From the NCBI GenBank assembly GCA_963971425.1, contig OZ020523.1, forward strand, positions 23,603,105 to 23,667,104: a stretch of DNA of 64,000 nucleotides, written 5' to 3'. Below, one piece after another: positions 1 through 64,000 of this stretch. The DNA comes from Bryoerythrophyllum caledonicum (lineage: Eukaryota > Streptophyta > Bryopsida > Pottiales > Pottiaceae). Position numbers and translations under genes: made by a program. The notes under the pieces are model-generated. The model was not told where the DNA came from and ran no database searches. It saw nothing but the letters and a program-made list of their open reading frames with translations. Numbering within the stretch: the stretch's first letter is position 1; the number at the start of each line of letters is the position of its first letter.

Positions 1-574
1 TTGTAAAATACGTATTAGCTGAATTTTAGAGCTCAGATAGAATCGCATGGAATGGTGTCTTGGTTGTGAGGAGAAATATTGATTACTGGTTAGGCGCGCT
101 AGAACGGATGAAGCAGAGAAGGTACAAGGCATAAATTCATGTTAATTGAATCTCGCGGCACCAATCTCATGTATCCAATAGAAACAAAGCAGATGTCATC
201 TGTCACGGTTGCACATAGTGACCAGGTCAAGAAGATCCGCCAGCAGCATAGAAATCATGAGTCGAAGGGTGCAGATACAGTTAAGTAAAAACAATATAGG
301 AGTGGAGGTTCTGCAAAGGTACGAAGTAAACTCCCTTGTTCGGTATGGTACTCGTGGGATGCTCATGTAGACTTGGAGACCAGACTGGAGGAAGAATTCA
401 ATAAGCTCAAAAGGATGATTGATAAATTATCATTGCATTGTCCTCGTACAAAAAATGTACTGCGTGCTACAATACCGCGAGTTCTAAGCATGATACAGTC
501 AAGAAGATAAGCATAACATGTGAACGTCGCAAGGCAATGAATCCAATAAAATATGATATATGCCACACTGTAGT
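1..574. other. Window margin, no recognised gene
   Basis: This stretch lies downstream of the methyltransferase gene stop codon. On the plus strand there are two short overlapping open stretches: one from the ATG at 139 to 288, and one from about 291 to 510 whose product is basic and possibly coiled-coil. Neither matches a family I recognise and no clear splice signals link them. The distal end of the methylase/transposase module, if it is a transposon, would be expected here or beyond the window edge. I found no terminal repeat matching the 18.3-19.9 kb side. Confidence 0.3.
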
Positions 575-2819
575 TCAAGGGCTGAGGTTACCATCCATAC
601 CACGACGGTTTTTCAATGATTTCTTAGCCTCCCCTAGCTTGGTCAGCGGCTTCAAGATAGCGTTGTATATGTCATTGTCTTCTTCGATGCCAAAGAAGTG
701 GCGCCCGGAAGCTCGGCACGCCAAAAGAGATGCCCCTGTAGAGGCATTCAAATCGACAACTATGTCTCCTGGCTTTGAACACATGTCAATTAGGATTTGG
801 AAGAAAATATCCGACTTCTCATGTGGTCTACGCCAAGGGTTTCCGCATTTGTCAGTGGATGGTTTTCCCACATAGTTAGTGAGAGTAAGGTACCTCATAG
901 GGTCCTCTGGAGTATTGGCCAACAATGGATCAACGTTCAACTTCAACGGTATTGGCAACCTGTCCCACTGCTTGTCCTTGAGCCGTCCGGTTTTTACTAA
1001 CAATACCGCTGAGAAATTGAATGTCTGAACAAGGCATCATTTTGATAGTTAGTCTTAATTTTGAGCCTATGTGATAACTGTCAAATAAGTATGTAGGATA
1101 GTCAATATATACCTTGCAATAACAAAGTAAAAAATCCTATGATATAAATAAATCCTAGAATGTCCATCCATTGACCATGTTCGGTTGCAAAGCTGTTAGT
1201 TAAAAAAATTATAACCAGAACTTGTTTGAAAACAAACAGGCACCTTGCAGTCATAGCAGTTTCCCTCGACAAGGATTCTAGATAATTGCAGCACATGGGT
1301 GAAGTGATTAACTTACCATCATACCCTCATAGGCTGGGTGCGTTAGGGGCTCGGACTGGTGAACTTGCCATTCACACTTAGTTTTCAGTTTGTATTTTAG
1401 AATCCAGTGCAGAATCTCGTGACTCAATCCCATGGGCATCAATATCAGAATAGCACCATCATCGTGGAGATAATCGTAGGTAAACTCGAACCGTGATGAG
1501 TACCAGTTTTTAAAGGAACCATCCAAAGAGTTCCACGGCGGTATGCGATCTCCAAAACCAGGAACAACCGTTCAAAAGGCTGGTCAATGATAACAAGGTC
1601 CGCTACTGGGAACGTGCCTGCCTTGCCGCGAAGAAAGGTCTCCACGCTTCCTCTTGCCTGTCATTGTTACAAAAATATTAACTCATTAGTAATGGAATTG
1701 ACATGGATTCACTCATTTAAAAAGAAATAGGGATATTGTTAGGAGTGTACCAAGGCAGCAAATTCTTCGAACGTCGTTGCCTCGCTCTCCAAGAAATCAC
1801 CGACAGAGTTGTTAATGACAAGTTTGTGGTATTTCACTCCTTCTTGAGCGCGTTGAAACAGAGAGGTCCGCAAAGTTGACAAGTAGCCACCCCCTATACT
1901 TCTAGTGACATGTGAATGGGATTTGGAAGACCTTGCTTCAGACTGAGCTCCGTCAATATGGACAGTCCGATCAGAGATTCCCCCATCTTTCTTGCCTCTC
2001 TTTGACGAGGCTCCTTGTTCATCTTCTGCACTGGCTGTTCGTTTGTTGCCCTTAGCGGGAAGATCTCTTGAAGTCGCAACAGCATTTGAAGGCCCTCTTG
2101 GACCACCTCTGGACTTGGGCTTTGCGGTCTTTCCGAGCGTGACATCGACATGAGCCCTTTGCTCCACATTATCTTGAGGAGGACCAGATTGGCGCTGGAA
2201 GGATGGCTCCACCGATCGCCTGTTCTCAATTTCATGTGGAGGAGTATCCAGTGGATCAATTTCCACGTACCAGTGGCAAGCCAGTAAGTGCTCTTCACTC
2301 CAATCACTCGATTGCTCAACCGTAAACATAGATTCCTCATTGTTGAGATCAAGCCACGACGCAAAGCAAGGATGTGCCTCAGGCACAAGTCCTTCCGCTT
2401 GTAAAATATTGGTCCAATATCTGCAAGCAAGAAGACTACAATAAGTAGCATGAGCTGAATATTATAGTAAGAAATCAAACTCGCTTGCTATGAATTTTCA
2501 GCATAGATATTTGAAATGGACAGGAACTCACCGGTAGATGAGGCGGTCCATGGCAGGTTCACCATGGGGCTGCTTTGGGCTCCCCCATTCCGCGGACTTT
2601 TGGATCTCCTTGTTGAGAATAGCTCGATTGAATGCATAATCCCATTGCCTCACTCGATTCGAGACAACATAGGCCTCGAACTTTATACTTGGTTTAATAT
2701 CCGTGAGTGCATAATCACTAGCAATAGCCCTGTAGAACTCCATAGAGTTCTCCTTCAGTTGATGCCAAAACACATACAACACGCAATTAAGCAATTATGC
2801 ACTTAGCCAAGTGCACTGG

Positions 2820-3640
2820 TTGCTGGTAGAAAGCTGCAAGTTATTTGCTCATAACTTAAAAAAAATCAAAATTTGGCAATAGTTTGTGGTTTCAAAGACA
2901 TATGTTGTTAGTTCTTTGGTGAAATAGCATATTAATCCAAGTCAATTATTTTCATACATTGTCACACATTTTCGGCCAAGGTACCAAAAACATTTCTACC
3001 TTTCTACAAAAAACTTTGAGATCTTTGTATGATTCACTTTTGATTTTTCCTACGGCATTATGTGATGTAAACCTTCTTATTGACCATTTGGATTCTCATT
3101 TAAAACAATATCAAGTTCACAAAAAAATATAACGTGAATTGAGAATTTTTGAACCTCCACTCATTGCACAATATTTTTGAATATGCTACACTCCTTTTCT
3201 ACCTTTAAAAATTGGTGCATAAGGAACTAACAACGTGCTTAATATATGGTAATTAATTGAGACCTTTTATAGTGCAAAAATTAGACACCAATTGAAGTCA
3301 AACTCAGCTGGTCCAGTATACGCAAGGAAGAAAATGAGCCTTTTCTCTACTTCAAACATTATAATCTTTCAATCCGTGCGGTCAAACTTCATGAAATTTT
3401 GTGAGTATAGTACTTAATAAGTCATAATTGAGATCCTACGGTTAAAACTACCAAAAAACTTCATTTTTTCTTCCTTGCTATTTGCACAAAAACAAGCATT
3501 TTAAACAATTTTTGGTTGAGATATTTTCAACATAATTTATGGACCAACGTACTTTGGGTATCAATAACAAGTGTATCACCAGCACGGTATGATTTCTTGG
3601 GCACCACTACCCGGATATCAATCAGGGTATCAATTTAGGG
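2820..3640 (+). repeat. Copy of dispersed AT-rich repeat family
   Basis: The stretch around 2940-3300 (phrases such as GACCATTTGGAT, CAAACCTCCACTC-like, GAATATGCTACAC and AAAAATTGGTG, in the same order) recurs at 32,150-32,520. Related segments occur at 31,430-31,690 and, on the opposite strand, at 53,080-53,340 and 61,420-61,560. No coding potential is seen. It is probably a non-autonomous transposon or decayed retroelement segment carried inside the 4-kb insertion. Confidence 0.6.
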
Positions 3641-3649
3641 TTTCGGGTT

Positions 3650-5650
3650 AGGGTTTTTGACTTGCGGGTATCAATCCTTTGCAACGTTGGGTAGTCCTAC
3701 GAGGGGTGTGCGCGCGCACACCCCTTGCAGTAGTTGTGAGGGAGGCTGTGATTGTGAGAGCCTAGGGTTTGGTAGAGGGAGACAATGGAGGTGTGGGAGA
3801 GATGGGCTTGTGAGGGCGGGAAGAGACGGGCTATGAGGGTGGAGAGAGAGGAGTTTTGAAGGAGAGGAATGGACGGAGTGTGAGAGAATGTGAAGGTGAG
3901 AGGGAGCTGGGGCGGCGTCTGAGGGTGAGAGGAGAATGTGAGGGGCGGCAGGCGTCCACCGTTTCGAGGCATCCAACAGCAGGGCACGATGAGCATCGCG
4001 CACAGTTGTGAGCAGGGCACGATGAGCATCGCGATGAGATGCGCGATGAGCAGCAGCGATGAGCGCGCGATGAGCATGCGCGATGAGCAGCTCGCACCGA
4101 TCCGAGGAGCTTGCACCGATCCGAGGAGCTTGCACCGATCCGAGGAGCTTGATGACGCAGAGAGTACCATGTGTGGGAAGGGTTCCTCGGGAAGACTCCT
4201 CCGCCGCGAACAGAAGCTGACGACCCATGAAAGGTGCGACCGCACGAGCTGCTCAGTACCCACGGGGGCTGACGATGTCACCTCCGGTTGGTTTGCCTGG
4301 TAGTGTGTGTCATCGACGTCAACTTCTGAGTCGGGCCTCGGGGCAACGCGACCCACTGTCCCGATTGGCGCCTGCCCTCCAAGGCCGTCCTTTTTAAGCC
4401 ATTCCGGGTGCTTTTCCCTGTCCCCGGAGCCGTCAAGATGCAGTTCGATCAACGAGATGCAGATCCCTGTGCATACGGCCTGTCTGCTTTTTTCAACTCA
4501 TGGGACTTTTGTCATTCTCCATCCGACGTGGATCCCACGTGGTAAGGACCTGGATCTGGGCCCCTCGGTGACGGCCCAAGCGTGTCGGCTTCGCCCAAGT
4601 ACATGGGTGCGTGGGCGCTCGTGTGCACGCATGCTGCATGGTTGAGGTGGAGGTCGCCTTTCACGCTCCACCTGCACAAGCGCTGCTACCAGAGTGTCTT
4701 CATAACATTCCGCGAAAGCGAAGCTGGGTTGTCTTTCAGTTGTGGGTTGCCGAGCCCAGTGTCCCGTGTGGTCATGGCTGTTGAAGTCATGCAAACCAAC
4801 CGCAGGAAGACCGACATCACGGAGTGGAGCGCAGGCGCCTTCCTGTCTCGACACACGCCTCTCCTGTCTCGACACACACGCCTCTCCTGTCTCCTTCCTT
4901 TGCTGTAAAGCTGCGCCCCACTCCTCATCGAGATTCCCTCCTTCGCAGAGATCTCCTTGTCTGCAGCTTCTCCTTAAGTCCACATAGATCTCCTTGTCTC
5001 TGTGCGAGCTCCTTAAACGTAGCTTGTCTGTGTCTGCATTGAGCTCCTTCCACGCACCTTGTCCGTGTCTGCAGTGAGCTCCTTCTACGCAGCTTTTCCG
5101 TATCTGCAGCGAGCTCCTTTTCCGTGTCTTTTCCTTGTTTGCAGAGATTCCTTCACGTGGAGGAGTGCCCTCACCTCTCCTTTCCTGAGAAAGTCCAAAC
5201 AGCTGCTCTTTCTTGTGCATGGTGACACGAGATTCCTTCTCCGCAGCTCTTGCTTGTCTGCAGAGAGTCAGTGTCATACTTTGTACTACATTCTCTCGAC
5301 AGGATTCCTTCTCTCCTCGACAGTGTCTCGACAGGAGATTCCTTCTCCGCAGCTCCGGTGCTTCTTCGCTTAAGAGCCCGCACTTCTCCTCTCGCGCGAG
5401 TCCAAACAACTACGAGGATTATCAGCTGCAGAATCCATGTTTATAACGCTTCCATAAATTGTCGTCATAGATCTCGTTCGGATGTGCTGGATGGAGGAAC
5501 ACCAGCATGCGGGGGTGTGCGCGCGCACACCTCTAGACTTTGGAACTCCATGGGATCGTCAAGGATCTCATGTGAACACGACTAGGATTTTTTAGTTTAG
5601 GGTTTGGGTTCCTTGTGGCGGCGGCTAGGGTTTGGATCTGTGGCGGCTAG
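3650..5650. repeat. GC-rich, internally repetitive block with GTGTGCGCGCGCACAC near both ends
   Basis: An exact 16-bp palindrome GTGTGCGCGCGCACAC lies at 3706-3721 and again at 5515-5530. Between them the sequence is far more GC-rich than its surroundings and strongly repetitive: CGATGAGC-type octamers around 3985-4090, a 19-bp unit (ACCGATCCGAGGAGCTTGC-like) three times at about 4085-4150, and a pyrimidine-rich repeat (variants of GATTCCTTCTCCGCAGCTC) from 4840 to 5390. A 30-bp phrase (CAGTGTCATACTYTGTACTA) occurs near 5268 and 5693. Long open frames in several phases here, including one of 303 codons at 5409-4498 on the minus strand, look like by-products of stop-poor repeats. I see no recognised domain. 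Confidence 0.55.
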
Positions 5651-5731
5651 GGTTGGGGTTACTGGGCTGATTTGTGTAGTTGTACCCACAGACTCAGTGT
5701 CATACTCTGTACTACACTCACGGCTCAGTAT

Positions 5732-5944
5732 ACTAAAATTGAGAATTAGTGTAACCTCACTAATTAATTGTAACTACTGAAAGTTTTTACTTTTGATGAA
5801 GGTTTTTACTTTGAGCTCAACTATTGATACTATTCAATGAGGGGAATCATTGTAAACATTGTTGGTAAAAACATTCATCACAAGTAAAAACTTATTAACA
5901 TTTTAGATCATTTACTGTGCTTAACACTAATTCTCAATTTTAGT
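5732..5944. repeat. Foldback (MITE-like) element, 213 bp
   Basis: A perfect 21-bp inverted repeat, ACTAAAATTGAGAATTAGTG plus T, lies at 5732-5752 and in reverse at 5924-5944. Homology continues inward in the two arms (AGTTTTTACTTKTGATGAAK at matching offsets), so about 85 bp of each arm can pair. There is no coding capacity. It is nested inside the 4-kb insertion, and the flanking duplication is unclear. Confidence 0.6.
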
Positions 5945-6064
5945 GTAGTTGATGTCTCCCATTATATGTAAACATTCAACTTGTTTTGAATTTGACAATT
6001 TGAACATATTATTTGGTGCCTTTTTGTGTATTGAGTTGCCTATTTCTGATTCAGCAATAAAACC

Positions 6065-6232
6065 ATGTCCGGGGCCAGCGGGTGGAGAAAGCGCAAGGTA
6101 TTTGGTGTACAGGCTGAAAGCAAGATTGGCATTCTTCAATCGGCAAAGGCTCACATACTACAACATGTTGCAATGCAAACCGAAGCTATTGATGACGACC
6201 GTTTGCAAGCAGCCCTAAATTCTAAGGAGTAG
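6065..6232 (+). CDS. Small ORF or terminal exon, 55 residues, unknown
   Basis: An ATG-to-TAG frame encodes 55 hydrophilic residues (begins MSGASGWRKRKVFGVQ, ends LQAALNSKE). It is preceded by a good splice-acceptor context (TTTCTGATTCAG at 6043-6054), so it may be the last exon of a gene belonging to the inserted 4-kb element. Its base composition is more gene-like than its neighbours. I do not recognise a family and cannot find a convincing upstream exon. Confidence 0.3.
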   Translation: MSGASGWRKRKVFGVQAESKIGILQSAKAHILQHVAMQTEAIDDDRLQAALNSKE

Positions 6233-6809
6233 ATAGTGTGCCTTTATGAGAGTATACTAGTTGTGTATGGTAATTGCTATATAGTGTATGTGTAAGAGTA
6301 GTATATTCTAAGAGTGATGTAAGACGTTATGTCATTAATCCTATAGAGTAAAGGTGTTTTTACTATTGGTGCTAAGTCCATTTGTAAAAGCATCTACATT
6401 TAGTTTCCACCATTGTATGCATTGTGTACTACGTTAGAATATCTTTTAATCAACTGTCAACCCTTGCACAAAGTATATTTTTTTGTGATTACACCTGTTT
6501 GAATACTATAGTCCTTCAAATCTATCTTTGAAATATTGTAAAACTATATTAAATACACATTTATCTAGTATTAACGAGGGGCCACCAAAAATTAGTTGAA
6601 AATGCCAAAAAATTGCTTCCAATATTAACAACCATGATTGTACATAATATTGTTGCAAAAGCTTATTTTTTTTTCTTTGAAAAACATTTTTTTTTCTTCG
6701 AAAAACATTTTTTTCTTCAATTTTTTCACTTTTGCTCGCAATGGCCGCCGTTGTACCTAAGTGCACTTTTATTTGGTGAGTGCAAAATTGCTTGATTGCG
6801 TGTTATACT

Positions 6810-8513
6810 TGTGGAGGTACGTGTTGAAGGTGTTGTCATTGAACAGGGCGAGGGGAAACTTCTTGAGCTTCCTGTTCTCTTTAGAGGAGTTCCAGATTCT
6901 CAGAATTTGCTCCTTTTCCGTCGAGGGTATACAAAAAGAAGCAAGATTCTGTAATTTCTCTGTGGTCATCTCTGGTGTCAAATTCGCAGACCAGTGCTTG
7001 GCAATCTGACAAATAGTATCATAAAAATTGTTAGGGAGAATAGTCATTAAAGATGTATACGTGAGACGTACATCAATTAATCTAATGACAAAGAACCATG
7101 GCTACATTCAATTCGTCCCTGCTCGGCACCGAACGGGTGATCATGCAAACCCACTGAAACCACATCCGCGGCTTAGTACTCAACAAAATACTGTTAGACA
7201 CAAAGTATCTTTCGACCCTTGAGGCCTGGTGGCAAAAGTGCCGTTCGGTGCAGAACACCCCCAGTCACCCTTGCTAGAAGTGGTCCCAGTTCGATGTTGC
7301 TCCCATGTTCGGTACAGAACAGCTGTGGAGACACTGAAGTTTTAATCGATGCCACGAGAATCATGTATTCACACCTCTAGGCCGAGTCATACCCTGATTA
7401 AAGTGCTGCCTTGGATTCTGATGTGTTACAATAGCAAATTCCTGAAGCTCCTCTAGTAACAGACTGTTCCATCACTTCCTGGCAGATGGAAATGATGTTA
7501 CAGATATACTAAAATTCCATGCCTGATAACTGCAGAATTTGCCCACACATCGTTCCTCTACGAATGCATGTGCCAACTCTGATAAATATTCCAGAGTAGC
7601 TGACTAGCTGTATACAAAAGACAACAACATGCCAAAAGGGAGAAACTCTGATACCTCTCAAATACTTCGTCCTCTAAAGGTGGTGAGCAGGCTCCAGGTT
7701 CACACTAGAGTCACTTAGGGAATAAGAAACCTTCAGAGTAAGCCACTAACCTCACAGCTCCGTCAGTTCATTCTTTAACACCCGATTTGAGCGTATACCG
7801 ATCAATACCTGGAGAAATTCAGAGGACTTGCCACACCAGCTCACTTCCAAATACCACTAAGCAAGACCATTTGTCGACCTCTCCTCAGCTCCCTCTCATT
7901 TACGTCAAGATTGAGCTCTCATGCTTTTGAGTTGAAAATAAATAATTTCAACATAGGTCACCACAACAATCTACTCCCAGGGCATGACCATCACTACAAG
8001 TTCACATCCGTCCGATAAAACTACACTCTCTACCAACACCGATGAGCAAGAACAGCACTCGCAAGCCTGAAGCTCTCGCACCAAATTCTAGCACCCTGAT
8101 TGAACCCGAGGTTTTAGAATAAAAAAAATAGACAATGCAAGGCCAACCAAGGGCCGAACAATGCAACCAACATATGAAATTATACTCCTATTGGCACCAG
8201 GTGCACAAACAAATGACTTGCTAGTTGTTGTGCTCAGAGGGGTGTTCGGGACAGAACACCCCTAGTTCGATATCCTGCTATGTCCTCGTTACCATGCAGA
8301 AAGTGGTGTTCGGCACAGAATACCATTAGTGCCATGAACGGCGTGGGGACCCCAGTCGTGGATAAGATAACCTCTTTCAAGCAGATCGAGTTCTAAGATA
8401 CTACGAAGAGAAAATGAATGCCCACAACATGATTACTTAAGTATATAATCTATATGGCGAACTCAGAGTACATTAAGAATATAATATCATGGACTGAAAT
8501 GATAGAACAATAC
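6810..8513. repeat. Intron 6 of the methylase gene with five palindrome copies (exon 7 part at 6810-7005)
   Basis: The 1.5-kb intron between exons 6 and 7 (8513-7006) carries copies of the module's 14-bp palindrome at 7121-7134 (GCTCGGCACCGAAC), 7243-7256 (GTTCGGTGCAGAAC), 7307-7320 (GTTCGGTACAGAAC), 8244-8257 (GTTCGGGACAGAAC) and 8308-8321 (GTTCGGCACAGAAT). Two pairs are exactly 64 bp apart, the same period as in the transposase intron. The rest of the intron has no recognisable content. Confidence 0.7.
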
Positions 8514-10405
8514 CTCGGTGAGGAATGATTTTCCATTTGCAGGATTCGAAATGGACAGGAACTTGGTAAACGCAGCAGACAAGCTCTTTCGCTTTGCTTC
8601 CATTGCGCCATTTATTGCTTGAAGCAAACCATCGGCTGTACGCCTACGTTGCGGTGTGTCTTCTTCATATCTCCTTTGACCTTCATCACCAGCCTCGGTG
8701 ATCTCTTGCTGCAAGACAAATTTGAGACATAGTTAATATACAAGAAATGAAATAAAGATTTTAGAAGTGTACATTGTAGAATGCATTGGATACTGCTTAC
8801 ACTGTGAATTAAGTCGAGGAACCTTGCTCTGGGAATCGGATACCACGGCCTTTTCTCCAAAGGTAACTCCTGTGCCTTGATAGCCGCACTCATCTCATCA
8901 GGAGCAAGTGAATCCCGAAATTGCTCAATAGGCAAAGATCCGAGTTTTTGAATTCGGTGAAGAGTATGGACTTGGTTTTGCTTCACATGCGAGTTTTCAT
9001 TCGATTTGTTGATGTCGTGCATAGCAGTTAGAACATCCGTCACGTCGTCCACTGTTCGGAGCACAATTGATCTCACCCTGAAGTGCCAATCATAATCATT
9101 TTTGTACGATTTCTTTATAAAATCATACCACGCTACCAGACGGTGGTTACCATCCCACACGTAAAAATATTTGTCTGATAGCGATGAAAGCTCCCTGTCA
9201 CGTTTCAAGAACTCCTCAAACTCCAAGTCTCTTTTCCGCCGAAGAGGACTCCATTTTCCTCGATCCTCTGCGGTAACCATCTTCAACTGTCCTTCAAAGT
9301 TTGTTGTTGAAACATAAAAAGCAGCAGCTCCATCGCGGTAGCCATGGACAAACTCTGCCTACATCTTGGTGATATCATTCTCGAGCGCTGGGCGTACCAC
9401 CTGCAACTTCCTCATTCTGCAGAGAGGTATGTCTATGTGAGATTTACCTCCTTCGAACATCTCCAGGCGCTTCAAGATTTGGATAGAGTTCACCCTGGTC
9501 TTTCGATGAGCGACAATGAGCTCATACTCTTGCGCCGAATCCAGTGCTGGTCCAGACATCTCCAATTCTCCTTCAAGAATTCCACCGTCGCCATCGTCCT
9601 CGTTGTGGTTGTGGACTTCAACTCTGTCGGGTGCATCGTCCTCCTCAAATTCGTTGTTTATCATGTCATGGTTGTCGCCATCTCCATCACGGCCACCATC
9701 GCCTTCCATTCCAGAGTTACTGCCGTCATCATCTATCATACCAGAACACGAAGATTAGATAGCTTAAATTAATGAGATATTACTCGTTCGCCATAGACTA
9801 CGGTAGAGGAGCTTTCAATAAAGTAGCCACAGTTGAAGTCAAGTAATGTGCATCGCAGTTGCATGTAAGTCATAATGTACATTGCTTTATTATAATAGTT
9901 ACATTACTATGATCATCAGCTCTCGGACTGTCGTCACCATCATCGTGGTTGGCTTCACTCTCCCCGTCATGACCTATGGGATCTGCACCAACAACTGAAA
10001 GTGAGTATCCTGGAGATAAGACATAGAAGAATGTAAGCATACATTTAAATCCACATTCAAATATAATTACCAATGATCCCTTGTGTTTGCTGCACAGCCT
10101 GAGCATCTTTGTCACCACCGAATAACATGTCTGCTACATCTGAAAACAAAAATCAATACACAATGAGGTGGAAAATAAATTCACAATTGACCACATGCAT
10201 GCGTTCGTCACAGAACACATCATCTTACATTCAGAACAATGCCTTGTGTGTAGACTACTGGAGCGATTCAAGTTGATTGACATACCGATTTCTCCTGGGA
10301 TGAGATCATCACTTCGGTGGAATTCCTCAGCCATTTTTCTTGCCTGTCCCTCTGCGAGCTAATTTGGACTTCCTATCTGTAATTAAAATTCTAGGTCCGT
10401 GAGTC

Positions 10406-11445
10406 GTTCGGCACAGAACATGGTGTGTAAGAAGCTAATGACTACTCACAATTCCCCTAAGTATTGTAAAATCCATAATATTCTCCAAATTTATGAGAAA
10501 AATTGCTTAATTCTTAAGAATCCAAATGAAATTTCCGATTAAATCAATACAAGATACCATGTTCGGTGCAGAACGACAATTCTATTCAAACATTCTTTAA
10601 AATCTAAGGCAGTAAAGCACCAAAGCAAAAACATATGTGTATGCACGTGCTTATCATCTAACTAAGTTAATAACATGAGGTTCCTAGAAATGCTGAATAA
10701 TTTGTCCTATGGACCCCTGTTCGGCACAGAACAACAATTACATATCATATAATACTAACAGTTAATCCACAAAATTTGCCTAGGTTACCCCTGTTCTGCA
10801 CAGAACACCATTAGTCACTAAAGTATAACAATCTCGATCTTCGACATATTCTACCCTGAAAATCTCTAATCGTTGCCGAACAAGTCACGTTTTAAATGAA
10901 CTAAACATTTTGAATCCAAATTCTGGCTTTGGACCCCTGTTCGGCAAGGGTACTAAATGGACTTTATCTAGCTCGGATTTCCCTGTTCGGCACAGAACAG
11001 CCATGCTAATCGAAATTGAAAAACATGCATCTCACTTTATCAAACCAATAGAGTGCCCTGCTTGGCACAGAACTCCAACTTCTAGTAAAATATATCAATC
11101 TTAGGTTTGTTCATTATCTACCAAAAGTACCGTTGTTTAGCACTGAAGATCAACCTCAAGTATTATAAATCACTCTTGACCTCGGATATTGTTAACCCAG
11201 AGTACCTCTGTTCGGCACATAACATCATATAATATCAAAACGTATTAATTTTGTAAACCCATAGTCTACCAAGGAATCCCCTGATCGGCACAAAACATAG
11301 TCTACTCTCAAATAAAAACGAACTTCATTTTGGTCATGCGCTACCAAGGATACCCCTGTTCGGCACAGAACTATCATTCAATCTCAAATCGATCTAACTT
11401 TGTGAACTCATAAGCTAGCCTGTATCCTCCTATTCGGTACAGAAC
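10406..11445. repeat. Degenerate ~75-bp-spaced palindrome array upstream of the methylase gene
   Basis: Copies of GTTCGGCACAGAAC or close variants start at 10406, 10561, 10719, 10793, 10939 (half), 10985, 11060, 11210, 11283, 11358 and 11432, with eroded copies near 10870 and 11132. Intervals are mostly 73-78 bp or twice that, so the array has a clear 75-bp register even though the spacers have diverged. The palindrome is often preceded by CCCCT. The array lies just 5' of the methylase start (10,334, minus strand), so it may be a binding platform for a module protein or a decayed satellite. Its function is not shown by the sequence. Confidence 0.75.
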
Positions 11446-11666
11446 ACCAACTAGGAAAGTCAACAGCACATCCATTGTGTTGGATTACGATCCCAAAAAG
11501 ATTGGCCATAACCTTAACCTTATCAACCTCATTGTCCCAAAACCACATCACCTAAACCGAACTATTCTTGAACAACAGATCTACACAAACGATGAAGTCA
11601 AGAATCCAACCTTGATCTGCTTACAACAATGTGGACATGGAACAAACTGCGCCCCTCAATCTGAAC

Positions 11667-11972
11667 CTAAATGACAACTTTGAATTTTGGTTTCATTACA
11701 AACCCAACAATGCGAAGTGAAACATAAATACATAGACCAGACTTACAAATCGAATTGCAAGCATCAAAATCACAAGAGTTCTCTAAAGTCATCATTTTGA
11801 AATGAGCAATCACCCACCCAATGATTACAAACAGCGCACACCAAAGAGACTTACGCTCATTGATGGCATGGGCGGATGCATAACCACGACCTTCTGCAAA
11901 CCATGGTACCTTGACGATATGCATCCCTATGGCTGCTTTCATCCACCAGATCGCATTAACGATAAAGGGCAA
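11667..11972 (-). CDS. Possible small membrane-protein ORF, uncertain
   Basis: A minus-strand frame of 101 codons contains a hydrophobic stretch (LWCALFVIIGWVIAHF). It lies between the small membrane-protein gene and the methylase gene. A strong donor-like GTAAGT occurs inside it near 11,850, so the real exon may be shorter, but no in-phase downstream exon is convincing. It could be a decayed paralogue of the 12.2-12.8 kb gene or chance. Confidence 0.2.
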   Translation of the reverse strand: MPFIVNAIWWMKAAIGMHIVKVPWFAEGRGYASAHAINERKSLWCALFVIIGWVIAHFKMMTLENSCDFDACNSICKSGLCIYVSLRIVGFVMKPKFKVVI

Positions 11973-12154
11973 TATGATATGGATTACTTTTGTTCAAATT
12001 ACATTCATTTATGGCAACATCAATGTCGCAATTCTATTTGCTCACTAGACTAGGCCAACAGTAGTTAATGTATCACCGATCTTATTATGTAGGATCAGGG
12101 TATCAAACTTGAGAGCTTAGCCTATTAGTGTAACGATACTTATCCTATGTAATT

Positions 12155-12771
12155 CTACTCCATCATGTTCTCTACATTGTGAAGCGCTTCATCGTCAAGC
12201 CCCTCATAAAATTCACAATACATGTGATATGATTTTTCATGGGTCCAAACCTCATCGGCTTCACTGAAGTGATCCTCATCATTCAAGGTGCCAGCGGATT
12301 TGTCCGATGAGACGTCTGATGGGACTGGCGCTCTTATATGAAGTCCCATATTCTGTCTCTCTCTCGGAACATCTCTAGTCCAAACTATAAAATATGTAAC
12401 AAAGACTGCCATAACCGCAACTAGTACAAGTGCCTCAGTTGACATCTCCACTAATATGTTAAAACTGAATGCTTTCTCTGGCTTCATCGGACTCTGGAAA
12501 AAGCACAAATGGCTGTAATTGTCATTTCTATATTCATATGAAACTAACAAATCTCTAGATGCAAATGTAGAAGTTAGAAATATTGCGTGTGGAAAAACGA
12601 TACCTCTTGAAATTGTCGCTCAGATGTAGCTAATCTTCGTCTGGAGTATGTCCTTGAGTAATAGTCACTTCCTGATTCATCCGCCTTTGGAGGTGTCCTC
12701 TCCTCACTCAAAGATCTCCCCACAGACTCTAGTAGTGCCTTTGCTCTTCTAACAGCTCTCGTCTCGACCAT
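12155..12771 (-). CDS. Two-exon gene for a small single-pass membrane protein
   Basis: Exon 1 is 12771-12604 (56 codons, phase 0) and exon 2 is 12493-12155. The splice sites (GAG|GTATCG and TTTTTCCAG|AGT) join in frame to give a 168-residue product. Exon 1 is basic and serine/arginine-rich (starts MVETRAVRRAKALLES). Exon 2 opens with a probable transmembrane helix (STEALVLVAVMAVFVTYFIVW) and ends with an acidic tail. I do not recognise a family. It reads in the same direction as the methylase gene and away from the transposase, and together they flank a 1.15-kb shared upstream region, so it may be the third protein of the module. Unlike its neighbours it shows no visible break. Confidence 0.55.
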
Positions 12772-13918
12772 AACTCAGGAACACATCATAAGAACTACTT
12801 GAAATGATTGTGAGAAGTACGTGACTTGACCAAACTTATAATGATGGGGAAGCGTCTTAGGACCGTCCGATTCTTCTAATTGGCTTAGTTGCCGTATTTA
12901 ATAATTGTTAGCTGTAACCATTCGAATTAAAGTAGGTCACATATTCGATCCTATGTATCCGCTGAAAAGTGATTTGCAAATTGGCTATTGTAATACCCTC
13001 ACATTGGATCTCAAACGCTTAGGCGGCTTGAGTAATTTTTAGGTATCTATTTGCATAATTTAAGAATACGAAGCCGTCAGAAAAGTATTCGCCTCTGACT
13101 CTAACAATTATGCTTTGTCCCAATTCTTGCTGGCGCACTATATACTGTAATGCACTTTTGGCCATTACTATCCAATTATACAGTCTGCTATGTAAAATAT
13201 ATAATTGACCTACGCCCTCGTATATCATATAAATTGTTATTAGTTATATAATTAACTTTTACCTTAATCATGACTTGTATAAGTTACATTAAGACATTTC
13301 CTTAGCATGTTGCCCTTCTCATTCCGATTATTATTTAAAGATAATTATTACATTATTTTAATTAATAATAATCCAGACTTATAATTATTATACATTATAT
13401 GATATATTTTATTTACTGTTCCATGGTCCAAGCATTTAATTGTCGTAATGTAACTGTTTAGTGATATATGTTCATAGCTGATGGTCGTTCTGTACAGAAC
13501 GCTATAAATCAAGTGACCTTAAACGTTTGCGTGTTTCAAGAATTTTAGAACCTTAAAGGCCCAATTTCGTTAAGGCACTCGTATTGCCCTTCAGGTTTGC
13601 ATCATCAGTGCCTTAAGCGAATCTGAAGGGCCACATTAGCTGTATATGTCAGCCATTCTGTGCCGAACGACGCTAATGGCTCTATTTTCGCAACAAAAAT
13701 TTTCGGCTAAAATATATGTCAGCCGTTCTGTGCCGAACAAGGCTGATGACTCTATTTTTGCTCAAATAAAGGTAACTATTATTCTGTTTTATTTGGCCAG
13801 ATCCCAACAACGAGTCTTCCATCAATTTTAAGATGGATCCCAATCTCTACATCATATATCGTACTAAGTATATAAGACATCAGTTCTAGTTGATTATACC
13901 ACTCTTTCTGATACAACC
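12772..13918. promoter_or_regulatory. Divergent intergenic region between the minus-strand genes and the transposase
   Basis: This 1.15-kb AT-rich region separates the start of the membrane-protein gene from the transposase ATG at 13919. It carries the palindrome at 13487-13500 (GTTCTGTACAGAAC), 13655-13668 and 13725-13738, the last two within a 70-bp direct duplication. A bidirectional promoter is the natural inference. I cannot point to a certain TATA box. A minus-strand open stretch at 13228-13019 has no recognisable product. Confidence 0.5.
13642..13763 (+). repeat. 70-bp direct duplication carrying the palindrome
   Basis: ATATGTCAGCC(A/G)TTCTGTGCCGAAC followed by a GCT(A/G)ATG(G/A)CTCTATTTT(C/T)GC tail occurs at about 13645 and again 70 bp downstream at about 13715. 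Both copies lie 180-280 bp upstream of the transposase start codon, so they are candidate promoter elements. Confidence 0.65.
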
Positions 13919-16900
13919 ATGGCTAGCCAAGTAGTATCGTTCAGGCTCTTGACTTCTTCGATTCCTTTCATTCTTCTTGTTGATGACACATGCTTTGTTA
14001 GTGTTGATGAGAGGTTGTTGTGTCTTAAGTTTCAGTTACATGAGACCTCTTTAATAGTGGAGAAGGAGGAGTTGGGAGCTGATGGAGTGGTTCTCAGGAC
14101 TATCTATCAGAAACCAGACCTTATAGATGGCAGGACAGCTTACACGCTTCGTGCAGGTAGCTATACTATCATAGGAGGGTTTCCCACTCTTGATATGTCT
14201 CAATCTTCTACTCTCACTCCTCGGTCTATAGCTATGTTTGAGCGACGAGGTCGTGATTATCTCAAGCGGGCATTACCAACTGTTAAAGAGTCTCCCGAGA
14301 ATACTATCAACTTGTTGAGTTCTGATGATGAAGATGATGATGATGACATAGCGATGCAGACATTTCATTTCAGTGCAGATGGAACAAGTGATCAGAAAGG
14401 ACTCATCAGTGAATCCTCTGACGCTATTGCTGACGACTCATTTGTGGTTTCTGAGACGCCTTCAAGGAATATAGTTTCAGAGTCCTTCTCTCAGGACACA
14501 CCATGCTCGGCATCTGTACAACGTGGAGTCAGTTGTCCAGTAGAATCTCAGACCTCTATGCCAGTAAAGTCGGAATCTACTGATGTGACTGCTTCAGTTG
14601 AGATCAAGTCTTCAAAACCGTCTGTGGCAGATACCACAGAGGCATCCACATTAAGCATCTACGACTTGATTGTTGCCCTTGGTAATCAAGGATCCTCGAA
14701 GAGTATTTTGAAATCTGCGGATTTGTCGTCCTTTTCCCATTTGAAGGTGAAGTACCTACCTGTTCAATACAATGGGAATGTCATTTTTGAGTTGCCACCT
14801 CTTCCTTGTGTCAAGGAAGGAGGAGCAGGAATGCTTGAAGGTATGGATCGACGAAGTGATGGGCATGCTTGGACGGAGATTGCAACAACCAACATCTCAT
14901 ATCGAAATTCGGAGCTCTCATTCAAGTACGTGAAGTGTTTAGGACATCTTCGATGTTTGAATCCTACATGTCCTCATCTGATCCGTAATGGCGACTATAA
15001 CGACATGTACTGGGAAGGTGCCACCCCTGAGATTTTGACACCTGGACCAACACCTCTTCTACCAAAGAGGTGTTCTGTCCTCTGCCAATTCTGCAGAGTT
15101 GCCCCCGCTTGTCTGAAGTTGTGCACGTGTAGGATGTTTTATATTGTTTCTAAAAATCCTTGCATGTCGAGGGCTGCTGTTCACATAGGAACACATGATC
15201 ATCCAGTCGCTAATGGAGAATATAGAGAGGCATTAGATCTAATCCGCGAGGAGATTCTGACCCAGGTGGCCCGGACACCAACTTCTAAGGTTTCGGCAAT
15301 AGGAATGGCAGTAGGTCGGGAGCTTCTACTCAAACGCCTCGTTGATGTGAGTGGCGACGGCCAGAAGCTTACGGAGGCAGAAATATCCCAGGTGTTTGAC
15401 AAATGGGCAAAGCTTAGCACTCCAAGCATCCGTAATATGATTGCAGAGGCTAGGCGCTTTTGTGGCGAGGGCGGATACATTGACAACATTCTGAAGTTGA
15501 AGAAGGCTTCAACTTACGATTATGTACATGATAGTGTTTTCCCGGGATAGGGGAGTGACTTAGTGTACCTATTCAAGATGTCGACTTGTGGCGTAGGAAG
15601 CGGTGTTGGTCTTGTGAAGAGAATGCAACCTGGAGGAGACCTTGAAAACGAGTGGGTCATGTTTGACCATGTCAAGAGAGTGAAGGAGTGGACGACCCTC
15701 GAGATCCATGTCTATGACCCTGATTATTGCAAGGTCATGACGATTGCGGTTTGTGACATGCAGTCCGAGACAACAGAAGCGCAAGAACGAATGTGGTTGT
15801 CAATGCTGAATGTTTTGGAAAAGCATGGGGTCACAAATGTGAACTTTAAAGGCTTCATGGCGGATTCGGCTCTAGCGAACTTCAATGCCGTGAGATCCTT
15901 ATTTGGATCAGGAAACCCCAAAGAGCCGATGGAAGGGAAGGAGCGTACATGCCAATTCCATTGGACAATGGCGTTAGATCGTCACACAAAGCAACTTATC
16001 AAGCTAGAGCTCCAACAAGTCTACTTGAAGTTGTGCCAAGATTATCAAAAATCTCGGAGCAAATCCGATGCTGATACTGCTTTGGCAGCCATCAAGGCTT
16101 GGTGGTTTTCATCTGGTCCAGTCGCTGAGAGCTCTTTAAAAGAGCTCCACGACTGGATAAATTTTTGGCATTTTCGCTACCATCAATGGGGCTCACACAT
16201 CTCTGAGGTATGAGTTCAAAATCCTAAATTCTATCTGATTTTGAAATCTGCTTCTTCAATTATGTAGAAGTTGGCGGTTTGCACATAAAACCTGTGATGT
16301 GATCTTGGATCAGCAAGGGTGTTCTGTATAGAACACCCTCTTCTCGTCCATTTTTGAGGTCCATGTTTTGGGAAGGTATATGGTGTTCTGTACAGAACAC
16401 CCTCTCCTCGTCCATTTTGGAGGTCCATGTTTTGGCCCCTTAGAGGGTGTTCTGTGCAGAACGTTGTGTTGCCTTTCTTTTCTCGTAAGCCATTTTGCAC
16501 GAGAAGAGGGTGTTCTATACAGATCACTCGGTTCTATGGAATCCAGTTGCTCCATATATTTGTCACTTGAGGGTGTTCTGTACAGAACACCCTCTTCTTG
16601 TGCATTCTAGATTTTCAGTTTTCTTTCTGCTGAATCAGTAGTTTTTCCTAGTCGATAGGGTGACATTCTTTTTAAGTTCATATATTATGGAAATGCATTT
16701 AAGTTTTAAAATGAAGAGTATTTATGCTTCTTAATGAATTTCGACTTTTACATTTTATCATCACTTTAGAGCATGATATATTTTCCACCCTCTATAGCAG
16801 TGTGTTAGCATACTGTGATAATAACATTAATATTATTGTATTTGATTGCAGTTTATCTCATTTGAAGAAGAGGCTTCTATGCCAACATGCAATTTGTCTG

Positions 16901-18333
16901 AGACGGTACATAACAAGTGGCTGCAAGCATCTGGGAATGATATGGTTGATCTTTACAACGCGACACTTGATGACTACTGCAGAGCCGCATTGCAGTCAAC
17001 ACAGTATCACAACTATCTCAAGGGGCGTCTTGGTGGACAAGGGCCATCTCGAAATGTGTTGGCGCTTCGTTTAGCTACTCGTAAGGGTAATCTTGTAAAA
17101 GTGGCTGAAATTGTTGGTCACATTTCAGGTGAGGCGGGTTTGAATTCTAGGTTGCCTCATCTTGAAGGTGAGAACGTTTTTGGTTCAGCAAAGAGGAAGT
17201 TAGATTTGGCTCCTGGAGATGATGATGATTCACATCGTCATGACCGAGTGAATTTTACTCTTCCCAAGCTGGGGAAAAATATGACGCCTGCACAGAGCCG
17301 CTCGTTCAAACAGAATTCCACCACAAGCAATCCTTCACTCACTGAAGGCTCTGTAGAAGGACGTGTGGTTACTCGCAACGGCCTTCCAATTTGTGAGACT
17401 CCTTGTTACAATCCCATGGACTGGCGGATTGAACGGATTTCACCCCAATCCAAGGACCAATGCAGAGGCTATAACAGTGAAGGCAAGAGATGCAATGCGG
17501 TGATGGCAAAGTATCGAAGGGCTACAGCTGCACCAACATTTACTGGCCTTCAAAGGAAATTCAAATCTCAAGATACGGAGCAGAAGCAGTTCTGGTTTTG
17601 TCCCTCCAAACTGGATACTTGCGTGATAGGGAGTCGATCCAAGTATGTTATGCATTATCCTACTGTTCCTAATGTCTGGCCTATTAAGCTTGGGACTAAT
17701 TTATCACAAACAGAGGTCGATGGATTGGAATCTGCAGGTTTCATACTGGAGGAGGATTTCCTTGCCCCATCTAAGGAGATTGAAGGTGGTAAGGAGGATG
17801 TCCATCCGGCAACGATGGAAAAAGGAAAGTCATCTGATGCCTTTCATTGGAACAATCCTATCTACGCTCCATCTGAGCCTGTTGATGGTCCCAGACCTCC
17901 AAAGTCATCAGGAGATTACCGTCCCACGATGAGAGATGGTAAGAAATTTAAGAATGTGTCTGAACCTTCACCTGAGCATGTTGCCAAATTTGTCAAATCA
18001 ATTACCACCGACTGCTCTGTGGTAAAATATGTGAAGGTTCCGTACCCAGGCTATGGAGTTGTTTACACTATCCACACTCCTGGTTCCATTGCCAAGAATC
18101 AACTTTATGAGGTTACCATTGGAGATTTTCCTGCCTGTACATGCCTTGATTTTATTACTATGAAGACTACAGCCCTTGGTCGTGGCCAGAAAAAGTGGAT
18201 CCTCTGCAAGCACCTTTATTGTCTTCTACAACGATACATGGGATGTACGGTGGACGATAAGTTTATTCACCGGCCAGCTTGGACATTCAATGAAGTTGGC
18301 ATGCTTTTAGACAGATGTACTTGGGAGATCTAA
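13919..18333 (+). pseudogene. MULE-like transposase with GCM/WRKY-like and SWIM fingers (in-frame TAG)
   Basis: Two exons, 13919-16207 and 16852-18333, join in phase 0 (TCTGAG|GTATGA; TTTGATTGCAG|TTT), giving about 1,256 codons. Order: a novel N-terminus, an acidic linker (~140-150), a Cys/His finger resembling FLYWCH/WRKY-GCM domains (CLGHLRCLNPTCPH to VHIGTHDHPV, ~340-430), a MULE-type catalytic core (GFMADSALANFNAVRSLFG then CQFHW, ~640-680), and a C-terminal SWIM finger (DFPACTCLDF then CKHLYCLL). Expected role: cut-and-paste DNA transposition in the nucleus. A TAG at 15548-15550 interrupts the frame just before the catalytic core, and the same frame resumes immediately, so this is a recent nonsense change, readthrough or a sequencing error. 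It is divergent from the methylase gene and shares palindrome motifs with it. Confidence 0.75.
16321..16588. repeat. 63-65-bp tandem palindrome repeats in the transposase intron
   Basis: Five palindromes start at 16321 (GTTCTGTATAGAAC), 16384 (GTTCTGTACAGAAC), 16449 (GTTCTGTGCAGAAC), 16512 (GTTCTATACAGATC) and 16575 (GTTCTGTACAGAAC), spaced 63, 65, 63 and 63 bp. Flanks such as ACCCTCTYCTCGTCCATTTT and GAGGTCCATGTTTTGG are also repeated. The array lies wholly within the 644-bp intron (16208-16851). Confidence 0.85.
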
Positions 18334-19920
18334 TTGCCCTTTTCATTTATAATAACCTTTATCTTGAGAGTACCCTAAGGATGCCTTAGTGCTATAAGTA
18401 TAGTGTTGGAATGTCTTAGAGAATGATGCGTATGTTTCATTTTCCATTCTAGTATTCATTGGCGATTAGTATGGATTTGATTGGATCTGTGCCATATAAA
18501 TAAGCATCCTTCATTGTTTATTGTAAGCCTTTTATAATCTATATATCTCCTTATTTACTGTTAGCCTCTTATAATCTATATATCTTCTTATTTTTTGTAA
18601 GCCTTTTATAATCTATGTATCTTATTTTATATCCTGTATATTCATGCCTACCACCTTTTTTGTGTACGCTTGGAAACCTGACCCTTGAAATAATGGATGA
18701 AAATCATTCGGAGCAAATTTTCAGTCATCGTTGAAGCAAATTTTCATTAGGTCGTATTTACTATAATTAAACAAACTTCATGAGCAATGAGCGTAAAAAG
18801 TACGCTCATGGCTTACAGCTCATTGCTCACTGCTTATGTCATAGCCTCCCTCCCCAGTGGTGATATGCTTATTACTCAATGATTTATGATTTGTGGTGTG
18901 TTCTACCATCAAATAAAAATGTAATGTCATTATTTCCATAAAAAAAAATCCTTACACTGTCACGACTAGGTTCTGTGTGGCAGGGTTTTTTTATTTATAT
19001 TTTTTTCATGTTTTGGAACATCATTCATCATGTTGGAGCCTATATTCATCCACATCTTAGATAAAATTCACTTACATTCATAAACTATTTTCATCTTGAT
19101 TAAGAGTTTTTTACCCACTAATTTATGTTTTAATGCAATTTATTTTATTCCGTTTTTTTCCCCCAAATTTTCCTCTTTTTAAAGGGCATTTATATACCAA
19201 AAATTTACCATAATGAGTTGAATCATGTAAAACTTGAAGGAGGTGCCCAATGGTCGCTAAAATGGCTAAAATTAGTTGAAAATCCATATTAAAAACCTAA
19301 CTATCACTACTCTAATAATGATATTTGGTGTTATCCATACTAACTTCTTTTGGTGAATATTTTTACCTAGTACAACAAACACGTCCATATTCGTAAGTGC
19401 AGAGTACCTTCATGACCACAGTTGATAAAAAAAAAATCATAAAAAAAGAAGTTATAGCATGTTTAAGATAATTAGTGTAACTTACTAAATATCATTATCA
19501 ATGTTGTACATAGAAAAAATGAAAAAAATTAATGTCCAATATTAAAATTATTTGGCCACCTTCAAAGATGATATCCACGGGTATCACAAAGATACACCAT
19601 GGATATTGCAAGATATCATCTAGGAATCTCCACATATTACAAGCTCGAATAGCTCACCTAATATTTCTCCTCTATTGATTTTGGAAATACCGATGGTGCC
19701 ATTTCCTGCAATTCTCTTTGTTCACATGACTCAATGTTCACATGACTCAATGTTCACATGACTCAGATGAAAGTCACATTATAACCACCGTCTAAATCTT
19801 GGGAGTTGTGACTGTTCAAAAATGTATGGTCATGACTGAGCCATAATCAACATCTTAAATGACACATTTCAGGCAACACTGTCTGTGTTTACAAAGACTA
19901 AATGAAGAGGAGATAGATTT
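18334..19920. other. AT-rich intergenic region with a 38-bp repeat
   Basis: Downstream of the transposase stop, three copies of a ~38-bp unit (GTAAGCCTTTTATAATCTAT and variants) lie at about 18515-18630. The remainder is AT-rich with homopolymer runs and a triplicated ATGTTCACATGACTCA at 19,725-19,762. I see no gene and no terminal inverted repeat that would mark the module boundary. Confidence 0.45.
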
Positions 19921-20726
19921 ATGGAAGTAGTGGACGTTTGCCAGAAATGTGTCAACTTGATGGAGTCCATCTACTGGTCGCAGTTGAAGACGCGTGCATA
20001 CCGCACACATTGTCATGACATCACGCTTGTGGTGTGCAAGCTGTGGCCCACGCTCGTGGAGGCGCTGCAGCAGCGCAACCCTAATTTGTGCGAAGTGCCC
20101 GGAGCCGAGTATGTTTTCCCCTCTTGCTGGTCAAAAGCCTCAAGCTTTTCTAACCCCTTTAAGGACAAGCCAACCCAATTTGGACGGCAATGCTATTTTC
20201 ACAGGACTGTCGGAATCAACCCTGCAATCCTCGTGTGTCCACATTCGCCTTTCCCAAATTGGTTTTGGTCAGTTGAATTGAATTGTGGTGGTGTAGAATT
20301 CAGCCGTACAGTTGGACTGGCCATAGCCGCCCGTTGTCTTCAAAGGGTTAACACAAAAGCTTGATGTGTGATTGCTTTCTTGTATCCAATGCTTTGCTTG
20401 TCATGTCAAAATGAAGGTCGCCACACTTCCTACTTTTATGTTAAAGAAGCTTCTTCAAGTGAAACCCTAAAGTGGCTCTATTTCTAATGAGAAATCTAAT
20501 TAATTCTTTTAGATTTAGGTCTTGAATTTTCAACTCTTTGTAAGATCATGGTTTTTTTGGGATAGGTAGGGAGGTGTTTGATGCTTTGAAAGCTCAGTTG
20601 GAGGCGGCGCTTGTGATAGTGAACAAATGTTGTGCCATGAGACAATTTGATAAACTAATTGACCAGGGCAACACCAAGCGCTTTCTCATTATGATTCGTG
20701 ATAATCTCTTCATGCGTTGTCGAGAG
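19921..20726 (+). pseudogene. Two-exon fragment of a helical N-terminal domain protein
   Basis: Exon 19921-20108 and exon 20570-20726 join in phase (GCCGA|GTATG; TAGGTAG|GGAGGTG) to give about 115 residues, from MEVVDVCQKCVNLMES to a donor-like CGAGAG|GTGTTC. The pattern (amphipathic helices; EVFDALKAQLEAALVIVNKCC) resembles the helical N-terminal domains found in front of some plant kinases and in MLKL/MCA-like proteins. That likeness is from memory of pattern only. No downstream exon is recognisable before the Tc1 element, so this is either a truncated gene or a relic. Confidence 0.35.
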
Positions 20727-21670
20727 GTGTTCTTTTTGAGCTTTGTCCAATAATTTCAAATATAATATCGAATATTGTCAATTAAATCCTAAACACCAAA
20801 TTAATATATAGAAATTTATATAATCTATAACGAAATAAAATTATGGTTCTTATAACATGACATGATCTTTAATACACATCTAGTAGAGAATTTCTAATAT
20901 TCTATAACCATTTTATTATAAATGAATGGTCAAAGTGAGTTGAAAAAAAGAACCTTTGCTCTAGGAGAGATATTTAATGGTTACAACTTACCTTTAAATG
21001 TGTTGATTTATAGCAGGCATTTGAATACACCACGCGCGTGTGTCCACCCAAGTTTCGAAAGAATGTATCATCCTTAGCAAATGAAAGACCTTGTTCTGCA
21101 AGCTCAGAAGGGAGTTCTACCAAAAGCCGCTTCCCTAATGATTTATAGTGAAGAAGGTGGTGCATGTGGGTATAGGTTTTCTAGAAGGAAATAACCAAAC
21201 ACTTATGCTAGCCTCCCTTTGCAACCTGGAATTATTCTATTTCTTTTAACCCCTCAAAGATCGGGCCTTATGCTTCACCAAAACCACCCCAAAACTGCCA
21301 CTTTGAGATGAGATATTATTAGACTTATTCAAAAAATGATCTACTATTTTCAACCGTTGGATCTTCAAGCTAACTACTATGAGAAGACTTGTGGTTTAGT
21401 AAGTCCTGCAATGACTTGGGGTTTAGAAAGTGGCCCTCTACTTAGGAAAGAAATTTTATTTTTTATGTAGAGAAATAATTGTTGGATCTAAAATCCAAAT
21501 AGGTAATAGAATTAGTATGACTTATGACATTTTTTCATAAAAGTAAAATCCTTAATTTCTATGCGTTTTTAAGTAAAAACAATGGAGGTTGCCAAGAACT
21601 TTACTTCACTACTACCCGCCTCACAAAAACCCAATAGTCAAGTTTACAATAGCACTATTCCTCTCTATTG
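20727..21670. other. Intergenic, with one exon-like minus-strand stretch
   Basis: On the minus strand 21165-20992 encodes about 58 residues (MHHLLHYKSLGKRLLVELP at the start) and ends with a strong donor (AAAG|GTAAG). I cannot link it to other exons or to a family. The rest shows nothing I can identify up to the TA that precedes the Tc1 element. Confidence 0.3.
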
Positions 21671-21672
21671 TA

Positions 21673-22622
21673 CAGTCGGGTGACATTCAAATTGGCATTT
21701 GGGCAATTCCAGGGATGGTGTCCCACACTGCTGCCAACTTTGACGCCCTCCATAGGGCTGAAAAATTGTTCTTTTACCCTGAAATTTTGGGAACATCATC
21801 ACCTCTATGTTGAAAACATGCATACCAAATTTCAAGTCCAGAGGACTTATAAAACAAAAGATATTAAAAATTAACCACCATGGGGTAGCTGTGAGAAAAG
21901 TTTCTCAACCGCCAACTTTGACACCATCCCAAGGATTGAGGAAATTTTTTTTGCCCATGGAATTTTTGGAGTGAGAACACCTTTATGTTGATTACATGTG
22001 TGGAAATTTTCAAGTCCAAAAAATGCACCAAAAAAATCACATCCCAAATCTACCAACATGTGTAATTGTGAGAAAAAATGGGAAAAACCATTTTACTACT
22101 TCCAACTTTGACACCCTCCCTAGGATTGAGGGTTTGTTATTTCAACATGAAATTTTTGACACATGGTAACCTTTATGTTAATAACATGTGGAAAAATTTT
22201 CAAGGCCAAAAAATGTATTCAAAAGAAGATATTCAAAATCTACTAACATGGGGGTTAGTTGTGAGAAAAGTTTCACAGCTGCCCACTTTGACACCCTCCC
22301 AAGAATTCAAAAAAATTTATTTGTCCATGAAATTTTGGGTATGAAGTCACCTTCACGTCAAATACAAGTGTGGAAAATTTCAAAATCCAAAAGATTTACA
22401 CAAAAAAACATATACCAAGTCTACCAACATGTATTGTTGTGACAAACAAAGGGGAAAGTTTACCACTACTTCCAACTTCAACACCCTTCCTAGGATTGAG
22501 TTTTTGTTGATACATAATGAAATTTTGGCCACAAGATCATCTCTATATTGGTAACATATGAGATAGATTTCAAAGCCAAAAGATGTATATACAAAAAAAA
22601 ATTATTCCATATCTACCAATGT
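21673..22622 (+). repeat. Left TIR, 950 bp, five alternating ~185-bp units
   Basis: After a 61-bp unique end, diverged units starting with CCAACTTTGAC (or a variant) begin at 21734, 21912, 22102, 22282 and 22472, at intervals of 178, 190, 180 and 190 bp. Units 1 and 3 end alike (GTGAGAAAAGTTTC...) and units 2 and 4 end alike (GGAAA...CCA/TACTACTT), so the array is a two-unit A-B-A-B-A higher-order repeat. Such subterminal repeats are plausible transposase-binding sites. Confidence 0.85.
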
Positions 22623-23455
22623 TTGTAACAATGAGAAACTATATTGAAGGGGCATATTGAGAATGTCAAATTATCTTTGACACCTCGTACTCTTCATTGA
22701 TTTTATTCATGTGACTAAGCTACCAAACATAAATGCATCTTGAAAAGATCAATGAAATCTACATGTAGAATTGCAGAGTTGTTTTGTGTAGAAGAATCCA
22801 CTTGTCATAAGGTTTGGTGTGCATTATGCACGAATGACGAGTTTTCTCCTCCAAATATCTGTTGAGCACTATGTAAAGGAAATGTTGTGTGTATTTTGTC
22901 ATGTGATTTGTAATAGAGTGAATGTTGAGATGGTATTGAGAGTGAATGTTGAGATGGTATTGAGAGTGAATGTTGAGATGGTATTGAGAGTGAATGTTGA
23001 GATGGTATTGAGTGGACATATTAGATATGGGCTGAGTGTTGTTGACTGATTGAGTAGACAAATCACATATGGGCTGATCCATTGAGTGGGCATATCACAT
23101 ATGGGCTGATTTATTGAGTGGATGTATATATATATATTTTTTTGAGTGTTGTTGACTAGTTTACTGAGTGTTGACGAATCACATGTGGCATGAGTATGTC
23201 CAAGAGTATTTTTTGGTTCACTCAATTGATGCACATGCCATGGTTATCATCTAATGCACATGCCATGGTTATCACCTAATGCACATGCCAATGTGAGTGT
23301 TATGTTGTTGATTGATTTATTTAGTGCACATGCCATAAGCTGAGTCCTTTGTGTTTACTGAATTATATAATCCAATTGCCATAGGTTGAGTGTTATATTG
23401 ATTACTTATTGAAGAGCATTTAGTATTGTATCAACATCATAAAAAATAGTCTATA
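22623..23455 (+). repeat. Untranslated interior with 24-bp minisatellite
   Basis: The segment between the left TIR and the transposase start holds four tandem copies of AGAGTGAATGTTGAGATGGT + ATTG (24 bp) at 22915-23010. These are followed by looser repeats around CACATATGGGCTGA (23,025-23,110) and three copies of a GCACATGCCATGGTTATCA-type unit (23,229-23,292). It probably contains the transposase promoter. I see no other gene. Confidence 0.7.
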
Positions 23456-24463
23456 ATGGCAATTTCAGATGAAATCCGTGCTTGCATTATAGGTTTGAGT
23501 GAGGGAGGAAATACAAGAGTTCAAATTGCAACCATTACTGGAGTTTCTGTTAGAACAGTTCAGAAGTTAGTAAAAACGTTTAAAGAAGATGGAACTTATA
23601 AGCGCAAACCTTGCGGTGGAAGTCACGCTAAAAAACTTAGTGAGAGAGATGTGAATAATATTGTGCGTTATGCAAAAACTCATCGTCGTTCCTCGATCTC
23701 AGAGATTACTAATATGTGCCGTACTCAAGTGTGTAGACGTACTATTCAAAGGGTATTACATAAAAGTGGTATTTTTAGTCGAATTGCAGTCAAAAAACCT
23801 TTCTTGACATCCCATCACATGTCTCAACGGTTAGCTTTTGCTCAGAAGTACCATGGATGGAGTCCAAAAGAGTGGGAGCGTATTGTTTGGACAGATGAAT
23901 CTACTTTTGAGATTGGAAAAAGTTCTCGGCAAATTCATGTTTGGAGAAGTGCATATGAGCGTTATTCATCAAGTTGTATAGTTCCTACTTTTAAAAGTGG
24001 ACGGACATCTTTGATGATTTGGGATGCATTTGCTGGAGGACAAAAGTCACAACTTGTCTTTATGCCAAAAACTCAACGTTCTGCTAAAGATTTTGTTGAA
24101 GTGGTCTACGATGGCGAATTGATTCATTTCTTGAGTAGACTTCCAGAAGGAGTGCTAATGGAAGATGGTGCACCTGTTCATCGTAGCAAAACATGTGAAG
24201 AATGGAGACAAACCCACCAACTCGAAAAGCTCAATTGGCCTGCAAACTCTCCCGATCTCAATCCAATCGAGAATGTCTGGAGGATGCTAAAAGATGTTGT
24301 GCAACATGGCAAGGAATGCCCTAGAAACTTAGAAGTGATGAAGGTAGTTCTTGAAAAAGAGTGGAATTTGGTTAGTGGTACAAAGCTCCTTCAACTATGT
24401 CATTCTATGCCCTCAAGGTTACAAGCGGTGATTGATGCTAATGGAGGACATACACATTGGTAG
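23456..24463 (+). CDS. Tc1-type DD34E transposase, 335 aa
   Basis: A single uninterrupted frame from ATG 23456 to TAG 24463. The N-terminus has two helix-turn-helix segments (GNTRVQIATITGVSVRTVQK, ~18-37, and SISEITNMCRTQVCRRTIQR, ~80-99), as expected for the paired-like DNA-binding domain. The catalytic triad is D147 (VWTDES), D237 (MEDGAPVH) and E272 (NPIENVW), with 34 residues between the last two, which is the DD34E signature of the Tc1 group rather than the DD39D type usual for plant mariner-like elements. Length is normal for Tc1. The protein should cut at the TIR ends and integrate at TA. The last codons and the stop lie inside the right TIR, so the inverted repeat overlaps the coding end by ten bases. 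Confidence 0.95.
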   Translation: MAISDEIRACIIGLSEGGNTRVQIATITGVSVRTVQKLVKTFKEDGTYKRKPCGGSHAKKLSERDVNNIVRYAKTHRRSSISEITNMCRTQVCRRTIQRVLHKSGIFSRIAVKKPFLTSHHMSQRLAFAQKYHGWSPKEWERIVWTDESTFEIGKSSRQIHVWRSAYERYSSSCIVPTFKSGRTSLMIWDAFAGGQKSQLVFMPKTQRSAKDFVEVVYDGELIHFLSRLPEGVLMEDGAPVHRSKTCEEWRQTHQLEKLNWPANSPDLNPIENVWRMLKDVVQHGKECPRNLEVMKVVLEKEWNLVSGTKLLQLCHSMPSRLQAVIDANGGHTHW

Positions 24464-25403
24464 ATATGGAATAATTTTTTTTTGTATATACATCTTCTGG
24501 CTTTGAAATCTATCTCATATGTTACCAATATAGAGATGATCTTGTGGCCAAAATTTCATTATGTATCAACAAAAACTCAATCCTAGGAAGGGTGTTGAAG
24601 TTGGAAGTAGTGGTAAACTTTCCCCTTTGTTTGTCACAACAATACATGTTGGTAGACTTGGTATATGTTTTTTTGTGTAAATCTTTTGGATTTTGAAATT
24701 TTCCACACTTGTATTTGACGTGAAGGTGACTTCATACCCAAAATTTCATGGACAAATAAATTTTTTTGAATTCTTGGGAGGGTGTCAAAGTGGGCAGCTG
24801 TGAAACTTTTCTCACAACTAACCCCCATGTTAGTAGATTTTGAATATCTTCTTTTGAATACATTTTTTGGCCTTGAAAATTTTCCCACATGTTATCAACA
24901 TAAAGGTTACCATGTGTCAAAAATTTCATGTTGAAATAACAAACCCTCAATCCTAGGGAGGGTGTCAAAGTTGGAAGTAGTAAAATGGTTTTTCCCTTTT
25001 TTTCTCACAATTACACATGTTGGTAGATTTGGGATGTGATCTTTTTTGTGCATTTTTTGGACTTGAAAATTTCCACACATGTAATCAACATAAAGGTGTT
25101 CTCACTCCAAAAATTCCATGGGCAAAAAAAATTTCCTCAATCCTTGGGATGGTGTCAAAGTTGGCGGTTGAGAAACTTTTCTCACAGCTACCCCATGGTG
25201 GTTAATTTTTAATATCTTTTGTTTTATAAGTCCTCTGGACTTGAAATTTGGTATGCATGTTTTCAACATAGAGGTGATGATGTTCCCAAAATTTCAGGGT
25301 AAAAGAACAATTTTTCAGCCCTGTGGAGGGCGTCAAAGTTGGCAGCAGTGTGGGACACCATCCTTGGAATTGCCCAAACGCCAATTTGAATGTCACCCTA
25401 CTG
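24454..25403 (-). repeat. Right TIR, 950 bp
   Basis: Reverse complement of the left TIR, with the corresponding units ending at 25342, 25164, 24974, 24794 and 24604. Differences from the left arm are scattered substitutions, three of them in the outermost 50 bp (for example CAGTC versus CAGTA). Confidence 0.9.
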
Positions 25404-25405
25404 TA

Positions 25406-26535
25406 CATTGCCTAGCTGCCAAAAGAGTTGAGCTTTTTACTGTTTGAAGCACCATAACTATATTAGTTACAAAGAAAAAATTCCCCGCGAAGATAACTTG
25501 TATTTCTATTCTCACTTAAAATTTCAAGAAGTTTTCTTTTAAATGTATTTTTAGAAACCTTCCCAGAATCGATTTGTCCCCCGCACCAACATATTGTCCT
25601 TTATGGGTTAAGAGAAATGATCTACTTTCTTGGGACCAATGCCTTGTATAGTCAACTCCCTCTACAAGAGGGTTGTTGTGATAGATATTGTTTCAACCAA
25701 CATGATTGTGGCTAATTGTAGGACCTCAAGGAAGGAAGTCAACGATGTGATTGACAACATCCTTAACAAAAAGTCAAGTTTTCCTTAGAGTAGACTTCCA
25801 ATACAAATTACAAGTTTAGATGACAACAACTTTATCTAAATCCTTAAACGTCAGTTGAGAACCGTATGTATAGACATGTATTCTACTCTATAGAATACAA
25901 AATTGTATTAAAGTTTAGCAAGACTTACACCTTTGGATTGAATATTCTTCAACTAACAACTTTCATTTGAAGGTCATTTCAATATCTAAACCTTATCATA
26001 TTCACATACGACACCATACATGTAGAATACTGTGGCCATCAGTGACACTTTCTGATGCCTAAGGGTCAACCCCTCAAACTTTTGTGCCAACTTGAGGGAT
26101 TGGAATTTTTACATACTTCAACTTACTTTGACCATTGATTTTTAACAATGAATCTATAATTATAGGAATTAAAATTTTCAAAGGTCTTTGAATCTAAACT
26201 TAGAAATCATGTCATAAGTTTTAGAATTTTTTACCATATTCTGAGGTCATATCTCAAAAATTCTATAAAATGTGGACAGAATCTCAATCATGGTGGAACA
26301 AACAAACACTTCAATCATGTTAAAGTTCTTCTTTCTTTTTCCTCAAGATAATGAGTATTCTAGATTTGGTATTTCCACCAAGTTTGTGTCTTTCAAGATT
26401 TTGAGCTTCTTCACCTTCAATGATCAAACAATTCATTATCAAAATTCAGGAATATAACAAGGTCTTTATCATCAAGACCAAATTACAAGGCTTACTTTCA
26501 CTTTTTGTATTTGTTATGGACTAGTCAAGTACCAA

Positions 26536-26581
<46 letters not shown>

Positions 26582-29405
26582 AATGATTCACTTCAATAAT
26601 TCATTGAAAATTTGTGAAAATATTAAAAAAGAATTTGAGCTCTATATGTGAATATGTTTGTTCAATGGAGTCAGTCTTACAAGCATTTGCATGGCTCACA
26701 CTTTAAAGAAAAATCATCTTCTACAAATAACTCAATTAGGAACTAAGGGCTTGAATACAAGTGCGTTCATAAAAGAATCTTTCATGGGAACAATATGAAT
26801 TGTCTGAGTCTGTGTAGCTTTAACTGAGTTGGTGATTTTAGGTACTCCACTCAAATTGAGTTGTTATTTGGTATGAATTAAGTGAGAAATTTTTCATGCC
26901 AATAAAGTTTTTGTGAAAGTATTACCAAAAGTGAAACGATTTTTGTGGAACTAGGGGTGAGCTAATGAAACAAAAAATCAAAGCATGAAAAAATCTCATG
27001 TTTGCATTTCTACACCAATGAAATGCATGAGTATTGATGACAATCAACAACCTTTGACCTATTCAATGAAAGTATAACCTACCCTATACTATTTCAAGTT
27101 CCCTAAGAATTGATTGGTAGTTCTTCCCAACTTCTCTGAAATCAAGTCATTTTCCTCCATCTAGTCTCATTTTATATGTTAAAGATTAAAAAGAGAGGTG
27201 TGACAAAAGGGGGCCACCTCTACACTTTCAAGAAATTTCAAATGTAGTGTACATTGATGGGGGGTGTTTTACAACCAATATGAGTTTGGAATTCAATAAA
27301 TAAAGAATTTAAAAAAATTGATTATTTCTTTTTATCTTCATCCTTTGAGTTTGCCTTCTTCTAATATGTTGAATTGCAACATGTAAGTTAAAACAAATTT
27401 AACCCTCTAGTGACTAGGGACTTTTCCCACAATCTCAAAATTTCTACTAAGATTTTTCTTTCAGTTGCTTGTTATGGAAATATAATGTCTCATTTTAACA
27501 TATAACCTTACAAAATTAAACTCAATATATGATTTGAAATTTGGAGAAAATTTGAACAATGGTTGATGTAATAGCTTACAGTGATTAATTTAGTTAATGT
27601 ATATTGGCAATGAGCATTGTAGATTTTGGAGGGTATATGACTTTATTAATTGATGTAATCTTGCAAGAAAATTCATACTTTGAATGGATATGGTTCAGAC
27701 TTGTAGTATAATGATAGCTTTGCTTTGACATGCAACACATGGAGTGAACATTTATGCATGATTTTGATGAATTTTCATCTTTTGTTTAATTGTTTGTAAA
27801 AGAAGACGCTCTAAAACTTATTGAAATTGAAACAAAAGTTTTACATGTAATTAGGAAGATCAAGATTTACAAAACGTTGGAGAATCTCTTAGAAACAAAT
27901 TTCAATCAAAGTTTTAGACCAAAATCATCTTCCACATGTATAAAATATTACATAACATGTGGTATTGTATTTGTAGGTATTCACTACATTTGAGTGTATT
28001 TAGTGTATTTGGCAATGCATTCCAAGGTACTCCAACTTGACTTCTATGGCTCCAAATCAAGATTTAGTTTTTGAAAAGTATGCGTATAATGTCTATGCAA
28101 ATTTGACTTCAAAAGTTCACAATCTAGTTCCTCATAAGTTTCATCCAACTTGAGATTTGACACATTTCGAGACCAAGAAGTGCTTGCATAGTGACCAAAG
28201 GGTTTTAAGACATTCCTAAAATCCTCACACCTTAGATATGATTTGTTATGCAAGAAAACACTTGTAGATTCATAGGTTACAAAACGAAATTTGAAAGGAG
28301 TAAGGAACAAAACGTCGATAGTAAAGCAAACCAAAACACCAAGAGTTTTGAGGTCTTTTCTTGATTGCAATGATTTATATCAGCCCTAAATAGTTCAAAA
28401 TATCAACAATCAATTCAACAAAGGGATAAAGCCAAGATTTATGATATATTATCATTATCTTTGTCATTTCCAAAAGCACCTAAAACTACTTTTGACATGG
28501 GTTAAAAGACCACCAAAAACTCTTCCACACTTACCAACGTCTAAATGAGAGACCACCAAGCTCTTCTATTGATTTAATAGCCATTGAAAATTTTTAAAAC
28601 GACACTCTTACAAACAAAAATACGGGTATCTTACTGAAATTTGGGTGACTTCAAATGAGCCTAAAATTGATTTTGACAAGGAGAGGTAAGAGGCTGCCAA
28701 AGTGGACACCCACATGGAAGATTATGAACTTCAAACCATCTTCACTTACGATTCCAAAGAGCAAGTCCAGTTGCTACATGTGAACAACCAAGCCCTACAA
28801 ATTCCACCGTGTCCCAATAAAGGTTTGGAATCCCTGGGAAGGGTAGGCTTTCACTACTACACTATGTTCCACAAGGGTCATTGTCTCCACTATAAAGTAA
28901 GCCCCCCATAACCAACCAAAACCCATAGCCAACGCCTATAAAATTGGCATATATCCAACCCTCTTCCATCCCATTACAACCAACTCAGCTCCAAATGAAG
29001 GTTTGCTATTAGTCAAGACCCTTACTTCTGGTCGTTGGTTATGGGGTACCTACTTCTAGCCACCCACTAAACATGGCTGCACAGTTTGAAAATTCTTAAC
29101 TAATTCAGTTTTCATTGGAAAAATATGAAATCACTTGGGTTGGAATTGTAATTCTTTTGGCTACCACTGAAAAATAATAGTATAATTATCTCCTCTCTCT
29201 CTGTATATGCACATTCCTTAACTTGTCGGTTTTAGGAGGGCTTACCTTAACAGTTAGCAAATAATGTGAAGTGATGACTCTCCAATAACGTAGTACATTG
29301 ACTCTAGGACCGCATGCACTCCTGCGCAGGCAATGGTCGTGAGAAGAAGCCGCATATGTCACCAAAAGAAGGTCAGGACTCCAGCATCTTGTGATAAGGG
29401 CAAGT
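25406..29405. other. AT-rich intergenic region, no supported gene
   Basis: About 4 kb without a recognisable gene. A (TA)n microsatellite runs at about 26,540-26,572 and passes into TG repeats. Short open stretches at 27,790-27,993 (+), 28,370-28,044 (-) and 28,702-28,911 (+) lack domains, splice context or coding bias. Confidence 0.5.
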
Positions 29406-29696
29406 TTCCATGTAATGCCCGACCCAATTTATCACTGTAGATTCCCTACTTGCAGAATGTAGGGAATTAAATGAAGGGCCACTTCCATGTGTCACACCCG
29501 TCAGCTATTATAATCAACCCAAGTGCTGTGATTAGTATGTTGGGAGGAAGGGGAGGTTGACGGGCTTGTAAAGATGCTCCACCATGCCCGAGATAATTGG
29601 CTACACCCGATGGTTCTTTTTCGGGTAGGGTGAATAGCTCGCTACTTGAAAGTGACCCGACCCCGTCAGAGATGACGGGTCGGGCATTACATGGAA
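29406..29696. repeat. Foldback element bounded by a 20-bp perfect inverted repeat
   Basis: TTCCATGTAATGCCCGACCC at 29406-29425 is exactly inverted at 29677-29696. The interior is 250 bp, GC-richer than the flanks and non-coding, with further GGGTCGGG/CCCGACCC-type motifs. It fits a small MITE-like or foldback element. No clear target duplication was seen. Confidence 0.6.
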
Positions 29697-30057
29697 CCAG
29701 GCTCTAAGGTCTCGCATATCTTGACTTGTTTCATCGGGCAACTTAGGCCTCAAAACATTCCTTCAATCACTTCCTCATTGAACCTACTTCGACCCATGCC
29801 AATACCATAGTCTTCATCCTCGCTTAGAATGTCGGAGCAGGTAATGGCAAAACTATAGACATCTGCTTTCTATCATCAATTCTCCCCCACAAGTGTCTAG
29901 CTCGGAGTACTTCAGGTGCTGCATAACGAGTGGTAAATAACATAGGTCTATCTAGAGAAATTAAAATGAAGTCGATGAGCTTCACAGCGTCGATGTCAAA
30001 AGAATCTTTGTGTGAAAGTGTCCTTTACTTGTGTCAAAAAACAAAAAATAATAATAA

Positions 30058-30100
<43 letters not shown>

Positions 30101-30440
30101 ATTTAAAAAAAAAATCTTTGTGTGTGCTATTTACCACTACATTTGCTGGCTTCAGGTCCCCATGCACCAAATCCTTGTCATGCAGATATTTCATCCCCTC
30201 AGCAACTCCCTTCATTATCTTCCACTTTCTCTGCTCGTTTAAAAACCCGAGTCGATAATCTCAAAGCAGCTAGTTTTTGCCGTTGTGGCAAGTGATGATT
30301 GGTTTTGAGGAGCTTGGTTAAAATTGATAATGCTAAGAGCATTAATTTCACATGTGCTACATAACCCGCTACTTGGTAGCAAAACGCATGTTCATTGGCT
30401 GTGTCCTTGTACTTGTGGATTTCACAGCCTCCTCTCAAGG
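29697..30440 (-). pseudogene. Protein kinase domain pseudogene
   Basis: Minus-strand frames give, in order, a basic lead-in (CEIHKYKDTANEHAFCYQV), the kinase catalytic loop region (GVAEGMKYLHDKDLVHGDLK followed by PANVV), then FTTRYAAPEVLRARHLWG (activation-segment APE motif) and, after a frame change, ADVYSFAITCSDILSEDEDY (subdomain IX). The HGDLKPAN loop is intact, but the DFG position reads DFI. There are at least two frameshifts (about 30,215 and 29,870) and a 98-bp insertion within the domain. It is a relic of a plant receptor-like or Raf-type kinase gene. The exact subfamily is not determinable by eye. Confidence 0.65.
30015..30112. mobile_element. 98-bp retroposed fragment with (AAAT)n/A-rich tail and 12-bp target duplication
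   Basis: AATCTTTGTGTG occurs at 30003-30014 and again at 30113-30124, flanking a short segment that ends in AAAT repeats and a run of As. This is the structure left by target-primed retroposition (short LINE/SINE-type insertion). It interrupts the kinase pseudogene reading. Confidence 0.6.
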
Positions 30441-32890
30441 ATTCTTGTGCAGTAAATGGTAATCAAAGATTGTTAACCTACTGGTTTGTTGAACTGACGA
30501 GTCTTCAGAATGCACCATGTAGCTTACAAATAACTCTAATTTCATCCCAAAAATATTGTAAAATTGCTTATTTTGGAGTAAGAAGGGAAGAATAAAAAGA
30601 ATCTTCTTATCTCCATCTGTAGCTGTAGAATCAAAATTTAGACTACAAAAATAATTTTCTCCAAAAGAATCATAAAAAATGTGTTAAAAAGGAAGCTAAG
30701 ATTCATGATATAATATGATCTCTCTTTTGTTTTGAAAGGCACCTCCAAAACTACTTCTATATTGGGTTCAAAGACCATCAAAATTTTCATTGATACGCGT
30801 CTCTCGTTCGAAGACCATTGAGCTCTTTCATTGATCTGGTAGACATTAAAAACAAAACAAACAACACTTTTATAGACAAGAATACATCTTACTGAAACGT
30901 CGGGGTGACTTCACAAATAACTCCAAACGCATAAAACTGATATCAACAAGAAGAGGTTTCAGAGAAGAAGATGTTTAGCTCAAAGCAAAGATTTATGTCA
31001 CATCTTGCAAGAAAAAAATGAAATCAATAACATAACTAAATCTCTAATGAAATCTTTAAAAGAACTAGTTTTCTTGGTCTGGGAGCAATGAAAAGTGTTT
31101 AGATTACTATGAAATTTTGAATTGTATATAAATAATATAAATTAGAGATTAAAAACATAAAAATTGAGAAAGTCAAAATTTAACTCAATTGTAAGTTAGA
31201 ATTACTAAAGACAAGTATTAATCATTTTTTTAGGATTTAGAGTTAGGGTTTTAGGGTTTTTTTAGGCTTCTTTATTTTTTTTTGCTTTAGGTAGAAGTAT
31301 GACCCTTTTTTTTTACTGCTTGGATTTTCTATTCACACAAGAATGAGTTTATCAAAAAGAAAAATGTGTTTTGGCAATTATTGAACCTCTCTTTGTTCTT
31401 TGATCTTTTTGAAAACTCTTACCATCTCTTCTACCTATAAAAATTGGTGTAGAAGGAAATAACATCATTTACATCTTAAAAGTGTAAAATTTAGAAATTT
31501 TTCAATGCAAAAATCTAACACCAAGTAGAGAAAAATTCCACTAAGTCTTCCAAAGTTGGAAGAAAAACCTTCTCCTTCACTTCAAACACTAAAATCTTGC
31601 AATCAGTGGTAAAAGTTTATAGAAATATGTGAGCATGTGGTCTTTGTAGTATAAATTAATATCTTTTGATTGGAGATGGTAATAAAGACTTGTGTATTCC
31701 TTTTTTAAACTTTGCACTAGAATAAGCAATTTTGAATTTTTTTTGGATCTAATAGTCAAGGAATTTTAAGAAATAATTAGCTCTATCTTGTGAAATTTGA
31801 AAACGGTCAAAACTAACCCCTAAAGAACCAAGTGTCAAAAATGGATTTTTTGAGAGTTTGGTCGGGTTCCTATGGTGTCAATTTCCAACATTCCTCTTTG
31901 AAATTTTTACAATAGAAAGGCATTACCAAGACCTTAGTGGGAGAACAATTTTTCCCTAAATTTGACATTTGATGAGAAAGTTATAGGGTTTTGAATTTCA
32001 AATGAGGAGAGCGGGCACCTCGGGCACCTCCAAAAACTTTTGCTAGGACACTCTATTGAATGTGAGATTTTCAATACCAACAAGTAATATTGTTTCCCTT
32101 CATACTGTCAAAAAATAGTTCTTGTCTTTAGTGAAAAATAGCATACCAACCCAAGTCAAACATTTTCACACATTGTCACTCATTGTCGGGGAAGGTACCA
32201 AAAAAACATCTTCTTTTCCACATAAAACCTAGATATCTTTGTATTTTTTATTTTTTATTTTTTCCACAACAATATGTGGTGTAAACCTTCATATTGACCA
32301 TTTGGATCATTAGTCTAAAACTAATTAAGTTCACAAAAAATAAAAGTGTGAATTGGCAAATTTCAAACCTCCACTCCTTGCACAATTGTTTTGAATATGC
32401 TACACCTGTCTTCTACCTCCAAAAATTGGTGTAGAAGGAACTAACATCATGCTTAACGAGATGGTAATGGATTTAGACCTTGTGTAGTGCAGAAATTTTA
32501 CACCAAGTGAAGTCAAAGTCTGTTGATCCATTTAATGCGAGAAAACTTTGACTTGTCTTGGAGTGAAAGTTTTAACTATGAAGGGGTTTATTTTAATTTT
32601 CAAACAAACTTTGTCTAATGTTACATACTTGCATTAAAAATCTCAAATTCAATAGAGGATTATAGCAAAAGTTTTTGAAGTGCCCAAAATACGGCTCTCC
32701 ACACTTCTTTTATCCACCAGATAGAAGTAAAACAATGGGTGAACATTTTACTACAGAGAGTGAATTGCACCATTCAAACTACCCTACGCATTGGTCAGAT
32801 TTGTACATAATTAATTCAAAATGGAGACTGTCCAAAAATTTGGAAAATGTAAAGGATTTATCTAAGGTGATATCCATGTAATGCCAAGGT
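30441..32890. repeat. AT-rich region largely made of dispersed repeat copies
   Basis: The segments 31,430-31,690 and 32,100-32,640 share ordered blocks with 2,820-3,540 and with each other (for example AAAAATTGGTGTAGAAGGAA followed by CTAACATCAT). A small open stretch at 32,675-32,881 (+) has no recognised product. No gene is supported. Confidence 0.5.
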
Positions 32891-33000
32891 CATACATGTG
32901 TAATATCTAGGCGATACTCATGTAATATCTAGGCGACACTCATGTAATATCTAGGCGACACTCATGTAATATCTAGGCGATACTCATGTAAGATGTAGGT
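32891..33000 (+). repeat. 22-bp minisatellite
   Basis: About five copies of GAYACTCATGTAATATCTAG + GC (22 bp), the first and last imperfect. It lies immediately 5' of the ABC transporter remnant, probably within its former intron. Confidence 0.75.
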
Positions 33001-33024
33001 AAAAATGTGTGATTGTTGAAACAG

Positions 33025-33412
33025 GTGTTGGTCGAGATTCCCTACGTGTTGATTCAAGGAGTCATGTATTCGCTCATCACATACGCAATGCTGAACTTCG
33101 GATGATGGTGGCCATCACTCCGAACTTGATCCTGGCAACGATCTCCAGCATATTCTTCTACACAATCTTCAATCTGTACTCCGGCTTATTGATCGACCCT
33201 CGTCCTGTAAGTTCCTCTTACCAGCTTCAACTTGCCGCTCATATTCCAGTACGTCTTGATTTACCTCGGTTGTGTTTTTGTTGTGTGACAGTACATCCCA
33301 GGATGGTGGTACTACTGGGTTCGATCCAGTGGCTTGGTCAGTATACGGACTGATCGCCTCTCAGTTCGCGACATAGGGCAGACATGTCGTTGGCGCTGCA
33401 ACGACCACTGTG
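33025..33412 (+). pseudogene. ABCG (PDR-type) transporter pseudogene, part 1
   Basis: Reading through frame changes, the stretch encodes the second transmembrane half of a full-size plant ABCG/PDR transporter: VLVEIPYVLIQGVMYSLITY, then MVAITPNLILATISSIFFYT and FNLYSGLLIDPRP up to a donor (CCT|GTAAGT at about 33,209), an acceptor (GTGTGACAG), then YIPGWWYYWV and DPVAWSVYGLIASQF. The usual block between the YAML and TPN motifs is shorter by about 25-30 residues. Frameshifts lie near 33,103 and 33,331 and an in-frame stop near 33,372. The exon is cut at 33,412 by a MULE and resumes at 43,791. The ancestral role was ATP-driven export at the plasma membrane. Confidence 0.8.
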
Positions 33413-33780
33413 GGATCTGGCTAATTCACCCCGACGAGCGTTGGCCCATGCCGCAGCCTCGTCAGGGTGGTTGCCTTTGGGCCCGACCCTCCTTCTCTGA
33501 CCCGCCCAGCCCAGCCCGGTTCCCCCCCGCCCGCCCAGCCCAGCCCAGTCTTCCTCCCGCCCGCGCATGTGCCCGGCCGTCCCTGCCCAGCTCCTTCCTT
33601 TTTTCCCCCAGCCCGTCCTTCCCTTCACCGGGCAGCCCACGCCTCCTCGACCCTGACCGGCAGTAATGTCCAAGCCGAAAAATGGATCTTGACACCCTGC
33701 CGCTCCTGCCATAGCTGCCCTCCACATTGATGACAGTTTGGGGTTTGGGGTTTCCACCATGCCCTCTCGCAGGCCAGGGA
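33413..33780 (+). repeat. Left TIR of the MULE
   Basis: A GC-rich ~368-bp arm inverted at 43,422-43,790. Aligned by eye the arms differ by scattered substitutions and a few one-base indels in the C/G runs. Open frames on both strands of the arm mirror each other and are by-products of composition. Confidence 0.85.
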
Positions 33781-34171
33781 GAATGTTCGTGTACATGGAT
33801 TGTCGTTGGGGTGCAAGAAGGATATTGAACTTGATTGGAGGTTTTTGTGTTTAGGTTTAGTTTCTATACATCTCTGAAGAGTTGCGTGAGAGCATGGTGC
33901 TAGAGCTTGGTTTAGGGTACGTCAATCATGTTGGAATGGAGTGCGGATTCTTGCATGCATCCAAGTTGTTTTTTTGAAAGGCAAGAAGTTGATGCTGAAT
34001 CTAGACCATATCTTAGTGTGCATTCAGTTCCATGACTGTTTTGGCGAAGTTGCTTACAATGAAGAGCTTCCGTGCAGATTTTTGTGTTTGGATATTGGAT
34101 TTCGTTTCGTTCGGATCTTGATTTCCGTTTCGTTTGATTAAGATCTACATAGTGTGCGGTTTAGTGTTTCA
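33781..34171. other. MULE subterminal region
   Basis: Between the left TIR and the first plausible transposase exon I see no feature beyond short open stretches. It is the likely location of the transposase promoter. Confidence 0.35.
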
Positions 34172-37100
34172 ATGGAACCAAATGTAGATCTACAACTTGA
34201 ACCCGACCTTGCAGGGCAGGACTACACAGATATCACTTCCTCAGATAATCATCTGTGGGGCGTTGCAACTGCCTTCGACGACTTAGGCCACCCCCCCTGT
34301 TGTGTGCACGACTACTGCCGTGCAGATTACCCGTGCCAATTCCCCTCCGCCCCTGTAGGACCTGGCCTACACGGCCGTGAACCTCATCACTGCCTATCGA
34401 ATGTTCCCCACCTTGGCCTGGGCAGTCAGCCCGTACCAGAACACGTGCCTGATTCTGTGCCCTGCCTACCTGACTTCAAATGCCCTAGTCTGGCTGCCAC
34501 TGACATACCCCCACAATCTTTCAAGAAGCCCTGGTCAAGGAATATTTTGGAGAAGGTTCGCGATAGTGTACAGAGGCCACCACCCGGACCCTTCGATCGC
34601 GTAGATCTTCAATGGAGCGATAAAGTGAACCAAGGGGGAGGAAAAAAAAACCATTAAGATGGCCACAATATTATGGGACAGATTGGAGGATTTCCTTGAG
34701 GGTGAGATGAGTACTCGACAATACCCTTGTACCTTTCTTGAGGACAACAATCACAATTTCAAGAGCAACAGAAAGGACATCGAGAGAACACAGACCCGGT
34801 CTGAATCTGCCATACAAGAAATCAAGTAAGTATTCCTTGCCAACAATCATTGGTTTACATTACATGCCACCTTTATAGGAATCAATCCTCACATTCCCGG
34901 CTTTCCTTTCTTCAGGTTTACTTGCCAATTTGGCCCGGAGGACCGCTCAAGTCAGTATAAAGCTGAAGTTCAAAGAGCATTTTCCCACACTTTGACGGAC
35001 CGGCGGAAGTCCACCAATCGAAACAAAACTATCCAGAGGGCGAAGAAGGTCATTCAACAATCTGTGATGGCTGCGACGGGGAAAGGCAAGGGTACAAAAC
35101 GTAGTCGGTCACAGCTAGAGAGCACAACCGATAAGGAAATTGATTTGAACGTTGAGGCCATCGAAGAGGACGATGAAGTGCAGGCCACGATCCAGGAGGC
35201 CCAGGCCAAGCTTCTGGCCGCACAGAAAACTATTGACGAGGCCGCTACACCTAGGTGCAAGACCCGAGTTGGCATAATACAGGTAGGTATGTCAATCAAA
35301 CAAGGTTGTCAATGTTGCTTCGTTGCAAAACAACTTCTGCTCGATCCAACCTTGTGCACGATACACTTCCATTGTATGGACCACATCAACAAGGAGGGGA
35401 ACCTCTGCCATGGTCTAGATTTTGGTGGCCAGAGGGCAGGGTTATCCGGTCGACTTTCACAGGCCACGAAGGACTGGATTCAGAGCTCCCTGCGAAGTGG
35501 AAAGTCTCCAGCTCAAGTGATGGCTGACCACAAAGCGGAGGTTCTTCGTTGTGCTACATTAAACTTACCAGCGACTAGGGATACGTTTGTCATGCCTAGG
35601 GATGTCTACAACATCGCTAAAACCCTTGCTAAGGAACTTTGGGAGAAACACCCCCGAGATGCCCTTAGTGTTCGAATGTGGAAAGAGGAGAATCCTGAGT
35701 CATTCTACCATTATAACGAATATGGGAACATAGATTTGAATGAGCCTCCAGCAAATGACGACCCCTTCTCCATTGCCATCCAAACTGAGTGGCAGCTCCA
35801 AATGATGGTAAGACACGGAAATAGACGTGCGCTTGGGATAGATGCCACATTCGGTACAAATCTGCCTAAGGTACTCACTCACCTAAACCTTGCCTGCATG
35901 ATGTTGCATCTACATTTTTGGTTGCTCTTCTAACTATTTGATTGTGCTTGGCCTGCAGTACCCTTTGTACACAGTCATGGTTTTTGACGAGTGGGAACAA
36001 GGTATTCCAGTGGCATTCACAATTCAGGGAAAGAGCCGTCAAGAGGACATTGTTGTTTGGCTCAAGAAGCTTAGAGATCGATGTATCTCGGTACAATCAG
36101 GTTGGCGGCCTAATGCTGTTGTCACCGACAATGACCAGGCTGAACTAAATGCCATTAGGTATCATGCTGCCCTTCGTGATATGGCTTAAATATTGTAGCC
36201 CAAACACGCGTATTACAGGCCATAGAACTAAACTTCCCGGGATTTTCTGTGTAGGGAGGTGTGGCCTGAACGGGATGGCGTTGACGGGGTTAAGATCTTT
36301 CTTTGCCTATGGTATGTACGCAAGGCCTGGCTTGAAAATGCTATGCAGAAAATCAAGGCCAACTACCTACGTACTGACATTTTGAAGGACTGTGCCGATT
36401 TAATGTACGGGAATGGAATTCTGGAGGGGGAATCAACAGTGCAGAATTCCGGGGCTAGGTTCCAGCAGCTGCGGAATAAGTATGGAGACGGGGCCAAAAC
36501 TTTCTTCAACTATTTCGAAAAGACTTGGATTCCAAAGCTAGAAATGTGGGTTACGGGATTCAGATCTGTTCCCCATGCAAATCAGGATACGAACGCCGCT
36601 GTGGAGAGCTATCATGCTAATCTGAAGTCCATATTGTCCACTTCAAGGCAGAAGTTTAACGGTCGTCGCGTGGACTGGTTGATACACCACTTGGTCAAGG
36701 ATGTCCTCACTCACTACTGGTACGCGGTTCAGTGCAAGCTCTTCGGTTTTATCAAGAACGGGAAGGCGGAAGGTATGGTGGCCAGTGCCGTCATCCGAGC
36801 TAGGGAGATTCCGGACGGGCATGTCTTCGTGGACTTGGACCAAGACATAGCGTACGTGGCCAGTCAGATGAACTTCCCAATGGTGTGGGTGGTGGCGAGC
36901 CCTAACACAGACTGGGCTCGTTGTACATGTCCTTTGGGGATGCGGGGAACATCTACAAACACGTTGTGAAGGTGTTTAAGCTTATCAATGTTGGAGTGCA
37001 AGACGCGGCCATTGTAAAGTACGCTGGAACTTTAAGGGGTACCATTGTTGTGGGAGGAATTCCCGCTGGCCTGGAACCTCCTAAGATGGATGGAGTGCCC

Positions 37101-37445
37101 GGCGCAACACAAACCCAAGGAAAAAATGCCAGAGACATTGGCACATCGAATCCGCAAAAACAATTGGCGGATATCACGTCCACTTGGGCTGACCTCCATG
37201 ACTTTGCGATTCAGAACGTAGACTTGCGGGGACATTTGTTGGCTGGCCTCAATGAATTGAAGGGCAGGGTCTCAAGCTTGAAGGCGAGAGCTGATGCTGG
37301 CATCCTACATCCAACATCTCAACCGTCGTTTCACTTAAACGAGGGAAGTAACACGAAAAGGCGATTTAAAGCATGTAGTGAATTAGGTAGGCATAAGTCT
37401 GGATCATCCACGAGGCCAGGTAGACGGCGAATAGGTGGCTCATAG
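34172..37445 (+). pseudogene. MULE transposase gene with zinc finger, DDE core and damaged SWIM finger
   Basis: Exons that join in phase: 34659-34825, 34916-35870, 35959-36158 and 36255-37445. An upstream frame from ATG 34172 may be the true 5' coding part, out of phase by one at an A9 run (34,642-34,650). The product contains a basic N-terminus, a Cys/His finger (GCQCCFVAKQL to CTIHFHCMDHINKEG), a MULE catalytic region (GIDATFGTNLPK|YPLYTVMVFD; VVTDNDQAELNAIR for the second Asp; later AAVESYHANLKS), then a SWIM finger. In the SWIM finger the frame shifts by one base near 36,934-36,945 (CTCPLG in one frame, GNIYKHVVKVF in the next) and the expected third Cys is Tyr. A C-terminal acidic/Gly region follows. 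It would move the 10.4-kb element if functional. The SWIM damage suggests this copy is not. Confidence 0.8.
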
Positions 37446-38362
37446 GAGGTTCTCAACTTTGCCAAAACTATACAATAGTTCTGGCATTTCCTGCCTAGTT
37501 TTTTGGATATATTCTGCTCCATATATACCTTCAGTACGTTGTTTTCTTATGTGTATGGGAAGTTTGATGTTTCTAAACTAATGTCGTTTAGGACGAAACT
37601 CTGAAATGGGATCACCCCTCCCCACCCGTTTTTCCAATTTCAGTTTAATTTTGTTGAGGATAGCTCCAACCTACAATAATTACATTGTATATAATAACAA
37701 ACCAACCTAAAAATATATCCATCACTCTCCCTCTCTTCCATATTCTCCCTCTCACTGTATTCCTTATTCAGCTTTCTCTTAAGACATTTTGATGTCCTTT
37801 TTCTTCTCCATCTCATGTTTGTTTTTTTTAAAATTATTATCTTATTTAATTCATGTTTAAATTCTGAATTCTTTCTCCGGATTCTTGGTTTTTTTAATAT
37901 TTAAGAACGTTTTGTAAATCTACATAAATGTGTAAACATTTGATTCCTTCTTTCCTTCTTTCTAGTATTAGTTGACCCTTGTGATTTCCCTCCTCCTTTT
38001 ATCATTTACTCCAACATTACTGCTTTACATGTTCCTAAGTGGGACCAAATAGTTTAGGCCAGGTTCAAGGCAATGTTCCCGGCCTTCCATCCAACCATAC
38101 GCCGTCCATCATATATAAAATGCATTGAGAGATTAATACTACTCATTGTAAAAAGTTCATGTTTTAACAACGGTGTGGGAAAAAAATTTAAACCGTAAAT
38201 ACATATCGATAATATAATGTAGAGTAAGTCCCGTTTACGTACTCTGAACGGGAATTATAAGTACACCTGCACTAGAACACGCGTATGCAAGAAAACAAAA
38301 ACATGAACCTCCATACTTACTAAGCCTAATCAAAACAAAAATTGGACGAACTATCCAGACTT
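37446..38362. other. Spacer between convergent MULE genes
   Basis: AT-rich, with pyrimidine-rich and T-rich runs, containing the presumed 3' ends of both MULE genes. No ORF or repeat of note. Confidence 0.4.
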
Positions 38363-41037
38363 CTACGCAATCTGATATGACGTCACAACAGCATGGCCTT
38401 CTCCATCGATGGAGACATCCTCCAGAACCGTGGCCAGGCCAACCGTGGAAGTCACCTCCAGAGGAACTGCCGGAGGGACTGCAAGTGCCAGCGCGATGTG
38501 GCCTGCAGCTGCCAGGACAGCCGTGGAGTACGCAGCAACGGAAGTCACTTCTGATGTGCCCACGGCAGTATTGGGCATGCCCGCCACCAATGTCACTCCG
38601 GAGGGTAACTGTGCTTCGTCCGCACGCCCAAAATTTGAGGCCAAAATGTCTTTGGCTACGACCAAGGCCTCCGCGAACGAGTCATTGGCCGCCTCGAATG
38701 ATGTGGATAGCTGAGCTTCCATGGAGCCCGTGAATTCCGCCTGCTCACCATCTACAATGATCTTGTCCAACTTCGCACGGCAAGCTGCAACACTAGCCAC
38801 CATCAGATCTCTGGACACAAGCTGCAGCCGCTCCTGGATACCTGCTGGCCACACACCCATAGCCTCTATAGAACCGAGAGCATAGCCCAAAGAGATATTC
38901 TCACGCAAGAGGAGAACATGCTCAAACCTAGGACTCTCCAGTGGCAACACAGTCGTCCCATCCTTGACCCACAACTTGCGAAGCTCATCGGCCATGTTCG
39001 CATGCAAGATGTCACAGCACGCGAACACAAACATTGCCCGCAGCCAGTGAACATATTCACTGCGCAGCTCGGAGTTGATGTCTCGCATCTCCAGCGCATC
39101 TCAAAAAGCGCTGAAATGTGGTCCGGTGGTATCCATGTCGGGAAAATAAATCTTCCCCATGCGGACGAGTTCACGCATGGCTGTGAACACCTGAGACACT
39201 GGTCCCTCCACACTTCCATCTGCCGGTAATCCACGCACAGGACACGTCATGGGCACCCTGCAGCCTCTGACATTGCACGAATGCAACTTCAGGGCGCGTG
39301 CCAATGGTGGCGGTGTGACATCCAGCTTCCCGCCCCGCTCCTCCTCTAACATCCATGATGTTAACACATCAAACTCCACGTTAGAATGCGAAAAGGGACG
39401 CTCAATGACGGATGGAATCGGTAGCATACTAAATACACAAAAAAGTGGAGACCATGCCCACTGAGAACTCTCCAAGTCGATGGCCACGCGATGATCATAT
39501 GCGCCAATGCAATGAGAAATATATGCAGTCCTCCCTTCCGCAATCTCTGCAACCTTCGCATGCCAATGTCGGAGGCGATCTTCGTAGGTAAACACCTCAT
39601 CGTGGTGGAGGTAGAACTTCTCGATCTCCTCCTCCATCAAGGCCTCTGTCTGCCGCATGAAAACATCTTTACAAGCATCGATGGCATCCAGGTCACGGGT
39701 AGAAATCGCGTCCTACAATATCCAAATTGGACACATGCACTTTAATCAATCACAATTGTTATGTGTGGTACAAAAGTGGAAATAGACGTGGCCAGCAACT
39801 TACAAGGAGTTGTAAGTCGCACTGTACTGCTCTCCAAGCGCGGAAAAGTAACTTTGGCAATCGTCCATCGCCGTGCATTGCTCGCAGCATGGATACAGGC
39901 CTCTCCAGTTCGTTCAACTCCGCCAATGGAATGACATCACCTATCAACTTCACAAGCAAGTATAATCCAGGAGCCGCTGGAAGGGCATCCGGCTCCAAAT
40001 CTGGATTAACATCCGGAAATTTGTTGTTGGCCTCTGCTATGATCTTCGCGAGCTCCTGGGCCCTCGAATCGCTTGGCTGCCAATCTGGAACTTCGCGCTG
40101 AAAGCTGTCTTCGCTCTGCCCACAGTGCGGACTGTCCGGGGCAGGTCCCCCAAGGCCTGGACTGTCCTGCGCTGGGCTGTCCGGCATAGGCCCGGCATAT
40201 TCGGGATTTCTTGGCGGGGAGGTGCCCTCCGGAACGCCGCGTGTCTGAAGAGGGTCAGCGGCCCTAAACTGAAGTAGAAGTGGAGCCTTGGCTGGATCAC
40301 CGGGAGAACCATGTGCAGGAGCTTCGGCACGATGGCTGGAATGGGGAGGATGAGCTCCCCCGGGTCAGACTGCCTCCTCCGGAGGCACGCGCTGGGGTGG
40401 CCTATGTCGGAGATTCCGCTTGGACGTTGAGGGTGTGGCTGTGGCTACCGCAGGAGCACGCTGTCGCTTGGCAGCCCTTGGTGGAGTTCGATGTTGGCTG
40501 GCTTCTTCGCGGCTGTCTCCCTTCCGCTTGAGTCCTCTCCCTTTTCGCTGCGAACTCTGCCCTGCACTCCTAGAGGCAGCCATGAGATCCGCAACCGACA
40601 TACCGGCCATGGCTTTATTCGAGAATGTGGAGTGAATCCCCGGTCTCCGTTTCCGGTTTGGCCCATCGTCCTCCCCAGAGCTAAGGACCTCTATTGGATT
40701 TGAAAGTGGGGAGGGGCCGGGCTGGTACCTGTGCCCTTCGTCCACTTCGCTGTCTTGCCTGTCATGACAAAAGGAATGGGAATACAGTACTTCTGGAAAA
40801 CATCCCGGCCTCCCTGTTGCCGTCAACTCCACGCGAAGGGTAGATCTTGAAGTCCCCATCTTGCTTGTAATCGAACTCCTTGCAGAGACGCTCCTGCCGG
40901 TGATACCCGAGTGCCGACTTGTCGATGAAGTCCTGGCCACAAAACCGGCAAAAGAAAGGGACCTTCGCCCGCGCAGTGTTGCCTCCCTCCCGTGGTTTAT
41001 CGCGCCTCCAGAGGGTGTTGATCTCTACCATCAGCAA
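38363..41037 (-). pseudogene. Second MULE gene: C2H2-finger, Ala-rich helical protein, unknown function
   Basis: Minus-strand coding segments in order: 41037-40762 with a finger (FFCRFCGQDFIDKSALGYHR followed by QERLC); a basic Ser/Arg segment with KRKRR-like and KRQRAP motifs (40,740-40,365); an acidic/Pro segment ending at a strong donor (40187-39806, CTCCTT|GTAAGT); then 39720-39104, a helical segment (EEEIEKFYLHHDEVFTYEDR), and 39088-38363, Ala-rich (RDINSELRSEYVHWLRAMFV). A TGA at 39103-39101 separates the last two in one and the same frame, so the gene may be broken there. It is convergent with the transposase inside the MULE TIRs, so it is either a second element gene (as MuDR carries) or a captured host gene. 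I do not recognise the family. Confidence 0.5.
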
Positions 41038-42760
41038 CTCGTACTCGGAGATGGTGAATGCACTGCGGTTTGGAATGCAACGAATCCACTAGCTCTGGCA
41101 AACAATAACCCCCTCTTCACCAAATTTTCCCTCCACCGTAAGCTACACATGGGACGGCCTTGATTAGAATAGGCAGGCCAGGTTAGGTGCAAACATTAAA
41201 TGAAGGGCACGACTTTGCGTACCTGGGGAACAATGCCAGGTTCGCATCGTTTGATGTAGTCCCCCCAATAAGCACTCAGAGAGGCCTCAATCCAATATCG
41301 TGGCCCTGGCCCTGAGCACCTTGATGGCATCCTGAATTCGTAGGTTCCGTAAGTCTGGGACACCCCGGTCACTCACCTAAGTCCAGGCCACAATCAAATA
41401 TGCGTAAGGCAGGCCAGCACAATAAAAACATGGAATAAGTTGGTATAAGTAGACCTTGGCCTATGTATGAAATGATTGAATTAAACATGCAAAACAGCTT
41501 CATAATGTGGCCACAGACTCTCACCAAGCTATCAATCACAGTGGCCATGATCATAAAGGTAATACTCTTCAATACTCTTCAAAAGCCAAATCTTCAATCC
41601 TAAAACCCTAACCGTACACCCTACCTATGAGTTAACTCTAAAATACCCTGGCCTACCCTAAACACTGAACTAAGTTTCCTATGGCAGTGTGAGTTGCATG
41701 CTGGCCTGCGTCATCTGGTGTCGCATGGTGATGGTGGAGCAACCAACTGTTGAGATGGCGTTGATTTTAAAACTGGCATGCTGCTACTTAGGGCATAGCA
41801 GGATTGACAGCAGTTATCAATTACAAGAAGGGTTAAAAAATAAAATAAAATATCGAACGTGGAAAAGGTCAGCTGGGAGAATTATAAGGGACTGATCGAA
41901 AAAATCAGTAAACTCTTGAGTGGAGAAAGAAATTAGCTTACCTGAAACACGAGTACCCTCACTGGAAACACGAAGCCAGTGCTCGGAACTAGCTCGCAAA
42001 TTAGCGCTCTGGCGACCCTGACCTCCACCTTTACCGTGTCCGGTGGTATCACCTAAACACAAACCGTAACAGGATAGGCCTTCTTGTAAGCTATATGCAC
42101 AACCAATAAAAACCTTACCTACTCTAAAACAACCACAGTCCACGCGCCCAGCAGCTGCCCACATTGCATGCACCACCTAAATGCCCAACCCAAACAAACA
42201 CATCCACAGCCAACAATCCAACACTCCACAGCCAACAATCCGACACATCCACAACCAACAATCCAACAATCAACAATCCAACACATCCACCAGCCAACAA
42301 TCCAACAAACATATCCACAGCGAACACTCCTGGATTGTCACAATTCAGCTTCCTTTGTTAAACAGCGGCTGAAATCTGTATGCGCGCCTAGATCCACTCC
42401 GCTCCGGTACACCAGGTGAAGGTAAATGCAAAGTCCAAGGATGCGGAGGCTGTCTAGCAGACTTTGCAAACATCCAAGCATATGAACGAAGCGCACTCTA
42501 CATCCAGCAGACTCACGAACCTGAGCTGCAAACGAACTCCTACTCAGGAACACACCACCACGCGCGATTGCAGCGACCCCCTTCGATGTTCAGGTGCTCA
42601 ACGCGGTCCAATCAACATGCGATCCTCGACGACGTCTCAACTAGGAGTCTGCCTCCTCTGCACACAGCTCAAACCCCCACGTGTGCACAGAAACCCCCAC
42701 GTCTGCACACAACCAGAACCAACTCTCGTACAGAGAAAACCTGCTGACGTTCGTGGTACA
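41038..42760. other. MULE interior, non-coding, with CCAACAATC-type repeats
   Basis: From about 42,190 to 42,325 the sequence is a degenerate array of CCAACAATCCRACAMATCCA-type units (period about 15-24 bp). The remainder of the stretch shows no supported gene. Confidence 0.45.
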
Positions 42761-42769
42761 CCTTCTCAG

Positions 42770-43245
42770 TTCTCCCACGCCCAGCTCGCGCCCAGGTCGG
42801 ACCCAGCTCGCACCGAGGTCGCGCCCACCTCGTGCTCTCCCACGCCCAGCTCGCGCTCTCCCACACGCAGCTCGCGCCGAGGTCGAGTCCAGCTCGCGCT
42901 CTCCCACGCCCAGCTCGCGCCCAGCTCGCGCCAAGCTCGGACCCAGCTCGCGGTCTTCCACGCCCAGCTCGCGCCCACCTCGCGTTCTTCCACACCCAGC
43001 TCGCGCCCACCTCGCGCTCTCCCACACCCAGCTCGCGCCCACCTCGCGCCGAGGTCGCGCCCAGCTCACGGTCTCCCACCCCCAGCTCGCGCCCACCTCG
43101 CGCTCTTCCACACCCAGCTCGCGCCCAGCTCGCGCTCTCCCACACCCAGCTCGCGCCCACCTCGCGCGAGGTCGCGCCCAGCTCGCACTCTCCCACGCCC
43201 ACCTCGCGCCGAGCTCGCGCCGAGCTCACCAAAAACTCACCAAAA
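42770..43245. repeat. GC-rich minisatellite built of 11-bp modules (33-bp unit)
   Basis: The array is composed of 11-mers CCCAGCTCGCG, CCCACCTCGCG and CTCTCCCACAC in changing order, often as a 33-bp triplet. Because 33 is a multiple of three and the modules lack stops, long frames appear on both strands in several phases (products rich in ARPARA or GRELGV). I regard these as artefacts of the repeat rather than genes. Confidence 0.8.
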
Positions 43246-43421
43246 CTGCCGCGCCTTGGTGACGGTCTGCCGTGCCCTAACCCTCACCTAAACTCACCAA
43301 AACTCACCAAAACTCCCAAATCCAAACCCTAACCCTCACCAAAACTCACACAATCACCAAACCCTAACCCTCACCCGAAACTCACACAACTCACGCAGTT
43401 CGCAGAACACCCCACAACATA

Positions 43422-43790
43422 TTCCCTGGCCTGCAAGAGGGCATGGTGGAAACCCCAAACCCAAAATGTCATCAATGTGGAGGGCGGCTATGGCAGGAGC
43501 GGCAGGGTGTCAAGATCCATTTTTCGGCTTGGACATTACTGCCGGTCAGGGTCGACGAGGCGTGGGCTGCCCGGTGAAGGGAAGGATGGGCTGGGGGAAA
43601 AAAGGAAGGAGCTGGGCAGGGACGGCCGGGCACATGCGCGGGGCGGGAGGAAGACCGGGCTGGGCTGGGCAGGCGGGGGGGAACCCGGGCTGGGCTGGCG
43701 GGTCAGAGAAGGAGGGTCGGGCCCAAAGGCAACCACCCTGACGAGGCTGCGGCATGGGCCAATGCTCGTCGGGGTGAATTAGCCAGATCC
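43422..43790 (-). repeat. Right TIR of the MULE
   Basis: Inverted copy of 33,413-33,780, from ATTCCCTGGCCTGCAAGAGG on the inner side to the terminal AGCCAGATCC. Confidence 0.85.
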
Positions 43791-43931
43791 ACCACGGTGA
43801 AACTGTATCTGCGAGATCAATTCGGATTCCGGCACGACTTTGTCAAGGTTGTTGGCCCAATCCTGTTTCTGTGGCCTATCTATTTCGGGGCTATCATCAT
43901 TTTTGCTGTCGAGACGAAAAACTTACAGTGA
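43791..43931 (+). pseudogene. ABCG (PDR-type) transporter pseudogene, part 2 (C-terminus)
   Basis: An open frame continues the transporter from the target duplication: TTVKLYLRDQFGFRHDFVKV, then a final hydrophobic segment (ILFLWPIYFGAIIIFAVETK) and NLQ-stop at 43929-43931. This matches the conserved C-terminal end of PDR transporters (fGf-hDF, last membrane helix, short NLQ/NFQ-like tail). It is separated from part 1 only by the MULE. Confidence 0.85.
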
Positions 43932-43939
43932 CGTCATGG

Positions 43940-44710
43940 ACAGCTTGTCATGGATAGCTTCAATAGTTGGCATGACAAGCTGAAGTGGAGGAATGTGTGG
44001 GATTCAGAGAGAGTTGGCAAAGAAGCAGGCCTGATTTGGCAACTCTGGCACAAGGCCATTGCCGTTAATCAATGGAGAAGTAGACTTACCCATAACATGG
44101 ATGATAGTTGTAGGGTCTGCAACACTGGCGAGGTGGAGAGCATCGTGCACAGATTCTGGTCCTGCCCGCAAGCGCGCTCCTCGTGGATCTATGTTGTCAA
44201 AAATCCTCCAACACATTAGGAGCTCCTCCACGTAAAGATGGGGACTTCCTTCTCTCCAGCAGGCTTTGTTTGCTACCCACCCCCCTTGGAAATTTGAGAA
44301 ACTGAGCAGGTTCTGGCTGTTGCTCCGCGGCATCACCACCTGGACTCTGTGGATTGCTCGCAACGATTGGGAGTTCAATCAACACGGGTGGACTCCTTAT
44401 AAGGTTGAGAGTGTGATTTGGCAATGCCTCACTGACTACGGCAGGATTGCGTGGGACAGGATTCGGACGACCAATTCGGAGATGAACAGGTCCAAGGCTA
44501 CGATCAATTTTAACTCCAAGTGGGGTTGCAACAAGGCTTTGTGTACTAGGTCGGGTAACCGGGTGGTGTGGGTTAGTGAGTTTCATTAGTGCCTTGGTTT
44601 TCTTTCTGGCTCTGTGTTGCCAGCCTTGGCGCGCTTTGCTATTGGTTCTCTTTTTCTGCAATTCAAACTTTGTTTTGTTTTTGAGCCCAAAAAAAATTAA
44701 AAAAAAATTC
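43940..44710 (+). mobile_element. LINE 3' fragment (zf-RVT region)
   Basis: Two overlapping frames, 43950-44219 and 44266-44589, encode a reverse-transcriptase zinc-binding domain (DSCRVCNTGEVESIVHRFWS, then CPQARSSW) and the downstream C-terminal region (WTLWIARNDWEFNQHGWTPY, then KVESVIWQCL). The fragment ends in an A-rich tail (AAAAAAAATTAAAAAAAAA at about 44,690). The upstream RT and endonuclease are missing and there is at least one frame break, so it is a 5'-truncated dead copy. A second fragment of the same family is at 57.1-57.5 kb. Confidence 0.75.
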
Positions 44711-45333
44711 AATCGTTTAAGTGTTATTCGTTTGTAAGAAAATTAGGGCGAAATAGGTGTACTAGCACTGTGTTCAGAAATAGGGTAGTGTGCATAAACA
44801 AATCAATACTAAGATAAAGCAAACAAAATTGATTTGCACACTATTTTCAACATAAAGTGGGAAGATAATAGATTCCATAGCGCATGTCAGACAAATGTCT
44901 TGATGTCCAACAACTCATTATACCACCTCTCTCCGGAAGCTTCTCCTGAAAGCCGTGTTGGCAAGCGTGGCAGATAAGGAGGCATACTCCCATGCCTGAC
45001 AACTCGGATGCCACTTTTCACAATAAAATCTCCCACCTTCTCCACTCAAAGGTAGCACTTTGGTTTGGCATTCCAAACACATTTTGGTGGATTTTTCCAA
45101 GCTGCTGTGAAGTTTTTCCAGCTTGAATAGGAAGGTGAGAAGAAGAAGAAGTTTTGTGAATGTGTGACTCGACTGAGCATCTGAATGGTTTGGTGTTGCA
45201 GTGTTTCTTGCTGGGTTCTCCTTTCATCGAATGTGGTGAGGTTATGTAGAGGTTGAAGTTGAGGTCCAGAGCTGGAAATTTAGACATTGAAATCTGGTTC
45301 CTGTCGTTGTTTGAGTGAACAGCAGCTGCAGCA
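44711..45333. promoter_or_regulatory. Upstream region of the DJ-1 gene
   Basis: Contains the presumed promoter and 5' leader of the DJ-1 family gene. A 60-codon minus-strand frame at 45100-44918 has CLEC and YCEKWHPSC Cys/His spacing that could be a small zinc-binding peptide, but I cannot support it further. Confidence 0.35.
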
Positions 45334-47976
45334 ATGGCGGGATTGGGGGAGAAGCTGAAGCAGACGGTGGAGCAAGGGTTGGGCAAGGTTGGAGGGAAGT
45401 CTGGCGCCGGGAAACGCATCCTCATTGTGGCCACCTCTCACGACAAGCTTGGCAACACCAACGAGGCCACTGGATGCTGGTGCTACTAACTTCCTCATCT
45501 CAACAGGATCTCCCTTCTTTTGCAGAGAATGAAATAACTGATATCTCTAGAGAGAGATTGATTCTTCCTGAGCTAGTAACGTGTTTTTCCCCTGAGCACA
45601 ATTGGTTATTTGATGGCAGGGCTGAGGAACTGGCCGCTCCTTACTACATTTTCAAGGATGCAGGTGCAGACGTGACCGTTGCGAGCGTGAAGGGTGGAAA
45701 GATCCCAATGGGTGGGTTTGCAATGCCTCATTACAGAAGCATTTTGTATTCTCACAAAGTCATTCCATAGCCACGGCACTGATTATCGTCTGTAGTGTGT
45801 GCTTGAGCTCTCATACTAACTTTGACATGCACTCTTGTGACATGTCTGATCTTCTCAAGGTACTTAGTAGTAGGCTAGGCTTCACCTTGGACAGGAGGAA
45901 TCAAGGATAGCGTGCTCTATATAGCTCTGGATGGAATATTCATTATTGTAGTTAGTGCAGTTCTAACTCCAAAATCAGTGAGTTTTTGTTATATTTTTGT
46001 ACTCATGCTAAGTCGTTGATGTGGTTTTTTTTTTTTTTACTGATGACTTTGTGTTGTGCAGATGAGGCGAGTTTTGGAGAAGGCTTTGTGACTGATCACG
46101 TGAAGCGTTATTTGGGAGACGGTAAGTTGGCAGCTCCACCAAGTATTTTCAACCAGCATCTCAAGCACTCGCATGAGTCTGATATAACTTTCCTTCGCTT
46201 ATTGCAGAGGAGCTGAAGCTGTATGTGGAGAAGTCGTTGGCGGTGAAGGACGTTCCCGGAGCCTATGACGCACTCTTCATTCCTGGTACAAAAATGTCTA
46301 TCTAGTGACTCTAATGCAAATTTCTAAGAAGGGGCAGAATTTTATGGCAACCCAAAGGAAGGTCATTTTCAGGCTTAAAATAAGAACCAACTCTATGGTT
46401 AGCTTCTATGGGGGTATAGTTTCAACACATGTTTAACCCTTCAACAATAAAGGGACTAAAAAGTGATTGTTGAGACTGGTTTTTGGGGAGCCACGGCAGA
46501 TAGAGCTGTTGGATTGATTTGCACTAGTCAATGTGCTCTGCTTTCCTCCATTTAACCCATCTTTATGATCTCCAATTGGTTGAGGTATTGACGAACTACA
46601 ATGTTTTTTGTGAAAAAGGTGAACAATAGAATGTATCCTGTGTGTAGATGTTGTTGTGCATGATCAATTGATTTTCCGAGGGCCTTGTGCACCCTTTCAT
46701 TGGTAGAGGGTTACAGGAGGTCTTCATTTTTATCTGTGGAGGTTGTTAAACTACGGTGTCTTTGGTTGCTACAGGTGGGCATGGAATTGCGTTTGATGGA
46801 CCAGTGGATGAGAACTTGATTGCCGTGGGGGAGAAGTTTTGGGCGGAAGGGAAGATTGTCTCCTCTGTGTGCCATGGGCCAGCTGCTCTTGTCTCTGTGA
46901 AAGCTCCGGATCGCACCCCTATCGTCAAAGGCAAGAAGGTAAAGAGTACTAGTGCTTGCTGCTATTGTTTTGCAATGCTAGAGTTGTTCGTCAAGTCACC
47001 CGGTGTTTCACCTCTTCTTTTGATTTCAAATACTAGTCATTAATCCTAAGGTAGGAAGAATCTGGTGGTGTCTAGACGTCATTTTTTACACCTTTTGAGA
47101 AGAAAGTAGGGAAGTTTAGTCACCTTTGAGAAGAAAGAAAGCAAGAGAGATCATGTTGTATTATGAATCATAGTTTAGTCCCTTCAAGAAGAAAGTAGGA
47201 AGAGATCATGTTGTATTTTATGAATCTTATAAGCGATATGTTACTTCACAAGCAACTCAGATATGAATATCCTTGAATTTGTGGAAAGAGTTTGTTCACT
47301 TTGTTTATGGATTGTTTGTTGTGTCCTAGGTGACCGGGTTCTCCAATGCTGAGGAGGTAGCGGTTGGCAAGACTGACGTAGTGCCATTCCTTCTGGAGGA
47401 CAAGCTCAAGGAGCTGGGTGGACTCTATGAGGCTGGGCCTAATTGGGTATGTCAATTAATGAAAAGATAAATGATATAAAAAGGATTGAAAATCGTGAAA
47501 ATACAATTTTTTTTTTAAAATGAAAAATTGATGATATCTTGTTACTTTCAAGCCATTTAATACCATTTTTTTTGTTCAATTTATTTCAGAAAAAAACATG
47601 TTTTAAGTGAAAGGTTTACATATATTAACTTGATAAGCGACAATTTTGCTTCAATTGTTGTAATATCATTTTCTTACAAGAGGTCTGACAAACATTAAGC
47701 TGAGTCTTTTTATAAATATTATTGTTTAGAAACTAGTTCTTCTAGGAGGACATTTACTTGTATATTTTGTAGGCGAGTTAAGGGTTTAGTGTTTAGGTTA
47801 GGGCATATGGGTTAGGATTTTTGTTTTGAGGCAATTTTTAAGGTTTTTCAAGTTTTCTTATCACTTATTTGGTTGCATTGCAGCATCCGAAGGCTGTTGC
47901 AGATGGGCAGTTGATCACAGGGCAAAATCCGGGCAGCTCTACTCTTGTGGCGGAGCTCGTTCTCAAGGCTCTTTAA
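45334..47976 (+). CDS. DJ-1/PfpI family (HSP31/glyoxalase III-like) protein, 249 aa
   Basis: Seven exons join in phase: 45334-45479, 45620-45711, 46062-46121, 46208-46285, 46775-46938, 47330-47446 and 47884-47976 (750 nt). The product has the class-I glutamine-amidotransferase-like fold: RILIVATSHDKL, AEELAAPYYIFKDAGADVTV and ASVKGGKIPM, then DEASFGEGF, YDALFIPGGHG and the nucleophile elbow VCHGPAAL (Cys about 158, His next), ending ITGQNPGSS. The long form with the acidic DEASFGEG segment is typical of HSP31-type members, which act as chaperone, deglycase or glutathione-independent glyoxalase (methylglyoxal to lactate); activity here is inferred. About 25 basic/Gly residues precede the fold. 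No break is visible, and length is normal. Intron 1 starts GTGCTA, a weaker donor, but the phase and homology fit. Confidence 0.9.
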
Positions 47977-49833
47977 AGTGAACATGTTGTACTTTGTATA
48001 TTTTGATATAGGGTTTAGGGTTAGAGAAATATTGTAATCTCTAAACTTGAACTCTAAAATCTGTGATGTACACATGACTATTAAATAAAAGTCTCATGAT
48101 CGAGTATTTTGTGAACTTATTTGGTTTATTTTCTTTAGTGTTTGAGACTTGTGGTTAAATTTGAAGGTGCTTTTGATCAAATTTTGAGTTGTTATTTAAC
48201 TTTATATATATATCAAAGTTCCCATCTCCTATTCTTAGATTTGTTTTAGTATATATTCCAAGTCCATTCACATGTTATAAAGATTGAGGTTCCTTCTTTG
48301 GAAAAATATGTGCACTATTCATTCTTTAAGGAGTAACAATGTACAAACCTTTTTATGATGTTACCTCTATTATTTGATTTGATTGCCCAATTGCTTGAAG
48401 GTATTTTAAATGATATAATGTTCAAAACTTCAAAAGCATACACAATTATGAGAGACAATTATAATCAATATCTCTCTGGCCTTTGTTGTAGCTTAATAGG
48501 TCTTGAAATGTGGATTTACTCCAAAGCCTTTTTACTTCTAATTATGTAGAGGATGAAATGCTTACAGAGATAACCATTCCAAAGATGCCACTAAAAAATT
48601 ATGATGACTTTGAATTCTTATCGTTTTGAAATTGTTATTTTAATCAACACCTCAATTTAGATAACTTTAGCTAAATCATTAGATAACAATGTATATGTCT
48701 ATTGCACCACTTTAGAACATAATTAGCTTAGAATTTATGATTGTGCACAAAAATGCCTGTATTGCAAAATGTGAAACAAGTATAATTCAAATAATATATT
48801 GATGTGCAAGATTATTGAAACATAAATATACTTGACTCCATCACTTGGAAAAACTAAAGTTGGCTTCGTAGCCTTGAAGGACCATTGAGGGTCCCAAGGT
48901 GGGCTTTGCCGAACTCTGGCAAGTTTCCACGATTGTAATTTATATTTCTAGTATTTGAAAATTTTCACAAAGATGCAAGAAGATTAGAACTGCATGGGAA
49001 TAATAGTTTTTATTCCCATCAAAGAAATAGAAAATATTTATGCATTCAAAGTGATTTTTGTCAACAACAAACACCTTGGGTTTTGTCTATTGAAACAATT
49101 CCTAACAAAACAACGACATTGTAATTACAATATTCATGAAGATTGGGACACTTTTAACACCCCTAGAAATACATATTTCAACATGTACTACAATATCTAA
49201 AAACACATAGGGTGCAAAGGACGCAAATTGGCGGAGAGTATCCAAATTGGCCCAATGATAATCATACTACTAAAATCATAATCTGTGCAGTGAACCACGC
49301 AGCGATCAACCACGCAGTCAACTGTACAGTGAACTATAGAGACGCTATAGTCAACCGCGTAGTGAATCATGTTATCTTTTTTTATATAGTTTGTAATATA
49401 AAAACTACATTAAAATGGTCGGACCAGTGCGTTGCAAAGCAAGTGCCAAATTCTAGTATAATAATAAAAATCCTTTGACAATCATGCTCCATCTTTTTAG
49501 GTGATTTTTGAGATCCCGGTGCAAATACCCTTTCTCGTCATCCCTCAATACCCTTTCTCGCCATCCCTCAATACCCTCTCTCGTCATCCCTGCAAGTACC
49601 CTTTCTGAGAGCATCCGCACCCTGACCTCAATCCATCGAAGTTCCACCTAGTTATCTCTCGGGTATGAACATCACACCACCATAGTATCAGTAGTGTATG
49701 TTTCGGGTATCATAAAGTTCTCACCATAGTATCACGCGGGTATGCGCCAGTGAGCATGTGCAGATGCACACACGTTGTGTTCGAACCGCAATGCTTTGAC
49801 GCAGTTGCGAGGATTTGTGAGAGACTAGCAGCC
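47977..49833. other. Intergenic region between the DJ-1 and CDK5RAP3 genes
   Basis: The first ~100 bp is probably the DJ-1 3' UTR (AATAAA-like ATTAAATAAAAG at about 48,080). The middle is AT-rich without a supported gene. At 49,520-49,600 there is a short direct repeat (ATACCCTTTCTCGYCATCCCTCA three times), and the last ~150 bp should hold the CDK5RAP3 promoter. Confidence 0.5.
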
Positions 49834-52800
49834 ATGGCCGACGCCGCAGCAGGAGGAGGCCCCGATGCCGCGTCGCTCCTTCCCATTGACATCGCCTACT
49901 CCAAGCTCGCAGGTGCGCTCCGTCTCCTCCTTGCAAGCTTTTCAGCTCCAGGTTTGGTGGCTTAACGAGAGTGCGATTGTGGTGACAGATTGGCTGGTGG
50001 ATCGCAAGAGGATTCCCGCGGACTGGCGCAAGAAGGTCGCGTCGCTGCGGGCCAGAATTGCTGCCGCTCTCGCGTCGCTGCCGCAGTCGGAGGACGAGTG
50101 GTTGCAGAGCGTGATTGCTGAGAGTGAGTGCCGTCGTGCTCTGGTTGAGGTTTTCTTTCCTTTATGTCTGAGGTTCAATTGATTGCCTTGCGACGATGAG
50201 CTCTTTGTGTTGTTCTCACTCTGCAAGTCGACTGGAACAGGGGACTGAGAGTTAGGGTTTCGATTTTTTTGCTTACTCCACATTTCCGTGTCTTTTTTGT
50301 TGATTGGAAGAGGTTGAATTGCCGTCGCGATGATGAGCTTTGATTGTTTTGATAGTCTTCAATTGTCTGATAAACAGAGGGCTGAGAGCTCGGATTTCGG
50401 CATAATCCTTATTTCCGTGTCTTTCTTTTGATTGGAAGAGGTTGAAATGCGGTTGCGATGATGAGCTCTTATTGTGTTTGGCAGTCGATTGAACTGGAGA
50501 GTGAGAATTAGGGTTTAAGGTATAGTTCTGTGTGTTTGACGCAGACACTGGCTATTTGGAAGCGAAGCGTGTCCGGGAATTGTTGGTTGAAGCCAGTCCT
50601 GAGTCTCGTAACTTTTTCGGTCGCCTTTCTGGAGCAGCGGTGAGTTGAGGATTATTTGATCGAGCTTTCTATATGAAATGTTACTTGTCTCATGTGGCTG
50701 ACAATGTGTGACAGGGTGAGTGGGATGGAATTGTCCGAGCTTACGAGAAGGAGCTGTTGCATCTCGGGGAAGCAGCACAGATTATGGTGCAATACACAGA
50801 CTATGAGATGTATGTTTCAATCAACCTTCATTGCTTAATCCAGAATCTGACTTGGACGTTCGGTTTTAAATTTCATCTGAACTCTGGCAGGGCCTGGTTG
50901 ATTGATCAGTTTGTTTGGCGTCTTTGAATTGGACGGACATGCCTGACGTTGTTGCGAGGGTGTTGTGGTGCAAAGTCCAAGTCAGAAGAAGGAGATCGCT
51001 AAAGTGCAGCACCACCTGACTGATATGGAGAAAAAAGAGGCAGAGTATAAGCGGAATGCAGCGGCCGCAGCCACTAGGTATCAACAGGCTTGTCAAGAGC
51101 TTGGTATCAAGGTCAGGATCTTTGGCGATACAATTGTTTCTTTGGACGGTTCCGCAATCTTGAATGTCGTCAATTTCCTTATTCACGTATCTTCACGGCT
51201 GTAGGGCATCGATGTCAAAGCAGAGTTGAAGACCCTTGGCAAGTCTCTTCCGGCTGTATTTATGAAGGTTGTGGAAGCCGTCTGCGATGCCAAAGTAGGA
51301 GAATCAATGGAGTTGTATCACGCTTTGGTGTCTTATGCACATTCAGGGCCTGAGGTATCCAGCTACTCTCCATTAAATTCACATAAATATTGCAATACCT
51401 TGGATCCGCTGTGTGTCGTTTGTGTGATGACTCACATGTGGTAATGTCAGAAGGAGCAGAGGCCTAATTTACCAACACTTCAAGAGCTTCGCGACCATCC
51501 ACCTAGCTTTGGTCAAGGGAGAGAAAACAATGCAGATGATAGTCACCAGTCTATTGTAGGTGGAACTGGGCATGAAGGTGCTATCGACTGGGGTGTGGAT
51601 GCTTCAAGTGGTCAGGAAGGTGCTGATCAAATAGACTGGGGTGTGGACACTTCAAGTGGTCAGGTTGGTGCTGATCAGATAGACTGGGGCGTTGGTGTGG
51701 AAAGTACAGACGGTGTTGCAGAAAGTAGTTCAAATGGTATCGACTGGGGTATCGATGATTCGGACGCAAGCAAGTTGGAAACCGACATCATTTGGGACAT
51801 TGGACCTCTGACGCCACAAGCAGAGACAAGCCCCGAATCCGATTTTGTTCTGCTTCAGCAAGACGAGGGCCTTGAAACCGGTGGTGAAATAAATTGGGAT
51901 ATAGATTTAGACGAGAGCGGTGTGGACGCAGCAGATCACACCGATAGATTGCCAGAAACAACGGGGGTAGGGCGATTCCTCGAGACTGAGTACAGAAACG
52001 TGTTACTGGATGACTTATTTGAGGTACTATTTCAGATTCTCTATCCTCAGTTGTAGCTCTTACGCGTCAGTTCAGAGATGCTCTGTTCAACTAGTTGCGC
52101 ATGTAGTTTCGTCAATGAGCCAACAGGCAATCTCTCTGAAAATTTTAGTAAATGTTATGAAACCACTCATTATGGTCTGTTGCAGCTGAAAGCTTTTGTG
52201 AAGCAAAGGGTGGAGGAGCTGGAGAGGGAAGAAACGGCCGCACTTCAAAACCAGGTGCAGGCTATGGCGCCAGCCGCCTGTTTCCCGCATGGGTCGGACG
52301 CACTGCTGGACATGACTTCTCACATCACTGCTGCTATCGATTTGCTTACAGCTCAGAAGACAAGGGATCTGTGCTTGCTTGTAACATCTGCTAGGTATGG
52401 ACAAACCTTTAGACGTTTAAACCGACTCAGCGGCAAGTATTTTGATGCCAGTAGAGTTACTTGCGACGTCGTCCGGACTTTTAACCCCTAAAGGACCAAG
52501 TTATCTCTCTTGAGGAACATATTTCTGATGAATTGAGTCTATTGCTTGCAGGTTTTTAGATAGGTTGCACCAGTCGTTGGTGGCCAAGAAAGAAAGTGAG
52601 ACGAAGCTACTTGCAAGCCTGAGGGATCTCAGCCAAAAGCGAACCGAACTCAGAAACTCCTTGACGCTTTTGTGGCCAAAACAGGTATGTTCATCTCCCA
52701 AGTTTGTAGCTAAAACTCCCAGATGATGTTTACAGGTTTAATTCTCAAATTGCTTGCAGGAGTCTGCTCTGAAGAGAGCACGGGAAGTGAAGGAGCACGT

Positions 52801-52882
52801 GCAAGGGTGCATTTCTACATTGTATGAAGGGCGTCCTGTGAATATCATTGGAGCAATCAACACCGTCCTAGGACTAGCTTAG
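49834..52882 (+). CDS. CDK5RAP3: CDK5RAP3 / C53 homologue, 575 aa
   Basis: Ten exons join in phase: 49834-49912, 49989-50123, 50545-50639, 50715-50809, 50976-51111, 51205-51354, 51451-52023, 52186-52394, 52552-52684 and 52760-52882 (1,728 nt). The start [20 protein letters not shown] is the characteristic N-terminus. It is followed by [25 protein letters not shown], coiled-coil regions and a C-terminal [10 protein letters not shown]-like end. The acidic central linker carries IDWG four times (codons at 51583, 51631, 51679, 51739) plus IIWD and INWD, the shuffled ATG8-interacting motifs of C53. C53 acts with UFL1 and DDRGK1 in the UFM1 E3 complex at the ER and as an ER-phagy receptor (family knowledge). 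Exon 5 uses an acceptor (GCAAAG|T) that restores the conserved EIP. Intact. Confidence 0.95.
51583..51750 (+). repeat. 48-bp coding repeat with IDWG motifs
   Basis: Within CDK5RAP3 exon 7 the 16-residue unit [16 protein letters not shown] is tandemly repeated (IDWG codons 48 bp apart at 51583, 51631 and 51679), and a fourth, more diverged IDWG lies 60 bp on. The nucleotide similarity of units 1 and 2 indicates recent tandem duplication of the ATG8/UFM1-binding motif. Confidence 0.85.
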
Positions 52883-54759
52883 GAGTTGCACTTGATTCTT
52901 TATCATTATAGATCCATGTAGAAGCCAAGATTGTTGTTGAGTCTGGGCACAATTTTCCGCGCGATGCATTTGAGGTGATTTGTCACATGTCCCCAGCTTA
53001 ACCCCTAAAATTCCTTGACTATTTCTTACCCGGAAACATTTTAAAACTGCTCATTCTAGTGCAAAGAGTGTCGAAGAGAAATAAAGTCATTTCCATTTCC
53101 AACCGGAACATCTTAATCCATACTACTAGAAACACATGCTCACAAGTTTTCATAATCTTTGACCACACAAATTGAAAGATTATAGTGCTTGATGGGAAAA
53201 TGTTTTTCTTCTTCCCTTGACTTCTTCCCTTGAATTCACACCAAGAGGACTCAAAGTTTCTAACCTTGTTAAATTAGGGTGCAAAAAGACCATTCAACGT
53301 CTCTTGAATGCTATAATCTTCTAATCCATACAGTCAAAAACTATATAAAAAAATCAGATATGTTCTTCTAGTATTTCATAACAACATCCTAGGGTTAGAA
53401 GTGAAATGGGATCATTATTTATGAATGTGTTATATTGGTAGTCTCAATGATAGTTTTAAAGTTCTTTTTTCCATAAATATTAACCAAGATCCAATACGGG
53501 TCAATGAATTTGAGGGGAAAATAACAAAATCCAACTATATTCATACATGTATATGCTTAGGGTGTAATGATACGCTCACACCACAAATTTCACTCTTCAC
53601 TTTGTCAGGTGGAAAAAAAACCCTTTTTTTTCGTAGAAGGAAGACCATGAGTACATGTCAGAATGAGAGCCATGACTAAATTGTGTCACAAATGGAAGCT
53701 TCAGCTTTCAGAAGTTGCATGAACTTTCTTCATTATTTCTTGTACATGCACCTTCAATCCAATGACTAGATGCTTGACAGAAGAAGCTTCGTTGCAGTAA
53801 ATGCAAGGCTCCTCTCATTCATTGCCACAGAACATGCATTCATGTCGCTTCAGGCCAAGAAATTCTCCAAAAACAATTGTTTCATAAATCCTCTAGTATG
53901 TCAAAAATTCCAATCAATAATACCTAAGTCGTGTCCAAATTCTACCAGATGGAGGCAGATCAAAATAAAGCAACTGGGGAAGCTGCAGTTTCTATACACT
54001 ATCTGTAGAGTCAATTGCAAACGCACCCATTAACACCGCGGGATTCCAGGAGACAGTGTTGTAGAGGCCCATTTTGGGTCTTTCTGGCGTATAAGGGTTA
54101 ATGTTGCAGTGGAAAATTCAGTTTCCAGTGGGATTTGTACACCCAACATTGAATATAGTGTGGATTCATAATTGATGTGGATCACCCACACTAATTTGCA
54201 ACAAGCACATCCATGTCAAAATCTGATTGGCTATTCAAGTGTAGTAGTTGCTGATTGGATGTAAATTTCCAAGTAGTGTAGAAACTCCTCTCTGGTGCAC
54301 ACAATATTCGATATTTGGTGTAGTGGTCACTTGTAAATGCACTTGTGTCTCACTTGTGTAGTATCTAATCAAGGTACTTTATTACTGAAGCATTCCAAAA
54401 AAATTATGACAAGTGATTGGTGGGCAATACAAGAATATACAAGAACATTTACAAGGGTCTGAGGATTCGCTTAAATAGGGTATACAAAGTCTTTTTTTCA
54501 GATTTTAAAAACGGATTAGAGCTCTTCACTGTGAGTCTTAAGTGTGTGTTGAGACAATGATTAGTACAAGTTTATTGCATGGGAATAGTGTCCACTACCT
54601 TGAGATGCTAACATCGAAACATGCACTGCAACAAACAAGCATTCGAATTCATATGGTCGTGGACAAAACAATGAATGGAAATGCAATCAAACATCAACAA
54701 TGAATGAGACTGAGTTCATAAATAACTGTGATGTGAACAGAAACATCAACAGCCTGGAA
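52883..54759. other. Intergenic, with a minus-strand copy of the dispersed repeat
   Basis: 53,080-53,340 is related in inverse orientation to 3,300-3,480 and 31,500-31,690 (ATAATCTTTCAAT, GTGGTCAAA and GTGAGCATGTG blocks). Short frames such as 53,770-54,033 (+) lack a family or splice support. No gene is supported. Confidence 0.45.
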
Positions 54760-55062
54760 CTAACCAAGAGAAAACCCAGGCAATATATAAAACATACAAT
54801 AATCTCTAGACTCCATCAGACCACTTCTTCTCTTTGTCAGCAGAAATAGAATCATGGTAACAACGCCCAAGATGCACCACCGGTCGAAAGGAAAGTTGCT
54901 TCGTCTCACCAAGTCCATCGCTTGCCAGTCACCTTCTTCGACAAAACCAAAACTCATGGTGTCCATTGAAAGATGGTGTTTTTCCTGATCCATCAAAGGC
55001 CAAATCTTGTGCTCCTTCGCTATGGTTCCATTAGCTGCATGTGCCTGCCACAACATTCCCAA
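54760..55062 (-). CDS. Possible exon of unknown gene
   Basis: A minus-strand frame of about 95 codons follows an acceptor-like sequence (TGTTGTGGCAG|GCACATGC at about 55,045) and contains a hydrophobic segment (RWCILGVVTMILFLL). Product: AHAANGTIAKEHKIWPLMDQ at the start, PGFSLG at the end. It lies about 470 bp downstream of the SMR-type gene on the same strand. It could be a separate small gene with one membrane helix, or part of a 3' UTR. Unrecognised. Confidence 0.3.
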   Translation of the reverse strand: MGMLWQAHAANGTIAKEHKIWPLMDQEKHHLSMDTMSFGFVEEGDWQAMDLVRRSNFPFDRWCILGVVTMILFLLTKRRSGLMESRDYCMFYILPGFSLG

Positions 55063-55528
55063 CCAAAATCAGATAACAAGTCTTGAAAGGTTACGTTTAG
55101 TCTAGGATTACAGACACTGATAACAGTCTCCGAGAGTTACATCGATGGCAGTCTAAAAGTATGAACACTAATAGTTTTGGACGATCGTATCAACAACGGA
55201 GGTGTAACTTCAAAGATTGGGGAATTCGGTTGACTACCTCGGCTGCGTGAAGCGCTCGCGTTTAGGTGGCAATCGTCGCATTGGCCACCGACCGTGCAGC
55301 AGCAGCAGCGGAAACCACCGCCGCAAACTCTCGTAATGCCGTATTCCGCCTCGAAATGTGCACTTGGTGGCGGTTGCGGCGTCTACGAGATGTAGACGCG
55401 GTTCTGTCCGAGGAGGAGGAGGAGGCGCTGAGAGCTTGCATCAGAGTTGCGTCAAGATGTCTACGGGGTAGACGAGGTTCAGAAGGCGGACCACTCAGTG
55501 CTTGCATCAGAGTTCTGTTGAGTCGTCC

Positions 55529-55924
55529 TCAGAAGAGGTACCCCGGGGAGAATCCGAACTTAGGCATGGGGTTGGAGGCGCGGGCGCTGCGGCCGCTCGC
55601 GCGGGGCTTCTTGGGCGCGGGGGGGCACAGGTCCACGTCCACGACGGGGATCCGGTGCTTCTTGGACTTGGGCGTCTCGCATCCCCGGGGCAGCGACTCG
55701 CGGGAGGAGCACGCCTCCTGCTCCTCCGAGCTGCTCGCCTTGTTGGTGCCCTTCTCGGTGGTGCAGGAGCTCCCGGAGGACGACGAGGTGGGTGTGGTTC
55801 CGGGCTGCTGGCGCGCCCAGGTGTCCAGCGACAGGCAGCTCCTGCGCTTCCCTGACGACTGCGCCATCTTCTGCGACTGGGTACGCAAAACGGAGCAGCG
55901 GCACATCGCGGCAGTGGACGCCAT
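55529..55924 (-). CDS. SMR: SIAMESE-RELATED (SMR) type cyclin-dependent kinase inhibitor, 131 aa
   Basis: A single-exon minus-strand frame from ATG 55924 to the stop at 55529. It encodes a small basic, Ser-rich protein with the SIM/SMR signature GCETPKSKKHRIPVVDVDLC followed directly by PPAPKKPR (residues 81-108), and a C-terminal KFGFSPGYLF reminiscent of the aromatic C-terminal motif of the family. SMR proteins bind CDK-cyclin complexes in the nucleus, restrain mitosis and promote endoreduplication or stress arrest (family knowledge). I chose the ATG at 55924 (ATTAATGGCG context); an in-frame ATG at 55960 would add 12 residues. Length is typical. A CT-repeat leader (55,955-55,985) precedes it. 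The antisense 245-codon frame is a shadow. Confidence 0.85.
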   Translation of the reverse strand: MASTAAMCRCSVLRTQSQKMAQSSGKRRSCLSLDTWARQQPGTTPTSSSSGSSCTTEKGTNKASSSEEQEACSSRESLPRGCETPKSKKHRIPVVDVDLCPPAPKKPRASGRSARASNPMPKFGFSPGYLF

Positions 55925-57096
55925 TAATGTCTCCCTCCAAAACTCAGAAAAAAGAGACACAGAGAGAGAGAGAAAGGAAACAAAAAGAGTCTCCAGCTAC
56001 TGAACTTGCTCGCCACCACCACAGCAAAACGTAATCACCTCCTGCAACGATCTCACTCACACCTCACTTCTGTGCAACAACTCCCTCAGCTTGAATGTGC
56101 CAAAACAACTGGGGTTTTCTTCAAATCTAAACGATAAAATAATGAACTGCGGAGTGCGAAAAATTCAAGCTTTAGGGCGCTGAAACGAACACCTCAGAAA
56201 TACTAAAACTCCTCCCACACCTCCGAAGCGTGCTAGAGATTCACAGTTTGGACGGCCCAGGGCTCTTCTACTGAAACTCCCTCGCTAGAAAAATTCAGGC
56301 GCCGAAACTCACACGGCGTACCAACAACCTGCTCCTCCTTCGAAAACTCAACTCTGGGTATCTCAACGCAGCGCGAAAACTAATGAAAAACCTCGACCTG
56401 CAACACTAATGAAAAGACTCGCACCTCGAGAATCAGAGCTGTAGACATCGACCCATAGCTGAGTTAAGTTAAGTACTACTTCACAGCTGACGAGAGCGGC
56501 CAAGGATCCAGTTCGGAGGCTTCAGGAGCCCAAAGGCGCGTTCCCCGTCTACGACGTTTGGAGATTCCGCGCCGGTCGTGGTAGATGCGAGACGCACGGG
56601 TTTCGGGCCCCGCAGACCTAATGACGGCGACGCGGGGGCCGTCGCGGGCACATGACGACGCAGCCGGGCGCGGGTCCTGCGACGCGACCTCCCTGGCGCC
56701 CGGCGGCCCGCGATCCGGGAGCTAATTCTAGCAGTGCGCTTTTAACGGGGGGTAAGTAATATGTATTTCTGGGGGCAGTTTTTAATCTTTTTTTTAACTG
56801 GGGCCAGTTTTTTAATTATTTTGTTTACTGGGGGCAGGGGTGGAAAAACAGCGGCGCCGGCGGAAAGTGGGATTCCACTCGGGTGAATGATGCGGCCTTC
56901 TTTGGTAAGTTACATGATGCTCGGTGTGGCGCTTTGGGGGCTGCTCTTTCCACAAAAGTATTCATTATTCATTGCGCTTTGGCAACTAGGGCTATTTGGG
57001 TCTAGGCTGCAGTTTGATCATGGTTTCTTTAGTTCTCAACTTGGTTTTGCACGTTGGTGACTTTTCTCAAAATAATTACTTGATTTGGATGTTGTG
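55925..57096. promoter_or_regulatory. Upstream region of the SMR-type gene
   Basis: Immediately upstream of the minus-strand start is a purine-run/CT-repeat leader. Further up, 56,500-56,740 is GC-rich and may be a promoter CpG-rich stretch. Around 56,880-57,060 a plus-strand stretch (VNDAAFFG...) faintly recalls a plant retroelement RNase H domain but is too short and degraded to call. Confidence 0.4.
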
Positions 57097-57490
57097 TTTT
57101 TTTTTTTTTTTCCTTGGCACGAATCAAACCAAGATTGGATTGCAAGAAAGAAAAGAAGAACCGAGTAGAGCCGGTCACGCATAGTGAATTGCTCTCATCA
57201 AAGTCACATGGTCACCTCTTCTACTACACATAGCTTGAGAACGGTTCCAATTGGCGACAAAATGGGTGGAGCGATGGTCCTACTCTGATGAGAGTTGGTC
57301 GTCACAACTTTGTCCCAAGCCACCCTGTCATAGTTAGTGAGCCTTGCCAAATGGTACTTTGAATCTTGTGGATCGTCCATTGGTGTTGACTCAACATCCA
57401 ATCATTGCAGGTGATTCGATTTTTGAGTGGCATTTTAGAGTAGTATAGTCGTAGAAGGTAGACATGACTATCCCCATTGTTGTAAAGCAA
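57097..57490 (-). mobile_element. LINE 3' fragment with poly(A)
   Basis: Minus-strand frames 57,490-57,302 and 57,401-57,204 encode CNDWMLSQHQWTIHKIQSTI and NYDRVAWDKVVTTNSHQS, which parallel RNDWEFNQHGWTPYKVESVI and DYGRIAWDRIRTTNSEMN in the 43.9-44.7 kb copy. The 3' non-coding part is also alike, and a 15-bp T run at 57,097-57,111 is its poly(A) tail. Frameshifted, 5'-truncated copy. Confidence 0.7.
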
Positions 57491-57520
57491 GCAACATTCT
57501 TGTGATAGTGATCTCTACGG

Positions 57521-57606
57521 AAAAAAAAAACAAAAAAACAAAAAAACAAAAAAAACAAAAACAAAAAACAAAAACAAAAACAAAAACAAAAACAAAAACA
57601 AAAAAC
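57521..57606 (+). repeat. (AAAAAC)n / A-rich microsatellite
   Basis: An almost pure run of As interrupted by single Cs at 6-8-bp intervals, probably derived from a retroelement tail near the adjoining LINE fragment. Confidence 0.85.
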
Positions 57607-60600
57607 AGTATTTACTCTTGATACTTTGAGTGATAAACTCAATTTTTTTCTTTGATTTGAAATACATATATTGTACATACATGTAATTGTTCATAGAGTA
57701 CTTCATTCTTGTACTCATATCATCCACCTATCACTCGGCACGATTTTGATAACATGTTATTCCATAGTCTAATACAAGGTAATTGGATTAGGAGCTAAAG
57801 GCGTGAGATGTAGATGGATTTAGAGGAGATTGCTACATGTCCTATGGAGGAATAGTGTCCTTCACTTTCATTCATTGGGTGTTGATCTTGTAGTCAAGAA
57901 AGTATGGTTGCTCCAAAGTTTCTATACTAAGTTCTTTAATGGACCCTTCATATTAGCCTTTTCAGGTCCACATTCTAAGATTCAAACAAAATGGTCATTT
58001 TTCCACTAGCAACTACTGGCTTTTGTCAAAGTCTATAAAAGGAATAGACATATGATGAAAAAATAAGATAGCGAGGGTTAGATTCATGAGTTTCATTGAA
58101 ATCATGTTAAAATTTATGGAAAACAACAAACTTACCAATAAATTTTTGTAGTGAAAACCTCGTGTCAATTAAAAGTAGGAACAACTTTATTGTTGTGGTT
58201 AGAAATTGAGCACCTAGAGTCACAACCAATGAATCACAAATATCTTCAATGTATGTAATATTTTATATTATAATGAATGTAGTGTTTATACATTTTCAAC
58301 CCAGTCTAATTCCTCAGAAAAGTGACACGTTTGCTTTCACCATCACAATCCATTTGTTGTTACGTACTTAAATATCAAACATTAGATGTGATGAAGGTAC
58401 ATTGAATTTTCAAAATAGTAGTATCTTACTATAGAAAGCATTCACGGTTAAAAAAATCCTACATGACAATGAACAAGCCAAAAAAAACTAAAATTTCAAT
58501 AAAGAATTCCACAAAGATTAGTAATATGAACTCACTACTTTTTCTTGTGACTTTTTTCTATTCTATTAGAAAATGGAATCCCCTAGAATACTTCCGACAA
58601 ATATACGCAACAGTTCTCGGTTGTTGGTGTCTAAACACTCTTTTTATTTTATTTTATTTTGTATGACTCTTGCAAATGAGGTGGTGAGTGAGAAGAGTTT
58701 GGCCCCTTCAACTCAGCGGTTAAAAATCTCATCTATGTGTGGTGAACATTAACTCAAGGTGTTGAACAATATCTTCGACGTTTCTAGATTCTGGAACGCC
58801 AAGTGATGACCATCATCTCACATGGATCATCAATTCAAAAGTACCCCCAAGCACCCACTTTTCAAGTGTTTGGATCTGAGGAGTTATTTCGACCCCCATA
58901 AATATTCAGCCCAAGTTGCTGATGAAATACTCGCATTTACTCATCCACCTAAATTATCTTCCCATATTTGCACATGGTACACTTCAGCATGTGGATGGGT
59001 CATTAAACACCTCCGTTGTCGTTGAAATTATATTGCAAAGTGGCAGATGTCCACAAGGTGTGGATTTCGAGTGTGATATGATGTAAATTTTGTTCACAAA
59101 AACAGCCGCCAAAAATAAGGTGGTATAACCAAGGACATCGCCCTTGACATAAGTTTTGGGGAGGTCGCAAAGTGCACGTCATTGATTGACAGGCCGACAT
59201 TTTTAACTCCCTCTCTCCGATAATTACGTGCTTATATGACTTTTGAAATCTTGACTTGTTGGAAATTTTGAGGTAGAGGAAGTCATTTTGACCTACTTTA
59301 AACAAACAATATGCAAATTTTAAGTGGAATATTTAACCAATTTTATTATTATTATTACACAATTTAATTTGATGAATCGCATTTCGTTGCAATGAGGCAT
59401 TTTTAGAATATTATATTACTTCTTACTAATTTATTATTCAATCACGAGGATGTATATCTTCAAGTTTTTGTTTTGTTCTAGCGAGAACGAGTACAAATTA
59501 GCTGTGAGGAGTGTAAAAATAAGTTGGTCAAATGCAAACACTGGGTCTTCATGGGTCGATGTTACATCAGATGCACCAAACCATAAGTTATTGCCTAATC
59601 TTGGGATGTTTGCGAAAATCTCAAATAAGATGCTTATGCTTTGGAGCCATGTTGAAGCTTGTACCATCCTCGCCTTGCGTGGAAGTCTAGCAAGTACTGG
59701 AGTAATGAGTTTCTCGAGATTTGGGACGAGCGAATTATGCTAATCCCCGCTAATTTCATTTGAAAATGGTTAGGAAATGGAAAACCAATAGATACCAGAT
59801 CAAAAGCCAATAAAAGCTGATTGGAAGCTCAAATCAAGTACTTGGAACACACCAAAAAGCATTGTTTAGGAGGGAAATCTTTGGACAAATTGACTCGATT
59901 CGAGTACTTTGAACACCCGAAAAGCCATGTTTAGGAGGGAAATCTTCGTACTCTTCCCGGAGCTTTTCATAGAGGTTTTTCCAGACCCATGCATGTCTAG
60001 ACCTATCTCCGCCCGTGCATCCTGAATGCTTTTTTTCCTTCAAAAATTACGGAATATTTCATTGGAATCAGAGTTGGCGTTTGGGGAAGAGGTGGAGATC
60101 CAACTTTTTGCCTATGTTTCGTGCAATTCTCCTCCAACTAACTTACAACTGTATCACATATTAAATGGAGCAACACAGTTGCATCTTGGACAGTAATGGT
60201 GCTCATTATGGTGGTATGGATAAACTATTTTGATATTTGTGGTAAGAGTGCATTTGAATAAACATTGTGTAAAGTGGAGGCACCTATTCCCATCAGTTCA
60301 AGCAACTCAACATAATTTTAGATGAAATTAATTAATGGGATGTTTCCAACAAATTTGCAATCCAAAACCACAAGCCTCGGAAACAATTTATAATTTTTTG
60401 TAGGTCGTATAATTTTTTTATTAAATTCGTACTTCATGTTGTACCTCAAACCATTTTGTCGCGGTCGTTGCTAGGAGAGTGCAAATCCTATGACAAAGAA
60501 TGGGTCACGACTTACTTTACACATTGAAAATTTGTAACAATTTCAGTACTTGTGTTTACACAAGAATGAGGATCTTATTAAATAGCAAAATGAAAAAAAT

Positions 60601-63600
60601 GGTTATGGATGGGAATTGGGTGCAAAATTTCCACAACAATCTAAACATTAGAAAACCCCAAGCTTGGTTGATCATGGCATTATGGCATTGGGAGGGGCCG
60701 CTAAACTAGTCCCAAACCTAGGGGATCGCTAAAATAGGAGATGTCAGATCCAGAGAATTTGCAAGGAAGTTCAAGCACACTCCCCAAGAACTGTCGCTCC
60801 AATCCTTGTCGCTATTCTAGCCCCGGTTAAACTGGCGGAGCTTCTAACTTATGATTGCTCTTTGGACACACGTTCTCAGACCATTCCACGTTCCTGGCAG
60901 GGATCAGTTTAGCGGCATCTTGTCATTCTGGTGGGATTTGGAGAGGGCCCTCCATTTGTTTCCTTTTCACTCTATTTCACCTGCATATTCATGAGACTTA
61001 GATTTCATTTCATTTTGTTAAGTTTATTTGTTCAAATCCGTAGTTTCACCTATATTCTTCCTTTTTTCTTTTTAGAGAGGGTGAAATGATCTCTAAATAG
61101 TTTTTTATCCTTTAAGGCCAATGAGCTCTCTTGGAATGGGAGGATCTACATCTATACAAGGGTTACATTTCAGAACGAAAAATCTACGAACTTGTTTCAC
61201 GGAAATCACTATAGGTGGCCTGTAGCGCTTTCTTTAAAGGTTTTTGTCGAGAATCGATCCATATATGGTTGATCGGCCTGAAAGGGTTAATATTTGAAAT
61301 CATCTCATGGTTTGAGAAAAAGAAAGAGGACTAGTATTCATGGTATCTCTTGCGATTTTTTCCTTCACTTTTGAAGGTGGTTTGATGAGAGTTTGACTAT
61401 TTATCTTGCAATTCTCATGAATAAACTTTGACTTCACTTGGTGTTGTTTTTGCATTATAATTTTTTTGAATTTTATATAATAATAATGTTTGTGGTGTTA
61501 GTTCCATGTACATCAATTTTTAGAGGTGAAATATAGAGGAGGAGTGTAGCATTTTATTTAAATTTGTCAAGGATTTTTTTATAACTTTCACTACGAGTGC
61601 ATCACCAGGTAATGGGGATAATTAATATAGTGAACTCCACAAATATAGGACTTCAAGCAAAATAAAATAATTTGAAATTCACTTCATCATCACTCACCAA
61701 AATCCTAATACTTCACTATTACGTGTCCTTATTGAGGCGATGTCTCAATAGGAATCCAATTTTGAACTAAATTAGAACATTCCTTATTCTCTAAACATTC
61801 ACTCTAGAAATAAAATCCCCCTTCAATCTTGAAAACAAAAAATAAAAATGATGAAGATATTTAAACCACCCAGCAAAGGATGCAATAAAATTCTTTAAAA
61901 TCCCCATAAATGGACATAAAAAAAATGTTAATTTACAAGAAACTAAACATGACAAATTTTATTTGAAATCCAACGGGTAGATTTCACCTTGTATATTCAT
62001 GAGATTTTCCAAATACATTCTTAGGTAGAAGATCTATATTGATGCAAGGTTTATGGAATCCACTATAATTCTTATGAAGTAATTGTATAAAACCAAATTA
62101 ACACATGTTCAAGTTTTATACAAATTCAAATAATCTTTATACCACATAATCTTCTAGATCTCATCATACAACAAAAAATAACCATGGTATAATATTATAC
62201 AATTAATAATAAAATATTCAATATTAATCTTAGGTTTATTAATAATCTTAGGTTTATTAATTCAATATTAAAATCTTGATTAATCCTCAACCCAAGGATT
62301 TTTGTAAAGTTAGACATTTGGAAGTAAATATCACCGAGAAGGCGGTGCGGGTGGAGATGCTCTTAGGATTGAAGGCTTTGTGGTATTAGAGAGTGTATTG
62401 AATATGAAAGCATTCCCATTAGCTAATCCTCAAACCCTAAATTTGCACGGTTTGTCCTGAAGCGCCGAGTCACTCAAATGGATTGCTGTTGCCTGAGACC
62501 AAGTGTTCAAAAGGAAGAGCTGCCAATAGATTGACACCTATTTGTGTCAATCCATAGAATATTAAATAAAGTTTAAAAAAAAGAGGTGTTATGATAATGC
62601 AACCCCGGTTTGAATTGGGTTAATTTGATTCCACTTATGTGGCCCTAAGCTTCACAAGCCAATGATTTAACCGTGGCACTCTTTAAGACAGATGTTATTA
62701 CTCCAACTACCTTTGGTGTAATGAAACCTATCTTTCGTGGTCAAAAAATTTAAATTAAAGTGATAAAGTTACCTTTCTCGTTGGAGAATTGGAACCCTAT
62801 CCTGGGTTACTTTTTGAACCTTTTTAATCTTTTTGCTTTGGTTCATGCAATTTACTAAGGTTCATGCAATTTACTTTTGCGCTAGAGCTGCAGAATAACT
62901 TGGTCACTTGGTGTAATTTGGAGGTTGGAACTGGGACTGTGGACAAGTGGAAAAAGTAAATTTAGAACTTTTGTGTTAAAAGCAACTAAATCAGTTTATT
63001 CGGAAGAGGCAAGTTTGGGGGGTTGTTCCATGGAACACCCTGCCCTTGACCATGCGGCCATGGTCATTTTTAGAATTTAACCCCCCCCCTTAAGGAACAT
63101 GACTATGATTTTTTTTAAAGTATCTTTGAAATTGTTGTTGACACAAAAATATTTACAAAATTTGAATCCATGTACTATTGGGGAAATTCATCAAGCTTTT
63201 GATATACATTTTTGATTGCACAAATTGAGAGTGTAATAGTTTTATTTGTGCAATAGTTTCATAGGGTTGGAACCTTGGGTATTCTTGACGAGACTAAATT
63301 TCTATGCTATGCAAAGTTGCCACTATTTACCATTACAGCCTATATGATGAAGATACTCCACCAAGTTTTAGGAATATTAGAGGTATTTAGCATATTCAGA
63401 ACAATCTTGGAATAGAAATGGTCAAGATCAAATAAAACACATTTTATTGTTTTTGTAATAAAAAGAACATAAAATGTGTCCATCCACACTAAAATTTAGA
63501 CATTTCTTGGTATTCATTTGCCTATCTAGCTTTAGGATTGATTACATTATTTAGTTATTCATTTTATTTATTTATTTACTGAATGGTTCCAATCTTACCC

Positions 63601-64000
63601 AGGATGTAAATTGTGTAAAATGGGGCAATGGGCATTAAATTCTGGGTGGAATTTTATCCAACAAGAAAAAAATGAGGGTGGGGTTGCCCTATTCCAAAGG
63701 GATGAGTTCTTGGCCACCAAATCCATCACATGGGGTCCCACTACCTCATAACTCTACCCCACCTTAAAACATTAACTAACGAGAGTGGACCTCACTAATA
63801 TTGGAGGAGGCACTAGGGAGGAACATGGCCTCTACATTTGGTGACAAATTCAAGAGCATTGAATGTGATTTCACTATTAATTTGTATTTTCTTCGAAATT
63901 TTTAACCATTTTTCCTGTGCTGTGATTGGCTACCACCATGGTGAAAACTGTAGCAATTTGGTGGAGGCCATACACGCTTGCACTTAATAGGTTGACTTGG
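57607..64000. other. AT-rich intergenic region, no supported gene
   Basis: About 6.4 kb in which I can support no gene. 61,420-61,560 is an inverse-oriented relative of the dispersed repeat at 3,180-3,300 (GCTACACTCCT, AAAAATTGATGTACATGGAA and CACCAAGTGAAGTCAAAGTT in reverse complement). At 59,820-59,945 a ~70-bp unit ending GTTTAGGAGGGAAATCTT is tandemly duplicated. ATC(T)TTAGGTTTATTAAT is repeated near 62,225-62,262. Short frames (for example 59,667-59,434 minus) have no domain or splice support. Confidence 0.5.

Follow-up and report, generated by a model that had tools for sequence, protein, structure and literature searches.

What brings a gene for a DNA methyltransferase-like protein of prokaryotic type next to a transposase gene in the genome of a moss, and what use might a transposon make of such a protein? 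The question arises from the window, the whole stretch of 64,000 nucleotides of Bryoerythrophyllum caledonicum DNA analysed here. An earlier note on this DNA had proposed that a methylase gene, a small membrane-protein gene and a divergent transposase gene form one transposon, or a domesticated derivative of one, that carries its own DNA-modification enzyme.

Results and discussion

Two genes of one Mutator-superfamily transposon

The host genome (437 Mb) contains eight close copies with common outer ends, all flanked by a target duplication of 9-11 bp (with one mismatch in two copies) and all carrying the methylase-like gene and the transposase gene head to head inside these ends. Together with the recurrence of the pairing in distant relatives, this confirms that the two genes belong to one transposon; we found none of the outcomes that the earlier note had set against it, namely genes that never co-occur, boundaries that separate them or failure of the methylase profile. 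The element is an autonomous-type Mutator-superfamily DNA transposon with a basic size of about 19 kb (18.7-19.7 kb in the five less disturbed copies), and it shows the Mutator (MULE / IS256) traits of a target-site duplication of the expected 8-11 bp and terminal inverted repeats. The latter are imperfect (36 bp, 81%, E 0.008) and start about 14 bp inside the ends; a search within the window alone revealed no convincing terminal repeats, because the left end of the transposon lies outside it. Gene order runs from a third, coiled-coil/RING-like gene at the left end, beyond the window's left edge, through the minus-strand methylase-like gene to the divergent two-exon transposase about 1.1 kb on. 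Including nested inserts, the window copy totals 26,815 bp; it begins about 7,960 bases before the first base of the window and ends at 18852, and is thus larger than the extent of 575-18333 first proposed.

1..18852, unstranded: in-window part of the window copy; ends common with the seven other copies, left end located by exact match in flanking DNA
18853..18862, unstranded: right target-site duplication CCCAGTGGTG; the left duplicate GCCAGTGGTG lies outside the window, with 9/10 bases identical

The divergent gene arrangement, and nothing else, would fit a domesticated host locus instead of a transposon; the eight dispersed copies with target duplications, and the decayed members among them, refute this alternative, including the domesticated derivative considered earlier, and leave it practically no probability.

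The two-exon transposase is present where the earlier note had placed it and is of IS256/MULE type.

13919..16207, plus strand: transposase exon 1; D..D..CQFHW core, in-frame TAG at 15548-15550
16852..18333, plus strand: transposase exon 2; stop codon at its end

In the structure model, exon 1 is predicted to encode an N-terminal ubiquitin/DIX-like fold and a WRKY/GCM-like zinc domain. Mutator-superfamily transposases have a DDE core with C/DxxH and, in many plant members, a SWIM zinc finger; exon 2 contains the motif NLSET, which presumably holds the candidate catalytic E, and a CxC...CxH pattern that we take to be SWIM-like.

Structure of the methylase-like gene

The gene described before, with several exons on the minus strand, an end at 575 and C-terminal exons matching PF01555, was recovered, but its start is not at 10334: the true first exon, 12771-12604, matches the N-terminus of the homologue P0001 from the moss Ceratodon. 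The gene starts consequently lie about 1.1 kb apart and not 3.6 kb. The proposed number of ten exons held, whereas their continuous phase did not, being broken in the window copy by a TAG, a 1-nt deletion and an insertion.

12604..12771, minus strand: exon 1, start codon, MVETRAVRRAKALLE (match to Ceratodon P0001; GT donor)
10286..10349, minus strand: exon 2 (AG/GT borders and frame)
10071..10139, minus strand: exon 3 (borders and frame)
9908..10009, minus strand: exon 4, acidic region (frame, copy comparison)
8801..9732, minus strand: exon 5, the DGNHR exon (covered by most of 58 collected proteins)
8514..8708, minus strand: exon 6 (frame, copy comparison)
6805..7005, minus strand: exon 7, first part (contiguous with the second part in 7/7 other copies)
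2532..2773, minus strand: exon 7, second part (copy comparison)
1751..2420, minus strand: exon 8, linker (frame, copy comparison)
1317..1657, minus strand: exon 9, motif IV (DQPF), with a 1-nt deletion after the exon in the window copy (copy comparison)
575..1024, minus strand: exon 10, motif I (DLNASTG) and stop codon (PF01555 matches)

The small membrane-protein gene described as lying between the other two sits inside methylase intron 1, and an independent small gene is rejected on account of that position.

12155..12445, minus strand: membrane-protein ORF of 96 codons within intron 1 of the methylase-like gene; frame open in 8/8 copies

A script found a splice acceptor for this ORF in six copies (not in two), and in five of the six it could be spliced in phase to exon 1, which would give a reading of 168 aa; by its sequence, the ORF could be an alternative last exon. 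Its codon variants comprise seven nonsynonymous and two synonymous changes, and selection on it is therefore not evident.

A decayed copy with nested inserts

With two stops, a 1-nt deletion and a 4-kb insertion, the window copy is a dead, decayed member of the family. Besides the TAG in the transposase, an in-frame TAG interrupts methylase exon 5 at 9359-9361, a codon at which none of the seven other copies has a stop; the deletion at exon 9 appears as one gap relative to each of those copies. Exon 7 is split between 6805 and 2777 by a 4.03-kb insertion, with ends AACACGCAAT.../...GCGTGTTG and a duplicated TAT. As regards a signature of methylation-driven decay, single-copy changes of the C>T/G>A type make up 94 of 149 in the methylase and 103 of 165 in the transposase, a modest excess by raw count.

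2777..6804, unstranded: ~4-kb nested transposable element in exon 7; inverted repeat, absent from the seven other copies
7078..7944, unstranded: ~870-bp segment carrying three palindromes, found in 3/8 copies

Age of the gene pairing

A divergent methylase exon was detected within 25 kb of 39 of the 59 transposase loci scored (38-100% identity), these loci being what remains of 65 match rows once six short N-terminal rows that repeat a listed locus are set aside. One match list, from which short C-terminal rows were left out, comprised 128 rows; another comprised at least 150. The association is old. A captured host or bacterial gene that is passively carried would be in keeping with the tendency of Mutator elements to take up fragments of host genes (PMC6446971). 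Yet the divergent pairing persists beside transposases of only 38-48% identity, the methylase-like frame of 1,144 codons is free of stops and frameshifts in three of the eight copies, its dN/dS of about 0.48 is similar to that of the transposase, and a homologue exists in Ceratodon, all of which make a mere passenger very improbable.

An element-private palindrome

Counting as a site any sequence with at most two mismatches from GTTCTGTGCCGAAC or GTTCTGTACAGAAC, each of the eight copies contains 27-33 palindromes, and none of the 234 sites lies in an exon. Genome-wide, 45 of 47 exact 14-mer matches fall inside the eight copies. The palindrome is thus private to the element and limited to its noncoding parts, where four zones hold sites in every copy:

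7121..8321, unstranded: methylase intron 6, 5 sites
10203..11445, unstranded: methylase introns 1-2, 11 sites, several at 73-75 bp spacing
13487..13738, unstranded: divergent intergenic region, 3 sites
16316..16593, unstranded: transposase intron, 5 sites; palindromes as long as GAGGGTGTTCTGTACAGAACACCCTC within a tandem repeat of ~64 bp

The transposase itself might bind these palindromes, the methylase-like protein then serving as an accessory transposition factor. The modelled WRKY/GCM-like zinc domain, a DNA-binding fold, and the four noncoding zones with palindromes that every copy has are compatible with such binding; however, in all eight copies the outermost 2.2 kb on both sides are free of palindromes, and the terminal repeats differ from the palindromes in sequence. 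We regard transposase binding as improbable.

A methyltransferase fold with altered catalytic motifs

Relative to the curated cut-off of 26.7 bits for PF01555 (N6_N4_Mtase), exon 10 alone scored 30.7 bits, and exons 9-10, with the frame break bridged by X, scored 39.8 bits (E 6.3e-10) over nearly the whole domain; the methylase assignment of the earlier note thus withstood profile comparison. Ceratodon homologues scored 30.4 and 35 bits. The order of motifs is CcrM-like, motif IV preceding motif I; upstream of these exons stands the motif VWDGNHR.

The catalytic tetrad of amino-methyltransferases has the consensus (D/N/S)PP(Y/F/W), and the SAM-binding motif I the consensus FxGxG. The canonical tetrad is absent from all eight copies, the Ceratodon homologues and two distant elements, and the FxGxG form is absent from the copies and relatives compared. 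At the tetrad position we read DQPF in all eight copies, DTPF and DQPY in Ceratodon and, in the two distant elements, DMPN and (by eye) DLKD. Motif I is DLNASTG in six copies and DLNASIG in one, and in the window copy the script read it out of frame; relatives have DLSASTG, DLAASTG, DCNASTG and DTTATVG. Given the tetrads of the copies and of the distant elements, enzymatic activity of the protein appears doubtful. Of the proposed DNA-modification enzyme, the PF01555 match and CcrM order hold, but the tetrad and motif I are altered.

An active amino-methyltransferase might write N4-methylcytosine or N6-methyladenine, for instance at the palindromes, and so protect the copies, guide the transposase or mark the copies. 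The nearly complete domain match, the D, P and aromatic residue kept in the lineage, a dN/dS below 1 and a 4mC enzyme of bacterial origin reported in Marchantia (PMC8885841) favour this possibility, against which stand the Q or T at the second tetrad position, the deviant motif I and the DMPN and DLKD of the distant elements. Given these deviations, catalysis is no shared requirement of the family, and we consider methylation by the element's own enzyme unlikely.

A search for a bacterial or phage donor turned up nothing beyond weak matches, for the most part to C-terminal regions of phage DNA methylases, and the viral contigs scanned contained no relative of the methylase or the transposase and no palindrome match. 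The DGNHR region had been labelled ParB-like. The Pfam and NCBIfam matches of 42 homologues included no ParB family, ParB was not named among the 25 PHROGs matches listed, and a PDB sequence search with the region lent it no support; the AlphaFold model (pLDDT 51) was unusable and gave no meaningful fold match. The ParB label thus finds no support from profiles, PDB sequences or structure. DndB matched weakly in 2 of the 42 homologues (best E 0.025).

A candidate system of self-recognition

Gene content and private palindromes suggest a system by which the transposon identifies its own copies and might also mark them or lift their silencing. We somewhat favour a transposon whose methylase-like protein or, less likely, another of its proteins would bind the palindromes, and whose copies would thereby change their chromatin or methylation state. 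The most likely outcome would be relief of silencing, as VANC proteins achieve at short repeated motifs in VANDAL elements. Since the tetrad deviates (DQPF) and two distant elements have lost it, binding and recruitment by the methylase-like protein seem more likely than self-methylation. More tentatively, a large lineage of Mutator-superfamily elements in mosses may have recruited a prokaryote-type amino-methyltransferase for self-recognition; the protein would read (and in some lineages perhaps still methylate, as 4mC or 6mA) palindromes that occur almost exclusively in the element's own copies, in effect an epigenetic self/non-self code.

Relation to known systems

Within the terms tried, the open literature yielded no paper on a moss Mutator element with a methylase. 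VANDAL elements of Arabidopsis, as described in PMC5735166, have accumulated a short motif in introns and intergenic parts, partly as tandem repeats, that is rare elsewhere in the genome; the moss element resembles them as a multi-gene MULE with a private motif piled up in noncoding parts, but in the moss a protein of methyltransferase fold is the candidate reader, and the motif is a 14-bp palindrome. Pfam scans of the moss proteins, a comparison at domain level, found no domain shared with VANC. Transposons encoding DNA-methyltransferase-related proteins are also represented by retrotransposons with C5-methylases and by mariner elements of large viruses with a C5-methylase and another methyltransferase type (PMC5890265 and PMC3627910), whereas here a land-plant transposon of the Mutator superfamily carries an N6/N4-type fold. 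The 4mC methyltransferases of Marchantia and bdelloid rotifers, compared by description, are likewise prokaryote-type amino-methyltransferases in eukaryotes, but PMC8885841 presents them as host enzymes, unlike the transposon-borne moss protein. PF01555 is among the domains more frequent in phage ParB-fold proteins according to PMC12704722; phage and bacterial fusions of this kind share the DGNHR (GxxR-type) motif ahead of PF01555, while the moss region differs in having no ParB profile match, long extra regions and altered catalytic motifs.

Conclusions

A plant DNA-transposon lineage has retained a gene of the prokaryote-type N6/N4-methyltransferase fold across long divergence, and with it goes a DNA signal private to the element. 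Should the methylase-like protein read the palindrome, it would be an independently evolved counterpart of VANDAL/VANC and a sequence-specific editor of the epigenome provided by nature. Should it still methylate, a transposon-encoded enzyme would supply mosses with 4mC or 6mA, which would matter for the disputed reports of the two marks in plants and for the question of how enzymes of the host, among them the 4mC enzyme of Marchantia, may have originated.

Two divergent genes on one mobile element

The two main genes claimed by the earlier note, methylase-like and transposase, are real in the window. Together with a third gene they are arranged as follows.

12771 down to 575, minus strand: methylase-like gene, exons 1-10, with the DGNHR motif in exon 5
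13919-16207 and 16852-18333, plus strand: MULE/Mutator-type transposase
outside the window at the left end of the element, plus strand: left-end gene, an ORF of 398 codons

The terminal exons of the minus-strand gene scored above the curated PF01555 cut-off, in agreement with the methylase assignment, and, among named proteins, its product is closest to two from the moss Ceratodon purpureus, both hypothetical, at 60% and 55% identity. A further profile search with the methylase-like protein returned 58 proteins at E <= 0.01, most of which span the single DGNHR-motif exon; three are from Ceratodon, and their locus tags suggest locations on chromosome 7 and the U and V sex chromosomes. The plus-strand transposase has 18 relatives at 36-48% identity. 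On this evidence, a moss is the most likely host. The methylase start had been placed too far downstream: the N-terminus of P0001, a Ceratodon homologue of the methylase-like protein, reads MVETRAVRRAKALLE, and the window encodes identical words at 12771, well before the start first assigned; with this exon, the methylase-like and transposase starts are 1.1 kb apart. Exon 1 could also be common to a 168-aa membrane protein, as the membrane ORF of intron 1 has an upstream in-phase acceptor (region 12155-12619).

The methylase exons had been described as joining in phase. In the window copy they do not, and the gene is broken: the large exon contains a TAG, a single base is lost after motif IV, and exon 7 is split by a 4-kb insertion. 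The inserted transposable element (2777-6804) has inverted ends of ~41 nt (80%) and a duplicated TAT, and its segment 2913-3315 is repeated at 32125-32530 with 80% identity. The window-copy transposase carries a TAG at a position occupied by glutamine in aligned relatives.

That both genes belong to one transposon was borne out by the genome search for further copies that the earlier note had proposed. PF01555 was significant at eight genomic places (150 of 235 candidates scored), and the same eight were recovered with transposase exon 1 (95-100% identity) and with the DGNHR exon (96-100%), the transposase being divergent from the methylase exon at each. All eight copies start with GGGGAATGCTAGAGC and finish with CCTCCCTC; the final 30 bases are identical in six, with one difference in each of the other two, and the ends bear a short imperfect inverted repeat. 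Direct repeats of 9-11 bases, with a sequence particular to each locus (one mismatch in 2/8), flank every copy, and target duplications of this size are described for Mutator-superfamily elements (PMC6446971). Five copies measure 18.7-19.7 kb; the other three are longer, with extra sequence not present in the remaining copies.

Other elements lie in the same window. A Tc1/mariner-like element at 21669-25407 has a transposase ORF (23450-24463) with HTH_Tnp_Tc3_2 and DDE_3 domains and 954-bp inverted repeats; as these are 99% identical, the element is probably recent. A second element of ~10.4 kb (33413-43790; 377-bp inverted repeats, 96% identical) contains long ORFs at 34830-36969 (plus) and 38363-41024 (minus), one of which, by eye, looks like a second MULE-type transposase; one of four scanned pieces weakly matched a Pfam family, under the cut-off. 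Exons of a CDK5RAP3-like host gene occupy 51445-52491.

A private palindrome outside the exons

When up to two mismatches to GTTCTGTGCCGAAC or its symmetrical form are allowed, the window contains 24 sites, all of them located in 7121-16588 and outside the exons. Written as TGTTC(N6)GAACA, the palindrome has ends that may resemble those of the bacterial parS site. With three mismatches allowed on both strands, 33 matches were found in the window versus a mean of 4.15 in shuffled windows, and only one, at 48901, fell outside the element. The genome contains 47 exact occurrences of the 14-mer and none of a reversed control pattern; by coordinate comparison, 45 of the 47 lie inside the eight copies. 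The other two, on one contig of the host genome (C14:10611900 and C14:21553222), may mark old remnants of the element family. The sites, 27-33 per copy, occupy four zones:

spacer between the left-end gene and the methylase-like gene
introns of the methylase-like gene
common upstream region
intron of the transposase gene

None of the 234 sites is exonic, though coding sequence makes up 24-45% of the copies, and in the eight copies none lies less than 2.2 kb from an element end. Some sites fall in ~64-bp tandem repeats or are spaced 73-75 bp apart. No such repeated palindrome was found in the 5 kb read from each of two distant elements.

Intact frames and possible constraint

The left-end ORF, which by eye has a coiled-coil-like middle and C-terminal cysteines in a RING-like pattern, had no match near a cut-off in a Pfam scan; it is unbroken in four of the eight copies and interrupted in that of the window. 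The methylase frame (1,144 codons) is free of internal stops and frameshifts in three copies, two of which have one non-AG acceptor, and that of the transposase (1,256 codons) in one. Over all copy pairs, the methylase has a dN/dS of ~0.48 and the transposase one of ~0.50. Nonsynonymous changes account for 13/24 (methylase) and 16/30 (transposase) of the changes common to at least two copies, and for 104/149 and 118/165 of single-copy changes; in these raw counts, the lower share among shared changes is as expected if the genes were constrained while mobile and decayed afterwards.

Age of the pairing

After six short rows of already-counted loci were dropped from 65, 59 transposase loci remained, 51 of them at only 38-48% identity. 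Among the matches listed (128 DGNHR exons and 150 for exon 10), a DGNHR exon lies within 30 kb of 25 loci, divergent in 24 and on the same strand in one, and 29 loci have an exon 10 in divergent orientation no more than 25 kb away; none of these exon-10 matches was near a locus in the other orientation. One or the other exon accompanies at least 39 of the 59 loci, with ~0.02 per locus expected by chance; this joint count derives from shorter lists (50 exon-10 and 25 DGNHR rows), which left the separate counts of 29 and 24 unchanged from those of the full lists. Neither exon was nearby at 20 loci among the matches listed. In each of two distant elements, a 5-kb stretch starting at the DGNHR exon retains the main parts of the methylase in unchanged order (24-41% identity); in one of them, the weakest piece reaches only E 0.18.

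Possible roles of the methylase-like protein

Self-methylation of the element is the main bold alternative for the function of this protein, whose methyltransferase fold is supported by the PF01555 profile. The catalytic tetrad is DQPF in all eight copies, DTPF and DQPY in Ceratodon, and DMPN and DLKD (the latter by eye) in the two distant elements, and motif I is without its usual glycines. These variants argue that catalysis is not a need common to the family, in which it may have been lost. In the distant element at locus L037, the DGNHR region is the best-aligning part (E 4e-49), consistent with a binding or nucleotide role. As to the ParB-like label given to this region, its GxxR form matches the P motif reported in ParB folds (PMC12704722), but confirmation of the fold came from neither profiles nor a model.

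Transposons with DNA methyltransferases are already known, being reported in retrotransposons of dinoflagellates and charophytes (PMC5890265) and in mariner elements of large viruses (PMC3627910); we found no report in the open-access literature that describes an N6/N4-type gene in an element of the Mutator superfamily. In Arabidopsis, VANC21 is described as binding YAGTATTAY repeats of VANDAL21, where its presence is accompanied by loss of methylation (PMC5735166). In anatomy the moss element resembles VANDAL21: both are Mutator elements with several genes and carry a motif of their own in introns and spacers. By this likeness, a VANC-like role, exerted by a different protein, would be the most likely.
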